This document shows, piece by piece, positions 1 to 64,000 of a stretch of DNA of 64,000 bases. The translations under genes were made by a program, and so were the position numbers. Numbering within the stretch: position 1 is the first letter of the stretch; every line of letters begins with the position of its first letter. A model generated the notes under the pieces. That model was not told the DNA's origin and ran no database searches. It saw only the letters and a list, made by a program, of their open reading frames with translations. Source of the stretch: an uncultured Bacteroidales bacterium (GTDB lineage: Bacteria; Bacteroidota; Bacteroidia; Bacteroidales; UBA932); assembly GCA_949294195.1 (NCBI GenBank), contig CASFGK010000016.1:1-64000 (forward strand), in the 5' to 3' direction.

Positions 1-44
1 ACTTCCGAGCGGAGCATGTTTGTAAGTTGCCTGATATCGTACAT
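1..44 (-). CDS. Partial CDS, first 14 codons of an unknown gene downstream of the HTH gene
   Basis: An ATG on the minus strand at 44 opens a frame that runs off the window edge (MYDIRQLTNMLRSE). It starts 12 nt after the stop of the HTH gene, and a purine-rich AGAAAGG stretch lies just before it, so the two probably form one transcript. Too little is present to name the product. The position after an excisionase-like gene of an integrating element suggests another element gene, which is inference only. Confidence 0.4.
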   Translation of the reverse strand, partial: MYDIRQLTNMLRSE

Positions 45-56
45 AGCCTTTCTGCT

Positions 57-368
57 TTATTCCTGATGTACAATATCCGAAGCGAAATCCTCGTAATGGA
101 AACGGCGCAGAAAGCGGTCTACATCCGCCTGTGTGTACCAGTATTTGTCTCCTTCGCGCGAGTAGCCGAGATAGCCGTTGTCGCGCAGCTTCTTCAAATA
201 CTTGTCCTTTATGCCGAGTTTCGCCATCAAAGTCTTGTTGTCGTAAAGACAATGTGAATCCGCCGGCTGACTGTTTGCCGGAGACTTTACCTTTCCTTCC
301 ACTATGCTGAGAATCTTTTCAAGCAGTTCCCGATCGCATAGGTCCTTTACATTCGTATTCTTTGCCAT
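57..368 (-). CDS. Helix-turn-helix, excisionase-like DNA-binding protein of a mobile element
   Basis: This 103-residue protein has a C-terminal half typical of the MerR/HTH_17 excisionase-like fold. A helix-turn-helix around residues 45-65 (tLMAKLGIKDKYLKKLRD) is followed by a basic wing with YSREGDKYWYTQADVDRFLRR. Small proteins of this kind sit in Bacteroidales integrative and mobilisable elements, where they control excision or transcription. The N-terminal 40 residues form a charged helical extension with no recognised domain. It lies on the same strand as the integrase but is separated from the membrane-protein gene by a 340-nt gap with strong palindromes, so it probably has its own promoter. 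Excisionase versus transcriptional regulator cannot be decided from sequence. Confidence 0.7.
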   Translation of the reverse strand: MAKNTNVKDLCDRELLEKILSIVEGKVKSPANSQPADSHCLYDNKTLMAKLGIKDKYLKKLRDNGYLGYSREGDKYWYTQADVDRFLRRFHYEDFASDIVHQE

Positions 369-486
369 ATGATTCTGAAATTATGGCCGAACAGTCCTGA
401 TGCGCACTCAGTCCTCCAGCCCGGTTATGCAATATGGCACGACTGCGCACATCGCACCGAAATCACGGCACGAATGTATAGGAGTT

Positions 487-564
487 TTGTAACTTTATGA
501 GTTACAATAAATTATCTAACATTATGACAGAAGTTATGGAAAGTTATGATTTTGTCATAACTTT
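487..564. promoter_or_regulatory. Cluster of palindromes in the 369-708 gene-free stretch (possible operator)
   Basis: Two related inverted repeats lie 45 bp apart. TTGTAACT/AGTTACAA occupies 487-494 and 500-507 around a 5-nt loop. AAAGTTATGA/TCATAACTTT occupies 540-549 and 555-564, also around a 5-nt loop. A third half-site, GAAGTTATGG, directly precedes the second palindrome at 530-539. The shared core GTTA(C/T) and equal spacing suggest a dimeric regulator site, perhaps for the adjacent HTH protein. No ORF, tRNA or terminator was seen in the rest of 369-708. Confidence 0.5.
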
Positions 565-708
565 GCATGCAACAGATTGATTACTAATAACAAAGGGGAG
601 AAGTAAAAAATCTGAAAAGTCCGAAGATTTACCAGATTTAATAGGCCAAAATATGAAATGAGTAAAACAATTCTTCGCAAACCCTATAAAAAGGCTTTAA
701 ATTTTCTG

Positions 709-1383
709 TCAGTCTGAAAACAGTTTGTCAATTTCACCGGCATTCGCAGACACTGCCATATCTCTCCTGTTCTGACGGGACTGCCCGATACCGGTCTGCT
801 CAAAAAGAGCGTTCAGTTCGGCATCCGGGAAAAGTCCGTTGCCGAATTTCCAGAATGACTTCCGATCCAGTTCGGAGTATTCAGGAATATCACCGCAATA
901 TATTCGGCCGCACATATAGGCAAGAAGGGCTTTCGTGCCTTTCCTCCACCTATAATGGGAACCATCCTCTTCCATATATCCGGCAGCCACCGCCTTTGCA
1001 AAGACAGTACGGGCAAGCGGTGTGTCAAGTCTGCCTGACAATACCACCCCTTTGCTCACATCCTGTTCTTCGGGCTGATTATCCTTGGTTTGCATCGTTT
1101 GTTTCTCCTTTTCCCTGTTTTTGGCACGAAGTTTTTCCGCTCCGTATGCCAATGCACCCGAAAAGAAAAGGGCAAAGGCAACACCTGTTATCACGACAGA
1201 ATCGGGACGGTTATCCGTTACCGGATCAATTATACCGAAACCTATAAGGAGCAGAGTTCCCGTAAAAATGACAATTGCCGCTGACCACAGAATAATCCTC
1301 TGGTACCGCTTGAAGATAGTGGCAAGTACCAGTACCAGAATGAATACACATAACAGCAACAGGAATATCCGCGTAACAGTCAT
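709..1383 (-). CDS. Membrane-anchored hypothetical protein of the mobile element
   Basis: The 224-residue protein begins with three hydrophobic segments (about 5-23, 30-52 and 61-81). A charged linker follows (KLRAKNREKEKQ), then a soluble domain of about 120 residues rich in aromatic and small residues (KAVAAGYMEEDGSHYRWRKGTKALLAYMCGRIYCG). That soluble part resembles a small domain I have seen in hypothetical proteins of Bacteroides plasmids and transposons, but I cannot name it. The gene starts 58 nt after the integrase stop on the same strand and is probably cotranscribed with it. The function is unknown. A cargo or element-maintenance role is only a guess from position. Confidence 0.6.
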   Translation of the reverse strand: MTVTRIFLLLLCVFILVLVLATIFKRYQRIILWSAAIVIFTGTLLLIGFGIIDPVTDNRPDSVVITGVAFALFFSGALAYGAEKLRAKNREKEKQTMQTKDNQPEEQDVSKGVVLSGRLDTPLARTVFAKAVAAGYMEEDGSHYRWRKGTKALLAYMCGRIYCGDIPEYSELDRKSFWKFGNGLFPDAELNALFEQTGIGQSRQNRRDMAVSANAGEIDKLFSD

Positions 1384-1441
1384 TTCAGGTAAAATTTCAG
1401 GTGCAAAATTAATGTTTGTTTTTAACTGTCGACACTATTCA

Positions 1442-2800
1442 TCAGACAATTTCCAATGAGGCGAAATCGTCAGTCAGTCTGGCAACTTCATTGGACAGTG
1501 TTTCAGGCAGGAATCTGGCATATACCTTTTCCGTGACATCTGTGCTGCTATGACCGAGCAGCCTGCTGACCACCGACATGGACAAACCTTTGTTCAAGGC
1601 GAAAACCGCAAATGAATGCCGGGCCGCGTGCATCGAGAGACTGAACGGAAGTCCGACCTGTTCGCCTACTACTGCCAGCGACTGATTGATGCATTTCGTG
1701 GCATTGTTGCGGGCCTTGTACAGTGCTTCCGCATCATCCAGATCTAAAGTCTCTTTTACAAGGTTGAACACATATCGGAATCCCTCACGTTTTTCCCGCC
1801 ATTGCTGTAATATATGTAATGCAGGTTCAGTAAGCGGTATGACATGTCGTTTGTTTGTCTTTATCATAATCTTCCGCAACTCTTTCCTTGCGAAGTCAAT
1901 ATGTTTCCATTGCAGGGTCATCACATCCACCACGCGGAGCCCGCAGGCATGGAACGCAAAGAAAAACATCTCCAGAAACTCTTTTCTGCGCGGTTCAGTA
2001 CAATCACGGTAGTATTCCACCAATGCAGACATTTGTTCCTTTGTAAGATATTTGCCGTCAAACTCGTTGTCTTCGTCCGCAAGCGACAGCTTCGGGGAGA
2101 TGCGCATATCCTGAATCCGCGCATTGACGGCATGGTCAATCATTTTCAGTTCGGCAGCATAGGCACAGGCTTTCAGAATCGGCGTCAGGGCGTGGTTGAT
2201 GGTTGCGTTACTGTTCTGCTTTACCTCACGACGCCACTTGATGTATTCATCAATCAATTCAACAGAAATCTCGCCGACGTAAATGCTGTCCGGCTTATAG
2301 GTGCCTTTATTTGTGGCGCGGAGAAAGATTTGAAAGATATTCATGCCGCTTTTGCCGTTTTCATAGCGGCTTCTCCCGATACGGTTCCGTGAATAATCCG
2401 ATTCAAGCCTTTCCAGTACAAACTCGACAAAATCCTTACCCTTGTCTTCCCTGATAACCGGTTTGTCAGCCAAGAAGTCGGCTATCACTTGTGCCGTAAT
2501 CTGGTTTGGATGTTTCTGTTGGTATTCTGCCAGAAGACCGTCAACCTTGTCGGCACGGGCAAGCAGCAGACTGTTGACCCGATTGGCTTCCGGACCATAG
2601 CTTGCCCTTACTCCGCCACGCCCTTTGTTGGCCTTCTCGTTCCAATCACCCAGGCGGACAAATATATTCATGCCCTTGCGTATAACCTGCCGGTTCCAGG
2701 TGTATTCAAGCTGGACAAGGTACTGCTTGGCACTATCAATCTCACCTCGGATGTGCAGACGATAGCGGCCTAAAGGATATAAGCGTTTCGGTCTTCCCAT
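1442..2800 (-). CDS. Tyrosine site-specific recombinase (integrase) of a mobile element
   Basis: This 452-residue protein has the three-part layout of Bacteroidales transposon integrases. It has an N-terminal arm-binding region (1-110), a SAM-like core-binding domain (about 125-225) and a catalytic domain (250-440). The catalytic residues are visible: Arg289 (ACGLRVVDV), His391 and Arg394 (MHAARHSF), His417 (LLGHSS) and the nucleophile Tyr427 (EKVYARF). It should cut and rejoin attachment sites to integrate and excise the element. The gene is read toward the element interior, and three direct repeats plus a large hairpin lie just beyond its start, where an attachment site would be expected. 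The catalytic set is complete, so it is probably functional. Confidence 0.95.
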   Translation of the reverse strand: MGRPKRLYPLGRYRLHIRGEIDSAKQYLVQLEYTWNRQVIRKGMNIFVRLGDWNEKANKGRGGVRASYGPEANRVNSLLLARADKVDGLLAEYQQKHPNQITAQVIADFLADKPVIREDKGKDFVEFVLERLESDYSRNRIGRSRYENGKSGMNIFQIFLRATNKGTYKPDSIYVGEISVELIDEYIKWRREVKQNSNATINHALTPILKACAYAAELKMIDHAVNARIQDMRISPKLSLADEDNEFDGKYLTKEQMSALVEYYRDCTEPRRKEFLEMFFFAFHACGLRVVDVMTLQWKHIDFARKELRKIMIKTNKRHVIPLTEPALHILQQWREKREGFRYVFNLVKETLDLDDAEALYKARNNATKCINQSLAVVGEQVGLPFSLSMHAARHSFAVFALNKGLSMSVVSRLLGHSSTDVTEKVYARFLPETLSNEVARLTDDFASLEIV

Positions 2801-2870
2801 ACAAAAGGTTGTTTGAAGTTAAAAACTGCGGTTTTCTGCAATACTCACAAACCTCTGTAAAGGTAATGAA

Positions 2871-2967
2871 TTTTGTCCAAACAAATCCCGAAATTTCCTC
2901 CGAAAAACGTATTTTATCCAAACAAACCGCGCCATTTGAGGCGGTAAAACGCTGTTGTCCAAACAAA
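2871..2967. repeat. Three direct repeats of a 15-bp word at an exact 41-bp period, beside the integrase start
   Basis: TTTTGTCCAAACAAA lies at 2871-2885, TTTTATCCAAACAAA at 2912-2926 and TGTTGTCCAAACAAA at 2953-2967. All share TCCAAACAAA and start exactly 41 bp apart, close to four helical turns. They begin 70 bp upstream of the integrase start codon and end at a hairpin after the neighbouring chromosomal gene. They could be arm-type integrase sites, part of the attachment region, or sites for an element regulator. Confidence 0.75.
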
Positions 2968-3007
2968 TTAAATCCCCACCAATCTAATTGATTGACAGGG
3001 ATTTAAT
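2967..3007 (-). terminator. Nested hairpin, probable terminator of the DUF2795-like gene and possible element junction
   Basis: A perfect 10-bp stem (ATTAAATCCC at 2967-2976 with GGGATTTAAT at 2998-3007) encloses a second hairpin (CAATC/GATTG at 2980-2984 and 2990-2994). Read on the minus strand it follows the stop at 3033 and is followed by TTTGTTT, as expected for an intrinsic terminator. Because the integrase gene and its repeats abut it, it may also mark the chromosomal side of the element. Confidence 0.6.
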
Positions 3008-3032
3008 AGTTGATTCCGTGCTTAAAAATGCA

Positions 3033-3254
3033 CTAATATTCTTCCTCGTTGAAGAAAAAATCATCCTTTGTCGGGTAGTCTGGCCAGATATCTTCTATGC
3101 TTTCGTAAATCTCGCCGTCATCGTCAAGTTCTTCAAGATTCTCCACTACTTCAAGAGGCGCTCCGGAACGCGTAGCATAGTCGATAAGTTCATCCTTGGT
3201 TGCAGGCCATGGAGCGTCTTCAAGTCTGTACGCAAGTTCAAGTGTCCAATACAT
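3033..3254 (-). CDS. Small acidic DUF2795-like protein
   Basis: The 73-residue protein starts MYWTLELAYRLEDAPWPATKDELIDYATRSG and ends in a very acidic tail. It fits the short Bacteroidota DUF2795 family, compact helical proteins of unknown function; the DELIDYA region is the recognisable part. It is monocistronic, divergent from folE, with a strong hairpin after its stop. A -7-like TATATTTG (minus strand) lies at 3331-3338, giving a leader of about 70 nt. No catalytic residues are apparent. Confidence 0.75.
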   Translation of the reverse strand: MYWTLELAYRLEDAPWPATKDELIDYATRSGAPLEVVENLEELDDDGEIYESIEDIWPDYPTKDDFFFNEEEY

Positions 3255-3303
3255 GGTAAATCTAACTTAATTTATTAAAATTCAACTTATTAGCTTTTTC
3301 AAG

Positions 3304-3379
3304 AATCTATCATAGATTACTTTAGGGCTGCAAATATATATAAAAAAAACATATTTTGCCTTTCTTTTTCTTATTTTTG
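3304..3379. promoter_or_regulatory. Divergent control region between the DUF2795-like gene and folE
   Basis: Three elements are visible. AATCTATCATAGATT at 3304-3318 is a 15-bp palindrome. CAAATATA at 3331-3338 is a minus-strand TAnnTTTG box facing the DUF2795-like gene. TATTTTTG at 3372-3379 is a plus-strand box facing folE. Neither box has a TTTG at the ideal 19-21 nt spacing, so these are weaker matches to the Bacteroidetes promoter than others in the window. Confidence 0.4.
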
Positions 3380-3469
3380 CAGCCCGGCTACGGAGCGTGG
3401 TATTCATCAACATTTATACCATTTCACAATATATCTGAAGGCATTGACATTTTTACACAAGATTGTAAC

Positions 3470-4057
3470 ATGGCATATATTAGGGAAGACAGGTATGACG
3501 AGCAGGTAACTGCCGAGATAGCAAAGCATTACAGAGAAATTCTCAGGCTTCTCGGGGAAGATCCGGATAGGGAAGGTCTGGTCAGGACGCCTGAAAGGGT
3601 AGCAAAGGCTCTGCAGTTTCTGACAAAGGGCTACCATCAGGACGGAGCGGAAATCATCCGCAGCGCTATCTTCAGAGAGGAATACCGGCAGATGGTTCTC
3701 GTCAAAGATATTGAGCTGTATTCCACATGCGAGCATCACATCATGCCTTTTATCGGCAAAGCACACGTTGCATATATTCCAAACGGACAGATAACCGGGC
3801 TGAGCAAAATAGCCAGAGTGGTGGAGACCTACGCGCGGAGACTTCAGGTCCAGGAGAGGCTGACTGTCCAGATCCGCGACTGTATCCAGAAGACCCTCAA
3901 TCCGATAGGTGTAGCTGTCGTCATTGAAGCCGCCCATACCTGTATGCAGATCCGCGGTATAGAGAAAGCCAATGCGGTAACGACCACATCGGCTTTCTCC
4001 GGTATTTTTCTGAAAGATGAAAGAACCCGCAACGAGTTCCTCAATCTTATAAGATAG
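3470..4057 (+). CDS. folE: GTP cyclohydrolase I
   Basis: FolE converts GTP to 7,8-dihydroneopterin triphosphate, the first step of folate (and queuosine-type) pterin synthesis, in the cytoplasm. The product is 195 residues, normal for the family. It carries [12 protein letters not shown] and [11 protein letters not shown] with the zinc-binding Cys and His residues, and [21 protein letters not shown] start at the ATG at 3470 ([12 protein letters not shown]). The frame stays open upstream, but that extension is hydrophobic, unlike FolE, and overlaps the promoter box. The gene ends 1 nt from the convergent sulfatase stop with no terminator between them. Confidence 0.95.
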
Positions 4058-4058
4058 C

Positions 4059-5618
4059 TTATTGAACCTCGTCCGGCCAAGGACAAGGGAGACCTGTCGC
4101 CTTGAATGACGGTCTCTGTGCACCGGCCTTGCGGAGATATTTCCCGAGTTTTGCGGAAAGTTTCTTCACGATGTCAGGGTAATCCGAAGCGAGGTTGTGT
4201 TCCTCACCGATGTCCTCAGTGATATTATACAGTTCCTTTGCTCCTGTCTCATAGAAATATATGAGTTTCCAGCCACCGCTTCGCACTGTACAGGTAGAGC
4301 CGATTCCAGGCCCCGTCTCTCCCCAAAGGTTAGGGAAGTTCCAGAAAAGGTCGCGATGTTCCGAAGGATTGCCGGAACCGTCCAGAAGCGGAACAAAACT
4401 TCTTCCGTCTATGACCTGCGGTACGGAATATTTCCGGATACCGGCCATCTCCAATATACTTGGGTAAATATCCTCGGCCATGACAAAACCGTCATTCCGC
4501 GTGCCTCCTGCTGTCACACTAGGCCAGTACACCATCATCGGTTCCCGTATTCCGCCCTCGTATGCAGAGCCTTTCCCGCATTTCAGCGGATAATTCTGGG
4601 TATAAAGAGGAGTATCGCGCCAATGGGCTCCGGTTGCATAACCGCCGTTGTCACCCATAAAGATAATTATAGTGTTGTCAGCCTCGCCATTCTCTTCAAG
4701 CCAGTCCATGATATCTCCAAGGCTCTTGTCCATGCCCTCTATCAGAGCCGCATAGGCTGCTTCCTTGTCAGAAAGGCCTTTCTTCTTGTACTTGTCGAAG
4801 AATCTCACATCCTTGTCGATCGGAATATGCACGGCATAGTGGGACATATAAAGATAGAAAGGCTGGTTGTATGCCTTTGCCTTGTCCAGAGCGCCGATTG
4901 CCTCCTGAGTAAGCGCTTCTGTCAGAAAAGTCCCTGACTTCCAATACTTGCGCATACCCTTGACATGAAATGGAGATGTCGGATTGCCGTTGTCGTCATG
5001 ACCGTAGTTGAATTCACTCAGATATGTGGCGACTCCGCCTGAAGCGTGTCCTGTGATGTTGACCTCAAAGCCGAAATGGCATGGATTCTCGCCTGGAGTG
5101 TCCTTCGCTCCCCAATGTGCCTTCCCGCAGTGTATCGTGTGATATCCGCTGTCCTTGAGAAGCTGAACGAAAGAGGTACAGAGGTATGTGTTTTCCGTAC
5201 CGGGAACCTGAGATATGCCGTTGAAATTCCACTCGGGAAGTTCAAGCACGTCGCTCTTCATGTCGGTCTTCACATTTTTTTCAAGTGTCCAGTTGGTCAC
5301 ACGGTGGCGTGCCGCATTCGATCCTGTCATTATACTGCACCTGGTCGGGGAGCTTACGCTTGAAGCATATGCCTGGGTAAACATGACCCCCTGCCGGGCA
5401 AGACGTTCCATATTGGGAGTCTCGTACCTTTCATTGTAGAATGTCTTTTCTGTCCAGAACGGGACCGAGGTATCCTGCCAACCCATATCGTCTACAAGGA
5501 AGAAAATGATGTTGGGTCTGCCATCCCTTGCTTGTCCGGAATCCTGAGCCTGTGCGCATACCCCAGTTCCGGCAGCTACGGGAGCGAGGCTCAATGCTGC
5601 TATTAGTCTACTGTTCAT
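4059..5618 (-). CDS. Secreted sulfatase, serine-type (S1 family)
   Basis: This 519-residue protein has an N-terminal export signal (LIAALSLAPVAAGTGVCAQA) and the alkaline-phosphatase-like sulfatase fold. It shows NIIFFLVDDMGW for metal binding, the active-site signature S89-S-P-T-R-C-S-I-M-T-G, IIFMGDNGG and GKGSAYEGGIREP. The residue to be converted to formylglycine is Ser89, so maturation would need the radical SAM anSME system, which is not in this window. Its start overlaps the end of the fucosidase gene by 11 nt, a sign of translational coupling. It probably removes sulfate esters from the same fucose-containing glycan, for example mucin O-glycans or a fucan. The exact sulfate position cannot be read from sequence. 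Confidence 0.92.
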   Translation of the reverse strand: MNSRLIAALSLAPVAAGTGVCAQAQDSGQARDGRPNIIFFLVDDMGWQDTSVPFWTEKTFYNERYETPNMERLARQGVMFTQAYASSVSSPTRCSIMTGSNAARHRVTNWTLEKNVKTDMKSDVLELPEWNFNGISQVPGTENTYLCTSFVQLLKDSGYHTIHCGKAHWGAKDTPGENPCHFGFEVNITGHASGGVATYLSEFNYGHDDNGNPTSPFHVKGMRKYWKSGTFLTEALTQEAIGALDKAKAYNQPFYLYMSHYAVHIPIDKDVRFFDKYKKKGLSDKEAAYAALIEGMDKSLGDIMDWLEENGEADNTIIIFMGDNGGYATGAHWRDTPLYTQNYPLKCGKGSAYEGGIREPMMVYWPSVTAGGTRNDGFVMAEDIYPSILEMAGIRKYSVPQVIDGRSFVPLLDGSGNPSEHRDLFWNFPNLWGETGPGIGSTCTVRSGGWKLIYFYETGAKELYNITEDIGEEHNLASDYPDIVKKLSAKLGKYLRKAGAQRPSFKATGLPCPWPDEVQ

Positions 5619-7017
5619 CTGATGACTTATTTATATAATAAACACTGAAATCACCAATCTGAGGAATATCCCTGCTATCATCGACGACAAGTCTGAATGA
5701 AGATGCCTCCACCGGAGTGTCGAAATATGCTATTCTCTTGTGTCCCACGGAAGTACCGGAGCAAACCGTCTGCCACTTGCCTCCGACTCTGGCCTCCACG
5801 CGATATGACCTTACCCTCTCCCCTTTTGAAATATCTTCGCTGATAATGCAGCAGTCGGCTTTCTTAACGGCAGGAAGTTTCAAAGTCAGTCTTTCAGTCT
5901 CTCCGGAAGTCTCCCCCAAAGGAGAACCGAACCTTCTAGATATCTCGGCACCCCATTCTTCCAGCCGCTTCACGTCCCCTTCCGGTATGAGACCGTCCGG
6001 ATCCGGGGTCAGACCGACTATCAGGGTAGCATTCCGTCCGACTGACTTCTCATACATGTCCATAAGTGTCTCAAGAGAATATACGGTATTTTCATCACCT
6101 GGTTCCCAGAACCATTCATGCCGTCCTGCAGCGCCCCGCAAAGGAGTGTCCGCCATTGCGGGCACCCAGTAGGCTCCGTCCGGATCGCCATGGGCAAGCA
6201 GGCCGTTATGTGCCGCCGCGGACTCATTATTTCGGTTGTGGCTGTACGGATACGGAAACGTCGACCAGCACGGATACCCTACAGTCCCGCTTTCCGAGCC
6301 GCCCCAGCGAAGGTCCGCACGATCCACATTGTGGTAGAAAAGGCAGTCAGGCTGATATCTGTTCACGATTGGCTCCACATCAGGACCCATGCCGCGCGGA
6401 TCATCCGCACCTCCGTCAAACCAGATCATGAACAGGTCTCCGTATCGCGTACACAACTCAGTCACCATCTTCTCGCAGTATCTCCGGTACCACTCCTGAC
6501 GGTTTCTTGCGAACTCACCGTCCCCTTCCGCCTTGAAATTGTGGATACCGAGCAGGGAGTTCCAGCGTATCCCGACATATATGCCTGGCTGGATTCCGTA
6601 CTTCCTGCATGAATTCACGAAATCTCGGACAATGTCCCCTTTGCCGTCCCTCCACTTGACAGCTTTAAGGCAATACGGATTCACATCGCTCTGCCACAGA
6701 CCGAATCCCGTCTCATGTGTTGCCGTCAGAATGGCGAACTTCGCACCGGCAGCCTTTGCCGCACGGATCCATTGGTCGGTATCGAGTTTCTCGGGATTGA
6801 AAATATTATAGTCCTCTACAGGATTAATCCTGTTGTTTCCCTGTCCGTATTTCTGCCCGTCAAACACGTGCAGGTCATAATGGAATACCACACCCATTTC
6901 CGCATCATGCCACTTCAGCTGCCGCTGGGCCGGAACAGGGATTCCGGTCTCTCTGGAAAACAACATGGGAACAGCCAGAAAGGCTGCACAAATCATACAT
7001 AAAATCTTTTTCATCAC
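5608..7017 (-). CDS. Alpha-L-fucosidase, GH29
   Basis: The 469-residue secreted enzyme has a signal peptide (ILCMICAAFLAVPMLFS), then a GH29 barrel. Motifs include MGVVFHYDLHVFDG, AKFAILTATHETGFGLW and MIWFDGGADDP, where Asp201 is the expected nucleophile. After about residue 365 a beta-rich segment resembling an F5/8C or CBM32-like domain follows (SYRVEARVGGKWQTV, FRLVVDDSRD). It releases terminal L-fucose from glycans with retention of configuration. It lies between susD and the sulfatase on the same strand. Its own TATCTTTG box 45 nt upstream may allow expression apart from susCD. Linkage preference is not readable. Confidence 0.93.
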   Translation of the reverse strand: MMKKILCMICAAFLAVPMLFSRETGIPVPAQRQLKWHDAEMGVVFHYDLHVFDGQKYGQGNNRINPVEDYNIFNPEKLDTDQWIRAAKAAGAKFAILTATHETGFGLWQSDVNPYCLKAVKWRDGKGDIVRDFVNSCRKYGIQPGIYVGIRWNSLLGIHNFKAEGDGEFARNRQEWYRRYCEKMVTELCTRYGDLFMIWFDGGADDPRGMGPDVEPIVNRYQPDCLFYHNVDRADLRWGGSESGTVGYPCWSTFPYPYSHNRNNESAAAHNGLLAHGDPDGAYWVPAMADTPLRGAAGRHEWFWEPGDENTVYSLETLMDMYEKSVGRNATLIVGLTPDPDGLIPEGDVKRLEEWGAEISRRFGSPLGETSGETERLTLKLPAVKKADCCIISEDISKGERVRSYRVEARVGGKWQTVCSGTSVGHKRIAYFDTPVEASSFRLVVDDSRDIPQIGDFSVYYINKSSDEQ

Positions 7018-7061
7018 GGACTTTTTCGGTTACAGTTACCGGTACGTAAATCCCGGCCGGA

Positions 7062-7069
7062 CAAAGATA
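7062..7069 (-). promoter_or_regulatory. Possible internal promoter box before the fucosidase-sulfatase pair
   Basis: CAAAGATA on the plus strand reads TATCTTTG on the minus strand, a match to the Bacteroidetes -7 element. It lies in the 114-nt gap between susD and the fucosidase gene. No TTTG is present at the right distance upstream, so strength is doubtful. Confidence 0.35.
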
Positions 7070-7131
7070 GAAGATTTTCACTGATTATCCTTGCCAGCCG
7101 GGAAAACTAACCAACTAGAATTATGTTTTTA

Positions 7132-9120
7132 TCAGTTGCTTGTCAAAGAATACTCTCCGGCTGTTACAGGCCAGTCAGGATTCTGATAAACGACTGTCGT
7201 GCTTATATCTCCTTCTGTCGTACAGGCAAGGCGGAACACATCGTATGACAGAGGAGAAAGGTAGTTTGCAGGATCAAATGTATATCCGTTGGCTGCAAGA
7301 TCGATATTCCAGGCAAGTTTCCAATGGTCTCCGTCAGACTCCGGAGAAACTCCTGCAACGGAAGCACCGGAGCCATGGGTTCCGTCACCGTAAATCTGAT
7401 CATACAGCGATGCGTAGTGTCCCCAATAATTGAAACCATAGAAAAATGTGTTCTTCATCATGTCAAGAGAACGCCAGCGGTAAAGATCGTCCATACGGAG
7501 ACCGTCTGTAGCATAAAGTTCGCACCTGCGCTCGCGTCTGATGTTATAGAGCACTACATCCACCAATGACGAACCGCTGTATTTTGCCAGATCTTCTTCC
7601 CTTGACAGGTCAGTGGCCGCATTTGTAGCATCTATATCGTCACTTACACCGGCTCTGCGACGGAGAGTTTTCCAGTAATTGGCACCGTCAGAGCTTAGAC
7701 TTCCATCGATCTCGTAGTCAGCTTCCACATAGTTGATATAAGCCTCGGCCACTCTGAAAAGAGGAAGCTGCGTGCTGCCGGGAGAGTTGTAGTCTATGGC
7801 ATCGTCCCTGACAAATCCGAGACGAGGGGCATAGCCGGTAGAAGTACCGTTGACACTTCCGCTCGTTCCAACCCAAGGCATGTAGAAAGAAACACCGTTG
7901 TAGACATAGTCCCCTTCCTTGGCTATGGAACCGGATATTCTCTCATCTCGGTCAGCCAAAGCTTCCGCTATGGTAACGTCGCCCTGATAGCCTGAATTAT
8001 CTGCATAAATAGGCAGTCCGTTCTTCATGAGGAATGTGTTGACAAGTGATCTGGTATAGCCGGTATTGCCACCGCCTACGCCTCCGAATCCTGCCGGATA
8101 CCTGTCAATATTGGAATTGGTAATTCCGTGTGTCGCACCGATGATAGGATTCATGTATTTGGCGTCTTCGCTGAACATACGGGCAAGCAGGACGTCGCTC
8201 ATTGCGTCCAAAGAGCCTATGTTGGTCTGGTTGTATAGGTCGAAATACTTGTCATTCTCATCAAGAGGCCTGAATGATATGACTTCCTGTGCCGATTTAA
8301 TAGCTTCGTCAAGGAAGAAGTTCACTTCCGCTGCATTGTCATAAACGAAGTCAGAATTGTAGTCCATTGCAGCCCCCGGCCACCCTGAATTCCTGTCAGG
8401 CACACGTGCTGTTCCTGCATGGTATTTTTCGAAAGTTCCCTCAAACAGTGCAACACGCGATTTGAAAAGCTGTGCAACCTGCCTGTTCACCCTTCTGTTT
8501 GCCGTAGGCTCGCTGCCCTTGTTCTGAAGGCGTTCAATAGCTTTGTCCAAATCTTCAAGGATAAAGCGTGCCACAACATTCCTCGGCTGACGTTTGTTGG
8601 CCTCCGTACGTGCCGCATAGTCAAGCTCGTCCAGCACTTCTGTGACAATAGGCATATCCCCGTATGTGGTCAGGAACGAATAGTAGACATAAGCCCTGAA
8701 GAAATACATCTCGCCTATGTAGTGCCGGTTAACCGCATTATCCGCAAGGGTCCCGTTCTTGAGATTCTCCTCAGTGCGCTGGAGAAACATGTTGATAGTA
8801 CGGATAGTGCCGAAAGAACCGTAGCTCCCGCTTGAAGGGACCTGGATTCTTCTCATGAGGAAATTGTCGATCTGGCTTCTTCCCACCATGTTGTCGGTTC
8901 CCTGGTCAGCAGTGAAACGTCCCAGTGTACCGTTGGTCCCGGCATGTGTCGGGAACAGTGTATGCATATTGTTGCAATATGCTTCCAGATGCGTAGACTC
9001 TGTAAAGAATGTCTCCGGAGATACATTGGACAAAGGCTCCTTCTCCAGAAAATCAGAGCAGGAAGCAAGCGTAAGCACTCCGACAGACAGAAGCAGTATT
9101 TTGTTTATAATCTGTTTCAT
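7132..9120 (-). CDS. SusD/RagB-like outer-membrane glycan-binding lipoprotein
   Basis: This 662-residue protein begins with a lipoprotein signal (ILLLSVGVLTLASCSDFLEK, Cys21) and has the SusD family start FLEKEPLSNVSPETFFTES. The tetratricopeptide-rich helical body shows IGEMYFFRAYVYYSFLTTYGDMP and RRRAGVSDDIDATN. The C-terminal region has YNIRRERRCELYATDGLRMDDLYRWRS, common in the family. It acts as the lid over the SusC transporter at the cell surface and captures oligosaccharides. It begins 13 nt after susC ends and is clearly cotranscribed. The length is somewhat above the usual 500-600 residues, so a large member of the family. Confidence 0.95.
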   Translation of the reverse strand: MKQIINKILLLSVGVLTLASCSDFLEKEPLSNVSPETFFTESTHLEAYCNNMHTLFPTHAGTNGTLGRFTADQGTDNMVGRSQIDNFLMRRIQVPSSGSYGSFGTIRTINMFLQRTEENLKNGTLADNAVNRHYIGEMYFFRAYVYYSFLTTYGDMPIVTEVLDELDYAARTEANKRQPRNVVARFILEDLDKAIERLQNKGSEPTANRRVNRQVAQLFKSRVALFEGTFEKYHAGTARVPDRNSGWPGAAMDYNSDFVYDNAAEVNFFLDEAIKSAQEVISFRPLDENDKYFDLYNQTNIGSLDAMSDVLLARMFSEDAKYMNPIIGATHGITNSNIDRYPAGFGGVGGGNTGYTRSLVNTFLMKNGLPIYADNSGYQGDVTIAEALADRDERISGSIAKEGDYVYNGVSFYMPWVGTSGSVNGTSTGYAPRLGFVRDDAIDYNSPGSTQLPLFRVAEAYINYVEADYEIDGSLSSDGANYWKTLRRRAGVSDDIDATNAATDLSREEDLAKYSGSSLVDVVLYNIRRERRCELYATDGLRMDDLYRWRSLDMMKNTFFYGFNYWGHYASLYDQIYGDGTHGSGASVAGVSPESDGDHWKLAWNIDLAANGYTFDPANYLSPLSYDVFRLACTTEGDISTTVVYQNPDWPVTAGEYSLTSN

Positions 9121-9133
9121 CGTATGTTATCAA

Positions 9134-12100
9134 TTAAAATGTAAGGTTGATACCGCATGACAGCGTAAAGCTGAGAGGATAGATCAAGTTGTTGGACAAA
9201 GCTTCCGGATCATAGTTTTCAATGAGTTTTGTACCTGTCCAGATGTTGTCGGCAGAGAAGAAGACGCGCAGTCTCTCGATAGCGGCTTTGCGGGTTATAT
9301 GCTGAGGAAGAGTGTATCCTATCTGGACGTTCTTGAGTCTGATGTAAGAAGCATCCTGAAGATACCCTGACTGACGCTGGCGGTTCTGTCCGTTTTCAAA
9401 ACGCGGCCTAGGATAGTATGCGTCAAGGTTAGCTCCGAGAGGGTCTCCTTCCGGACGGAAGTAGTCGAAGTGAGTCTCATAAGCAGTAGAGCTCCACAGA
9501 CCTCCTGCCTGCCCCCAGAATCCCATGCCTTCCAGCCAGTAGTCGCGCTTCCCGACACCCTGGAAGAAAATGCTGAAATCAAGACCTTTGTATTCACCGC
9601 CGATGTTGAGGCCAAAGCGGTATCTAGGAGTATTGTTTCCTATTTTCACCCAGTCTCCGGAGTCATCTACGGTACTCTCTCCGGTGGTTATCTCTCCGTC
9701 CCCGTCAACATCCTTGTACATGATATCTCCGGCTCCCCAGCCGCCGACACCCTGCAGTCTGCTCTGATCCACATATGCCAGATGCTCATCCATCTCCTCC
9801 TGTGTCTTTGCAATACCTTCAGTGACATATCCCCAGATTTCGCCTATTTCCTGTCCGACATAATAGGTATTGAGGCTGTTGCTTGCATTAGGATATTCCG
9901 TCACGAATGAACGGGAGTCCGAAAGATTGAATGCTACATTGTAGTTGAAGTCCCCTATATGGTCTCTCCACTCCAGCTGGAGTTCCCAACCACGGGTACG
10001 GAGAGAAGTATTGTTCATTGACGGAGCTGATGTTCCCACGATTGGGGATATCTCCTCCGCAGGTCCGACCATATCTTCAGTATCACGGATGAACCAGTTG
10101 AAATAACCTGTAAACCTGTTGTCAAACGCACCCCAGTCAAGACCGACATTGTAGCTGTAGATTTTCTCCCATGTCAGGCCGAGCGCCACCATACCAGGAG
10201 CTCCGGCAGAATTGGACTTGGAGTCAGGAGACAGCAGCCAGGCGCTTCCTGTATCAGGACTGCCTACTGTAAATCCCTGAGTAGCATACGTAGGATACCA
10301 GTTATTTGTATTCTGGTTTCCGAGCGATCCCCATGAACCTCTGATTTTCAAAAGATTGACCCAATCCTTAGCATTACCCCAGAACGGTTCGTTGGCTATA
10401 TTCCATGCAAGAGAAACCGATGGGCTGTTCACCCATCTGCTTCCTTTACGGAAACGGGATGAGCCGTCTCTCCTGAAAGATACCTGCAGGAGATACCTTT
10501 CCGCAAAATTATAGTTGATACGTGCGAAATAGCCGAGAGTGGACCAGTCGCTCATCGTATTGGTACCGGAAGTCTCTCCTGTTGCAGTATTGATTGTAGG
10601 AAGAGAGTCGGATATCACATCATTGCGCTGCATGTTCATGCTGTTGATGAAATAGCTCTCGCTGTTGTAACCGGCCATTGCCTTGAAGTTGTGCCGGCCC
10701 CAGACGGCAGCATATTCGGCATATGCGGATGATGTGAGCAACTGATTCTGCCACACTTCGCTGTACACCATAGTCTGTCCGGCTGCCTCTGTCACGCTTC
10801 CGCCCTGCCACTGTTCCTGCACAGGCTGGTCGTTCTTGTCGTAGAGAAAGACTTTGGCCTTGTTGTATTTGTTCTGATAACTTCCTCCACGGAATGCCAG
10901 ATCCCCCACTATGGTAAGTCCTTTTACAGGAGTGATGATAAGGCTTCCCTGAGTGAAATACGTATCCTGGACCGTATCCGAGCGTCCTCCTTGCTGCAAC
11001 TGAGGAATCTTAGGGTTCCTGGTATAGTGACCGTTCGGGTCAGTAAGCGGCATGTTGGGATGCAGTTTGGTTATCTCCTGGAAGAAAGTGTCTCCGTTCA
11101 GCTTTATATATGAAGGCATGCTGATTTCTTCTCTTGTGAAGCGTGAGTTGAACTCTATCCTGAGCCACTTGGTAATGTCGGCACTGACACGGCCGGATAC
11201 ATTATAACGGGTCTTTGACTCATCGGAAAAATTCAACTGCCCGTCCTGGGTCATGAAAGCGCCTGACACGTAGTACTGCACCCGATCCGTTCCTCCTGAC
11301 ACGCTCAGGTTGTGCTCGTGCCCGAACGATGTCTTGTCCAGAAAAAGCCTAGGCCAGTTTACATTAGCCCAAGTGGTAGTATTGAAAGGATACAGGTTTC
11401 CTGCCTGTGAACCGTTGAGGTCACAGGTCGTGTCTATTTCACCTGCCATATACTTCTGGATATTCTCTACAGTCTGTTGGTTGATGACACTGTAGTTGTC
11501 ATATCCGTTGTTCATCTGACCGGCGTTCATATAAAGAGCCCAACGGTAGGAATCCATCATATCCGGAATACGGGTAGGACGTGACCAGCGGAAATTGTTT
11601 GAATAGGTGATGCTGGCCCTGCCTTTCTCTCCTTTCTTTGTAGTCACAAGTACCACTCCGAACGGAGCTCTGGATCCGTAAATGGCGGAAGAAGCCGCAT
11701 CCATAAGCACCGATATGCTTGCGATATCCTGAGGATTGAGAGTATTGATATCTCCTTCAACCCCGTCTATCAGAATAAGCGGCGAAGCACTTGAACCTGT
11801 CCCAAGGTTACCCGTACCGCGAATATTGAAAGAAGGCGTGGCATCAAGACGTCCTCCCTGGGAAGGCATGCTGATGTTTAGGCCAGGAACAACGCCTTGA
11901 AGGGCCTGGCCGACAGAAGTCACAGGGCGCGAATCAAGGGCTTTTGTGTCGACAGATGCGACAGCCCCGGTCAAGTCGATTTTCTTCTGGGTACCGAATC
12001 CGACCACGACCACTTCATCAAGAAGCTCGGTATCGTCTTCCATAATGACATTCAACGGGTTGCCGTTCCATGTCAGTTCCACGGTCTTATAGCCGATTGA

Positions 12101-12374
12101 CTGGAACAGAAGAATGTCCCCTTCCTTTACGTTGTCAAGAATGAACTTTCCATCAAGATCAGTAGATGCACCGATGGTCGTGCCTTTCACAGAGACAGCA
12201 ACTCCTATAAGAGCCTCTCCTTTGCTGTCAGTAACTAATCCAGAGCAATGCTCTGTCTGCTCAGATGCCTGTACGGCCGGGAGTGTCCCCCCCAGTTGAT
12301 GCGAAAGCTGTGCCGGCGGACAATAGCGCAAGCATGAGCACAAGCTCCCGTGCTTTAAAACTTTTAAAGAGCAT
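9134..12374 (-). CDS. SusC-like TonB-dependent transporter, frame interrupted in the signal-peptide region
   Basis: The body is a complete SusC protein. A carboxypeptidase-regulatory-like domain (GLVTDSKGEALIGVAVSVKG) comes first, then a plug with DEVVVVGFGTQKK, VPGLNISMPSQGG, ILIDGVEGDINTLNP and SAIYGSRAPFGVVLVTTKKG. A 22-strand barrel follows, ending GINLTF. It imports oligosaccharides with the SusD partner. The natural ATG at 12374 opens a perfect signal peptide (LVLMLALLSAGTAFA, then STGG) but in another frame, which stops at 12261. The frames meet at a seven-G run at 12287-12293; six G would join them. As read, only a frame starting at a TTG (12343) without a signal peptide is open. This is either a phase-variable OFF state or a one-base sequence error. 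Confidence 0.85.
12287..12293 (-). repeat. Seven-base homopolymer (G7 on the coding strand) at the susC frameshift
   Basis: The plus strand has CCCCCCC here. Upstream of it the signal peptide is in one frame, downstream the mature SusC is in another. Deleting one base restores a single frame reading AFASTGGTLPAVQASEQ. The tract sits just after the probable signal-peptidase site, a position where slippage would switch surface display on and off. Confidence 0.8.
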
Positions 12375-12433
12375 AAAGGTTATTAATTTAGTTAGTAAAA
12401 TGTAGACCGGCTTCACACTCAGCCGGAATTTTG

Positions 12434-12441
12434 CAAAGTTA
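12434..12441 (-). promoter_or_regulatory. Promoter -7 box of the susCD operon
   Basis: CAAAGTTA on the plus strand reads TAACTTTG toward susC, matching TAnnTTTG. The transcript would start near 12428, about 55 nt before the ATG at 12374. No clean TTTG lies 19-21 nt further upstream, as is common for activator-dependent PUL promoters. Confidence 0.5.
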
Positions 12442-12482
12442 TATTTTTTTTGAAATTACGATAATATGAAAAAAGAAATTTG

Positions 12483-12512
12483 AAAAAAAATACGGCGGAT
12501 ATCCGCCGTATT
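12483..12512 (-). terminator. Intrinsic terminator after the esterase gene
   Basis: TACGGCGGATATCCGCCGTA at 12491-12510 is a perfect 20-bp palindrome. On the minus strand it is followed by a run of eight T. It separates the esterase transcript from the susCD promoter. Confidence 0.8.
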
Positions 12513-12538
12513 CCGACAATGCGATTTCCGCCGCACGC

Positions 12539-13711
12539 TCATTTGAAAAGTCTCCCGGCAAAGTCAGCAAGGTAGATCCTCCAGTTGCGCCAGATATGGC
12601 CCCCGTCAGTCTCTATATATACATACGGATAGCCATGCCCGTCCAGATAGGAGCGGAGCTTTGTATTCTCATCATACAGAAAATCTGTATTCCCGATGGC
12701 TATATAATAGAGTTCCAATCCGTTGGAGAACTGTTTCGCTATCTTGGAATCAAAATCGTCATATACGCCCCCGACACCGTTTTCAGGATTCCTGACCGCA
12801 GCGGAGAACAGGCCTACATAGTCGAACATATTCTCGTACTGCTTGGAGATGTGGAACGAATGGAAGCCGCCCATAGACAATCCCGCAATCGCGCGTCCGG
12901 ATTTCTTCCTGATTGTACGGTAATGGGAATCAACGTAATTCACAATATCCATAAATGCAGACTCATAGGACCCTTCCATCGTTTTCATCGGCCTTGTCAT
13001 CGGCTGGTAGAGACCTTCCGGTCCCTCTCCGGGAGCCGAAGGGAGTCCTGCATTCCCGTTAGGCATCACGACTATCATCGGCTCCGCCTTCCCTTGGGCG
13101 ATAAGGTTGTCAAATACCTGAGCCGCACGTCCGAGAGTCACCCATGCGTCTTCATCTCCGCCCATTCCGTGCAGAAGATACAGTACCGGATACCTTCTGT
13201 TACCGGAATCCTCATAGCCTGCCGGAGTATATACAGTCATACGCCGATGCATGCCGAGTCCCGGAGAATCGTACCACACCTTGGATACGGTGCCGTGCCC
13301 ATCCTTGCAGGCATTGTACAAGTCTCCCTTACCACCAGGTATAATGAAGATATTCATCATGGAACGAACGTCTCTCATCAGGAAAACATTGGAGGGATCC
13401 AGCATCTGAAGCCCGTCCACAATGAATGCGTAGCTGTAAAGCTCTGAGTCAAGCGGACCTGTAGTCAGACTCCATACTCCTCCTTCTCCCTCAACAAGCC
13501 CGGCTTTTCCCCAGCCTCCGTTTTCATTTTCAAAGCAGTCTCCTGTAACCTCGACCTTCACTGCCTTGGGGGCATAGAGACGGAAAGTCACGGAATTGTC
13601 TCCGTTGATCTGAGGGGACATGACGCCTTCCTTTGTAAAAATGGCCTGCTGTGCAGATACGGCAGCAGGAAGCAGTATCGCTGCAACAAGAATAAAGAAA
13701 ATCTTTTTCAT
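12539..13711 (-). CDS. Secreted esterase with N-terminal E-set domain (CE1/esterase D-like)
   Basis: The 390-residue protein has a signal peptide (IFFILVAAILLPAAVSAQ) and a beta-sandwich E-set/CBM48-like domain (about 20-120, NSVTFRLYAPKAVKVEVTGD). An alpha/beta-hydrolase of the esterase D (putative esterase) family completes it. Visible motifs are YPVLYLLHGMGGDEDAW, the nucleophile elbow AGLSMGGFHSF and a late catalytic His in ETDGGHIWRNW. Relatives with this layout deacylate plant or mucin glycans (feruloyl or acetyl esterases of CE1). The gene has its own promoter box and terminator, so it is a separate unit beside the PUL, though it may serve the same glycan. The acyl group removed cannot be read. 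Confidence 0.85.
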   Translation of the reverse strand: MKKIFFILVAAILLPAAVSAQQAIFTKEGVMSPQINGDNSVTFRLYAPKAVKVEVTGDCFENENGGWGKAGLVEGEGGVWSLTTGPLDSELYSYAFIVDGLQMLDPSNVFLMRDVRSMMNIFIIPGGKGDLYNACKDGHGTVSKVWYDSPGLGMHRRMTVYTPAGYEDSGNRRYPVLYLLHGMGGDEDAWVTLGRAAQVFDNLIAQGKAEPMIVVMPNGNAGLPSAPGEGPEGLYQPMTRPMKTMEGSYESAFMDIVNYVDSHYRTIRKKSGRAIAGLSMGGFHSFHISKQYENMFDYVGLFSAAVRNPENGVGGVYDDFDSKIAKQFSNGLELYYIAIGNTDFLYDENTKLRSYLDGHGYPYVYIETDGGHIWRNWRIYLADFAGRLFK

Positions 13712-13730
13712 ACAGTTATCGGTTTTGGTC

Positions 13731-13738
13731 CAAAGTTA
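13731..13738 (-). promoter_or_regulatory. Promoter -7 box of the esterase gene
   Basis: CAAAGTTA reads TAACTTTG toward the esterase gene, identical to the susC box. It lies 20 nt before the ATG at 13711, implying a short leader. No good -33 TTTG was seen. Confidence 0.5.
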
Positions 13739-13741
13739 TAT

Positions 13742-13779
13742 AAAAAAAACGGCCTGTCATTCCATGATGGCAGGTCGTT
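13742..13779 (-). terminator. Intrinsic terminator after htpG
   Basis: A 12-bp stem with two wobble or mismatched positions pairs 13748-13759 with 13768-13779. On the minus strand it is followed by eight T. It lies 57 nt beyond the htpG stop. Confidence 0.75.
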
Positions 13780-13835
13780 TTATCAGATATTCCGGTCCAG
13801 AAACGCGGTCATCGCCCTGGACAGCGGTCCGTCTG

Positions 13836-15836
13836 TCACTTCAGATAGGCGTCTGCAACTACTTTCTCGCTTCTGGAGATGAAGTCGCTCAGGTCCTTGC
13901 CTTTCAGCATGCCGTTGGCGAGCAATGCCAGATCCGTAATCTGTTTGAGGATCTCATTCCTGGACGCAAACGCCTCCAGATCAGCCTTATGCTCTTCCGC
14001 TGCAGCATTCTTCGCGTCTGTAGCGGCTTTCTTCTGCTCTTCTGTGGCATCCTTCGGAGCATCCTCAACGGCAGCCTGCGGTTTCACTTCCGCCTGCTTT
14101 GCTTCCATAATCCTGGCTACCAAAGGATTCTGCATATTGACCGTAATGTTGTACGAAGCAGGCATCTCCCCATAGAAATTCATTCCTCCGCCCAGAGATG
14201 ACATCTCGCGATAACGGCGCATGAACTCGGACTGGGTTATGGCGATAGGAGCGGCATTCTCTCCGAGATTGTCAGCAACTACATAATACTGGTTCTCCTT
14301 CGGAAGCACAGACTGGAAAATGGTATTCAAATCCGCTTTCTCTGCATCTCCAAGCTCCGGTTTTATCTTGTCCTCCTTAGGTACAAGGTTGTCGATAGTA
14401 TCGGAGTCCACACGGGCGAACCTGCTGTTCTCAAGCTTCATCTCAAGCATGTTCACAAAGTGCGAATCAAGCTGGCAGTCCATCAGAAGGACATCATACC
14501 CCTTGTTTTTTGCAGCCTCGATGAACGGATACTGGGACTCCGGATCAGTGGCATACAGGAAGACTGTTTTCTTGTCCTTGTCTGTCTGTGCGCCTTCTAT
14601 TGCTTTCCTGTAGTCGTCTATGCTGAAATATTTGCCGTCCGTATTCTTGAGCAGACAGAACTTCATGGCCCTTTCGCAGAACTTCTCGTCACTGAGCATG
14701 CCGTACTCGATGAAGAGTTTCAGGTTGTCCCATTTCTTTTCAAGGGACTCGCGCTCGTTCTTGAAGATCTCTTCAAGGCGGTCTGCGACCTTACGTGTGA
14801 TATAGCCTGATATCTTCTTGACGTTTGCATCACTCTGAAGGTAGCTTCTGGAAACGTTCAGAGGGATGTCCGGAGAATCGATCACGCCGTGCAGAAGAGT
14901 CAGGAAGTCCGGAACGATATTGTCCACTGAATCAGTGACGAACATCTGGTTGCAGTAGAGCTGTATCTTGTTCCTGGTTATTTCCATCCTGTCCTTTATC
15001 TTAGGGAAGTACAGTATACCTGTCAGATGGAACGGATAGTCCACATTCAGATGGATATAGAACAGCGGCTCCTCCTGCATCGGGTACAGAGTCCTGTAGA
15101 ACTCCATGTAATCCTCCGGTTTGAGGTCGGCAGGCTTCCTGGTCCACAGAGGCTCTGTCCCGTTGATTACATTGTCCTTGTCAGTATCGGCATACTTGCC
15201 GTCCTTCCATTCCTGCTCCTTTCCGAAAATTACCGGCACAGGCATGAACTTGCAGTATTTGTCCAGCAGGGTCTGGATACGGCCTTTAGTGGCGAACTCG
15301 GCATCCTCGTCATCTATATAGAGGGTGATTTCCGTACCTCTTTCCGACTTGTCGCTGTCTGTCATTTCATACTCCGGACTTCCGTCGCATGTCCATTTGA
15401 CTGCCTTCGCCCCTTCCTTCCATGACAGTGTATCTATAGTGACCTTCTTTGACACCATGAAAGCGGAATAGAATCCAAGCCCGAAATGGCCTATGATATT
15501 GCCGATCTGGTCCTTGTATTTCTCAAGGAATTCCCCGGCACTTGAAAATGCTATCTGGTTGATATACTGGTCGACCTCCTCGGCTGTCATGCCCAGCCCG
15601 TTATCGATCACCTTCAAAGTCCTGGCATCCTCGTCCAGGACAATCCTGACATTCAGTTCCCCAAGCTCTCCCTTGAACTCGCCGGACGCTGCAAGAGCCT
15701 TCATCTTCTGGTCGGCATCCACGGCATTGGCCACAAGCTCTCTAAGGAAGATCTCATGGTCAGAATAAAGGAACTTCTTGATCACCGGGAATATGTTCTC
15801 GGTGGTAACACCGATTTTACCTTTTGTCTCACTCAT
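13836..15836 (-). CDS. htpG: Molecular chaperone HtpG (bacterial Hsp90)
   Basis: The 666-residue cytosolic ATP-dependent chaperone folds or holds client proteins during stress. The N-terminal GHKL ATPase shows FLRELVANAVDADQ, VIDNGLGMTAEEV and IGHFGLGFYSAFMV. The middle domain has PLNVSRSYLQ, and the C-terminal part contains an alanine- and lysine-rich charged insert (about residues 590-620, EDAPKDATEEQKKAA) before the dimerisation region. It is longer than the E. coli protein but matches Bacteroidota HtpG. The gene stands alone with a terminator downstream. A loose TGG-N10-TTG-like match is present upstream, not strong enough to call. Confidence 0.96.
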   Translation of the reverse strand: MSETKGKIGVTTENIFPVIKKFLYSDHEIFLRELVANAVDADQKMKALAASGEFKGELGELNVRIVLDEDARTLKVIDNGLGMTAEEVDQYINQIAFSSAGEFLEKYKDQIGNIIGHFGLGFYSAFMVSKKVTIDTLSWKEGAKAVKWTCDGSPEYEMTDSDKSERGTEITLYIDDEDAEFATKGRIQTLLDKYCKFMPVPVIFGKEQEWKDGKYADTDKDNVINGTEPLWTRKPADLKPEDYMEFYRTLYPMQEEPLFYIHLNVDYPFHLTGILYFPKIKDRMEITRNKIQLYCNQMFVTDSVDNIVPDFLTLLHGVIDSPDIPLNVSRSYLQSDANVKKISGYITRKVADRLEEIFKNERESLEKKWDNLKLFIEYGMLSDEKFCERAMKFCLLKNTDGKYFSIDDYRKAIEGAQTDKDKKTVFLYATDPESQYPFIEAAKNKGYDVLLMDCQLDSHFVNMLEMKLENSRFARVDSDTIDNLVPKEDKIKPELGDAEKADLNTIFQSVLPKENQYYVVADNLGENAAPIAITQSEFMRRYREMSSLGGGMNFYGEMPASYNITVNMQNPLVARIMEAKQAEVKPQAAVEDAPKDATEEQKKAATDAKNAAAEEHKADLEAFASRNEILKQITDLALLANGMLKGKDLSDFISRSEKVVADAYLK

Positions 15837-15934
15837 AATTATTGTCGTTTTTGATTATTTCCAAATTTTCCAACAGATTTTCCGTTCCTTGCGGCCGGAA
15901 AAGCAATGACTCCAAGTCAAAATATGTTCCAACG

Positions 15935-15960
15935 AAAAAGGACTGACAAGATGTCAGTCC
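15935..15960 (-). terminator. Intrinsic terminator after the lipoprotein gene
   Basis: GGACTGACA at 15940-15948 and TGTCAGTCC at 15952-15960 form a perfect 9-bp stem with a 3-nt loop. The minus strand then reads TTTTT. It follows the lipoprotein stop by about 30 nt. Confidence 0.8.
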
Positions 15961-15991
15961 CTATGCCGCCACAATATACAGCCTCCGGCCG

Positions 15992-16789
15992 TTATGCATC
16001 ATACGGGTACGGTTGCCTGCTGACTTCGTAATATATTGAATAATCCCCGCCATCCTCCTGGCAGACAATAACGCACCAGTCCTTCTCCAGTCCGTCCCTT
16101 GAGATATTGACGAGGAACTTTCCGACAACCTTGCCGATACATGCCGTGTCCCAGTCGTACCCGTCATCATCATATACATAGGTGCATGGTCCGTCCACAC
16201 TGGAGAATTCCGATACATAGCCGTTGCCGGCCGTCTCTTTCCCGGACACTTCCAGAGTCCCGGCATAAGTGCTGTCAATCTTGGACATACCGGTGAAATC
16301 AAGCTGCATTTCCACGCCGAACTCCTCAATCCGGGCCTTAACACTCCAACTTCCCTCACCTTCACACTTGAAGGTGGCATCCATATAAGCCCCTGAATAG
16401 TAATACAGTCCGTCTATACCGTAAAAGTTTTCCGCTGACCATTCCGCACCGGTTTCCATGATGGATTTTCCTCCGGTATCTATTACCGTACCTTCATAGA
16501 AATCCAGATAGTCTTCCCCTTCTGCGGAATATACGAAAGTATTCCCCTCACCGGGGAAAACCTTACCGTGCAGCCGGGACTTTTCCTGCTCCTCCGGCGG
16601 GAGTGAAAGATACTCGTCGACATCAAGCATCAGGACCATGTACTCCGCACCGGGCAGGATATAGGAAGACAGTACCGTCCTGCCGTAATTTATGAGCGTA
16701 TCGTCTGTCACCATGAAATCTTCTCCTTCATCCACCTTACACGAAACCGCCGACAAAAGAACAGCTGCAAATGGCAAAAACCTTTTCAT
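15992..16789 (-). CDS. Hypothetical lipoprotein
   Basis: I start at the ATG at 16789 (MKRFLPFAAVLLSAVSCKVDEG), which gives a clean lipoprotein signal with the acylated Cys at residue 17. The frame stays open 27 nt further, but that adds a polar start before the signal. The mature part (about 250 residues) is acidic and aromatic, with beta-rich segments such as YVLMLDVDEYLSLPPEEQE, GEDYLDFYEGTVIDTGG and KARIEEFGVEMQLDFTG. No known domain is recognised. It resembles surface or periplasmic proteins of unknown role in Bacteroidales. It is read from the same strand as the outer-membrane protein 47 nt upstream, and a terminator follows. Confidence 0.65.
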   Translation of the reverse strand: MKRFLPFAAVLLSAVSCKVDEGEDFMVTDDTLINYGRTVLSSYILPGAEYMVLMLDVDEYLSLPPEEQEKSRLHGKVFPGEGNTFVYSAEGEDYLDFYEGTVIDTGGKSIMETGAEWSAENFYGIDGLYYYSGAYMDATFKCEGEGSWSVKARIEEFGVEMQLDFTGMSKIDSTYAGTLEVSGKETAGNGYVSEFSSVDGPCTYVYDDDGYDWDTACIGKVVGKFLVNISRDGLEKDWCVIVCQEDGGDYSIYYEVSRQPYPYDA

Positions 16790-16836
16790 ATCAAAACAGC
16801 AAATATTATCAGTCAAACATATTTAAAACATAATTG

Positions 16837-17466
16837 TCAGAACCTGAAACCTACCCCTGCCATGCACCCCACATACAGAGAACCGGCGCCGACTTCGAAG
16901 AATCCGAAGACTTTCTTCCCGACTGTCACGCCTACAGGCACCAACTGCAGACACAGCGCCGACAAATATGTGTCCCGGAATGTCGCGTATGAAATGCCGG
17001 CGCCGAAAGACGAATAAAGCTTCACATACTCCCTGTTCAGATACGAGAACCTGAGATGAGGCATGAATGTCAGCACGATGCCACGATCAGTCCCGGTCTT
17101 CATACCGGTATCGGCACTATATCTCTTACTGTATATGCCGTCGGCATTGAGTCCCAGAGCAAGGGAAAACCACTTCCTGAAATGAAAGGAAAATTCTGCG
17201 GAAAACGTTCCGGTCATGAAAGTATCACCGCTATAGTCGTCATATATCGAAGCCAGCGGAGAATAAGGAATGAATACCATCTCGGAAACGGAACCGAAGC
17301 CCAGCATCAACGCATCCCACATCGGGTAGCCGCCCCACCCCGCCCTCACTTCATATCTGAAAGGCAGAGGTTCCTTCTTTTTCTCTTTTGAACAGACCGT
17401 TGCAGGAAACAGCACTGACAAAGCCAGTATGGAAACGGTAATTTTCAATATAAAAGGCCGGATCAT
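16837..17466 (-). CDS. Hypothetical outer-membrane beta-barrel protein
   Basis: This 209-residue protein has a signal peptide (ITVSILALSVLFPATVCS). Alternating amphipathic strands follow (YEVRAGWGGYPMWDALMLGFG, FSAEFSFHFRKWFSLALGLN, HLRFSYLNREYVKLYSSFGAG). It ends in GVGFRF with a terminal Phe, as usual for barrel insertion by the Bam complex. Size and pattern fit a small 8-stranded porin-like or OmpW/OmpA-like barrel. It lies upstream of the lipoprotein and is probably in the same transcript, so the two may form a surface pair. No specific function can be assigned. Confidence 0.65.
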   Translation of the reverse strand: MIRPFILKITVSILALSVLFPATVCSKEKKKEPLPFRYEVRAGWGGYPMWDALMLGFGSVSEMVFIPYSPLASIYDDYSGDTFMTGTFSAEFSFHFRKWFSLALGLNADGIYSKRYSADTGMKTGTDRGIVLTFMPHLRFSYLNREYVKLYSSFGAGISYATFRDTYLSALCLQLVPVGVTVGKKVFGFFEVGAGSLYVGCMAGVGFRF

Positions 17467-17502
17467 GTTTTTTCAAATAAAAAATCAAACATCAAGGCAA
17501 AA

Positions 17503-17549
17503 CGCCCATAAGATGCCGGCATAAGGAAATACGTTGCATCTGACGGGCG
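17503..17549 (-). terminator. Probable terminator after the acyl-CoA ligase gene
   Basis: A compound inverted repeat pairs CGCCC (17503-17507) with GGGCG (17545-17549) and AGATGC (17511-17516) with GCATCT (17536-17541). On the minus strand it is followed by TTTT and then more T-rich sequence. The long loop makes it weaker than the other terminators. Confidence 0.5.
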
Positions 17550-17582
17550 ATCAAAGGACAGAGCGGGAGAAAAGCCCTGCTG

Positions 17583-19226
17583 TTATTTATAGAGGAATCT
17601 CTTGATACTCATTTTCGGTGTCTTCTCGAACGGCTGGCCGACCAACTCCACCTTTGACAGCCTGCTGTACGACGGCATGGACTTGTTGACGGAAGACATC
17701 AGTCTGTCTGTCACATGCTTGAGAGCATCGTCTCCTATGCCGTCAGCGGCAAGCTTGTCCCTGTCAAGATACACAAGGGCGACAAGCCTGGACCCCCTGT
17801 CGACAACGACAGACTCGATGACATAGGGCTGGTTGTTCACGACCGCCTCCACTTCTTCCGGATAGATGTTCTGCCCGTTGGAGGAAAGTATCATGTTCTT
17901 GCTCCTTCCCCTTATGAAGATATTTCCCTGTGCATCTATCACGCCCAGATCGCCTGTCCGCAGCCATCCGTCCCCGGTAAATGCAGCCCGGGTCGCTTCC
18001 GGATTCCTGTAGTATCCTGACATTATGTTGACACCTCTTGCCTGTATTTCTCCTGCCACATGCCGCGGATCTTCGGAATCTATCCTGACCTCGACCCTGT
18101 CCACGCATTTCCCGCAGGATTTCGGAGCGAACTTCGTCCAGTGTTCATACCCCAGAAGCGGGGCGCACTCCGTCATTCCGTAACCTACCGTATAAGGAAG
18201 ACGGAACTTCCGGAACCATGTCTCCACCTCAGGGTTAAGAGCAGCGCCACCCATTATTATCATCCGCACGTTTCCGCCGAACGCAGACATGATCTTGTCT
18301 CGTATTTTCTTGAAAATAATGGCATTGAGACCAGGAATCATTGTAAGGATCCTGACTGCCGGCTTTTTCAGAACAGGAAGGACCGAGCCTTTGAAGACCT
18401 TCTCCATTACCAGAGGGACGGTCACTACCAGATACGGTTTCACGGCAGCCATCGCTCCCAGAAGCAGTGTAGGCGTAGGGGTCCTGCCCAGAAAATACAC
18501 ATGGACACCGCCGCACAGCGGATACAGGAACTCGAACGCCATGCCGTACATGTGCGCCATAGGCAGCATCGATACTATCGTCTCGCCAAAACTGCAAGGC
18601 ATGAAATCCAGACCGAACTCTATATTGGAGCTTATGGACTCATACCTTATCATCACACCCTTAGGAGCACTCGTCGTACCGGAAGTATAGTTGATCAGGG
18701 CGATATCCTTGTCGTTGTCTGTCGGATACGATACGTCCGAAGGGCCGAATCCCTCAGGGAACTTCCTGCCGAACATCTGATCCAACGACTTCACCGATGC
18801 TTCAAGGGCCGGATCCGAACAATACAGCAGGGAGAAATCACCGGTGGACATCACTCCTTTCACCTTGGGCATCGCGGAGATGTCCAGCTTCTTCCATATA
18901 TCATTGTCCGTAATCAGTATTACGCTGTCCGAGTGATCCACAAGCGAGTTGACGCTGTCCGGATGAAAATCCGAAAGTATAGGGACCGTAACAGCCCCAT
19001 AAGTATTGGCGGCAAGGAAAGAGACAGCCCAGCGGGCTGAATTCCTGGCGCACAGGGCTATCTTGTCCCCTTTTTCCAGCCCGGCCGATTCAAACAATAT
19101 GTGGAATTTCGCGATATGTCCGGCAAGTTCCCCGAAAGTAAACGACTCGCCTTTGTAGTCAGTCAGCGCGGGTGCATCCCAATGCTCCCGGATCTGTTCC
19201 TGAAGACGGGTAAAATAATGTTTCAT
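17583..19226 (-). CDS. Long-chain acyl-CoA synthetase-like AMP-binding enzyme
   Basis: The 547-residue adenylate-forming enzyme activates a fatty acid with ATP and CoA. The phosphate-binding loop is INYTSGTTSAPKGVMIRYESI. Other core motifs are GYGMTECAPLLGY, DGWLRTGDLGVID and the hinge-lysine region at the C-terminus (EKTPKMSIKRFLYK). It lacks a signal peptide, but hydrophobic stretches suggest loose membrane association (VRILTMIPGLNAIIFKKI). It is monocistronic and divergent from the HAD gene. The chain length is not readable. Other acids cannot be excluded, but the order of motifs matches FadD-type ligases. Confidence 0.88.
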   Translation of the reverse strand: MKHYFTRLQEQIREHWDAPALTDYKGESFTFGELAGHIAKFHILFESAGLEKGDKIALCARNSARWAVSFLAANTYGAVTVPILSDFHPDSVNSLVDHSDSVILITDNDIWKKLDISAMPKVKGVMSTGDFSLLYCSDPALEASVKSLDQMFGRKFPEGFGPSDVSYPTDNDKDIALINYTSGTTSAPKGVMIRYESISSNIEFGLDFMPCSFGETIVSMLPMAHMYGMAFEFLYPLCGGVHVYFLGRTPTPTLLLGAMAAVKPYLVVTVPLVMEKVFKGSVLPVLKKPAVRILTMIPGLNAIIFKKIRDKIMSAFGGNVRMIIMGGAALNPEVETWFRKFRLPYTVGYGMTECAPLLGYEHWTKFAPKSCGKCVDRVEVRIDSEDPRHVAGEIQARGVNIMSGYYRNPEATRAAFTGDGWLRTGDLGVIDAQGNIFIRGRSKNMILSSNGQNIYPEEVEAVVNNQPYVIESVVVDRGSRLVALVYLDRDKLAADGIGDDALKHVTDRLMSSVNKSMPSYSRLSKVELVGQPFEKTPKMSIKRFLYK

Positions 19227-19260
19227 GGAATCTTTATTTAGTGTTAACTGTTGGATTCTA

Positions 19261-19298
19261 CAAACTTAGCGAAAATATCATGAAAAATAGTATATTTG
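19261..19298. promoter_or_regulatory. Divergent promoter boxes, acyl-CoA ligase and HAD hydrolase
   Basis: CAAACTTA at 19261-19268 reads TAAGTTTG toward the ligase. TATATTTG at 19291-19298 faces the HAD gene. Both match TAnnTTTG, with starts expected 25-30 nt before each gene. The -33 elements are not clear. Confidence 0.45.
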
Positions 19299-19326
19299 TC
19301 CGATTTTGTAATAACCGCATACCGAC

Positions 19327-20166
19327 ATGAGAAAGACACCGATAGTCGCACTTATCTATGACTTCGACGGGACGCTGTCACCCGGTAACATGCAGGAGTT
19401 CGGCTTCATCCAGGCCATCGGAAAAAATCCAAAGGAATTCTGGACAATGAGCGATGACATAGCCAAAGGACAGGATGCCAGCAACATCCTCAGCTATATG
19501 AAACTGATGTTTGACGAAGCCGCGAAGTCAGGAATAAAGCTCAAGCGCAGCAAATTCAAGAGTTTCGGGAAAAGCGTGGAACTGTTTGACGGAGTAAGGG
19601 ACTGGTTCAGACTTGTCAACAGGTACGGAAAGGAGCATGGTGTCACAGTAGAGCACTACATCAACTCGTCCGGTCTGGCGGAAATGATAGAAGGGACACC
19701 GATAGCGAAAGAATTCAAAAGGATTTTCGCATGTTCTTTCCTCTACAACGAGAAAGGCGAAGCCGTCTGGCCGGGCGTTGCAGTGGACTATACCGCCAAG
19801 ACACAGTTCATCTTCAAGATAAACAAGGGAATCCTCAGCATCCGTGACAACCATCTGGTCAACGAAAGCCAGATGGAGGAAAACAAACGTATCCCTTTCC
19901 CGCAGATGATATATTTCGGCGACGGAGAAACCGATGTACCGTGCATGAAGATAGTAAAGATGTTCGGAGGACACTCGATTGCCGTCTACAACCCGTCCAT
20001 TGCAGGCAAGAAAGCCACAGCACAGAAGCTTCTCAGGCAGAAAAGGGTGAATTTCATCACGCCGGCCTGCTATACGAAAGACAGCAGGACATACAAAGTG
20101 GTCTGCGCGATCATAGACAAGATCCGGGCAGACCACGAATTGAAACTTCTTGAAAATTTCAGATAG
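19327..20166 (+). CDS. HAD-superfamily hydrolase (phosphoserine phosphatase-like)
   Basis: The 279-residue cytosolic protein has HAD motif I at the start (ALIYDFDGTLSPGN, with both catalytic Asp). Motif II is near HYINSSGLAEMI, and motif IV is IYFGDGETDVPCMKI. A helical cap occupies about residues 30-110. It probably dephosphorylates a small metabolite, and the substrate is not predictable. Its stop is 4 nt from the convergent purT stop. Confidence 0.85.
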   Translation: MRKTPIVALIYDFDGTLSPGNMQEFGFIQAIGKNPKEFWTMSDDIAKGQDASNILSYMKLMFDEAAKSGIKLKRSKFKSFGKSVELFDGVRDWFRLVNRYGKEHGVTVEHYINSSGLAEMIEGTPIAKEFKRIFACSFLYNEKGEAVWPGVAVDYTAKTQFIFKINKGILSIRDNHLVNESQMEENKRIPFPQMIYFGDGETDVPCMKIVKMFGGHSIAVYNPSIAGKKATAQKLLRQKRVNFITPACYTKDSRTYKVVCAIIDKIRADHELKLLENFR

Positions 20167-20170
20167 AGAA

Positions 20171-21355
20171 TCAATATACCTTCACCTGAAGCTTTGCGTA
20201 AGCACGCTCGGCCTTTTCGCGTGCCTCCCCGACTGTATCCGCTGTCGCAAGTATGACTCCGAGACGGCGGTGGCCGGCTATTTCAGGCTTGCCGAAAATC
20301 CGGATCTGCACACCCGGCTCTTCAAGCACCTTGTCCAGATTGCAGAATTCATACTCGCGGGTATTGCCCTCCACGACGACAGCCTTCGATGCGGACGGTC
20401 CGAAGAAACGGACTTCAGGCACCGGCAGGCCGAGTACCGCACGGGCATGAAGGGCAAACTCCGAAAGGTCCTGCGATATCATGGTCACCATACCGGTGTC
20501 ATGCGGTCTTGGTGAGACTTCACTGAAAATCACGTCTTCGCCCTTGACGAAAAGTTCCACCCCGAAAATCCCGTATCCGCCGAGGGCATCGGTAATCTCC
20601 TTTGCTATATGCTCTGCCTTCCTTACCGCCTCCTCGGGCATGGCCTGAGGCTGCCATGACTCACGGTAGTCCCCGTCCACCTGATGGTGTCCTACAGGCT
20701 TGAGGAAAGTGGTTCCTGCCGAATGTCTGACCGTAAGAAGCGTGATCTCGTAGTCGAAATCCACGAAACCCTCGACTATGACCTTGCCGCTTCCGGCCCG
20801 ACCGCCTTCCTGCGAAATATGCCATGCATTGTCGACATCCTCTTCAGTACGCACCACGCTCTGCCCGTGCCCTGAAGAGCTCATCACAGGCTTCACCACA
20901 CAAGGCATTCCTATCTCCCTGACAGCGGCCTCGAATTCAGTGCGGTCTGAAGCAAACCTGTAAGGGGATGTCGGCAGCCCGAGAGTCTCGGCCGCAAGAC
21001 GCCTGATACCCTCTCTGTTCATGGTAAGGCGCGCAGCCTTGGCCGTAGGAACTACATGATAGCCTTCATTTTCCAGCTCTACCAGAGTATCTGTGGCAAT
21101 AGCCTCGATTTCAGGAATGATGACATCAGGCTTCTCCTGCTCGATGACCTCGCGCAGGGCCTTGCCGTCAAGCATCGGTATCACATGATATGAATTTGCG
21201 ACCTGCATGGCAGGCGCCCCTTCATATTTGTCGACTGCAACCACCTGTACGCCATAGCGCTGCAGTTCGATTGCAACTTCCTTTCCCAGCTCCCCTGAAC
21301 CGCAGAGGAGGGCCTTCTTACCGTACTTGGTAAATGTAGTTCCGATATTGACCAT
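20171..21355 (-). CDS. purT: Formate-dependent phosphoribosylglycinamide formyltransferase
   Basis: PurT makes formylglycinamide ribonucleotide from GAR, formate and ATP, the folate-independent third step of purine synthesis. The 394-residue length is normal. The ATP-grasp architecture is seen as [54 protein letters not shown] and [25 protein letters not shown]. It is followed after 13 nt by the end of the upstream gene aguB on the same strand, so aguA-aguB-purT may be one transcript. purC elsewhere in the window belongs to the same pathway. Confidence 0.96.
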
Positions 21356-21368
21356 ATTGTTTCATGTT

Positions 21369-22256
21369 TTATTTGCCGTATCTTTTCAGAATATCGCCGA
21401 AAGCATCTATCCGTCTGTCCCTGAAGAAAGGCCACCCGCGCCTTACGTACTCCGTCCGGTCCAGGTCGATATCCACGACCTTCACCCCTTCTTCGTTCTT
21501 GCCGAACTCCGCAAGTATCTCTCCCTGTGGGCCGGTAGCGAAAGAATGCCCCCAGAACTGCAGCCCCACAGTATTCCCGGAAGGATCATCCTCATGTCCT
21601 GTTCTGTTGACGGTCACCACCGGAAGTCCGTTTGCGACAGAATGTCCGCGCTGGACAAGCTGCCACGCACCGCACTGGACTTTCTGCTCTTCTTCCGGAT
21701 CGGTACCTACACCCCCTATGGCGGTAGGATAGATAAGGATCTGAGCCCCGTTCAAAGCCATGATTCTGGCAGCTTCCGGATACCACTGGTCCCAGCACAC
21801 CAGCACGCCGAGCGTACCGACAGATGTCTCTATAGGCCTGAATCCCAGATCTCCCGGAGTAAAATAGAATTTCTCATAGTAACACGGGTCATCTGGAATA
21901 TGCATTTTCCTGTATTTCCCGGCAATAGTGCCGTCTTTCTCGATGACTACGGCCGTGTTGTGGTAGATGCCTGCCGTCCTGTGCTCGAACAGGGAGAGGA
22001 CCAGTACGATGCCGAGCTCCCTGGCCAGAGCGCCGTAGGTCTCGGTTGAAGGCCCCGGAACCGGCTCTGCAAGGTTGCAAAGCGAGGCATCCTCAGTCTG
22101 ACAGAAATATACGGAGTTGTGAAGCTCCTGAAGAACGACGAGTCCGGCCCCCATACGGGCGCATTCCCTGATATTGTTCTTCAATTTTTCAATATTCGCA
22201 GCGATATCGGTCCCGCAGGACTGCTGCACCATTCCTACTTTCAGTATGTTGCTCAT
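21369..22256 (-). CDS. aguB: N-carbamoylputrescine amidohydrolase
   Basis: This nitrilase-superfamily enzyme hydrolyses N-carbamoylputrescine to putrescine, CO2 and ammonia. The catalytic triad is visible: Glu in VLQELHNSVYF, Lys in AGKYRKMHIPDDP and Cys in GVLVCWDQWYPEAAR. It has about 295 residues, normal for AguB. I start at the ATG at 22256 (MSNILKVGMVQQSCG), since the frame further upstream begins with a TTG. It lies directly after the agmatine deiminase gene, which supports the specific substrate over a generic nitrilase. Confidence 0.93.
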   Translation of the reverse strand: MSNILKVGMVQQSCGTDIAANIEKLKNNIRECARMGAGLVVLQELHNSVYFCQTEDASLCNLAEPVPGPSTETYGALARELGIVLVLSLFEHRTAGIYHNTAVVIEKDGTIAGKYRKMHIPDDPCYYEKFYFTPGDLGFRPIETSVGTLGVLVCWDQWYPEAARIMALNGAQILIYPTAIGGVGTDPEEEQKVQCGAWQLVQRGHSVANGLPVVTVNRTGHEDDPSGNTVGLQFWGHSFATGPQGEILAEFGKNEEGVKVVDIDLDRTEYVRRGWPFFRDRRIDAFGDILKRYGK

Positions 22257-22325
22257 AATCAAATATCTATCGGTCCATTTCCATTTTCATAGCATATTCC
22301 CGGAATGACAGCTCCGGTTTTCACG

Positions 22326-23390
22326 TTATCTGGTCCTGAGGAACCCTTCAGGATACTGCATGGTAATGCAGTGCAGTGCGCCATGCCCGGAAAGCAGGGC
22401 CCTGCAGTCGATTACTATCACTTCCCTGTCCGGGAATACCTCCTGAAGACGTTCCCGGGCAACCCCGTCTTTCGGAGAGCCGGTACCGGGAACAAGGACA
22501 GCCCCGTTGACAATCAAAAAGTTGGCATAAGTCGCAGGAAGCCTGTAACCGTCAAGGTATATCGGATCAGCAAAAGGGAGAGGGACAAGTCTGTATGGCT
22601 TGCCGTCCCTGGTCCTGAAACTCTGAAGCTGGAGCATCATCGATGAAAAATCCTCATACTGAGGGTCATTGATATCATCACACGACACATAGGCTATCGT
22701 ATCCGGAGAGCAGAATCTGGCAAGAGTGTCCACATGGCTGTCCGTATCGTCACCGATGATCTGCCCGAAATCAAGCCACAATACCCTGTCCAGACCGAAC
22801 GCGGTCTTCAGTTCGTTCTCTATCTCTTCCTTGTCCAGATATTCGTTCCTGTTCACTGAACACAGACATTCCGTGGTAGTAAGCAGGGTCCCCTGTCCGT
22901 CAGAGTCTATGCTTCCCCCCTCCAGGACAAAAGGTCTCATATCCACACCCATGACATCATCCTCGAAAGCGCCTTCGCTGAAAATGGTCCTGGTAATCTG
23001 GTTGTCATGGCAGGACGCGAACTTGAGCCCCCATCCGTTGAACACGAAATCAAACACGTATTTCTCACCGTTCTCACCGTATACCGATATGGCACCGTGG
23101 TCCCTGGCCCAGGTATCATTGAGGTCAGACCTGTAGAACATTATCTTATCCATATCCACGGACAGCCCTTTCCTTGCGGCAATACCGGCTATGTCGCTCT
23201 TCGCCTCGTCGATATCCCGAGCCACTATCATGAGCGGCTCGAACCTGAGTATCGTGCAGGCGATATCCACGTAGCACTCGAGCACTTTGTCCAGCTGATA
23301 CCATTCCGTGTCACTGTGGGGCCAGGTCAGCTGCACTCCGCTCTGCTTTTCCCACTCTGCGGGGAGTCTCCTTCTTCCGTTTCCTACCAT
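22326..23390 (-). CDS. aguA: Agmatine deiminase
   Basis: The 354-residue enzyme converts agmatine to N-carbamoylputrescine and ammonia. Family marks are the start LPAEWEKQSGVQLTWPHSDTEW, TWARDHGAISVY, FVLEGGSIDSDGQGTLLTT and the catalytic Cys near the end in GHGALHCITMQYPEG. Together with aguB (start 70 nt downstream) it gives the two-step agmatine route to putrescine. No arginine decarboxylase is in the window. A -7-like box lies about 160 nt upstream, so the leader would be long. Confidence 0.95.
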   Translation of the reverse strand: MVGNGRRRLPAEWEKQSGVQLTWPHSDTEWYQLDKVLECYVDIACTILRFEPLMIVARDIDEAKSDIAGIAARKGLSVDMDKIMFYRSDLNDTWARDHGAISVYGENGEKYVFDFVFNGWGLKFASCHDNQITRTIFSEGAFEDDVMGVDMRPFVLEGGSIDSDGQGTLLTTTECLCSVNRNEYLDKEEIENELKTAFGLDRVLWLDFGQIIGDDTDSHVDTLARFCSPDTIAYVSCDDINDPQYEDFSSMMLQLQSFRTRDGKPYRLVPLPFADPIYLDGYRLPATYANFLIVNGAVLVPGTGSPKDGVARERLQEVFPDREVIVIDCRALLSGHGALHCITMQYPEGFLRTR

Positions 23391-23547
23391 ATATATAATG
23401 TATAATGCAAAACTTGCATCCGGATCATCAGGCCACTTCCCGGAATCCGAGTGCTATCTGCAGATTCTGAATCAATTGACCGGCTTTTCAGCCGGTCGTT
23501 CAAATAGCTGCGGCCATACATAGGTAAAGCATTTCGCGGCCGCTGTG

Positions 23548-23606
23548 CAAATATAGTCTTTTTTGGAAAGCGATTCATTTTTTATATGAATTTTAAACTA
23601 TCTTTG
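23548..23606. promoter_or_regulatory. Divergent promoter boxes, aguA and C1 peptidase
   Basis: CAAATATA at 23548-23555 reads TATATTTG toward aguA. TATCTTTG at 23599-23606 faces the peptidase gene and would place transcription about 15-20 nt before its ATG. Neither has a TTTG at consensus spacing. The rest of the 237-nt gap shows no gene. Confidence 0.4.
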
Positions 23607-23627
23607 GGCGATTTTAAAGACACGACG

Positions 23628-25013
23628 ATGAAAAAGACACTCACCACCATTGCCATGGCCGGAATCATGGTATTAGGGCTGAATGCCCAGGAAATCGGAA
23701 ATGAGGAACTCGCACAGATACGGAGCTCATTCACACGGACCCGGGACGACATCGCCCGGATGAATGCGATTTCAGGGAACTACGACCTCCGGAAACTGGC
23801 CGTAAACAGGGAAAGACAGGGAAAGACCGACCATTTCTTCAAATACAGAGTCAAAGTCAGCGGGATAACGGACCAGCAGCAGTCAGGCCGGTGCTGGATG
23901 TTCACTTCGATGAATGTTCTCAGACCGTCGGTGATGGAGAAATTCGGAATCAGCGAATTCGACTTTTCCCACAACTACTGCTATTTCTGGGACATGTTCG
24001 AGAAGAGCAACCTGTTTCTGGAAAATGTCATAAGGACTGCAGAGCGCGACATCATCCTGGACAGGGATGTAGCATGGTTCTTCCAGAATCCGGTCAATGA
24101 CGGAGGAGTGTGGAACAGTTTCCTCAACATCGCGGAAAAATACGGTGTCGTACCTGAACAGGCAATGCCTGAAACGGCACATTCGAACAACACTTCCTAC
24201 CTGACAAGTTTCCTGAACGAATACCTCAGAAAAGAGGGATATGCCCTGCGCGAAATGATTTCAGACGGAGCATCCGAGAAGAAGACGAGAAAATACAAGC
24301 TCCAGGCAATGAAAGGAGTCTACCGCATGCTCGTACTCTTCCTGGGCGAGCCTCCTGTCAGGTTCACATGGAGATACGAGACCGAGGAAGGTGAAATCAG
24401 GACACTGGAATCCACGCCGGCGGACTTCTACAGGAGCATAGTGCCTGACGGATACGGAAGCGACAGCTATGTCATGGTGATGCACGACCCGACCAGGCCG
24501 TACTATCAAGTATACGAAATCGAAAACTACAGAAACACCTGTGAAGGGATCAACTGGAAATACCTGAATCTTCCGCTTGATGAAATCAAAAGCTCGGCAA
24601 TAGCGTCCATCAAGGCCGATGAAGCGCTGTATGCTTCCTGCGACATAAGCCGCTATTACAAGAGTGACGAAGGCATCGCGGACATGGACATATATGATTT
24701 CGGGGCGCTCATGGGATTCGATTTTGAAATCCACGACAAGGCGGAACGCATCATGACCCGCCAGAGCGGCTCCGCCCATGCTATGACGCTTATCGCCGTG
24801 GATACCGATGAAAACGGCAAGCCTGTCAAATGGCAGTTCGAGAACAGCTGGGGCCCCGATGCAGGCCATAACGGCTACTACACTTTCACGGACGGATGGT
24901 TTGACGAATACATGTTCCGCATGGTCATCAGAAAAGATTATCTGAGCGGGAAGGCAGTCGGGGCGCTTTCCGGAGAATCGGACATGCTCCCGGCATGGGA
25001 CTACATGTTCTGA
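23628..25013 (+). CDS. Secreted C1-family peptidase (bleomycin hydrolase/aminopeptidase C-like)
   Basis: I start at the ATG at 23628, giving a signal peptide (LTTIAMAGIMVLGLNAQE), so the 461-residue enzyme is exported. The papain-like active site is complete. Gln and Cys are in QQQSGRCWMFTSMNVL, His is in SGSAHAMTLIAVD and Asn is in QFENSWGPDAG. The fold matches PepC/bleomycin hydrolase, which form hexameric cages and trim peptides from the N terminus. The exported location is a Bacteroidales variation on a cytosolic family. It is monocistronic. Substrate specificity is unknown. Confidence 0.9.
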   Translation: MKKTLTTIAMAGIMVLGLNAQEIGNEELAQIRSSFTRTRDDIARMNAISGNYDLRKLAVNRERQGKTDHFFKYRVKVSGITDQQQSGRCWMFTSMNVLRPSVMEKFGISEFDFSHNYCYFWDMFEKSNLFLENVIRTAERDIILDRDVAWFFQNPVNDGGVWNSFLNIAEKYGVVPEQAMPETAHSNNTSYLTSFLNEYLRKEGYALREMISDGASEKKTRKYKLQAMKGVYRMLVLFLGEPPVRFTWRYETEEGEIRTLESTPADFYRSIVPDGYGSDSYVMVMHDPTRPYYQVYEIENYRNTCEGINWKYLNLPLDEIKSSAIASIKADEALYASCDISRYYKSDEGIADMDIYDFGALMGFDFEIHDKAERIMTRQSGSAHAMTLIAVDTDENGKPVKWQFENSWGPDAGHNGYYTFTDGWFDEYMFRMVIRKDYLSGKAVGALSGESDMLPAWDYMF

Positions 25014-25099
25014 TCCTGCCTCAAGACGGCTCCGGCACACAGGACACTTGACTCCGCCAGATCCGGCCGGCAGGCATGATATGCCCTCCGACTGCCAGA

Positions 25100-25132
25100 T
25101 TGACAGTCAAAATGGGCTGGCATGCTATTGGC
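25100..25132 (+). promoter_or_regulatory. Palindrome and sigma-54-like site upstream of grpE
   Basis: TTGACAGTCAA at 25100-25110 is a perfect palindrome. At 25118-25132 TGGCATGCTATTGGC has GG and GC at the distance of the sigma-54 -24/-12 elements, with one mismatch in the TTGC part. A start would fall near 25144, leaving a leader of about 45 nt. A third small repeat, GGCACttttGTGCC, follows at about 25146-25159. The assignment is tentative. Confidence 0.35.
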
Positions 25133-25189
25133 TTCAGCCGGCATGGCACTTTTGTGCCGGATAATTAACTGAATAAAACAAAAACAGAT

Positions 25190-25804
25190 ATGTCACAGGA
25201 AAACAAAGAAGAAAAGAAGTTACAGGAAGAGGCACCTGAACAGGAGCATGAGACAAAGGCTTCTGAAAAGGAGGCTTCCAAAGAGCTCAGGAAAGAGGTG
25301 AAAAAAGAGGAGAAAGAGCTCAAGAAGGAAAAGGGCAGGATAGAAGAGCTCGAAAAGCAGGTCAAGGAACTTTCCGACAAGGTAGCCAAAGAAAAAGACG
25401 ACTATCTGAGACTGATGGCCGAGTTCGACAACTTCCGCCGCAGGACTTCCCAGGAAAAGCTTGATCTGGTGAGCGTGGCATCCGAAGAGACCATCAAAGG
25501 GCTCCTGCCTGTACTCGACGACTGCGAAAGGGCTATCGCCGCTCTGAAAGATACCACGGACAGTACGGCAGCCAAGGAAGGTACGGAGCTGATATACAAC
25601 AAGCTGACAGCATATCTCAAAAGCAAGGGGCTCGCGCCTATCGAAGCCAAAGACCAGCCGTTCGATACAGACGTACATGAAGCCGTCGCGCAGATGCCTG
25701 TCCAGGAAGACGAGAAAAAAGGTAAAATATTCGATGTGGTGCAGACCGGATACACTCTCAACGGCAAAGTAATCAGATTTGCAAAAGTAGTCGTCGGCAT
25801 ATAA
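25190..25804 (+). CDS. grpE: Nucleotide exchange factor GrpE
   Basis: GrpE is the DnaK nucleotide exchange factor. The 204-residue protein has a long charged coiled coil (about 10-75, very rich in Glu and Lys). The conserved head follows, with [43 protein letters not shown] and [22 protein letters not shown]. It is followed by dnaJ after 19 nt, an operon typical of the phylum. dnaK is not in the window. Confidence 0.97.
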
Positions 25805-25823
25805 TCGGGAAAGGAGGCAGATT

Positions 25824-26993
25824 ATGGCAGGGAAAAGAGATTACTACGAGGTGCTGGGCGTGAACAGAAACGCCACCCTCGATGAAATAAAGAAGGCCTA
25901 CAGACAGCTGGCCATAAAATACCATCCGGACAAGAATCCCGGAAACAAGGAGGCCGAAGAAAAGTTCAAGGAAGCGGCCGAGGCCTATTCCGTATTGAGC
26001 GACAAAGACAAGAGAGCCAAATACGACCAGTTCGGACATGCAGGGCTCGGAGGCCAGCCGGGACCGGACTTCAGCGGAGGATTCGGAGACCTGAACGACA
26101 TCCTCAACAACCTTTTCGGAGGAGGATTCGGAGGGTTCAGCGGAGGGTTCGGCGGATTCGGAGGGTTCGGCGGAGGCCGCTCCCAGGGTCCTCAGCAGAA
26201 AGTTTACAGAGGCCGTGACATCCGTGTCAGGGTAAGAATGACGCTTGAAGAAATCGCAAAAGGAGCAGAAAAGGAAATCTCCGTAGAAAAGAACGTCCCT
26301 TGCCCGGACTGTAACGGGAAAGGGGCCAAAAACAGTTCTGACATCAAGACATGTCCTGCCTGCGGCGGCACAGGCCAGATAAAAAGAGTGGCCAACAGCA
26401 TCTTCGGGCAGACGATAAGCTACTCCACATGCCAGCAGTGCGGTGGTGAAGGCAAAGTCATCACCAACCCGTGCCACACATGCAACGGTACCGGACTTGT
26501 CCGCAAGAAGAGTACTGTCAAAGTCAAGATCCCGGCAGGAGTAGAAAACGGCATGCAGCTGACTATCAGGGGAGAAGGACACTGCGCCAAGAACAACGGC
26601 GTAAACGGAGACCTTCTCGTCCTCATCGAGGAAACAGAGCATCCGAACCTCAAGAGAGACGGAAACAACCTCCACTATACAAAGGTGATATCCATTATGG
26701 ATGCTATCCTGGGGGCCGAGACAGAAATTCCGTGCCTTGACGGTCCGTACAGGATCAAGATAGAACCGGGGACACAGTCCGGCACGGTAGTAAGGCTCAG
26801 AGGCAAAGGACTTCCTTCCGTCAACAGCTACGGCACGGGTGATTTATATGTAAAGCTTATAGTAATGATACCTAAGAAGCTGACCAAAAACGAGAAAGAC
26901 CTCTTTGAAAGCATCAGGAACAATCCTTCGTTCACGGCTGCACCAAGCAAGGAGGACAAGAGCTTCTTCGACAGGCTGAGAGATATGTTTTAA
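25824..26993 (+). CDS. dnaJ: Chaperone DnaJ
   Basis: DnaJ stimulates DnaK ATPase and hands it substrates. The 389-residue protein has a J domain (5-70, with the HPD motif in KYHPDKNPG), a Gly/Phe-rich region (about 75-115) and a zinc-finger domain. The four Cys repeats are [24 protein letters not shown] and CHTCNGTG, followed by the C-terminal substrate-binding domain. It is translated directly after grpE with a GGAGG-like sequence (aaaggaggcag) before its ATG, a strong Shine-Dalgarno for this phylum. The gene is full length. Confidence 0.98.
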
Positions 26994-27008
26994 ATTTATT
27001 GAAAATAA

Positions 27009-27039
27009 TTTGCAGATATAAATTTAATTAGTACCTTTG
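27009..27039 (+). promoter_or_regulatory. Promoter of rplS (exact Bacteroidetes consensus)
   Basis: TTTG at 27009-27012 and TACCTTTG at 27032-27039 are separated by 19 nt, an exact fit. The start would be near 27046, leaving a leader of about 70 nt. That leader can pair GCAAC (27056-27060) with GTTGC (27091-27095), which could be an autoregulatory structure, unproven. Confidence 0.8.
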
Positions 27040-27114
27040 CAGTCCCAAAATAAAAGCAACCTCTTGCGTCGGGTATTGAATATGCGTAACGTTGCCACTT
27101 AAAACAGTTTAGAC

Positions 27115-27492
27115 ATGGATTTGATTAAAGTTGTTAATGACGCTTTCGCAAACGAGAAAGCCTCAGGATATCCAAAGTTCAAGGCAGGTGATACTATCAC
27201 TGTGACTTACAGGATCAAAGAGGGAGACAAGGAAAGACTCCAGAAATTCAGAGGCGTAGTGATCCAGCTCAGAGGTGCAACTCCTGCTACCAAGACTTTC
27301 ACTATCCGCAAGATTTCAAACGGAGTAGGCGTAGAAAGGATTTTCCCGTTCTCTTCACCGTTCATCGATTCTATCGAGCTGAACAAAGTAGGTAAGGTAC
27401 GTAGGGCAAGGATCTTCTATCTGAGAAACCTCTCCGGTAAGAAAGCAAGAATCAAAGAGAAGAAGATGAACCTCGTAAAAGAGGAAGCATAA
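27115..27492 (+). CDS. rplS: Ribosomal protein bL19
   Basis: This 125-residue 50S protein lies at the 30S-50S interface. Recognisable parts are FKAGDTITVTYRIKEGDKERLQ, FRGVVIQLRG, FTIRKISNGVGVERIFPFSSPFIDSIEL and VGKVRRARIFYLRNLSGKKARI. The length is normal for Bacteroidota, with a short C-terminal basic tail. The gene has its own consensus promoter and is followed by a hairpin without a T tract, then by tRNA-Arg, so the tRNA may be cut from the same transcript. Confidence 0.98.
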   Translation: MDLIKVVNDAFANEKASGYPKFKAGDTITVTYRIKEGDKERLQKFRGVVIQLRGATPATKTFTIRKISNGVGVERIFPFSSPFIDSIELNKVGKVRRARIFYLRNLSGKKARIKEKKMNLVKEEA

Positions 27493-27526
27493 ATAAAATA
27501 TCAGACCATTTCAGGTCTGAATACCC

Positions 27527-27600
27527 GGCCCCTTAGCTCAACTGAATAGAGCATTTGACTACGGATCAAAAGGTTACAGGTTTGAATCCTGTAGGGGTCA
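27527..27600 (+). tRNA. tRNA-Arg (anticodon ACG)
   Basis: The acceptor stem GGCCCCT pairs with AGGGGTC (one G-U pair), and the discriminator is A at 27600. The D arm contains TTAGCTCAactGAATAGAGC. The anticodon loop is CTACGGA, giving ACG, which reads CGU/CGC/CGA after inosine modification. The T arm is ACAGG-TTTGAAT-CCTGT. CCA is not encoded. It lies 34 nt after the rplS stop. Confidence 0.95.
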
Positions 27601-27605
27601 CACAT

Positions 27606-27648
27606 AAAAAAGGTTAATTCAGTGTTTATCATTGGGTTAACCTTTTTT
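27606..27648. terminator. Terminator downstream of tRNA-Arg
   Basis: AAAAAAGGTTAA (27606-27617) is complementary to TTAACCTTTTTT (27637-27648). It forms a 12-bp stem with an A tract and a T tract, so it could work in both directions. It probably ends the rplS-tRNA-Arg transcript. Confidence 0.8.
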
Positions 27649-27771
27649 CATATCAGAAAATTTCCGACTTTTTGCCGAACCTCAAGCGGCCGCTTCTGAA
27701 GCGGTACATTTGAAAACGCGGCAAGGGGTACATTCAATGTGATATAGTCAGGACAGACAGCAAAGTATCTG

Positions 27772-28677
27772 ATGATGTCTTATTTTGAAGATGAAATAAC
27801 AGCCCTGCTGGACAGATGCGGGCTCGGCTACACCGTTGACAGCCGGATTTCGTGCCGGATACTGTCGGTCGGTGTGCCCCATGCAGGAAGCGGCACCATA
27901 GGAACTGTAAAAATCATACTCATCCCTCTCGTTGCCGCCAGCCCGGACCAGGCACGGAAACAGAGCCTGGCAATCCGTCCGCTTGCCGGATGCAGGGACA
28001 CTCTCTCCATTACCGAAGACAGGTGGATGAAGTCAAGGGGGATGATGCGCCGGCGCCTTCTGGCCCATTTGGGGATATTCCGGTCAGTCTATGCACGGGA
28101 TTGCGAAGTGCGGAAAATCAACAGAACCGAAGCCGACAGCTTTCTGGAGCGGACTCACAGCTACGGAGGGGCGAAATGCCGGTATTGCTACGGTATTTTC
28201 CTCAAAAGGGAAAGAGTGAAGACAGAGGACAGACATGGAGTGAAGGAGGAAACCGGCATTGGAGCGGGACTTGCGTCCGGGACAATGATAGCGGCTGCGG
28301 AATTTTCCAATGCACGCCGCTGGATCAAAGACGGAAAGGAAATAAGGTCATACGAATGGATACGCTATGCCTCCCTGCCCGATGTCCGCATCAGCGGCGG
28401 GATGGGAAAAGTACTGAAAAGATTTGCGGAGGATGTCAGTCCGGATGACATCATGAGCTATGCAGACCTAGAATGGTCTGACGGACAGGCATATCAGAAA
28501 CTCGGATTCATCCATGACGGAGACAAGTCTCCGGTAACATTCGCCATATCTACTGTCACTTGGCAGCGGATACCGGTAAAAGAAACCCGGACTTCGGATG
28601 AAGCCCGGGCAAATGACTCTGAAGTATTTTATTTCCAGAATTTCGGCAGCCGGAAATACCGGCTCAGGCTATACTGA
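27772..28677 (+). CDS. Orphan protein with possible GNAT/Mom-like acyltransferase fold
   Basis: The 301-residue protein is not confidently recognised. The middle and C-terminal part (about 115-260) has a pattern seen in phage-type GNAT or Mom-like proteins. HSYGGAKCRYCYGIFLKRERV is followed by GTMIAAAEFSNARRW, SYEWIRYASLPDVRISGGMGKVLKRFAED and a YADLEWSDGQAYQKLGFIHDG ending. The N-terminal 110 residues are not assigned. It stands alone between the tRNA-Arg terminator and the convergent capsule epimerase, ending 3 nt from that gene's stop. A tRNA neighbour and a phage-like pattern suggest a remnant of an integrated element, which is inference. A 12-bp palindrome with a NotI site lies 77 nt upstream at 27684-27695. 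Confidence 0.5.
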   Translation: MMSYFEDEITALLDRCGLGYTVDSRISCRILSVGVPHAGSGTIGTVKIILIPLVAASPDQARKQSLAIRPLAGCRDTLSITEDRWMKSRGMMRRRLLAHLGIFRSVYARDCEVRKINRTEADSFLERTHSYGGAKCRYCYGIFLKRERVKTEDRHGVKEETGIGAGLASGTMIAAAEFSNARRWIKDGKEIRSYEWIRYASLPDVRISGGMGKVLKRFAEDVSPDDIMSYADLEWSDGQAYQKLGFIHDGDKSPVTFAISTVTWQRIPVKETRTSDEARANDSEVFYFQNFGSRKYRLRLY

Positions 28678-28680
28678 CCG

Positions 28681-29760
28681 CTACCTGCCCGATGTCCCGT
28701 AATATCCGGCATACCACTCGGCAAAGGCTCTCAGGCCTTCACGCAACGGAGTGGACGGCTTGAATCCGAAATCCTCTTCCAAAGGTGTCGTATCCGCGTA
28801 TGTAACAGGCACATCGCCAGGCTGCATAGGGACCAGCTCCTTATGGGCCTCGAAGTCATAGTCGGCCGGAAGGACTTTTGCCGCCACCAGCTCTTCCTGA
28901 AGTATGGTCACGAAATCAAGCAGGTTTTCCGGGCTGTTGTTCCCGATATTGTAGACCTTGTACGGCGGCAGAGGCAGGCCGTCCTCACCGGTCCTGCGCT
29001 CCGGTGCGTGCTGCATCACTCTGACGACTCCCTCTACTATATCGTCGATGTATGTGAAGTCTCGCCTGCAGTTTCCGTAGTTGAATATCTGTATCTTCTT
29101 CCCTGCCCTGAGCTTGTCCGTAAAGCCGAAATATGCCATGTCCGGCCGTCCGGCAGGGCCGTAGACAGTAAAGAAACGAAGTCCTGTGCTCGGAATGTCG
29201 TACAGCTTGGCATAGGCATGGGCCATCAGCTCGTTGCTTTTCTTGGTGGCGGCGTACAGGCTGACCGGATTGTCCACCTTGTCATCAGTACTGTAAGGGA
29301 CCTTCTTGTTGCTCCCGTATACGCTTGACGAACTGGCATATACCAGATGTAGGACCCCCTGCCTTCCGTCATCATAGGAATGCCGGCATGCTTCCAGGAT
29401 GTTGTAGAATCCTATCAGGTTGCTTTCGATGTAGGCGTCAGGGTTGGTGATGCTGTACCTCACACCGGCCTGGGCGGCAAGATTCACCACCACATCCGGC
29501 ACGTATTCCGCGAAGACCCGGTCTACAAGCTGCCTGTCGGCAATGCTTCCCCTAATGAAACTGAACCGGTGGCAGGAAATAAGCTCCCGGAGCCTCTCTT
29601 CCTTGATTCCGACATCATAGTAGTCGTTCATGTTGTCGATTCCCACTACCTTGACATCGCAGTCCGCCAGCAGCCTCCGGCAAAGGCCGCTGCCTATGAA
29701 TCCCGCAGCTCCAGTAACCAGTACCGTCCTGCCGCTCAAATCAATATTTTTCCGTAACAT
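28681..29760 (-). CDS. NAD-dependent epimerase, probable UDP-glucuronate 4-epimerase
   Basis: This 359-residue extended short-chain dehydrogenase has the NAD-binding GAAGFIGSGLCRRLL, the catalytic YASSSSVYGSNKKVPY and the YAATKKSNE (Tyr-x3-Lys) motif. The sequence with RFFTVYGPAGRPDMAYF and DDKVDNPVSLYAATKKSNELMAH is typical of UDP-glucuronate epimerases (CapI-like), supplying UDP-galacturonate for a polysaccharide. It is the last gene of the minus-strand capsule locus, 87 nt after rhaM. A related 4-epimerase such as UDP-glucose epimerase is possible. Confidence 0.85.
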   Translation of the reverse strand: MLRKNIDLSGRTVLVTGAAGFIGSGLCRRLLADCDVKVVGIDNMNDYYDVGIKEERLRELISCHRFSFIRGSIADRQLVDRVFAEYVPDVVVNLAAQAGVRYSITNPDAYIESNLIGFYNILEACRHSYDDGRQGVLHLVYASSSSVYGSNKKVPYSTDDKVDNPVSLYAATKKSNELMAHAYAKLYDIPSTGLRFFTVYGPAGRPDMAYFGFTDKLRAGKKIQIFNYGNCRRDFTYIDDIVEGVVRVMQHAPERRTGEDGLPLPPYKVYNIGNNSPENLLDFVTILQEELVAAKVLPADYDFEAHKELVPMQPGDVPVTYADTTPLEEDFGFKPSTPLREGLRAFAEWYAGYYGTSGR

Positions 29761-29847
29761 GACTATATGGAATTTCCAAACTTAAAACATGGCAAGATCT
29801 CCAGCCTTTACCGTGCGGTAAAGTTAATACTTGTCAGGATATCTCCA

Positions 29848-30177
29848 CTACATTTTGAATATCCTCTCCATCAGGCGCCATTTCTCGCTCGGGGATGCAT
29901 GAGGGTCAGCGACCTGGTACTTCGACATGTACTCCTCCCACTCCATCTGCCTCGGCTGTTCCCCGAGCCTGCCGTAGTCCCGCTCCCAGTCGAAGTCATC
30001 CTCCGTCTCGACTATCATGAACAAAAGGTTGTCCTTCAGATAGATCTCCATATCAAGTATCCCGACCGCCCGGAACCCTTCCCGGATTTCCGGCCACACA
30101 TGGTTATGCTCCTCTGCATACGCCCTGATCAACTCCGGATCATTCTTCAATGTAAGAGTCTGGCAATATCTTTTCAT
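29848..30177 (-). CDS. L-rhamnose mutarotase-like protein (DUF718)
   Basis: The 109-residue alpha-beta dimeric barrel protein interconverts sugar anomers. Typical parts are MKRYCQTLTLKNDPELIRAYAEEHNHVWPEI with the active-site His-Trp-Pro region, LKDNLLFMIVETEDDFDWERD, and the final region with WRLMERIFKM. In Bacteroidales these proteins can act on L-rhamnose or L-fucose. Position at the tail of a capsule locus is unusual, because mutarotases usually serve catabolism. It might also serve the fucosidase PUL. I cannot decide the substrate. Confidence 0.8.
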   Translation of the reverse strand: MKRYCQTLTLKNDPELIRAYAEEHNHVWPEIREGFRAVGILDMEIYLKDNLLFMIVETEDDFDWERDYGRLGEQPRQMEWEEYMSKYQVADPHASPSEKWRLMERIFKM

Positions 30178-30287
30178 GACATTTTTTCAACTTTCTAATA
30201 TTTGCCCCACCGATATCCTGTTGTATCCTCTCTGTCCCACATCAGTCCGTGCATCCTGGCATGTTACTTCCGTGATCAGTACAGGGT

Positions 30288-31094
30288 TCATGATTTTGGA
30301 ATAAAATAATTCCCCATTACGATGGTTGAAATTTTAAAACGCACAATTTCAAATATCTTTTCCATATACCTCAGACCCTCAAAAAGGACATTGGAATATA
30401 TTCCATTTTTCTTATACGCTTTCATATGGTCTGCCAAAATTTGTCTGTGACTGTCCAGTCCCTGTGTGGATACTCCTCCAATACGCATAGTAACACAGTC
30501 CAATGGAATATATTTTATATTGATCCTGCCTATAAAAACAAGCCTGAGAAGGTTTTCAAAATCAGCCCCTATTTTAAATGAAGTATCAAAAGTTCCGTAT
30601 TTTTCATATACTGACCTCCTACAGTAAAATGAAGGATGAGCAGGCATCCACCCCAATCTCATTTTCCATCTTTTAAAACTTTTAGAAGAATAATAACGCA
30701 CGACTTTTGTCAGATCTTCACTATCTACAAAATGCACATCTCCATATACTGCATCTGAACCAGTCTCCTCAAAAGCCGCAACCAGCTTTTCCAAGACGCC
30801 ATCAGAAGTGTAGAAGTCGTCACTGTTCAATATTCCGACGATATCCCCGGTCGCCATTGCTATACCCTTATTCATGGCGTCATATATACCATGATCCGGC
30901 TCGCTTATCCACCGCAACTTTCCGTTGTATCTTGGTTCATACTCCTTTATAACCTCCAATGTATTATCCTTGGAGCCTCCGTCAATTATGAGATGCTCAT
31001 AGTCGCCATATGTTTGCCGGAGTACACTTTCAATAGTGTCTCCCAATGTTTTGCCGCTATTGTAGGCAGCTGTAATAATGGATATTTTAAGCAT
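30288..31094 (-). CDS. Glycosyltransferase family 2
   Basis: The 268-residue GT-A enzyme begins KISIITAAYNSGKTLGDTIES and shows HLIIDGGSKDNT. The metal-binding acidic motif is in GILNSDDFYTSDG, and a PAHPSFYCRRSVYEKYG acceptor region follows. It adds one sugar to the lipid-linked repeat unit at the inner face of the membrane. It is the most downstream glycosyltransferase of the locus and already part of the AT-rich segment. Donor and acceptor are unknown. Confidence 0.88.
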   Translation of the reverse strand: MLKISIITAAYNSGKTLGDTIESVLRQTYGDYEHLIIDGGSKDNTLEVIKEYEPRYNGKLRWISEPDHGIYDAMNKGIAMATGDIVGILNSDDFYTSDGVLEKLVAAFEETGSDAVYGDVHFVDSEDLTKVVRYYSSKSFKRWKMRLGWMPAHPSFYCRRSVYEKYGTFDTSFKIGADFENLLRLVFIGRINIKYIPLDCVTMRIGGVSTQGLDSHRQILADHMKAYKKNGIYSNVLFEGLRYMEKIFEIVRFKISTIVMGNYFIPKS

Positions 31095-31103
31095 AGCAAA
31101 AAA

Positions 31104-32189
31104 TTACAATAAAGACCTGTATACCTCTATTGTCTTTGAATATGTATTATCCCAAGAAAATAATTTGGAATTGGCCAAGCCCTTTTCTATTTCTTTTTCC
31201 CTGAGGGACACATTATTCATTAAATTTCTCACCGCATCTGCAACTGGATTTACTCCTATTCCCCTCAGTAACAGATCTGATTCCCCCATAACTTCAGGTA
31301 TAGAAGAAACGGCAAAGGCAATTACAGGGCAACAAGCTCTCTGTGCCTCAAGGACAGGAATACCAAACCCCTCATATAACGTTGGATATAATAAAGCCAG
31401 AGCTCTGTTATATAGCTCATTCAATCTTTCTGTAGATAAATTATATAAATGGATAAAATTCGATTTTCCCAAATTTTCATCAAGTTTTGACAATTCTTTC
31501 CCATTTAATTGTTCTCCCCCCGCTATTATCAAAGGTAATTTGGTACTCCGACAAACTTCAATTGCCAAATCAAGATTTTTATATTTAGCATAATGTCCTC
31601 CCACATACAATATAAACCCGCCATCATCAAATGGCAAGGACATCCCATATTCATTTTTTTCAATCCTTCGGAAAACCGGGTTTACCCCATTATGTATTAC
31701 ATGTATTTTATTCCTATCAATTTTCGGATAAAACTTCATCAGATCATTCCGTGTACTCTCAGATATGCAAATGACAGCATCAGATTTGTTAATTGCCTTT
31801 CCTTTCTGATACGAATGGACTTTCTGCTTAATCCCTTTGACAAAATACTCATAGTTAAAATCATGTACAGTTGTCACATTTTTTGCATTGTGATTATTGT
31901 CTATTCGGTAATATGAAGAATGAAAAATATATGGACTATCAAATTGTTTTCCCCTCACATTTAAATATCTTTTATACTTAAGGTTCGTCGCAGCCATTTC
32001 GGAAACAAGCTCTCGTGGAATATTTATCTCCTTTCTGAATATATTGTTTCTTGCACCTTCATATTCTATAAAACGACAGTTAAACTCATGGCTTTTCAAC
32101 AACCTGGAAATATGCTCTTGCCAGACAACTGAAATTCCCCCGCTCCGTTGCAATGAGAAGATTATATTATCTAATAATAAATTATGCAT
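31104..32189 (-). CDS. Glycosyltransferase family 4 (GT-B)
   Basis: The 361-residue protein has GGISVVWQEHISRLL for the N-terminal fold, VTTVHDFNYEYF, INKSDAVICISESTRNDL and HVIHNGVNPVF. The C-terminal donor site shows GFILYVGGHYAKYKNLDLAI and LLYPTLYEGFGIPVLEAQ with the E-x7-E motif. It is a retaining enzyme of the GT4 type with mannosyl- or similar transferase relatives. Spacing to the next gene is 12 nt. The specific donor is not predictable. Confidence 0.88.
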   Translation of the reverse strand: MHNLLLDNIIFSLQRSGGISVVWQEHISRLLKSHEFNCRFIEYEGARNNIFRKEINIPRELVSEMAATNLKYKRYLNVRGKQFDSPYIFHSSYYRIDNNHNAKNVTTVHDFNYEYFVKGIKQKVHSYQKGKAINKSDAVICISESTRNDLMKFYPKIDRNKIHVIHNGVNPVFRRIEKNEYGMSLPFDDGGFILYVGGHYAKYKNLDLAIEVCRSTKLPLIIAGGEQLNGKELSKLDENLGKSNFIHLYNLSTERLNELYNRALALLYPTLYEGFGIPVLEAQRACCPVIAFAVSSIPEVMGESDLLLRGIGVNPVADAVRNLMNNVSLREKEIEKGLANSKLFSWDNTYSKTIEVYRSLL

Positions 32190-32201
32190 GTTATAATAAT
32201 G

Positions 32202-33263
32202 TTATTCAATAAAGAGTCTATCCCATGATTTTTTTATATTACACGCGGAATATTCTTTGGCTTTATTATATGCTCTTTCTCCAAATAATTTCAGGAGCTG
32301 ATGATCTTCAATTAATAATTCTAACTTATTATAAAACTCATTCGAGTCATCGACTAAGAATCCATCACTTCCGTTTATTATCAATTCATTTGTCCCTTCA
32401 CATCTATAAGCGACTGTAGGCACTCCACATGCTTTTGCTTCTAATATGGCCATCGGCAGCGCCTCTGTATATGATGTCATAAGTAAAATAGAAGATTTAT
32501 TGAGCTTACCTTGAATATCTTTAGTTGAACCTTTAAAATGGACATTATCTAAAAGATTTTCCCGATAAAAAATATTATATAATTCATCTTTTAACGGTCC
32601 GTCTCCATATATCTCAATATTCCATAATGGGTGTCTCTCCCTTAACTTATGTGCGATTGGAACAAGTCTTTCATATCCTTTTTCTTTACTTAGCCTGCCA
32701 ATCATTATTATTCTTTTACAATCTAACAATGCTGGTTTTAATTGAAAGAATGATAATGCATTAGGGATAATGCATATTTTTTTATTCAACCTAGCATATT
32801 TTTGTTTCGCAGTTTTAGACAACACAATAATACCATCTAAAAACGGGTAAATACACTTCATTATGATTTTACTACTATATGGAATAGTATCATAATTTAT
32901 ATGTTCACACCCATATAATTTAATTTTTTTTATTCTTATAAATGGTAATAAAACATTTATATTATGTCCATAACCAAGAATAATATCCGGGGATATCATT
33001 TTAATTATGGGAATCAAATTCTTTAGCGCAATAATATACCAGACAATTTTATTTAAAAAATTCTGCTGTAAATCATGCAATCCTAAATGATAAATTATAA
33101 CATTTCCAAAATCAAATGCAGGTTTCTCATCCGGATTACTGCTTAAACTTATAATATTAATTTTATATCTTTCATCTGATGACAAGATATGTATCAAATT
33201 GCTAATTGCTCGTTCTGTTCCCCCGTTAGGAATTATACTATTACACAAGACTGTTATTTTCAT
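32202..33263 (-). CDS. Glycosyltransferase family 4 (GT-B)
   Basis: The 353-residue enzyme starts KITVLCNSIIPNGGTERAISNLI. It has IIMIGRLSKEKGYERLVPIAH and ILLMTSYTEALPMAILEAKACGVPTVAYRCEG, typical of GT4 donor-binding sites. It overlaps the 3' end of the Wzy gene by 23 nt in another frame, indicating translational coupling. The DNA is much richer in A and T than the flanking core genome. Confidence 0.88.
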   Translation of the reverse strand: MKITVLCNSIIPNGGTERAISNLIHILSSDERYKINIISLSSNPDEKPAFDFGNVIIYHLGLHDLQQNFLNKIVWYIIALKNLIPIIKMISPDIILGYGHNINVLLPFIRIKKIKLYGCEHINYDTIPYSSKIIMKCIYPFLDGIIVLSKTAKQKYARLNKKICIIPNALSFFQLKPALLDCKRIIMIGRLSKEKGYERLVPIAHKLRERHPLWNIEIYGDGPLKDELYNIFYRENLLDNVHFKGSTKDIQGKLNKSSILLMTSYTEALPMAILEAKACGVPTVAYRCEGTNELIINGSDGFLVDDSNEFYNKLELLIEDHQLLKLFGERAYNKAKEYSACNIKKSWDRLFIE

Positions 33264-34590
33264 GTTGCTTTACATTGAATGTTAATTTAGATATTAACCA
33301 AAATAAAAACACACACAACACAATTTCATTTACAGAGAAAAAATATTCTGATCGCACAATATAAACAGCTTGAGACATAAAAACTGCATAAACTATAATA
33401 AAGTAAATATTATTGTTCTGGACTTTCTTCTCCAGATATTTTATAACAACACCCAATATATACATAAAGCAGATAACACCCGCAACCCCAAAACCCAAAT
33501 ATAAATCAGCAATAATACTGGTTCCTAAACCAAGAGAAGAATCATCCCCTAATGTCTCTTTTGTCAAAAGAAGAGAAGAACTTGTTTCTGAAACATCTAA
33601 TTTAAATAAATTATGCATTAATGATGACAGAAACGGAATAACTCTAAAAACACAAGCCAACATACTTTTACCAAATGTTATTCCTTCTCTGTCCACATAA
33701 TCTACAGCAACAAATGTATTTCTATTATTGATAATCAAATCCATAAACATATCAATAAAGGCAAAAGCTTCAATATTCCCTCCGACTCGAAATATGCCAA
33801 TTACTGATAATGAAATAGCACCACCTAAAACAAGTAAAATAAATTTTATTTTACCTATAGGGTTAAAATAATAAGAATATAACCATATAACTACCAGAAA
33901 GATAGATAATACCCCGCTTCTGCTTCCTGTAGATAAAATCAATAGGCTTTGTAATAATATAAATACAATAAAAGGCTTATTAAATTGTTTAACACTTAAT
34001 AAATTGTTCTGATTTAGCTTATAAAATTGAGTTACTATTGTTAAAATCAATAACGGGGAATAGACCACTCCAATATATCTAACCACAGAAGAAACTTGAT
34101 TTCGTCCTTCTCCATCATACAATCCCCTGAGAGAAGATAAGGATCCTGAACATAAAAGGATGCCAAATACGACTACTGACAAATAAAAAAAAGAATGGAA
34201 TTTAATTTTCCTATAAGGGCTTTCTTTATACGGTATTCTATCAAATTTCTTTAACCTTCCCATAATATAAGAAGAAAAGCCAAGCACCGATAATGCAGTA
34301 GATCTAGTTATAACGTTTTCATTAAATCCAAATGAAAACATAGTAAAATATTGTGGATTGATAGGGTATAAAAATATCGGATAAATAAAAAAAGTAATAA
34401 AAAAAGAAAAAGTAAAAATAGTGTCAAAATCAAAATAATTGCTTTTTTTACTATACTTATAGTAAAGAATGACCATAAATATAAATAAAAGACAGCATAG
34501 AAAATTATACCCCCACACATATGTATGAGGAGCGCATATAAATAATATTACAGATAATAGAAAAGCCAACCTCATTAAAGAACGTAACAT
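33241..34590 (-). CDS. wzy: Wzy-like polysaccharide polymerase (O-antigen ligase/polymerase type)
   Basis: The 449-residue protein is almost entirely hydrophobic with about 11-13 predicted membrane helices. Examples are LAFLLSVILFICAPHTYVWG, FIIVYAVFMSQAVYIV and LCVFLFWLISKLTFNV. A longer hydrophilic loop lies around residues 320-370 (KLDVSETSSSLLLTKETLG), as in Wzy, which joins lipid-linked repeat units at the periplasmic face. No sequence motif is diagnostic, so the call rests on topology and on the locus having a flippase and glycosyltransferases but no other polymerase candidate. Confidence 0.75.
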   Translation of the reverse strand: MLRSLMRLAFLLSVILFICAPHTYVWGYNFLCCLLFIFMVILYYKYSKKSNYFDFDTIFTFSFFITFFIYPIFLYPINPQYFTMFSFGFNENVITRSTALSVLGFSSYIMGRLKKFDRIPYKESPYRKIKFHSFFYLSVVVFGILLCSGSLSSLRGLYDGEGRNQVSSVVRYIGVVYSPLLILTIVTQFYKLNQNNLLSVKQFNKPFIVFILLQSLLILSTGSRSGVLSIFLVVIWLYSYYFNPIGKIKFILLVLGGAISLSVIGIFRVGGNIEAFAFIDMFMDLIINNRNTFVAVDYVDREGITFGKSMLACVFRVIPFLSSLMHNLFKLDVSETSSSLLLTKETLGDDSSLGLGTSIIADLYLGFGVAGVICFMYILGVVIKYLEKKVQNNNIYFIIVYAVFMSQAVYIVRSEYFFSVNEIVLCVFLFWLISKLTFNVKQHENNSLV

Positions 34591-34604
34591 AAGTATCGAC
34601 TGAT

Positions 34605-35594
34605 TTATTTTCTTTCTATCTGAAACTTATGGGTATAAAATAAAATCTTTCTACATACTCTATATAAAAAATATCTTATACTAGCCGGAAAAACAATAAG
34701 GTCTAATATAATATATTCCATTACACCCAAATGCATCCCTTTTACACTTTGTCTAATAGCAACATAATCTGAATGATTCCTATTCAAAGATTTATCTTGA
34801 TACGCATTTCCCAAAGATCGAATTACGCATCGCATTATATCTGGTTTTAGCATATTGAATACCTGTTCGTTCTGTATTGTAGATAACAGTATTTTCAAAA
34901 AGGTTTTTTCATATTCCCATGTCGTATGAAAGATATGAATTGCACTTTGAGCATGTTGCCTATAATAGTATACATAATTGTTTATATAACATACGCGACA
35001 AGCATACATTGCATAACGAAAATTCATAATAAAATCTTCGCCACGTACAATACTTTTTGGAATTGACAAAATGTCTTTATTAAATAAACAATGTTTATAA
35101 AGTTTCGCGCATGGAGATGAAAAAAGCAATCCAGTACTATTCAATAGTTGCTTAATAAAACAAATATTATCAAATACTGTAATTAAGTTTTCATCCCTAA
35201 TATCTTTCTCAATAGAATTTTCGTCTGAAAAATTTTTTATATTACCTATTATAATATCATAATCATATTCTGAATTCATCATTAATAATTCTAAAGAATT
35301 ATTCGGCAATAAATCATCAGAGTCGCAAAACATAACCCAAACTCCAGACGCAACAGACAATCCTTTTGCTCTTGCAGCAGTTACCCCAGAATTCGACTGA
35401 TAAATGTATTTTATTCTATCATCTTGTTTTTTCCATTTTTTACAAATCCGCTCTGACTCATCTGTACTTCCATCATTTACGAGAATTAATTCAAAAGATG
35501 TAAATGTCTGGTTAAGTACACTTTCTATTGTATGGTCCAAATATTGTTGCGCATTATATATTGGAATTATAATACTGATCTTAATCAAATCCAT
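34605..35594 (-). CDS. Glycosyltransferase family 2
   Basis: The product begins MDLIKISIIIPIYNAQQYLDH and has LILVNDGSTDESERICKKW, NSGVTAARAKGLSVASG and the acidic FCDSDDLLP metal site. IVRGEDFIMNFRYAMYA, further along, also fits the family. The C-terminus ends in a hydrophobic-basic stretch that may touch the membrane. Two adjacent ATG codons (35600 and 35594) are possible starts; I chose the second as closer to the conserved strand. It lies between Wzy and the pyruvyl transferase. The donor sugar is unknown. Confidence 0.87.
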   Translation of the reverse strand: MDLIKISIIIPIYNAQQYLDHTIESVLNQTFTSFELILVNDGSTDESERICKKWKKQDDRIKYIYQSNSGVTAARAKGLSVASGVWVMFCDSDDLLPNNSLELLMMNSEYDYDIIIGNIKNFSDENSIEKDIRDENLITVFDNICFIKQLLNSTGLLFSSPCAKLYKHCLFNKDILSIPKSIVRGEDFIMNFRYAMYACRVCYINNYVYYYRQHAQSAIHIFHTTWEYEKTFLKILLSTIQNEQVFNMLKPDIMRCVIRSLGNAYQDKSLNRNHSDYVAIRQSVKGMHLGVMEYIILDLIVFPASIRYFLYRVCRKILFYTHKFQIERK

Positions 35595-35628
35595 ACACAT
35601 TATCTGTAATTATAGGTAAATATAAACT

Positions 35629-36699
35629 TTAATCTTTTTTAAGTCCTTCTTCTAAAAATTTTTTAGAATAGTTTACAAATTCTGTCTTTTTATTATTAAC
35701 GCTTTGCCAATCTACATTACAATTCAAATTATCAATAGACTTTACCGCCCGCGAAGATAAACCAAATTGAGTAAGCAATGATGACAATCTTTCATTCCCT
35801 CTTATTTCATTTGATATCGTATAAAAGGGTTTATTGAAAATTATTGAAAACACCGTTCCATGAAATGAATTTGTAACAACAAAATCTGCATCTCTGAATA
35901 ATGCCAACCATTCTTCTATGGAAAACTTTAGTCCTTTATCTGCTGTAGCACTGATAATTTCCATATTATTTTGCATTGCAAGTCTGTATATACAATTCTC
36001 GATTCCGGATGTAGAATCAAGAATGTATGCAAATATGAATTTTCTGCGACATGTAGGTATAGTTGAACATAAATTCATATAGTCCTCCTTATTTAATAAT
36101 AATGTAGGATCACATACACATGTAGCTGAAACATCAAAATATTTTTTACATAATGCAACGCCAGAATCCTCTCTTACGGTAACCAAATCAAATTTTTTTA
36201 TTAAAAAAGAACATTTCCTAATTTGCCTTTTGCTGTAATTTTCCAAATTATTCAAACCAAAAGATGCTGCATATGCTATCCGTTTAATAGTAAGATCCTC
36301 AATAAATTTTAAAAACATATTCTCTAAAACACCCTGGTTATATATTGCTCGCCACACCTGATCACTACCTACTATTATCGCGTCCGCTTTCTCCCTTTCA
36401 ATTATTTCTTTTGTGTACTTATTAACCGGATCCGTTACTGAAATATAATCATTAATAAATTTTTGCACTTCGGGCTTTCTTCTATAAGCATATTTTATAA
36501 ATGCACGTTTTTTCCCTAAACATCGCAATAAAATTGTTTTACATATAGATAAAACATATCTTAAAACAGTCGGCTTATATATATAATCTATTGTTACCGG
36601 ACTATGTCCCATCCTTTTTAATACTGTTTGCAATGCATAATTCTGAAGTAAACCGCCATAATTAGCAGTTAAAGGCTGAGTAATAATACAAATCCGCAT
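35629..36699 (-). CDS. Polysaccharide pyruvyl transferase family protein
   Basis: The 356-residue protein belongs to the WcaK/CsaB-type family (PS_pyruv_trans). Visible parts are TANYGGLLQNYALQTVLKRMG, IIVGSDQVWRA, VTVREDSGVALCKKYF and VTNSFHGTVFSIIFNKPFYTI with the conserved SFHG. Members transfer a pyruvate ketal to a sugar of a surface polymer. It starts 4 nt after the stop of the Fe-S gene, a pairing often seen in capsule loci. The bases are strongly AT-rich compared with the upstream neighbour. Confidence 0.88.
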   Translation of the reverse strand: MRICIITQPLTANYGGLLQNYALQTVLKRMGHSPVTIDYIYKPTVLRYVLSICKTILLRCLGKKRAFIKYAYRRKPEVQKFINDYISVTDPVNKYTKEIIEREKADAIIVGSDQVWRAIYNQGVLENMFLKFIEDLTIKRIAYAASFGLNNLENYSKRQIRKCSFLIKKFDLVTVREDSGVALCKKYFDVSATCVCDPTLLLNKEDYMNLCSTIPTCRRKFIFAYILDSTSGIENCIYRLAMQNNMEIISATADKGLKFSIEEWLALFRDADFVVTNSFHGTVFSIIFNKPFYTISNEIRGNERLSSLLTQFGLSSRAVKSIDNLNCNVDWQSVNNKKTEFVNYSKKFLEEGLKKD

Positions 36700-36703
36700 A
36701 TAG

Positions 36704-37924
36704 TTATTTTTGTATATGTTTGACTAGGCGTGACACTTTCAATATTATACCAGAAAAAAATATAACAATATTTTTCCTGCAATACCTTTTGACCTTTGCC
36801 TGAACTGGCTTATCTTTATTTGAAAAGAACCTGTCGCGGTTTTCAGTTTTTTTTGCAGATGATTCCAATGACGGGTTATACTGCAAGACATCAGTATACA
36901 ATACACTATGTGATTCCACCTTAAGGCCTGACAGGATTTTTTCTCCATTTCCTGAATTTATCATAACGGCGTTTACCCCTTTATCATCATCAAACTCCGG
37001 CAAAACATTCTGTATCCCCCAAAAATCGGCAATCGTGATATCGCTTCCAGACCTTCCTCCTTTTGCCCTGCAGTCATAGCAGCTCGGCCGGAGTATCAGA
37101 TCCGACAGGAATGCTTTCATATATACATTGTTCTGATGCATATCGGACAGCAAAACTGTATTTTTCCCAGTCTGGCCGGCGGACTTCCCCCGAACGACAA
37201 AACTGTATTTCTTCCAGCCTGACTGTTTATCCCTAAAGCTGATACCTGTAATCACAGGTATATCTTCAGGTGATGACAAAACTGTATTTTTTCTTCGACC
37301 ATCCCTCCGGTCGGGCTTCCTGAACGTCTCGTCAAGATACTGGCGCCATACTCCAGGGCTTGGGACTCCATGACAGATGAAGTCCACTGTAAGAAGATTG
37401 TCATAATCCTTACGGAGATACAGTTTCAGAGCTTTAATCTGGCACGGTGTGCCGGAAAACAGGACTTTCCGGCCTTCTTTCAGAAATGACTCTGCCTGAC
37501 GGAATGTATTTCCTATCCTGCTCTGTACATACTTGCTTCCCCTGAATGCAGCAAGACCTGCACTTGTCTCCGAAAAGTCATGCACTACCTCCCATTTGTC
37601 ATCAAACCTCGCGCCGAAGACAACTCCGCCTTCATCGACAATATTCTCTGCAAGCAGAGTAAAGATGCCTCCTGATGAGCTTTCCATGCGGATTCTCTCG
37701 TCCCTGTTCTTGGCCGCATAGCAACTCAGCGGTTCTCTGGATCCTCCGGCATTGATAACCGGGCATACCTTCTCACACAGACCGCAGCCTATGCAGCTAT
37801 TCCTGTCGACATGAGGATACAGGAAGCCTTCCTCGTCCTCTGCGAGACGGATACAGTCTTTCGGGCATATCTGCACGCATGCCGAGCACCCGCAACAGTC
37901 TTTCTTGTCCTTTATCTCTATCAT
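36704..37924 (-). CDS. F420H2-dehydrogenase/hydrogenase beta-subunit-like Fe-S protein of the capsule locus
   Basis: This 406-residue protein opens with two 4Fe-4S ferredoxin motifs (CCGCSACVQICPKDC and CIGCGLCEKVCPV). The FrhB-type N- and C-terminal domains follow (SSSGGIFTLLAENIVDEGG, FSGTPCQIKALKLYL, TVDFICHGVPSPGVW). Such proteins are common beside pyruvyl transferases in Bacteroidales surface-polysaccharide loci and are presumed to be redox enzymes acting on sugars or lipid carriers. Their reaction is not established. Three copies of a 13-bp word lie inside the coding sequence, encoding KNTVL and KYSFV segments. Confidence 0.85.
   Translation of the reverse strand: MIEIKDKKDCCGCSACVQICPKDCIRLAEDEEGFLYPHVDRNSCIGCGLCEKVCPVINAGGSREPLSCYAAKNRDERIRMESSSGGIFTLLAENIVDEGGVVFGARFDDKWEVVHDFSETSAGLAAFRGSKYVQSRIGNTFRQAESFLKEGRKVLFSGTPCQIKALKLYLRKDYDNLLTVDFICHGVPSPGVWRQYLDETFRKPDRRDGRRKNTVLSSPEDIPVITGISFRDKQSGWKKYSFVVRGKSAGQTGKNTVLLSDMHQNNVYMKAFLSDLILRPSCYDCRAKGGRSGSDITIADFWGIQNVLPEFDDDKGVNAVMINSGNGEKILSGLKVESHSVLYTDVLQYNPSLESSAKKTENRDRFFSNKDKPVQAKVKRYCRKNIVIFFSGIILKVSRLVKHIQK
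37151..37289. repeat. Three copies of a 13-bp word within the Fe-S capsule gene
   Basis: CAAAACTGTATTT occurs at 37151-37163, 37198-37210 and 37277-37289, and copies two and three extend to GACAAAACTGTATTT. They are in different reading frames of the host gene (KNTVL twice, KYSFV once), so selection on the protein does not explain them. Shorter GAAAACTGTATT matches lie at about 38813 and 42787. Confidence 0.65.
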
Positions 37925-37954
37925 CTGTATTCTGTTCCTGAATATGAAACAAAC

Positions 37955-39484
37955 TCACTTCACCATTTTCAGCCTGCGCAGCAAGACTTTGCGTTCGCCG
38001 GATGTCATGCCCATGCAGAATGAGATGACTCCTGCGGAAATGACTGAAACGGCACATATCAGCACTGAAGTCCACACCGTATCCTCCAGAAAATATTCGA
38101 GAAGCATCGGGACAATGAATGCCGCCACCCCTACAAGCAGGCATCGTAATATGACGTCCTTAAAATACCCGCCTATCTGCAACCCTATCATCGGTCTGAT
38201 TATAAAAAGCCTTACTGTAAAAGCCACAACACAGACTACCAGATGGACTATGAACACTGACTGGGGATTTCCCCCCGACTTCAATACCACGTATGATACA
38301 GGAAGAATCAACAGGAGGATTCCTCCGACAACGGTCTGGTACAACTTTACCTTGCCCGTCGCCTGGGCTGATATCATCAACGGGTTAGCGACCGCATCTA
38401 TTATTGTAACACAAAGGATGATCCGCAGGAATACCGCCGTATGCTCCGGCACTTCCTTCAGCCACAGCCCGAGCAGGAAATCCGTCTCCAAAAAGACAGG
38501 AAGGCAAATGCAGAGAAGGAGAAAGAAAGTGAATCTGGAACTTCTGAATACCAGACTGTGCATATACGTCAGATCCCGGATAGCATAAGACTTTGTAATC
38601 TGAGGATTGATTGCGGTCTGAAAATTCAAGGAGAACTGGGATACAGCCTGCTGAACCTGTACGGCTATCCCCCTTGCGGCATTGACCGCCGGTCCGAAAA
38701 AAATATTAAGGAGAATGTTCAATCCTTGTGTAAATGCGACTGAAGCCAGATTCCCCCACATATTCCATCCGGAGAATGAAAGCATTTCATTGAACAGCGT
38801 TCGGTCAAACAGAAAACTGTATTCCGCTTCTTCAAAATGGCGTTTGCAATAAATGTTATAAATAAAACGTATTGCGACCTGCACTCCCAACATCATGACG
38901 GCATATAAAACCAGCTTGTCGGCATCTCCTATCAACAACAGATAAACTATCAAAAGTTTAAGTACAACTTCCAGAACAGATATGTATGCAAATGCGCTCA
39001 TTTTTTCATGAGCTATAATAGCAGCGTTATACGGGACACTGACAAACATCACTGCTGCCGACAAAACCGAACATTGATATACCCACATCGCAGCAGTAAA
39101 TCTTTCATCCGGTATCGTCATCTTGTTATACAGGAACCACAATCCGACGGTTTCTGCCAATATGAAAACGACAAGCGCTATCAAAATATGGATATTCATA
39201 CTCGTTACGAATACCCGTTTCAACCTGTCGGTATCATTTCTACCAAGTTCATAAGTAAGATACCGCTGTGTTCCCGATGACATTGCTGCATTAAGGAACC
39301 CGAACATGGCAACAATTCCGCCGACAACATTATATATTCCGTAATCAACTTCACCCAATGTATGAAGAACTACTCTTGATGTATAGAATGTCACTGCCAT
39401 TGTCAGAAACATTCTGAAATATAACATCAAAGTATTCTTTGCAATCCGTTTGTTATTTACAGCAACTTCTGCCATCATCCCCAT
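37955..39484 (-). CDS. wzx: Polysaccharide flippase (Wzx-like, MOP superfamily)
   Basis: The product of about 509 residues has 12-14 membrane helices. It starts in VNNKRIAKNTLMLYFRMFLTMAVTFYTSRVVL, a typical Wzx/MATE N-terminus, and includes GIYNVVGGIVAMFGFLNAAMSSG. It moves undecaprenyl-linked repeat units across the inner membrane. The start is uncertain: ATG at 39484 or 39475 fits best, while frames further up overlap the preceding gene. It lies directly after the initiating transferase gene. Confidence 0.88.
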   Translation of the reverse strand: MGMMAEVAVNNKRIAKNTLMLYFRMFLTMAVTFYTSRVVLHTLGEVDYGIYNVVGGIVAMFGFLNAAMSSGTQRYLTYELGRNDTDRLKRVFVTSMNIHILIALVVFILAETVGLWFLYNKMTIPDERFTAAMWVYQCSVLSAAVMFVSVPYNAAIIAHEKMSAFAYISVLEVVLKLLIVYLLLIGDADKLVLYAVMMLGVQVAIRFIYNIYCKRHFEEAEYSFLFDRTLFNEMLSFSGWNMWGNLASVAFTQGLNILLNIFFGPAVNAARGIAVQVQQAVSQFSLNFQTAINPQITKSYAIRDLTYMHSLVFRSSRFTFFLLLCICLPVFLETDFLLGLWLKEVPEHTAVFLRIILCVTIIDAVANPLMISAQATGKVKLYQTVVGGILLLILPVSYVVLKSGGNPQSVFIVHLVVCVVAFTVRLFIIRPMIGLQIGGYFKDVILRCLLVGVAAFIVPMLLEYFLEDTVWTSVLICAVSVISAGVISFCMGMTSGERKVLLRRLKMVK

Positions 39485-39524
39485 GATTTTCCGATGAAGC
39501 TGGTTATGCCCTGCCGAATCTTTC

Positions 39525-40670
39525 CTAATCATCCACGTACGACCGGGCGACTTCGGGGTGGTGCTTGGCATTCTCGCGGATACGCCAGTTGATCCACAGC
39601 TGGATGACAGTCCATATCACTATGTCAATCAGTATGATGACAGTAGTGTTTGTACAGGTGGTGAGTACGGCATTCAACCCAATGAAGAAAAGAACGATAC
39701 AGATGATCGTTATCAGCACGTAGCGGCCGCGCATTCCGGTACGGAGGAGCTTGTGGTGGATGTGGTTCTTGTCCGGAAGGAACGGGTTCCTTTTCTTGCG
39801 CACCCTGTGGATAACAACCCTCACTACATCGAACAGCGGGACTATAAGCGTCGAAAATGCTATCACCATGTCTCCCGAACTGTCATCTCCTCCATAAGCC
39901 GGGCTACTGAGTCTCAGTACCAGGAAACTCAGGATATATCCCAAAGTAAGGCTTCCTGCATCGCCCATGAACAGCTTGTGTCCGCGGCGTGCGTTTCCGA
40001 ATACATTGTAGAACCAGAACGGTATAATCACGCCGAGTGTTGTCAGTGAAAGGAGGGCATATACATATTCCCGTCGCAAAATCAGCATAATACTCAGCAC
40101 AACCAGTGCTATGCAGCAAAGTCCGCTCGCCAGACCGTCAATACCGTCAATCAGGTTGATGGCGTTGGTTATGTATACCACGATAACAAGGGTAAGCAAT
40201 ATACCCACCCAGTCAGGGATCTCAGTTATGCCGAAAAGCCCCCCGAGAGAATGAAGCCATGTCCCTGTCAGAACCATCAGTAGCGAAGCGCATATCTGGA
40301 CAAGGAACTTGACTTTGTATCCCACTCCTATCAGGTCATCGGCCTCCCCAACCAGATAAAGCATCATAAGACCGGCGAGAATGAACAGGAGAATCAGTGA
40401 TGTACTTGACATGGACAGTTCATTCACACCCGGTCCTGTCATATACCTGACACCGATATTAAGTACCATTGAAATCAGCACTACCGGGAAAAATGCCAGT
40501 CCGCCCAGACGCGGTACCGGGATTTTGTGAACCTTACGTTCGTCAGGCAGATCGAAAAGCTGCTTCTTGTATGAAATCAGAAGAATGTTCGGAATGATTA
40601 TCACAGCAAGAAGGACAGCTGTCAGAAAACCTCCTGTGAGAAAGATCAGATTCAATATGTGCAGGTCCAT
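39525..40670 (-). CDS. WecA/MraY-family undecaprenyl-phosphate sugar-1-phosphate transferase
   Basis: The 381-residue integral membrane enzyme attaches the first sugar phosphate to undecaprenyl phosphate and so starts the repeat unit. It has about 10-11 hydrophobic helices. Family motifs include KIPVPRLGGLAFF, GEADDLIGVGYKVKFL, TNAINLIDGIDGLASG, HKLFMGDAGSLTLGY and the cytosolic HIHHKLLRTG histidine motif. MraY of the peptidoglycan pathway is less likely, given the capsule context after upxY. It is the second gene of the locus. The sugar is probably GlcNAc or a related HexNAc. Confidence 0.9.
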   Translation of the reverse strand: MDLHILNLIFLTGGFLTAVLLAVIIIPNILLISYKKQLFDLPDERKVHKIPVPRLGGLAFFPVVLISMVLNIGVRYMTGPGVNELSMSSTSLILLFILAGLMMLYLVGEADDLIGVGYKVKFLVQICASLLMVLTGTWLHSLGGLFGITEIPDWVGILLTLVIVVYITNAINLIDGIDGLASGLCCIALVVLSIMLILRREYVYALLSLTTLGVIIPFWFYNVFGNARRGHKLFMGDAGSLTLGYILSFLVLRLSSPAYGGDDSSGDMVIAFSTLIVPLFDVVRVVIHRVRKKRNPFLPDKNHIHHKLLRTGMRGRYVLITIICIVLFFIGLNAVLTTCTNTTVIILIDIVIWTVIQLWINWRIRENAKHHPEVARSYVDD

Positions 40671-40731
40671 AATATCCTTTTATAATTTTCCTGACCACGT
40701 ATTATTGCAGCAGGACAGTATGTTTCTATAC

Positions 40732-41286
40732 TCATATGATTTCCAGTCGGTCCGCGCCCACTGTCACCGTCGTCACCGACATCACTCCACTAAGTTTAAC
40801 CACAAGTTTCCGGTCTCTGGATTTCCCCTTTCTGACAAGCTCCCCTTCTACCCCGTCCAAAGGCCCGCCATGGACTCTTACGCGCATGCCGGCCCGGAAC
40901 GTCCGTTCCCCCACAGGAAGATACTCGACTTTCTCTCCGCAAATATTCACCACACGCATGAAATCATCCATCTCCCTGTCCGGTACTATTATAGGGACCG
41001 GCCTTTCCATGCCGTTCCGGCCCATCATATATTGAAGATATGGCACATGCTCCTTGAAACCCTGAATAGCAGTACGTGTAGCACGTACAAAAATAAGATT
41101 ATGCACAGCCGGTGTCTCATATTTTCTCCTTCGGCCCATCACTATGCGCTCTTCCGTACGCATCGGTATAAAGCTTTTGATTCCCGCCTCCGAAAGCAGC
41201 TTCTGCACTTTGCATTCACGACGGTATGTGGCCCGCATTGCGTACCAGGCTTCGCTGTTGTACAAACTGTCGGCTGATCCCATCAT
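40732..41286 (-). CDS. UpxY-type NusG-like transcription antiterminator
   Basis: The 184-residue protein has an NGN domain (WYAMRATYRRECKVQKLLSEAGI, IKSFIPMRTEERI, NLIFVRATRTAIQGFKE). A KOW-like tail follows (RVRVHGGPLDGVEGELVRKGKSRDRKLVV). UpxY proteins act in Bacteroides to let polymerase read through the leader of their own capsule operon. It is the first gene of the locus. No UpxZ partner, which would repress other loci, is found here. Two ATG codons are in tandem (41286 and 41283). Confidence 0.92.
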   Translation of the reverse strand: MMGSADSLYNSEAWYAMRATYRRECKVQKLLSEAGIKSFIPMRTEERIVMGRRRKYETPAVHNLIFVRATRTAIQGFKEHVPYLQYMMGRNGMERPVPIIVPDREMDDFMRVVNICGEKVEYLPVGERTFRAGMRVRVHGGPLDGVEGELVRKGKSRDRKLVVKLSGVMSVTTVTVGADRLEII

Positions 41287-41427
41287 TCAGAATATTAACG
41301 TTACTATATGACTCAGGGCTATGGAATAATACTAAAGTATTGAATTCCAAATAAATATAATCTACGACTACTGGATTTCCCTCTCTTTTTCAAACCTGAC
41401 ATCCCCATGAGCCGGACATAAACATTG

Positions 41428-41459
41428 CAAATGTATCATATTACTGATAGATAACCAAA
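41428..41459 (-). promoter_or_regulatory. Capsule-locus promoter (exact consensus), not flanked by inverted repeats
   Basis: On the minus strand TTTG (41456-41459) and TACATTTG (41428-41435) are 20 nt apart. Transcription would start near 41421, giving a leader of about 135 nt before upxY, the target region for UpxY antitermination. I looked for paired inverted repeats of the kind that flip capsule promoters in B. fragilis and saw none. Confidence 0.75.
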
Positions 41460-41564
41460 TCTACCGTAGCCAAAATGATGCGGCTTATAATACTCCGATC
41501 AGGAAAGATTTTTCCATGATTTTATATTCTAACCAAAAGTCAATAAGCCATTTAAGACAAAAGA

Positions 41565-41611
41565 TACCTTTGTTTGCAGGAGACACTGCCGTCTCTTGTC
41601 CGGAGACGGCA
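41565..41611 (+). promoter_or_regulatory. purC promoter box and leader hairpin
   Basis: TACCTTTG at 41565-41572 is a -7 box. Just after the predicted start, TGCCGTCTC (41587-41595) pairs with GAGACGGCA (41603-41611), a perfect 9-bp stem with a 7-nt loop. Another -7-like box, TATTTTTG, lies at 41645-41652, so two starts are possible. The hairpin may act in RNA stability or attenuation. Confidence 0.5.
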
Positions 41612-41711
41612 TGTCTTATTGGGTTTCCGTATTGATTTTTTGCGTATTTTTGCACCGGACAAGGAAAATATCCTGCTCCAAGAAACTGTTTTGAAAAATA
41701 TATCTGAAAAG

Positions 41712-42671
41712 ATGGAAGCAATTGTCAAGACCGATTTCCATTTCCCGGGACAAACAGGGAAATACACTGGTAAAGTGCGTGATGTATATGATATCAACGG
41801 GAAATATCTCGTGATGGTGGTAACGGACAGGATCTCCGCGTTCGATGTGGTCCTGCCGGAAGGGATACCGTTCAAGGGACAGGTTCTCAACCAGATAGCG
41901 GCCAAATTCCTTGATGCCGCTTCCGACATTCTGCCGAACTGGAAAATCGCGACACCGGACCCGATGGTGACTGTAGGGCACAAATGCGAGCCGTTCAAGG
42001 TGGAAATGGTCATCAGAGGATATCTTTCAGGCCATGCATGGAGGGAATACAAGGCAGGAAAGCGCACCATCTGCGGTGTGCAGATGCCTGAAGGTATGGT
42101 GGAAAACCAGAAGTTCCCGGAGCCAATCATCACACCGACTTCAAAGGCAGCCGAAGGACATGACGAGGACATTTCCAAGGAAGAAATCATAGCGAAAGGG
42201 ATTGTAAGCCGCGAAGACTACGAACAGCTGGAGAAATACACCAGGGCCATCTATCAGAGAGGCACTGAAATAGCCGCCAAGATGGGGCTTATTCTGGTGG
42301 ATACCAAGTACGAGTTCGGAAAGAAAGACGGAAAAATCTACCTGATGGACGAAGTCCATACTCCCGATTCGTCACGATACTTCTATGCCGACGGATACGA
42401 GGAGAGGCTTGCACGCGGGGAGAAGCAAAGGCAGCTTTCCAAGGAGTTTGTCCGTGAATGGCTGATGGCCAACGGCTTTCAGGGACAGACAGGTCAGAAA
42501 GTTCCTGAAATGACCCCTGAAATCGTCAGAAGCATATCGGCCAGATATGTGGAGCTTTACGAGAACATCACCGGGGAGAAGTTCCAGGCGGCGGAAGACA
42601 GCGCCACTGAAGATGAAATTCTGGAGAGGATTTCCGCAGGAGTGTCAAGATGCCTGGAAGGGCTTGAATAG
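41712..42671 (+). CDS. purC: Phosphoribosylaminoimidazole-succinocarboxamide synthase
   Basis: PurC joins CAIR and aspartate using ATP in purine synthesis. I start at the ATG at 41712 ([30 protein letters not shown]), giving 319 residues; the earlier open frame spans the leader. Family motifs are [30 protein letters not shown] and [27 protein letters not shown] and [13 protein letters not shown] are also present. The gene ends in a terminator 28 nt further on and has its own promoter. It is divergent from the capsule locus. Confidence 0.96.
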
Positions 42672-42699
42672 CAGGAATCTGCATAATACGGAATACAAG

Positions 42700-42730
42700 G
42701 CCGGACCGACAGGTTCCGGCTTTTTCTTTT
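42700..42730 (+). terminator. Intrinsic terminator after purC
   Basis: GCCGGACC pairs with GGTTCCGGC across a 4-nt loop and one bulge (42700-42720). The sequence TTTTTCTTTT follows. A TTTG at its end (42728-42731) could be the -33 element for the GH2 operon, with TATCTTTA at 42752-42759 as an imperfect -7. Confidence 0.8.
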
Positions 42731-42831
42731 GTCTGTTCGGATTTTTCAGTATATCTTTATTGGATTTTAACTTGTTCCGAAAACTGATAGGAAAACTGTA
42801 TTGGATTTTATCAACATAATTATCTTTTTGA

Positions 42832-46080
<3,249 letters not shown>

Positions 46081-46103
46081 AAAAAAGTTCAACGATATAG
46101 ATA

Positions 46104-49100
46104 ATGAAACAGGTTATTCTTACATTATTGATATCAGCAGCAATGACTGTCCCGATCCAGACCTCTGCGTCGGGGCAGCCTGCTGACGGCATACAGACTG
46201 TCAGGGAAATAAATCCTACGGCAGTTGAAGTAGTATTCGGAAACGGCACTGTCTGCACCGTGGATTTCTACGGCACTGACATTTTCCGCCTGTTCCAGGA
46301 CAACTCCGGAGGCATTGTCCGTGACCCGCAGGCTGTACCGCCTGCCAGGATCCTGGCGGACAGTCCGAGAAAGGACGCAGGAGAAGTGACCGTTTCCCTG
46401 AAGGACGGAGCGGCAGTAATAAGCACCTCTGACATAACGGTGAGCATAGACGGGAATGCTGTCATGACCGTTACGGATCTCAGAACGGGAAGGAAAGTCA
46501 TAGAAGGTACTGCACCGGCAGAGTTCGGAACGAATAAAGTGACTCTGAGACTCCGGAACCGCGACGGAGAGCATTTCTTCGGCGGCGGAGTGCAGAACGG
46601 AAGATTCTCGCATGCCGGTGAGCAGATTGCAATCGAAAACACCAACAACTGGGTGGACGGAGGCGTGGCTTCTCCTACCCCATTCTACTGGTCTACCGAA
46701 GGCTATGGCGTAATGTGGCATACTTTCAGGAAAGGGCTGTATGATTTCGGCAGCACGGAAAAGGATGAAGTCCTCCTGTCCCACGATGACACGTATCTGG
46801 ATGTTTTCTTCATGGTGGACAGCGGAGCGACAGCCCTTCTCAATGACTTCTACCAGCTTACCGGACATCCTGTCCTCATCCCGAAGTTCGGGCTCTATGA
46901 AGGACACCTCAACGCATACAACCGGGACTACTGGCTTGAAGACGAGAAAGGCATACTGTTCGAAGACGGCAAGAGATACAAAGAGAGCCAGAAAGACAAC
47001 GGAGGCATCAAAGAGTCCCTCAACGGAGAAAACGACAACTACCAGTTCTCGGCAAGAGCCGTTGTGGACCGATATCTGGACAATGACTTTCCTCTGGGAT
47101 GGGTACTTCCGAACGACGGCTACGGCGCCGGTTACGGACAGACAGGGACTCTGGACGGCAACATACAGAATCTCAAGGAGTTCGGAGACTATGCACGAAG
47201 CCGGGGCGTGGAAATAGGACTGTGGACACAGTCCGACCTGCACCCTAAGGAAGGCATTGAAGCCCTGCTCCAGAGGGATATAGTGAAAGAAGTGCGCGAT
47301 GCAGGCGTGCGCGTACTCAAGACTGACGTGGCATGGGTAGGGGCCGGCTATTCGTTCGGGCTGAACGGAGTGGCCGATGTGGGACATATCATGCCATACT
47401 ACGGAAGCGACGCACGTCCTTTCATCATTTCCCTTGACGGCTGGGCGGGCACACAGAGATATGCGACTATCTGGAGCGGAGACCAGACAGGAGGAGACTG
47501 GGAATACATCCGCTTCCATATCCCGACGTTCATCGGCTCCGGACTTTCGGGCCAGCCGAACATCACTTCCGACATGGACGGTATTTTCGGAGGAAACAAT
47601 GCACCCGTGAATATCAGGGAGTTCCAGTGGAAGACATTCACCCCAATGCAGCTGAACATGGACGGATGGGGCAGTACGCCGAAATACCCTGACATACTCG
47701 GAGAGCCGGCAGCATCCATCAACAGATGGTATCTGAAACTCAAGTCAGAGCTCGTGCCGTACGCATACACAGTCGCAGAAGAAGCTGTAGACGGCCTGCC
47801 TATGATACGGGCCATGTTCCTGGAATATCCGGACGAGTATACGCTCGGTACCGCCACCAGATACCAGTTCATGTACGGTCCTTATTTCCTTGTAGCTCCC
47901 ATATACAAGGATACAAGAATGGACAAGGAAGGCAACGATATACGCAACGGCATCTACCTTCCTGAAGGTAAATGGATCGACTATTTCACCGGTGATGTCT
48001 ATGAAGGGGAATGCATCGTGAACAATTTCGATACCCCGATATGGAAACTTCCACTGTTCGTAAAAAGCGGAGCCATCATACCGATGACAAACCCGAACAA
48101 CAACGTAAGCGGGATTCGTGCCGACTACAGGGCATTCGAGCTCTATCCTGACGGTGTAACTGAATTTGAAGTGTATGACGATGACGGGAAAACACAGGAA
48201 TACCTGAGAGGTGCAGCAGCCACCACTCTGGTGCGAAGCAGCCAGAGCGGAGAAAATCTCGAAGTGAAAGTGTTCCCGACTGAAGGCGGATTCGCAGGAT
48301 TCGAGCCTGTTAAAAGCACGGATTTCCGTATCAACGTAACGGAAAAGCCCGATAAGGTGACGGCAAAAGTCAGCGGAAAGACCATAAGGCTGACGGAAGT
48401 ATCTTCCGAAGAAGAGTTTGCCCGTGGAGAGAACGTATGGTTCTACAACGGGACTCCTGAACTCAACCGCTTCGCTACCGAGGGAAGCGAATTTGCGGCA
48501 GTAAGCATAAAGAAAAACCCGCAACTGATGGTCAGAATCGGAAAGACAAATACTACCGAAAACGATATTGTCCTGACAGTCAAAGGATTCAATTTCACGC
48601 CAGCGGACAGGCTCAGGGTATCATCCGGAGCCTTGGAAGCGCCTGTGCTCGTAACCGGGCCTGAGAATATCGAGGCCTACACCATCACTCCGGCATGGGA
48701 GAAGACAGAAAACGCAGACTTCTATGAAATAGAGTTCGGCGGACAGCTTTACACCACGATACGCGACCTCAGCCTCACTTTTGAAGATCTGGTTCCGGAA
48801 CATCAGTATACGTTCAGGATCCGATCGGCAAACAAGGACGGGTATTCGGAATGGACAGAAGCGGAATACACGACTACAAGCGACCCGCTTGAATTCGCGA
48901 TAAAAGGCATCTACGCACAGGCGACATGTGCCGACCAGCCGGGAAGCGCCATCAGGAAACTTGTTGACTTCGACGAAAAGTCGGGATGGCACAGCAAGTG
49001 GGGTGAAGGGAATGCCGTTCCGTTCGATATCATCCTGGATCTCAAGTCCGTAAACCAGATGGACAAAATCGTGTATGTTCCACGTGAAGATGCAGGAAAC

Positions 49101-49910
49101 GGCACTATTCTGAAAGGCCGCATTTCCTGCAGCACCGACAAGCAGGAATGGAGCAGCCCGGCAGACTTCACATGGGACAGGGACGGACAGGCCAAGACGT
49201 TCGCATTCGGACAGGAAGCTCCTGCCGCCCGTTATGTGAAGATACATGTCAGCGAAGCTGTCGGAGGATTCGGCTCAGGAAGCGAACTTTACGTGTTCAA
49301 GGTGCCTGATACGGAAAGCATCCTTCAGGGAGACATCAACAGGGACAAGCGAATTGATGAAAACGACCTCACGTCATATATGAACTATACCGGTCTGAGG
49401 AAAGGTGATGCGGATTTCGACTATGTCAGCATCGGGGATATCAACCGTAACGGCCTGATAGACTCGTACGACATCTCTGTCGTGACGACCATGCTCGACG
49501 GCGGAGTAAGCGCCAGGGATACACAGCCTGTCGCAGGAACAGTCACCCTGACTCCGGACAGGCTCCAGTTCAAGGCCGGTGACACTGTCTGCATAACAGT
49601 CAGAGGTACAGGAATGCAGAATGTCAATGCCCTGAGCTTTGCACTGCCCTACGATACGGATACATACGAATATGCCGGATGCGAGCTCACAGGGATGAAG
49701 GAGCTTGTGAACCTCACCTATGACAGGCTTCATACCGACGGACAGAAAGCCCTCTACCCTACCTTTGCGAACAAAGGGAACAACTTCCTTCTGGAAGGGG
49801 ACAGTGACCTGTTCACAATAAAGATGAAAGCGAAGAAAGACGGCACATTCGACCTGAAAGCGGCAGACGGCATGCTGGTAGGAAGGAACCTGAAGGTAGT
49901 CAGCTTCTGA
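46104..49910 (+). CDS. Multidomain GH31 glycosidase with FN3, F5/8C, dockerin-like and cohesin-like modules
   Basis: The 1268-residue secreted enzyme has a signal peptide (ILTLLISAAMTVPIQTSAS) and a GH31 N-domain and barrel (about 25-700). The nucleophile Asp408 lies in VLKTDVAWVGAG, and the QTGGDWEYIRFHIPTFIG region holds the general acid area. It is followed by FN3 (about 848-926), an F5/8C/CBM32-like domain (929-1070), a dockerin-like pair of calcium loops (1075-1133) and a cohesin-like beta domain to the end. The motif set recalls the GH31 group with alpha-N-acetylgalactosaminidases as well as alpha-glucosidases, so the substrate is open. The GH2 partner suggests a host O-glycan. Confidence 0.88.
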   Translation: MKQVILTLLISAAMTVPIQTSASGQPADGIQTVREINPTAVEVVFGNGTVCTVDFYGTDIFRLFQDNSGGIVRDPQAVPPARILADSPRKDAGEVTVSLKDGAAVISTSDITVSIDGNAVMTVTDLRTGRKVIEGTAPAEFGTNKVTLRLRNRDGEHFFGGGVQNGRFSHAGEQIAIENTNNWVDGGVASPTPFYWSTEGYGVMWHTFRKGLYDFGSTEKDEVLLSHDDTYLDVFFMVDSGATALLNDFYQLTGHPVLIPKFGLYEGHLNAYNRDYWLEDEKGILFEDGKRYKESQKDNGGIKESLNGENDNYQFSARAVVDRYLDNDFPLGWVLPNDGYGAGYGQTGTLDGNIQNLKEFGDYARSRGVEIGLWTQSDLHPKEGIEALLQRDIVKEVRDAGVRVLKTDVAWVGAGYSFGLNGVADVGHIMPYYGSDARPFIISLDGWAGTQRYATIWSGDQTGGDWEYIRFHIPTFIGSGLSGQPNITSDMDGIFGGNNAPVNIREFQWKTFTPMQLNMDGWGSTPKYPDILGEPAASINRWYLKLKSELVPYAYTVAEEAVDGLPMIRAMFLEYPDEYTLGTATRYQFMYGPYFLVAPIYKDTRMDKEGNDIRNGIYLPEGKWIDYFTGDVYEGECIVNNFDTPIWKLPLFVKSGAIIPMTNPNNNVSGIRADYRAFELYPDGVTEFEVYDDDGKTQEYLRGAAATTLVRSSQSGENLEVKVFPTEGGFAGFEPVKSTDFRINVTEKPDKVTAKVSGKTIRLTEVSSEEEFARGENVWFYNGTPELNRFATEGSEFAAVSIKKNPQLMVRIGKTNTTENDIVLTVKGFNFTPADRLRVSSGALEAPVLVTGPENIEAYTITPAWEKTENADFYEIEFGGQLYTTIRDLSLTFEDLVPEHQYTFRIRSANKDGYSEWTEAEYTTTSDPLEFAIKGIYAQATCADQPGSAIRKLVDFDEKSGWHSKWGEGNAVPFDIILDLKSVNQMDKIVYVPREDAGNGTILKGRISCSTDKQEWSSPADFTWDRDGQAKTFAFGQEAPAARYVKIHVSEAVGGFGSGSELYVFKVPDTESILQGDINRDKRIDENDLTSYMNYTGLRKGDADFDYVSIGDINRNGLIDSYDISVVTTMLDGGVSARDTQPVAGTVTLTPDRLQFKAGDTVCITVRGTGMQNVNALSFALPYDTDTYEYAGCELTGMKELVNLTYDRLHTDGQKALYPTFANKGNNFLLEGDSDLFTIKMKAKKDGTFDLKAADGMLVGRNLKVVSF

Positions 49911-49933
49911 GAGACAGTAGGCGGATGTTCCGG

Positions 49934-50446
49934 TCACTCATGTCCGGAATCTGCGGCATCAAGCTGCCGGACCATCCGCGACACTTCATCGTAACAGTAT
50001 CCGCGCCCGAGCGCGAATCTGAGCAGTTTGAGACGGCTCTGGGGGTCCCCCTCCAGAGCCTTTTTCTTGGTCTGCAGCAGCTTCAGAAGCCTGGTATCGG
50101 CCTGCTCACGGTCTATCTCCTGCAGTGCCCCGGATATGACTTCCATACCGATTCCTTTTGCTGAAAGGGCATGTCTTATCTTTATGCCGCCCCAGCCGGA
50201 AAGGACGGCCTTGTCTCTGGCGAATGCCGAAGCGTAGCGCAAGTCATCCACATACCTGTCTTTCCGGAGAGCCTCCACTATCGATGCCGCCATTCCTGGC
50301 ACTTCTGCCGGAGGGCATCCGTACCGGGAAAGATATTCCGCAGCCTTTTCAAGCATGTCACCGCTGCAATATTCTCTTCTGGAGCACAGGACACGCAGCC
50401 TGTCCAGGACTTTTATGCACAATTCATCCATAACGCCTTTTTTCAT
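49934..50446 (-). CDS. recX: RecX family regulator of RecA
   Basis: The 170-residue all-helical protein carries three repeated three-helix units typical of RecX (LDRLRVLCSRREYCSGDM, EALRKDRYVDDLRYASAFA, RLLKLLQTKKKAL). It binds RecA filaments and lowers recombinase activity. It is not next to recA here but is the last of three minus-strand genes after rlmN and the patatin gene. Its stop is 24 nt from the convergent GH31 gene. Confidence 0.88.
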   Translation of the reverse strand: MKKGVMDELCIKVLDRLRVLCSRREYCSGDMLEKAAEYLSRYGCPPAEVPGMAASIVEALRKDRYVDDLRYASAFARDKAVLSGWGGIKIRHALSAKGIGMEVISGALQEIDREQADTRLLKLLQTKKKALEGDPQSRLKLLRFALGRGYCYDEVSRMVRQLDAADSGHE

Positions 50447-50491
50447 ACCCTTCCCGGGGGATTCAGCCAGCCCCGGAAACCGGTAAAGTAT

Positions 50492-53002
50492 TTAGAAATA
50501 ATATCCGAAGCCTACATAGAAACCGGCCCTATGAGTAAGACTGGACCAATGGAGAGTAGCTGTCAGGGGTCCGAGCACAGTATCGAAAGCATACTGTACT
50601 CCGGCACCGAAAGTCCCGGGACCTTCAGTATATGTCGAAAAGTCATCACTGTCTCTCATATAATTGACGATTCCCGTAACATAATGGTTCCGGGCCACAT
50701 TGAATCTCAGATCGAGTCTGAACACGGTCATGATGTTTCTCGCCAGAGCAAGGTTGTTCACCCCGATGAAAGGCATCTGCTGGTCGATATACCGTCCCGG
50801 AATGGATCCTCCGAAACAGTTGACATACGGAAGAGGGACCCTGTTCCCGAAAAGGAAACGGACACCGGCCGAAGGTATGAATGAAAAGATTTTCCCTGCC
50901 CTTATGACAGTCTTCGCATCTGCCTGGACAGAGTGGAAGTTGTTGAACCTGTACGGGAAGCCGGCGAAAGTCCATCCGTAGCTCACCCCTGCGGTAAATC
51001 CTGATTTCGGGAAATAACCGTCATCGAATGTGTCCGCCCTGGCATTCAGAAACATGGACACATAGTCATTCCTCATCTGGTCCGGATTGTAGTCTCCGAA
51101 TATTCCTCCTGTCGAGTACAGAGACCTGAGATTGAAATAGTCGTTCCTCAGTCCGAACTGGATATCGAAAAGGGCCCAGTTGATATTGGACATGTAGAAT
51201 TCCTGACGGACGTTCAGATAGTCCAGATTGAATCTGGACGAAGTGTAATCCAGAAGATTCATGCCTGTCCACCGGACAGAAGCAGTGGCGTTGAGAGTAG
51301 GGGCTTTCGGGGAATTGTATGTATAATGGAACTTGAAATACGGATTTGTGCTGATTTTGCCGGTGAAATCGAATATCGACCCCTGAAGCCTGTGGGCATT
51401 CAGTGAAACGTTCAGCAGCACGGAAACCACCTCCTCAGTATCCAGCCTCACTCCGAACCCGAAATGATGGATAGGCCCCGGCTTGCAGTTGATGACCAGA
51501 CGGAATGGCTGTTCATCCCCTTCCATCTCATATGTGACATAGTCGTATGCCTGGGTTCCGAATACGCTTGCAACAGCTTTTTCCACATCGCCGCGACTGA
51601 CCCTGTCTCCAGGAGAAATGTCTATCCGTTTGATGAGAATCTCTTTCTCTTTTCCGCCGACACCTCTTATCTCCACCTCATCCACGTATACTGTATCTCT
51701 GTCCAGATCCAGCGCCTTCCTGTTACGGAGTTCAAGCGTGTCGCTCCCCACTGTCTTTTTGATGTTCTTGAGCTTGTCTTCGTTTTTGTAAGCCGCAACG
51801 TAACCCTGATGGATGATACGGTCTATACTCTCCTTGTCAAAACTCATCATGGTGTATCCGTCCAGTTCCGGTCTGATGTTTATGTCAGCCATACGGACAT
51901 TGCGCTCGTATACGGAGCGTCCAAGCATATCTATGCCGGCGTTTATTATATCTCCGATATTGTTGATTTCGTCATAGCGTTTCCTTCCGCTGGAAACATC
52001 GATTCCAATCACTATATCCGCACCCATCTGTCTTGCCAGAGCTGTAGGATAGTTGTCCCTCATGCCTCCGTCGACAAGCACCATTCCGTCCACCTTCACC
52101 GGAGCGAAGACTCCTGGGATGGACATGGTGGAGCGCAGCGCAGTAGTGATTTTGCCTGAGTGCCAGACTTTTGCCTTCCCGGAGGCAAGATCCGTAGCGA
52201 CACAGGCGAAAGGTATGGGCAGCCTGTTGAAGTTCAGTGAGTCCTGATATCCTACGGACAGTGCGCTGAAGAGATTCTGCACATTCTGCCCGTATATGTA
52301 ACCTGACGGGAGGCTTCCCAGAAGGTTTTCCTTCACTATCCCGGATGCCCTTTCGGCATCAGCGCCAAGTACGAGCTTTCCGTCGTGCCGCTGCACGTCC
52401 GTATTCTCAAACTGGTCCGGCATCTCCGGTTCGTCCCGCATGGATGTACTGTCAGCAGGTTCCCCGGAATACCTGAGCTCGTCTGCCTTGCGTTCGAGAT
52501 AATACTCCTTTTTATAATAGAAAGGGAATGACAGCAGGTATTTCTCCTTGTACTTTTTTTCCGAATATGAAACGAACTCCCAAGGTATCCTGTCGCTCAT
52601 TGCCAGATCCCAGTCTATATTCCTGACAATATCCTCGAGCTCCCCGACACTGTAGCCCAATGCGTAGATTCCGCCTACAAGTCCGCCCATACTTGTTCCC
52701 AACACCATGTCTATCGGCATACCGATGGATTCCAGATAGTTTATCGCCCCGATATGAGCCGCTCCCTTGGCTCCTCCGCCGCTGAGGACAAGGGCGACGG
52801 CAGGTCTCCGAAGCCTTATACTGTCCATCATGGACCTGATTTCGGCGATGCTTGCCGAGTCGTTGCCGACTGTCTGCATCTCTACGGACAGGCTGTCCGG
52901 CCTGGGTCTCCGTGGTCTGTCAGGGCTGTCGGCAGAGGCCCGGAACGTGCTGAAGCCCAACACCGATACAGCCAGTATGGTCAAGAATATCTTACTGTTC
53001 AT
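50492..53002 (-). CDS. Patatin-like phospholipase fused to an outer-membrane beta-barrel
   Basis: The product, started at the ATG at 53002 with a signal peptide (IFLTILAVSVLGFSTFRASA), is about 836 residues. The patatin domain has the oxyanion loop SGGGAKGAAHIGAI, the nucleophile elbow GTSMGGLVGG and the catalytic Asp in VDGGMRDNYPT. After it come a POTRA-like segment (about 420-500) and a surface-antigen barrel ending in GFYVGFGYYF. This is the PlpD type of secretion system, where the barrel carries its own lipase across the outer membrane. The lipase substrate is unknown. Confidence 0.9.
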   Translation of the reverse strand: MNSKIFLTILAVSVLGFSTFRASADSPDRPRRPRPDSLSVEMQTVGNDSASIAEIRSMMDSIRLRRPAVALVLSGGGAKGAAHIGAINYLESIGMPIDMVLGTSMGGLVGGIYALGYSVGELEDIVRNIDWDLAMSDRIPWEFVSYSEKKYKEKYLLSFPFYYKKEYYLERKADELRYSGEPADSTSMRDEPEMPDQFENTDVQRHDGKLVLGADAERASGIVKENLLGSLPSGYIYGQNVQNLFSALSVGYQDSLNFNRLPIPFACVATDLASGKAKVWHSGKITTALRSTMSIPGVFAPVKVDGMVLVDGGMRDNYPTALARQMGADIVIGIDVSSGRKRYDEINNIGDIINAGIDMLGRSVYERNVRMADINIRPELDGYTMMSFDKESIDRIIHQGYVAAYKNEDKLKNIKKTVGSDTLELRNRKALDLDRDTVYVDEVEIRGVGGKEKEILIKRIDISPGDRVSRGDVEKAVASVFGTQAYDYVTYEMEGDEQPFRLVINCKPGPIHHFGFGVRLDTEEVVSVLLNVSLNAHRLQGSIFDFTGKISTNPYFKFHYTYNSPKAPTLNATASVRWTGMNLLDYTSSRFNLDYLNVRQEFYMSNINWALFDIQFGLRNDYFNLRSLYSTGGIFGDYNPDQMRNDYVSMFLNARADTFDDGYFPKSGFTAGVSYGWTFAGFPYRFNNFHSVQADAKTVIRAGKIFSFIPSAGVRFLFGNRVPLPYVNCFGGSIPGRYIDQQMPFIGVNNLALARNIMTVFRLDLRFNVARNHYVTGIVNYMRDSDDFSTYTEGPGTFGAGVQYAFDTVLGPLTATLHWSSLTHRAGFYVGFGYYF

Positions 53003-53039
53003 ATATGGAATTTTAGCGGTCTGACCGCACGATGATTCA

Positions 53040-54143
53040 TTATTTTCCCTTATGCTGTCCTGCAAGCATCCCGCATGCAGCGAGGATATCCTCTCCGCGC
53101 GAAGCTCTGATAGTGGTAGTGATTCCGGAACGGTTCAACCTGTCCCTGAAAAGTTCCATGACACCTTGCGGAGACGGTCCGTACGGAAAATCCGGAATCT
53201 TGTGGAACCTTATGAGATTCACGCGGCACTCGAGGCCGGAAAGCATCCTGGCAAGGGCGTCCGCATGACGCTTGGTATCGTTGAATCCGGCAAACATGGT
53301 ATACTCGAAGCTCACCCTGCGCTGCCCGGTAAAATCGTATTGCCTTATCAGTTCCAGTACATCCGCGACAGGATAGGCGCTCTCGACCGGCATCATGGAC
53401 AGGCGCTCGCCGGCAAAAGGGTTGTGAAGGCTCACCGCCAGATGGCACCGGCTCTCGTCCAGAAACCTTTTCAGGAAAGGAAGGACACCTATGGTAGAAA
53501 GTGTTATGCGCTTCGGACTCCAGGCAAATCCCCAGTCGGATGTAAGGATCTCTATGGCCCGGGATACGTTCTCATAGTTGTCCAGCGGCTCTCCCATACC
53601 CATGAACACGGCATTAGTAAGAGAGTCCGATTCATCCGCCGATATGAACTGGGATATGATGTCCGCTGCCGTAAGATGCCCGTGGAACCCCTGCCGCCCG
53701 GTCATGCAGAACCTGCATCCCATGCGGCATCCGGACTGGGATGACACACACAGAGTCGCACGGTCCCCGTCAGGAATCATTACAGCCTCGACAGCACCGG
53801 ATTCAGTCTTCGGGACACTCCCGTTGCCTGTCTTGCCGTCCGACGCCCTCATTCCTCCGGCTGCATCGGTCTTCCTGCTGAAGACCCCTTCCACAGGGAA
53901 AAGATATTTTTTGGTACCGTCCGACGAGACCTGCAGCCTGCTGTACGGAGTCACCCCAACTTCATATTTCTCATTGAGGGCAGCCCTTCCAGCCTTGGAG
54001 ATGTCCGTCATCTCGTCAATGCTCCTCACTTTCTTCTGATAGAGCCACCTGGCCATCTGTCCTGCCGCGAATTTCGGAAGGCCCGCTTCCAGGGCCACTA
54101 TCTTCAGCTCTTCCGGCGTTTTTCCTAAAAGTCTCTGTTTCAT
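53040..54143 (-). CDS. rlmN: Dual-specificity RNA methyltransferase RlmN
   Basis: This radical SAM enzyme methylates C2 of A2503 in 23S rRNA and of A37 in some tRNAs. The cluster motif is C139-RMG-C143-RF-C146 and the C-terminal catalytic Cys is in ILAACGMLAGQ. Other marks are ETDYSRLQVSSDGTKKY-like strands, FMGMGEPLDNYENV and ITLSTIGVLP. It has an unusual hydrophilic insertion (about residues 88-117, rich in Gly, Asp and Ser) between two strands before the catalytic core. The gene lies upstream of the patatin gene on the same strand. Confidence 0.94.
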   Translation of the reverse strand: MKQRLLGKTPEELKIVALEAGLPKFAAGQMARWLYQKKVRSIDEMTDISKAGRAALNEKYEVGVTPYSRLQVSSDGTKKYLFPVEGVFSRKTDAAGGMRASDGKTGNGSVPKTESGAVEAVMIPDGDRATLCVSSQSGCRMGCRFCMTGRQGFHGHLTAADIISQFISADESDSLTNAVFMGMGEPLDNYENVSRAIEILTSDWGFAWSPKRITLSTIGVLPFLKRFLDESRCHLAVSLHNPFAGERLSMMPVESAYPVADVLELIRQYDFTGQRRVSFEYTMFAGFNDTKRHADALARMLSGLECRVNLIRFHKIPDFPYGPSPQGVMELFRDRLNRSGITTTIRASRGEDILAACGMLAGQHKGK

Positions 54144-54147
54144 GCCG

Positions 54148-54198
54148 CAAAGTTATATAAATTTGAGTTTCCAGAACATCCGTGAAATATTATATTTG
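54148..54198. promoter_or_regulatory. Divergent promoter boxes, rlmN and prmA
   Basis: CAAAGTTA at 54148-54155 reads TAACTTTG toward rlmN. It lies only a few nt before its ATG, so that transcript may be almost leaderless. TATATTTG at 54191-54198 faces prmA, with a start about 20 nt before its ATG at 54226. -33 elements are imperfect. Confidence 0.45.
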
Positions 54199-54225
54199 TA
54201 CTTTCAAACAATAATCAGTGACATT

Positions 54226-55086
54226 ATGAACAGTCAGGAATACATTGAAGTATCCATAAAACTGGAGCCGTTTTCCCAGGACAATGCGGAAATTCTCATG
54301 GCCGAACTGGATGATATGCCGTTCGAGTCCTTTGAAGTGTCGGAGCCTTTTCTCAAATGCTATATTCCCAAGGAACAGTACTCGGCCCAGATGCTCAGGC
54401 TGGTACTGAGCGGGATTGAGGAGGACAGCTTCACGGTCACGGACTTCAATGCCAGACTCATCCCTCCAGCGAACTGGAACGCCAGTTGGGAAAGCCAGTT
54501 CAGTCCTATCGTAGTAGACAGGAAATGCACTATAAAAGCGCCGTTCCACACCGGGCTGAAACGGACAAGGTTCAATATCACGATAGAGCCGCACATGACG
54601 TTCGGCACAGGGCACCACCAGACGACCTATATGATGTGCAGGGCGCTGCTGCAGGATGAACCGGAAATAAAAGGAAAGACTGTTCTCGACATGGGATGCG
54701 GGACTGCCGTACTGGCCATACTGGCGGCCAAACTGGGAGCAGGCCACGTGTACGCGATAGACGTGGATGCCGTCGCGGCCAGATCCGCATATGACAACAC
54801 GTGCATCAACAGGATCTCGCGCCGTATCGAAACCTACTGCGGGGATGCCTCGCTTCTTCAGATGGGCAAATACGATGTCATCCTGGCCAACATCAACAGG
54901 AATATCCTTCTGCAGGACCTGCCCACATACTCAAGGTCACTCCGCAGCGGGGGCCTCATCTATCTCAGCGGCTTCTTCACACAGGACAAGCCTGCCCTGA
55001 CCGGGGCGGCAGAAAAGGAAGGATTTCAATTCGTATCCGAAGACACCATGGAAAACTGGTGCAGGCTGAAGTTCAGAAAAGCATAG
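54226..55086 (+). CDS. prmA: Ribosomal protein L11 methyltransferase
   Basis: PrmA trimethylates ribosomal protein L11. I start at the ATG at 54226 (MNSQEYIEVSIKLEPFSQDN), giving 286 residues. The SAM-binding region is TVLDMGCGTAVLAILAAKLGAGHVYAIDVDAVA, and the substrate motif is DVILANINRNILL. IEPHMTFGTGHHQTTYMM is also typical. It is followed by the tRNA-Leu gene, which has its own promoter. Confidence 0.94.
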   Translation: MNSQEYIEVSIKLEPFSQDNAEILMAELDDMPFESFEVSEPFLKCYIPKEQYSAQMLRLVLSGIEEDSFTVTDFNARLIPPANWNASWESQFSPIVVDRKCTIKAPFHTGLKRTRFNITIEPHMTFGTGHHQTTYMMCRALLQDEPEIKGKTVLDMGCGTAVLAILAAKLGAGHVYAIDVDAVAARSAYDNTCINRISRRIETYCGDASLLQMGKYDVILANINRNILLQDLPTYSRSLRSGGLIYLSGFFTQDKPALTGAAEKEGFQFVSEDTMENWCRLKFRKA

Positions 55087-55119
55087 GCCGGCAGCCCGAT
55101 GCCTGCTCCTGTAAAAAAT

Positions 55120-55150
55120 TTTGCAAAGAATATTTTTCTGCCTATCTTTG
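55120..55150 (+). promoter_or_regulatory. Promoter of tRNA-Leu (exact consensus)
   Basis: TTTG at 55120-55123 and TATCTTTG at 55143-55150 are 19 nt apart. Transcription would start near 55157, a few nt before the mature tRNA 5' end. Confidence 0.85.
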
Positions 55151-55162
55151 CGCCCTGTGTCT

Positions 55163-55244
55163 GCGGGCGTGTTGTAATTGGTAGCCAAGCCAGACTTAGG
55201 ATCTGGTGCCGCAAGGCGTATGGGTTCGAGTCCCTTCGCCCGCA
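55163..55244 (+). tRNA. tRNA-Leu (anticodon TAG)
   Basis: The acceptor stem GCGGGCG pairs fully with CGCCCGC, and the discriminator is A at 55244. The anticodon loop is CTTAGGA, giving TAG, which reads CUA and other CUN codons. The long variable arm (TGCCGCAAGGCGTA) is typical of Leu tRNAs. The T arm is GGGTTCGAGTCCC. CCA is not encoded. Confidence 0.95.
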
Positions 55245-55246
55245 CG

Positions 55247-55290
55247 AGGCCTCTGCTAATCAGTTGATTAGCAGAGGCCTGATTTTTTAT
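55247..55290 (+). terminator. Strong intrinsic terminator after tRNA-Leu
   Basis: AGGCCTCTGCTAATCA (55247-55262) pairs perfectly with TGATTAGCAGAGGCCT (55265-55280), a 16-bp stem with a 2-nt spacer in the sequence. GATTTTTTAT follows. Confidence 0.9.
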
Positions 55291-55301
55291 GCACCAATTA
55301 T

Positions 55302-55332
55302 TTTGACCATTCTGAAATTTGGACTACTTTTG
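55302..55332 (+). promoter_or_regulatory. Promoter of the NtrC/NtrY-like operon (exact consensus)
   Basis: TTTG at 55302-55305 and TACTTTTG at 55325-55332 are 19 nt apart. The transcript would start near 55339, 48 nt before the regulator ATG. The operon thus looks to be read by the housekeeping sigma factor, not by the sigma-54 form it controls. Confidence 0.75.
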
Positions 55333-55386
55333 CGTCTGGTCCGGCAAGTGGCCATGAGTTTTTATTTTATTTGAAGTCAGTAGGTT

Positions 55387-56784
55387 ATGTCTAAAAACAG
55401 AGGAAAAATACTGGTTGTGGACGACAACGCCGGCATAAGGTCCGCACTCGGGCTGCTGCTGCCCATGCACTTCGGGCAGGTGGAAATCATCCCGTCACCC
55501 GGCGAGCTGATTTCCAGAATAGGAACATTCAGACCTGATGCCGTACTGCTGGACATGAACTTCCACAGAGATATAAATACCGGGAACGAAGGGCTTTACT
55601 GGCTTTCCGAAATCAAGAGCCGTTTCCCTGATGTCCAGGTCGTGCTGTTCACCGCATATGCCGATATCGCACTTGCCGTCGAAGGCATGAAACGGGGAGC
55701 TGCGGACTTCATAGTAAAGCCATGGAACAACGAAAAGCTTATAAAGGTGCTTGACGACGCCTGCGGAAGGAAAACCGGGACAGCGGGAAATGCCCGGAAG
55801 ACAGGCATGAAGGATACGGAAGGGACAATGTTCTGGGGCAGCAGTCCGGCTATGGACGAAATACGGAAAACCGTCGGAAAAATCGCTTCCACAGACGCCT
55901 CGGTCCTCATCACAGGCGAGAACGGGACAGGAAAGGATGTGCTGGCAAGGGAGATACACAGGCTCTCGGGGCGCAACGGTATGCCCATGACAAGCGTGGA
56001 TCTGGGAGCCGTCCCGGAGACGCTGTTCGAAAGCGAGCTTTTCGGACATGCAAAAGGGGCGTTCACAGATGCAAAGTCCGACTTTGCCGGCAAGTTCGAG
56101 CAGGCCCATGGAGGGACGCTTTTCCTGGATGAAATAGGCAACATCCCCCTGCACCTGCAGTCCAAACTCCTGCGTGTCCTCCAGAACAGGACAGTCACAC
56201 GCGTGGGAGACACCAGAAGCATTCCTATAGATATAAGGCTCATTTGCGCCACCAACATGGACCTTCCCCAGATGGTCAGCGAAGGGAAATTCCGGGAAGA
56301 CTTGTACTACAGAATAAACACTGTGCACATCAATCTGCCGCCGCTTCGCGAAAGGAAGGACGAAATCCTTCCATTGTCCGAAATGTTCATGAAGAAATAT
56401 GCGGACCAGTACAACCGCAAAGTCTCCGCAATCAGCGAAGAAGCACTGAATTCCCTCATCTCGTATCCGTGGAAAGGCAATATCAGGGAACTGCAGAACT
56501 GTCTGGAAAAAGCGGTCATAATGTCTGAAGGGGAAACACTTGCACAGAAAGACATCATGTCGGCAGGAGCCGCATCCGAATGGAAGGATATTCCGGAAAG
56601 CCACTCCTCCGGACAAACATCCGGCATATCCGGAGGCAGCTCGGAGGACACGCTCGAGATGATAGAGGAAAAGGCCATACGGTCAGCCATGAAAAAATAC
56701 AACGGCAACTTGTCCCTCGTAGCAAAAACCCTGGATATCAGCCGTCCGACACTATACAACAAGCTGAGGAAATACAACATCTGA
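55387..56784 (+). CDS. Sigma-54-dependent response regulator (NtrC family)
   Basis: The 465-residue activator has a receiver domain (5-120, with the phosphoacceptor Asp in AVLLDMNFHRD) and an AAA+ domain (about 150-380). Walker A is GENGTGKDVLAREIH and Walker B is GGTLFLDEIGNIP. A Fis-type helix-turn-helix ends it (NLSLVAKTLDISRPTLYNKLRKY). The loop that contacts sigma-54 reads GAFTDA in place of the textbook GAFTGA. The kinase gene starts 25 nt downstream. The signal is not known. Confidence 0.94.
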   Translation: MSKNRGKILVVDDNAGIRSALGLLLPMHFGQVEIIPSPGELISRIGTFRPDAVLLDMNFHRDINTGNEGLYWLSEIKSRFPDVQVVLFTAYADIALAVEGMKRGAADFIVKPWNNEKLIKVLDDACGRKTGTAGNARKTGMKDTEGTMFWGSSPAMDEIRKTVGKIASTDASVLITGENGTGKDVLAREIHRLSGRNGMPMTSVDLGAVPETLFESELFGHAKGAFTDAKSDFAGKFEQAHGGTLFLDEIGNIPLHLQSKLLRVLQNRTVTRVGDTRSIPIDIRLICATNMDLPQMVSEGKFREDLYYRINTVHINLPPLRERKDEILPLSEMFMKKYADQYNRKVSAISEEALNSLISYPWKGNIRELQNCLEKAVIMSEGETLAQKDIMSAGAASEWKDIPESHSSGQTSGISGGSSEDTLEMIEEKAIRSAMKKYNGNLSLVAKTLDISRPTLYNKLRKYNI

Positions 56785-56809
56785 CAAACATGCAATACTC
56801 GCCCGGAAA

Positions 56810-58060
56810 GTGGAACTCAGGTATATAGTCATCCTTGCAGTCGCGGTAACAGCGGCCTTCATTGCAGCGGGAATCTTCTTCACGGCAAAGACCCGACGCA
56901 AGGTCACTTATATGCTTGATGCCCTCGAAGACAAGGAAACCAACTTCCGTTTCAGCGAAGAAAAGACGATGGAGCGCAGGTTCAACAAGACGCTCAACAG
57001 AATCAGGACAATATTCGAAAAAGAGAAAGAGGAAATCCGCCAGCAGGAACAGTATTACGGAAAAATGCTGGATCACGTACAGACCGGAATCGTAGTAATC
57101 GACGAAGACGGAGAACACATCAACTACTGCAATGTAAAGGCTCTGCAAATCCTCGGAATGGCGACATTCAGCAACATAAAGCAACTCAGGAGGATAAGCG
57201 AGACTCTGGACGGAACATTCAGGAAGGTTGCCGAAGGCGTCGAAGAGAGGGCAAGTTATTTCAACGAATCGTCACGTGTGACTATTTCGATTACCGCCTC
57301 GGAAGCCGAGATACGGGGAAAGAACGTCAAGATAGTGGCTTTCAACGACATAAGCAGTGATATCGAAGAAAACGAAACTGCCTCCTGGACAAGACTCATC
57401 CGGGTCCTTACCCATGAAATCATGAATACGGTGACCCCTATAGCTTCACTGAGCGATGCCCTGGCCAAATATGCCGAATCCGATGAACTCTCCGGAACTG
57501 AATCCGATCAGGCAGGATCTCATGCGCCAGACATCAAAGCGGGCCTGCAGACCATAGCGGCTTCTGCCAACGGCCTTATCAAGTTCGTGGAATCATACAG
57601 GAATCTTACCCACATCGCCGCTCCGGTCAGAAAAGCCTTTTTCCTGAGAGAGCTTGCCGGTACCGTGCAGAAACTTACTGCGGAACAGTTTGCCAAATAC
57701 AGCGCGGCATTCTCCTACGAAGAGAAAGATGAAGATATCCTTCTGTATGCCGATGAAGGGCAGATTTCCCAGATACTGGTAAACCTGATGAAGAATGCAC
57801 TGCAGGCAGGTGCAAGGAACGTGCACGTCACGGCCTGGATCGACAGTATGGAAAGTGTCATAGTGGATGTCGCCAACGACGGCCAGCCTATCAGCAAGGA
57901 AAGCCAGGAGGAAATCTTTGTCCCGTTCTTCACTACAAAACCGACAGGAACCGGCATAGGCCTGAGCATTTCCCGTCAGATAATGAGACTGCACAACGGC
58001 ACTCTCCGCCTGTCGCGCAGCGACTCCCGTCAGACTGTCTTTACTCTGGTTTTCAGATAG
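56810..58060 (+). CDS. Membrane histidine kinase, NtrY-like
   Basis: The 416-residue sensor has one N-terminal membrane helix (YIVILAVAVTAAFIAAGIFF), a charged coiled-coil linker and a PAS-like domain (about 80-190, MLDHVQTGIVVIDEDGEHIN). The kinase core follows: H-box LTHEIMNTVTPIAS, N-box NLMKNALQAGA and G-box GTGIGLSISRQI. It starts with a GTG at 56810. It probably phosphorylates the adjacent regulator. No periplasmic sensor domain is present, so it likely senses an intracellular or membrane signal through PAS. Confidence 0.9.
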   Translation: MELRYIVILAVAVTAAFIAAGIFFTAKTRRKVTYMLDALEDKETNFRFSEEKTMERRFNKTLNRIRTIFEKEKEEIRQQEQYYGKMLDHVQTGIVVIDEDGEHINYCNVKALQILGMATFSNIKQLRRISETLDGTFRKVAEGVEERASYFNESSRVTISITASEAEIRGKNVKIVAFNDISSDIEENETASWTRLIRVLTHEIMNTVTPIASLSDALAKYAESDELSGTESDQAGSHAPDIKAGLQTIAASANGLIKFVESYRNLTHIAAPVRKAFFLRELAGTVQKLTAEQFAKYSAAFSYEEKDEDILLYADEGQISQILVNLMKNALQAGARNVHVTAWIDSMESVIVDVANDGQPISKESQEEIFVPFFTTKPTGTGIGLSISRQIMRLHNGTLRLSRSDSRQTVFTLVFR

Positions 58061-58379
58061 CCTGAAAGACGCAGCCTCTACTTCAAATCACATTCACAGC
58101 AAGAATGCTCAAATTCGCTTTGTTTTGAGATTTATCCTATTCTTTTCATAAAGAACTATAACCATCCGATTATTGAAGCCGGCAAGATGCTGAAGGATAT
58201 GATTTATTTCAAACGGGACATACGACCTTCCTGATTGCATCCTTTATATTCGATTGATTTTAAGTAATTTAGTCTGTCATTCATTAGGACGGTCCCCTGC
58301 CGCGTGACGGGACCGTCCATATATGTCTTGAACCAACTCATTGGCACTGACCGTTTTACCTGCCCAATTATTGGGAAGG
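58061..58379. other. Gene-free stretch between the kinase and the MurU-like gene
   Basis: No credible full gene is seen. A plus-strand fragment at about 58146-58233 reads NHPIIEAGKMLKDMIYFKRD and ends at a stop without a clear start, perhaps a relic. The strong inverted repeat at 58287-58318 lies near the far end. The composition is more AT-rich than the flanking genes. Confidence 0.4.
58287..58318. repeat. Perfect 10-bp inverted repeat without a T tract
   Basis: GGACGGTCCC at 58287-58296 pairs with GGGACCGTCC at 58309-58318 around a 12-nt loop. Neither side has a T run, so it is not a normal intrinsic terminator. It could be an operator or an RNA processing hairpin. Confidence 0.55.
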
Positions 58380-59171
58380 TTAAAACCGCTCTATATCCTG
58401 ACAAAATTTCTCCGCCTCGACAAGGGAGCCCGGTTTGCCAACATCGATAAGGTGCAGACCGGTCGCCGGAACGCCGTATATCGGATAGCGGTCCGCCACT
58501 TTCAGATAGAAATCCATTATCGGGAAACGCTCGCCGAAGCCTTCGGGACCGAAAAGAGAAAATATACCGTCGGAAATGATGTGGATGCCGGAAAAGGCCA
58601 GCATGCGGCAGGATGCGATGTCCAGTGAATGATACGGAGTCCGGACTTCTCCTGTGGAAACGTTGGTCCAGCCGACAAGCCGCATGCTGTCATCGAACAG
58701 CAGATAGCGGCTGGTCTTGCGGTCGCTTACCAGAAGAGCAGCCAGAGCGTCAGTCCGGACCTGTGACTCGAACCACCGGATATCCAGATCGGAAAGTATA
58801 TCGGCATTGTGGACAAGGAACCTGCCGGCATGTCCGGTCACTTCGGCAATGGCACCGGAGTCCTGACCTGCAGGCCGGCACAGATACCTTTCCGCATGGC
58901 GGATTCCGCCGCCGGTCTCTAAAAGCATGTCCCGTTCGTCCGAAATGTGAACATCCATACCGAGTCCGTCTACGGAACCCAGATAGGAAATTATCTTGTC
59001 TGCAAAATGATGTACGTTTATAGTGACGTCAGTGATTCCGGATGCTTTCAGCTTAGTCATGACATGCCACAGCAGAGGTTTGCCGCAGACAGGGACCAGA
59101 GCTTTCGGCATATTGTCAGTCAAGGGCTTGAGACGGGTGCCGAGTCCCGCGGCGAATATCATGGCTTTCAT
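58380..59171 (-). CDS. Sugar-1-phosphate nucleotidyltransferase, MurU-like
   Basis: The product, started at the ATG at 59171 (MKAMIFAAGLGTRLKPLTDNMPKALVPV), is 263 residues. It has the nucleotide-binding GLGTRLKPLTDNMPKALVPV and the metal-binding region FLVHNADILSDLD. In Pseudomonas and others MurU makes UDP-MurNAc from MurNAc-1-phosphate in cell-wall recycling. The neighbouring kinase of the AmgK type supports this role. Another NDP-sugar product is possible, because the substrate residues cannot be judged here. It starts 83 nt after the kinase-RapZ stop. Confidence 0.8.
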   Translation of the reverse strand: MKAMIFAAGLGTRLKPLTDNMPKALVPVCGKPLLWHVMTKLKASGITDVTINVHHFADKIISYLGSVDGLGMDVHISDERDMLLETGGGIRHAERYLCRPAGQDSGAIAEVTGHAGRFLVHNADILSDLDIRWFESQVRTDALAALLVSDRKTSRYLLFDDSMRLVGWTNVSTGEVRTPYHSLDIASCRMLAFSGIHIISDGIFSLFGPEGFGERFPIMDFYLKVADRYPIYGVPATGLHLIDVGKPGSLVEAEKFCQDIERF

Positions 59172-59253
59172 AATCGACAATCTTCTAAAATATAACACAG
59201 CGTGGTTCTCTACTTCCTGCGGAGGGAATGACAGGATCTCGACCGACAGACGC

Positions 59254-60747
59254 CTAAAGTATCCGTTCCGTTTTTTGCTCCCGATGTATCAGTCTGACCT
59301 TCACTCCGTCAAGAGCGGCAAGATGGCGGGCAAGGCTTTCCGCACAATAGACCGAACGGTGCTGCCCTCCCGTACATCCGAAACTTACCATCAGATGCGT
59401 GAACCCCCTCTGCATGAAACGCCTGACATGGGCGTCTGTCAGAGCATAGACATGGTCCATGAAACGGAACACCTCCCCATCCTCTTCCAGAAACCTTATC
59501 ACCGGAGCGTCCATCCCGGTCAGGGACTTGTACCTGTCGTATTTTCCCGGATTGTGTATTGACCTGCAGTCGAAGACATATCCCCCGCCGTTTCCGGAAA
59601 CATCTTCCGGTATTCCCCTTTTATATGAAAAACTGTACACTGTAACTGTCAGAGGGGATCTTTCCCCGCCGGATGACATGACCGGATCATATCCTGGCAA
59701 TGTGCTTTCAGCCGGAGTCTTTTCTTCAGGAAGATATCTTATTTCACCTCTGTCAAATGCCGCAACAAGCCCTCTGAGGACACTGTCCAGATACGGATAG
59801 GCATCGAATGGAGCGGACAGGAGTTCTTTCATGTTCCGCATGGCCGCAGGAATACTTTTGAGAAAATGCTCTTTCTTCTCGAAATAGCCCCTGAATCCGT
59901 ATGCCCCGAGCACCTGAAGAGTACGCACCAGCACGAAAAGTCTCAGTTTCGCATAAAAGTCAGCAGGCTCCGGCTCGCAGTATGGAGACAGGGCGTCCAG
60001 ATATGTCTTGATCATGGCGTTTCTCAGATCTTGCGGATATCCCGCCCTCGCCTGCCAGACAAACGAAGCAAGATCATAATGCATGGGCCCCTTCATGCCG
60101 CCCTGAAAATCGATGTAATACGGCCTTCCGTCCTTGAGCATAACATTTCTGGACTGGAAATCCCTGTAGAGAAACCCGTCAGCCGGGATAGCAGAGACAT
60201 CATCCGCAAGTCTTTCGAAATCAGACTGCAGCCTCATTTCATCAAGCTCAGGTCCGGCTGACTTCAGAAAACAATATTTGAAATAGTTAAGGTCTGACAT
60301 CACCATCTGCCTGTCAAAAGACCCAGAATGGAGGCAGACATTGAAATCAAGACCACCGGCGCCCTCAAACTGGATTTTCGGCAGTCCTGCCACCGCAGCA
60401 AGAAGCATTTTCCGTTCCTCCGGTCCGTAGGTCCCGCTTTTCCTGCCTTCCGACACGTAGTCGAATAGGGAAATCTTTCCGAGATCTTCCTGCAGATAAT
60501 ACATCATATCATCGCTTGTCCCATAGATTTCAGGGACATTGATCCCTTTGGCCCTGAAATGTCCGGCCATTGTGCAGAATGCAGTGTTTTCCTGCGGATC
60601 CGTACCCATGACGCCTATGGCAGACAGTCCGCCCCCCGTCAGACGGAAATATTTCCGGCGACTTCCGGATGCAGGCAGAAGGGATACGGTCTCCGGCACT
60701 GTCCCGAAGCGGAGATTGAAAAGGTCAGATAAAATATTGTTTTCCAT
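59254..60747 (-). CDS. AmgK-like sugar kinase fused to a RapZ C-terminal domain
   Basis: The 497-residue protein has two parts. Residues 1 to about 340 form an aminoglycoside-phosphotransferase fold like the MurNAc/GlcNAc 1-kinase AmgK, with ASGSRRKYFRL, DGFLYRDFQSRNVMLKDGRPYYIDFQGG and YDLASFVWQARAG. After a linker, residues about 378-497 match the RapZ C-terminal domain (VYSFSYKRGIPEDVSGNGGGYVFDCRSIHNPG, VSFGCTGGQHRSVYCAESLARHL). In E. coli RapZ this domain binds glucosamine-6-phosphate and guides sRNA decay. The N-terminal RapZ kinase part is replaced here by a different kinase. With the MurU-like gene it would recycle peptidoglycan sugars and perhaps sense amino-sugar levels. Confidence 0.85.
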   Translation of the reverse strand: MENNILSDLFNLRFGTVPETVSLLPASGSRRKYFRLTGGGLSAIGVMGTDPQENTAFCTMAGHFRAKGINVPEIYGTSDDMMYYLQEDLGKISLFDYVSEGRKSGTYGPEERKMLLAAVAGLPKIQFEGAGGLDFNVCLHSGSFDRQMVMSDLNYFKYCFLKSAGPELDEMRLQSDFERLADDVSAIPADGFLYRDFQSRNVMLKDGRPYYIDFQGGMKGPMHYDLASFVWQARAGYPQDLRNAMIKTYLDALSPYCEPEPADFYAKLRLFVLVRTLQVLGAYGFRGYFEKKEHFLKSIPAAMRNMKELLSAPFDAYPYLDSVLRGLVAAFDRGEIRYLPEEKTPAESTLPGYDPVMSSGGERSPLTVTVYSFSYKRGIPEDVSGNGGGYVFDCRSIHNPGKYDRYKSLTGMDAPVIRFLEEDGEVFRFMDHVYALTDAHVRRFMQRGFTHLMVSFGCTGGQHRSVYCAESLARHLAALDGVKVRLIHREQKTERIL

Positions 60748-60751
60748 GTCA

Positions 60752-60783
60752 CAAAATTATAAAAACTAACATTGTCTGGCAAA
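60752..60783 (-). promoter_or_regulatory. Promoter of the kinase-RapZ gene (exact consensus, nearly leaderless)
   Basis: On the minus strand TTTG (60780-60783) and TAATTTTG (60752-60759) are 20 nt apart. The start would fall close to the ATG at 60747, so the mRNA may lack a leader. It overlaps the region controlling pncB on the other strand. Confidence 0.7.
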
Positions 60784-60789
60784 AAAGTG

Positions 60790-60797
60790 TAAATTTG
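60790..60797 (+). promoter_or_regulatory. pncB -7 box
   Basis: TAAATTTG matches TAnnTTTG and lies 21 nt before the pncB ATG. A TTTG at correct spacing is not seen. It is 6 nt from the -33 of the divergent promoter, so the two may compete. Confidence 0.45.
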
Positions 60798-60818
60798 TGC
60801 GGATTTAACCGAATTGCA

Positions 60819-62303
60819 ATGCTCAACAACGCCTATTGCTCTGACAAGTACCAGTATACGATGGGAAAGTCTTTCTATGACTGCGGGATGAAAGACCAGA
60901 CCGCTATTTTCAACCTTTTCTACCGCAAGGCTCCGGAAAACAACAACTGGGCTGTGGTAAGCGGTGTGGACGAAGTCCTGGAAATGGTAGAAAATCTGGG
61001 CAACATGCCGGCGGATTTCTTTGAAAAGTTCCTGCCCGGGCCGGAATATGCCGGATTCAGGGACTATCTTTCGAAGATGAAGTTTACGGGAAACATCTAT
61101 GCGATGCGTGAAGGCGAGATAGTTTTTCCTTCCCAGCCTGTTATCATAGTGGAAGGGCCAATGATAGAAGCGCAGGTGCTGGAAACCCCGATGCTGTGCA
61201 TAATGAACCACCAGATGGCTGTAGCGACCAAGGCTTCCCGGGTCTGCAGGGCGACGAACAAGCCTGTAAGCGAATTCGGCTCCCGAAGGGCTCACGGTCC
61301 ATGGGCTGCGACCTATGGAGCGAAAGCAGCCGTAATCGCCGGATGCAGCAACACTTCCAACATCCTCACCGGCGTGATGTTCGGCTGCGGTTCTACCGGG
61401 ACAATGGCACACAGCTATGTAACTTCTTTCGGCTGCTCAGTGGAAGGCGAGCACAAGGCATTCGATTCATATATCAGGACGCACAGGAACGAGCCCCTCA
61501 TACTCCTTATAGACACATACGACTCCCTGAAATGCGGTATCCTCAACGCAATGAGGGCATACAGGGAGAACGGCATAGATGACAGCTACGAATACGGGTA
61601 CGGAATCAGGCTGGACAGCGGAGACCTGGCTTATCTGTCGTGCGAATGCCGCAGAATCCTGGATGAAAACGGATTCCGCAAGTGCAGGATATTCGCGACC
61701 AACTCTCTGGACGAGTACATCATTTCAGATCTGGAGCGGCAGGGGGCGTGCATAGACTCATACGGAGTCGGCGATGCAATAGCCACCAGCAAGGCCAACC
61801 CGTGCTTCGGCAATGTGTACAAACTCGTGCAGATAAACGGCCAGCCGGTCCTGAAACGCTCGGAAGACAAGGCGAAACTCATCAATCCGGGGTTTCAGAT
61901 CACATACAGAATCACCAGAAACGATCCTGAAAAAGGTTCTGTATTCAAGGCTGACGTCACATGCCTGCGCGGTGACGAACTTACGGAAAAAATAGAAGCA
62001 GGCGAAACCTTTACCATATATGACGAAAACGACCGGTACAAATTCAAGACATTCGAAGCCGGGAGCTATACTGCAAAACCGCTGCAGGTAAAAGTGATGG
62101 ACAGCGGAAAGAGATGCGTTCCGGAGCACAGTCTCATGGACAAGAAAGCCTACTATGACAGCACCCTGAAGCATTTCAGCCCGAGCGAAAGGCGTCTGAT
62201 CAACCCGCATTATTATAAAGTGGACATTTCAGACCAGCTCTATGACTTGAAGATGAGCATCATCAACCGTCTCGTTTCAGAAATAAACAACTTCAGCCTT
62301 TGA
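60819..62303 (+). CDS. pncB: Nicotinate phosphoribosyltransferase
   Basis: PncB makes nicotinate mononucleotide from nicotinate and PRPP in NAD salvage. I start at the ATG at 60819 (MLNNAYCSDKYQYTMGKSFYDCG), giving 494 residues; the open frame begins at a TTG inside the -7 box. Typical parts are SEFGSRRAHGPWAATYGAKAAVIAGCSNTSNI, ILLIDTYDSL and YGIRLDSGDLAYLS with the expected Asp. The nicotinamidase ATG follows 6 nt after its stop, a clear operon for nicotinamide salvage. Confidence 0.95.
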   Translation: MLNNAYCSDKYQYTMGKSFYDCGMKDQTAIFNLFYRKAPENNNWAVVSGVDEVLEMVENLGNMPADFFEKFLPGPEYAGFRDYLSKMKFTGNIYAMREGEIVFPSQPVIIVEGPMIEAQVLETPMLCIMNHQMAVATKASRVCRATNKPVSEFGSRRAHGPWAATYGAKAAVIAGCSNTSNILTGVMFGCGSTGTMAHSYVTSFGCSVEGEHKAFDSYIRTHRNEPLILLIDTYDSLKCGILNAMRAYRENGIDDSYEYGYGIRLDSGDLAYLSCECRRILDENGFRKCRIFATNSLDEYIISDLERQGACIDSYGVGDAIATSKANPCFGNVYKLVQINGQPVLKRSEDKAKLINPGFQITYRITRNDPEKGSVFKADVTCLRGDELTEKIEAGETFTIYDENDRYKFKTFEAGSYTAKPLQVKVMDSGKRCVPEHSLMDKKAYYDSTLKHFSPSERRLINPHYYKVDISDQLYDLKMSIINRLVSEINNFSL

Positions 62304-62308
62304 CAGAC

Positions 62309-62896
62309 ATGACAGATTCAGCACTTGTAGTAGTGGACATGCTTTACGATTTCATCGACGGGTCTCTCGCATGTCACAATTCCAAAAATGCGGTCAGGGA
62401 AACCGTCTCCTTCATTGACAGGATGACAGCAGGACAGAACGGGGATGAAAGCGAGATTCTGGATACGTTCCCGATACTGTTCGTATGCGACCACCACCCT
62501 GCAGACCACTGCTCGTTCACTTCCAATGGCGGGACCTGGCCGTCCCACTGTGTTGAAGGCACTCACGGAGGAGCCGTGCACGAAATGCTGCAGCCATACA
62601 TGAAGGAAGAACTTGCATTCTACAAGGGATGCGACCGCGACAAAGAGCAGTATTCAGGGTTCGAAGGCATGAACAAGGCAGGACAGTCTCTCGGCGAAGT
62701 GCTTGAACTGATGGACATAAAAGATGTGTACGTCTGCGGAATAGCTACCGAGTTCTGCGTCAGGGCCACATGCCGGGACCTTCTGGAAGCAGGATTTTCA
62801 GTGCATCTTCTGTCGTCCGCCCTCGGATATACAGACCCTGACGGCCACCTTGCAGCCCTCAGGGAAATGGAGGCCTCGGGAATCGGAATTTTGTAA
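62309..62896 (+). CDS. pncA: Nicotinamidase-type isochorismatase-family hydrolase
   Basis: The 195-residue protein has the catalytic Asp near the start (ALVVVDMLYDFIDG), the metal-binding region FVCDHHPADHCSF and GTWPSHCVEGTHG. The nucleophile Cys is in YVCGIATEFCVRATCRDLLEAGF. It should deamidate nicotinamide to nicotinate, the substrate of the adjacent PncB. The frame is open upstream to a TTG overlapping the pncB stop, but the ATG at 62309 is the better start. The gene symbol rests on family and context. Confidence 0.92.
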   Translation: MTDSALVVVDMLYDFIDGSLACHNSKNAVRETVSFIDRMTAGQNGDESEILDTFPILFVCDHHPADHCSFTSNGGTWPSHCVEGTHGGAVHEMLQPYMKEELAFYKGCDRDKEQYSGFEGMNKAGQSLGEVLELMDIKDVYVCGIATEFCVRATCRDLLEAGFSVHLLSSALGYTDPDGHLAALREMEASGIGIL

Positions 62897-62920
62897 ACAA
62901 GAATTATTTGTCTATCTTTG
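62890..62920 (+). promoter_or_regulatory. Promoter of the putative porin gene (exact consensus, very short leader)
   Basis: TTTG at 62890-62893 and TATCTTTG at 62913-62920 are 19 nt apart. The start would be near 62926, only a few nt before the ATG at 62930. The -33 element overlaps the last codons of pncA. Confidence 0.75.
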
Positions 62921-62929
62921 CAGGTTCGT

Positions 62930-64000
62930 ATGAAGAACCTGTTATCGAAAATATGGATTCCTGCACTGCTGATCGGAATCGCCGCGATACAGTCCTTCGG
63001 GATTGACGCTGCCCGCACGGGGTTCATTTCCTCCGTTGCCGACTCCCTCAGACAGGCCAGAGTTGCAGACAGTTCTATCATCAAGGAATCGGTTGACTCT
63101 GAAACCGTTAAGGCTTCAGAGAATGTTATTCCCATACATTCCAACCAGGGAATAGCCTCAGTCATAGGCGAGATTTCATCAAAAGTGGATTCGGTAAGGT
63201 CCCTGACAGCGAGGGATACCATCATCCCGCCCGATTCGCTCAGACTTACGGATTCGATAAGATACAGATACTACGTGGAGCTCAAAGACGCTCCTACCAG
63301 ACAGTCCACAAGGGATTCGCTCATGGCAGCCGGAGATACCGTCCAGCTGAATCTTCTGGATTCCCTGTACAGGAAGGATTCTACCGAAATAGCCATCCGG
63401 GACTCCCTGATATGGTTCAACTCACTTCCGCGCAAGGAGCAGAAAAAAGTCATAAAGAAACAGGAACTCCCGATGTTGCTGGCCAGAATGGACAGTGTGC
63501 TGAACAGAAGAGACAGCATCATAGCAGCCAGAGACAGTATAATAGCAGCCACGCCGAGAATCCTGGAAACCTACGCCGTGCCGGACTCGATGCAGTACAA
63601 GAGACTCATAACGTGGACCCATGACAGGTATTTCAACAACGTGAACCTCCACGGACAGGATACCACCTACAACTATCATTTCTATGACTATCCGTTCTAC
63701 AAGAACGATGTGGAAGCGTCATATCTGGGAGTAATCGGCTCCCCGGTGCAGACCTACAACTATTTCAAGCGGGATGAGGAAGAGAATGTGGTTTTCTATA
63801 CCCCTTACAGGATTTACAACTATTCTCCCGAATCCCTTCCGATGTTCAATACAAAGACCCCTTATACCGAGCTTGCATACTGGGGAACGCTGTTCGCAAA
63901 CACTGACAAGGAAGAGTCGAACATCAAGATCCTGACGACACAGAACATCCTTCCCGAGCTAAACGTGACACTTGAGTACCACAGGTTCGGAGGCAACGGA
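62930..64000 (+). CDS. Putative porin (Porin_10-like), N-terminal part, cut by the window edge
   Basis: From the ATG at 62930 an open frame runs 357 codons to the window end with no stop. It starts with a signal peptide (KIWIPALLIGIAAIQSFG), then a low-complexity, charged segment with many Asp-Ser repeats (DSLRLTDSIRY, RRDSIIAARDSIIAA). From about residue 230 it has the barrel pattern of the Bacteroidota putative porin family: YNYHFYDYPFYKND, YLGVIGSPVQTYNYF, FYTPYRIYNYSPESL and YTELAYWGTLF. The family is probably a large outer-membrane channel. The rest of the barrel lies outside. Confidence 0.8.
   Translation, partial: MKNLLSKIWIPALLIGIAAIQSFGIDAARTGFISSVADSLRQARVADSSIIKESVDSETVKASENVIPIHSNQGIASVIGEISSKVDSVRSLTARDTIIPPDSLRLTDSIRYRYYVELKDAPTRQSTRDSLMAAGDTVQLNLLDSLYRKDSTEIAIRDSLIWFNSLPRKEQKKVIKKQELPMLLARMDSVLNRRDSIIAARDSIIAATPRILETYAVPDSMQYKRLITWTHDRYFNNVNLHGQDTTYNYHFYDYPFYKNDVEASYLGVIGSPVQTYNYFKRDEEENVVFYTPYRIYNYSPESLPMFNTKTPYTELAYWGTLFANTDKEESNIKILTTQNILPELNVTLEYHRFGGNG

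Follow-up and report, generated by a model that had tools for sequence, protein, structure and literature searches.

Length changes in poly-G tracts are known to switch outer-membrane receptors in a human pathogen: in Neisseria meningitidis, the haemoglobin receptors HmbR and HpuAB undergo poly-G phase variation, and the available portion of that report states ON tract lengths between 7 and 19, spaced by three (PMC3786947). Within the order Bacteroidales, the SusC/SusD proteins of Bacteroides fragilis show invertase-driven phase variation, according to the accessible text of a review (Nakayama-Imaohji 2009, via PMC11868660). In gut Bacteroidales, the best-known form of phase variation is DNA inversion; PhaseFinder-type pipelines, as presented in the accessible part of their source, look for inverted repeats (PMC10994844). 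Poly-G switches would escape inverted-repeat searches, and their OFF copies would be annotated as pseudogenes. Among the papers listed in a search of the open PMC literature, covering titles and the beginnings of abstracts, none deals with SusC switching by poly-G tracts or with phase variation in Cryptobacteroides. If the switch proposed below is real, the glycan-use loci of an uncultured animal-gut genus would be stochastically on or off.

We analyzed a window of 64,000 nt, the whole of one stretch of DNA from an uncultured Bacteroidales bacterium, in which a susC gene on the minus strand is divided between two reading frames. A signal peptide (MLFKSFKARELVLMLALLSAGTAFASTGGDTPGRTGI / MLFKSFKARELVLMLALLSAGTAFAS) starts from the ATG at 12374, in a frame that ends with a stop at 12263-12261, giving a short ORF of 37 aa (12261..12374) that joins the signal peptide to an out-of-frame tail. 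The mature frame (9134..12286) encodes a SusC/RagA-type TonB-dependent transporter that is otherwise intact, judging from its TIGR04056 match and its dN/dS. When opened from a TTG at 12343, the SusC ORF (9134-12343) is 1069 aa long; TIGR04056 matches it from residue 33 with 875 bits, covering profile positions 3-981 of 981, and its CarbopepD_reg_2 and Plug domains, its SusC/RagA profile and the susD gene downstream together identify the family. A one-base offset separates the two frames, which come together in a run of seven G's at 12287-12293, the only run of at least seven in the window with both strands counted, so that the gene contains a homopolymer at which a change in length shifts the frame. 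On the 5′ side of this tract, the SusC frame has no signal peptide and no ATG back to the preceding stop, and it consists of the signal-peptide DNA read in the wrong register. An earlier note on this DNA had described a clean signal peptide from 12374 in a frame ending at 12261, a mature SusC frame without a signal that opens only from a TTG, and a seven-G run where the two can be joined; our reading of the minus-strand frames bears out this description.

The gene belongs to a set on the minus strand. Downstream of susC lie its partner, an intact SusD-family lipoprotein (7132..9120; PF07980 and PF14322), an alpha-L-fucosidase family enzyme (5608..7017; PF01120) and, at the end of the set, a sulfatase (4059..5618; PF00884). 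The upstream neighbour is an esterase with a CBM48-like N-terminus (12539..13711; PF00756 and PF02922), and this synteny recurs in both orthologous loci described below. The element TAACTTTG at 12433..12440, also on the minus strand, is one that we take to be a possible Bacteroidales -7 promoter element. Between 9000 and 14000 there are four inverted pairs, all imperfect (14-24 nt, 75-94% complementary); one of the four, near the start, is 16 nt long and AT-rich with arms 19 nt apart. These pairs do not support an inversion switch at this locus, although one may still exist. Elsewhere in the window, and named by reading alone, the ORFs at 28681-40670 resemble a surface polysaccharide locus (an epimerase, several glycosyltransferases and a flippase-like protein), and a tyrosine-recombinase-like ORF is located near the window start (1442-2800).

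We propose that the run of G's following the signal peptide of SusC is very probably a simple-sequence contingency locus, and that the assembled copy is its OFF allele. Slipped-strand mispairing at replication would alter the number of G's, and at two of every three tract lengths the signal peptide would be out of frame with the mature transporter. In the OFF state represented by the assembly, ribosomes starting at 12374 would yield the 37-residue dead-end peptide, the outer-membrane transporter of the fucosidase/sulfatase glycan locus would not be made, and uptake would presumably be lost; cells with another tract length would make the transporter. We infer the rate and reversibility of slippage and the switching within a population, and the benefit may be bet-hedging against phages, immunity or a changing diet. 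The earlier note had suggested that slippage switches the surface display of the transporter. The on/off switch itself gains support from the conserved tract, the enrichment at SusC 5′ ends and the repeated breaks presented below, but the restriction to display does not hold, because with a 37-residue OFF product the switch would stop SusC synthesis and not display alone.

We counted G tracts in the window's own genome (G000), a draft of 2.16 Mb in 31 contigs that is 88.6% complete and in which the window is positions 1-64000 of contig C16. Exact runs of six, seven and eight number 92, 4 and 17, respectively, with one further run of nine; geometric decay would predict 0.17 runs of eight, compared to the 17 observed. 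Five of the 22 distinct tracts of at least seven G's are located at the 5′ ends of TonB-receptor (Plug-domain) genes, where 0.11 would be expected (Poisson P ~1e-7, based on the 26 Plug matches listed). Besides the window tract, the remaining four TonB-receptor tracts are all eight long and all in frame. Further tracts fall in genes for an ECF sigma factor, a Reg_prop/Y_Y_Y sensor, an acyltransferase and a hexapeptide transferase, and several have no long ORF across them.

The same counts were made across 61 genomes of the genus, comprising the own genome and a draw of others, where exact runs of six, seven and eight sum to 8727, 471 and 291 and runs of eight outnumber runs of seven in 15 genomes. 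For 24 genomes from the order's other families, the corresponding totals are 4142, 620 and 151, and runs of eight outnumber runs of seven in one genome; with 151 runs in these 24 genomes, G8 is thus present outside the family too. We then located 80 tracts relative to SusC genes: the window tract and 79 tracts of at least eight, taken from the own genome (18) and from genomes G032 (21/21), G077 (18/18), G018 (14/14) and G034 (8/10). These genomes were picked non-randomly, for their listed and mostly numerous G8 places, and some SusC-adjacent tracts had been noticed beforehand. Within this set, 23 of 80 tracts lie between -600 and +700 nt of the start of a SusC N-terminal domain and 20 of 80 between -150 and +250 nt, each count including one doubtful case (L129, a C8 placed by a partial SusC match) that enters no other count.

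A fairer sample is provided by 64 SusC 5′ regions, mostly from the genus, that were fetched by homology alone. A run of at least eight is present in 13 of the 64 (11 of 62 without two duplicates) and a run of seven in three, while 263 kb of DNA downstream of these 5′ regions, in the same loci, contains no run of at least eight; the difference between 5′ regions and downstream DNA is highly significant (Fisher P 1.9e-12, using the 11 tracts). In three genomes of other families, none of 55 G8 tracts lies within -150 to +250 of a CarbopepD_reg_2 domain among the domains listed; every listed domain on a tract-bearing contig entered the comparison, and the list covers all but a few of the 152 in total.

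We next compared the reading frames on both sides of such tracts. A G/C run of at least seven lies between -150 and +260 in 30 of 84 non-redundant SusC 5′ ends. According to the frame reading of the assemblies, 26 of these 30 genes are in frame and four are out of frame: the window gene (G7), L044 (G10), L173 (G9) and L058 (G7). In all four broken genes, the frame of the signal peptide or N-terminal domain extends up to the tract and SusC continues in another frame beyond it. The assignments of L058 as broken at its tract and of L145 as in frame were made by reading frames. Of the 54 genes without a run in the interval, 48 have their signal peptide in frame and six were flagged; five of the six continue without a frame break into an extended N-terminal part, and of these L101 has a G8 just outside the interval, while the sixth (L007) has a stop and no tract. 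In L007 (G000:C27, SusC 72168-75203), an in-frame stop separates the nearest ATG from the signal peptide, and there is no G/C run of at least six within 600 nt upstream of the plug motif. This gene may have a non-tract break or an unusual start, as both readings fit, so that 5′ breaks may also arise without tracts.

Three further breaks were found from the protein matches. Where a SusC match started only at query residue 93, inside the N-terminal domain, a break at the tract was expected, and all three such matches listed (in genomes G205, G127 and G182) are broken there. The genes at L178 (G10), L179 (G10) and L180 (G8) are each interrupted exactly at the tract; as they were picked for looking broken, they show where breaks fall and not how often. 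Together with the four above, seven SusC genes in seven genomes are out of frame at the tract. The three genes resemble a gene whose G9 copies in L157, L162 and L168 are in frame. Downstream of the tract, L178 (G10, out of frame) and L157 (G9, in frame) are 99.5% identical over 199 residues, and L179 (G10, out of frame) and L168 (G9, in frame) are 96% identical over 200 residues; in the stretch of flank compared, both pairs differ by one G and substitutions, with no other indel. L180 is more distant from its G9 homologs (69-72% by BLASTP). In-frame and out-of-frame copies that differ in tract length are therefore found, between species only, in two contrasts: the series of G9 in frame and G10 out of frame, which has equal flanks, and the window's G7 out of frame against G8 in frame at its orthologs L069 and L070, where flank lengths differ. 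Among the late-starting matches listed (query residues 101-185), L064, L068 and L182 were considered as further breaks and rejected, as their signal peptide lies directly before the plug region; L181 and L183, near contig ends, fall outside the frame reading.

These comparisons bear on a sequencing or assembly error, which would mean that the true tract has an in-frame length and that the gene is simply on. Homopolymers are a common site of such errors, and the base in question comes from a draft genome. However, four other SusC genes in the same assembly carry runs of eight without a frame break, and other assemblies have SusC out of frame exactly at such tracts. Moreover, the tract, its conservation and its enrichment would stand even if this base were wrong. 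We consider an error unlikely overall; the earlier note, which had called it an equally good explanation, gave it too much weight, although this single base could still be miscalled.

The orthologs of the window susC provide a further comparison. The nearest named relatives of its protein are from metagenome-assembled genomes of Candidatus Cryptobacteroides faecavium (L069, 87% identity) and Ca. C. excrementipullorum (L070, 88% identity), and both loci keep the gene order HtpG, esterase, SusC, SusD, fucosidase, sulfatase. When 400 genomes drawn from the genus were searched, only G344 (88%) and G102 (87%) were as close among the matches listed, and their lengths and tract positions identify them as the L069 and L070 loci again; this closeness also places the window in Cryptobacteroides. 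In both orthologs a G8 immediately follows the signal peptide and the reading frame continues across it unbroken, so that the in-frame signal peptide missing from the window SusC, where it is offset by one at the G7, is present in both. Synonymous sites are saturated between the window and the orthologs (dS 1.7 and 2.0), with a dN of 0.08 and dN/dS ratios of 0.05 and 0.04. The DNA aligns poorly just 3′ of the tract, the flanks also differ in length, and GGG accounts for 66 of the 403 glycine codons in eight window genes. By this comparison, the G tract is retained where neutral sequence has changed. The conservation in two orthologs at dS ~1.7-2.0 and the enrichment at SusC 5′ ends indicate that the tract is kept by selection and not by chance; similarly, the in-frame G8 of both close orthologs and the large G8 excess in the own genome argue that the window tract is more than a chance run.

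The same data weigh against a recent loss of function, in which susC would be a pseudogene with its first lesion in a mutable homopolymer and there would be no selected switch. Long G runs are mutable anyway, and the gene has a single lesion. Yet the tract is conserved at saturated synonymous distance, no second lesion was found in the 1041 codons compared with the orthologs, and the low dN/dS (0.04-0.05) indicates that, on these alignments, the window susC is under purifying selection. In addition, tracts concentrate at SusC 5′ ends, and breaks of this kind recur in other SusC genes. A decaying susC was therefore rejected on its dN/dS and its lack of any other lesion, and a pseudogene of recent origin appears improbable. 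Programmed slippage on the G tract, whether by RNA polymerase or by the ribosome, yielding some full-length SusC, is more improbable still: G7 can be slippery for polymerases, and SusC would then be made at a low, constant level, but no slippage is needed in the orthologs or in most SusC genes with a tract, which are in frame, so that a required frameshift is not conserved. Lastly, synthesis of SusC from a downstream start or from the TTG at 12343, from which the ORF is formally open, can be dismissed almost entirely, because the N-terminus that it would give (MCSCLRYCPPAQLSHQ...) is signal-peptide DNA in the wrong frame, with no signal peptide or ATG 5′ of the tract, and an outer-membrane protein without a signal peptide stays in the cytoplasm.

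Slippage switching of the window susC is thus supported by independent sequence comparisons, namely the conservation of the tract in orthologs, the enrichment at SusC 5′ ends and the repeated breaks, including the G9/G10 series. As counterpoints, the window tract has just seven G's, 26 of the 30 SusC genes with a tract read in frame, and G8 runs also occur in non-surface genes and in other families.

Tracts in other kinds of genes were characterized by a Pfam scan of 20 of the 31 ORFs from other genomes that cover a G8. The 11 left out are L096, a likely copy of L092, and L098, L103, L108, L118, L119, L124, L141, L144, L146 and L147, which are mostly antisense or short. Ten of the 20 scanned ORFs look like surface or glycan-use genes: Reg_prop-type sensors (L090, L125 and L126), ECF sigma factors (L092 and L104), proteins with BACON, DUF5689, DUF5017 or fimbrillin-like domains (L121, L127 and L148), a glycosyltransferase-like protein (L117) and a TonB receptor with its tract in mid-gene (L139). 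The other ten have no family, a weak family or are enzymes. Two housekeeping genes have an in-frame G8, a topoisomerase (L130, G018:C12) and an RNB-domain exonuclease (L134, G018:C23), which are odd sites for a mutable tract; consequently, a G8 alone is no proof of a switch.

ECF sigma factor genes with an internal G8 were observed at L077 (G000:C8:152000-157500), L092 and L104, and L096 prints like L092. As the own-genome tract at L077 is ~2 kb from a SusC gene, a regulator of glycan use may be switched too. Propeller-type sensors (Reg_prop/Y_Y_Y) have a G8 right behind the signal peptide in two species, at L082 (G000:C16:268500-273500) and L126 (G077:C65), with identical starts and tract places. 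At L084 (G000:C27:7500-15500), two similar short ORFs (MKKKQYYYPP... and MEKKQYCPP...) contain a C8 in frame in one and a C9 out of frame in the other, and each precedes a large lipoprotein-like ORF, making this a second possible ON/OFF pair within the genome. At L086 (G000:C27:30000-42500; tract 6646-6652), the frame of a PLP-enzyme-like gene breaks at a G7, and the 3′ part of this gene seems to have recombined with the end of an aminotransferase. The contig beginnings at L075 (G000:C7:1-4000) and L087 (G000:C28:1-4000) are nearly identical and carry a G8, perhaps as a repeat or an assembly duplicate; on C7, an ORF that reads as GroEL-like lies beside the G8.

Extending the proposal from the window susC to the genus, we consider it somewhat likely that Candidatus Cryptobacteroides uses poly-G contingency switches genus-wide on its glycan-use loci, and that these act on more than one layer, including the ECF sigma factor and the propeller-type sensor as well as the SusC transporter. 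In this genus-wide reading, the SusC tracts lie within the signal peptide, behind it or inside the N-terminal domain. If it is true, each population would be a mosaic of cells that differ in diet and surface receptors, as in Neisseria but for glycan foraging.

Several described systems resemble this locus in part. As far as the consulted parts of these sources describe them, the proposed adhesin switches in the same phylum also concern phase variation of surface genes, with transporters here in the place of adhesins, and the homopolymeric contingency genes of Campylobacter and Helicobacter, from another phylum, likewise comprise many short tracts per genome. The B. fragilis system, in the review's accessible text, shares the order and the phase variation of SusC-family proteins, but it operates by site-specific inversion, whereas the inverted pairs between 9000 and 14000 of the window are only short and imperfect. 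The closest likeness is to Neisseria hmbR and hpuA where, in the available portion of the report, a receptor is set ON or OFF by the length of a poly-G tract within its reading frame. Neisseria, a pathogen of another phylum, takes up haemoglobin iron by these receptors, and the gene here is a SusC glycan transporter of a gut Bacteroidales bacterium. Unlike in Neisseria, the tracts examined here are often in or right behind the signal peptide, are mostly eight long in the set examined, and also occur in sigma factor and sensor genes.
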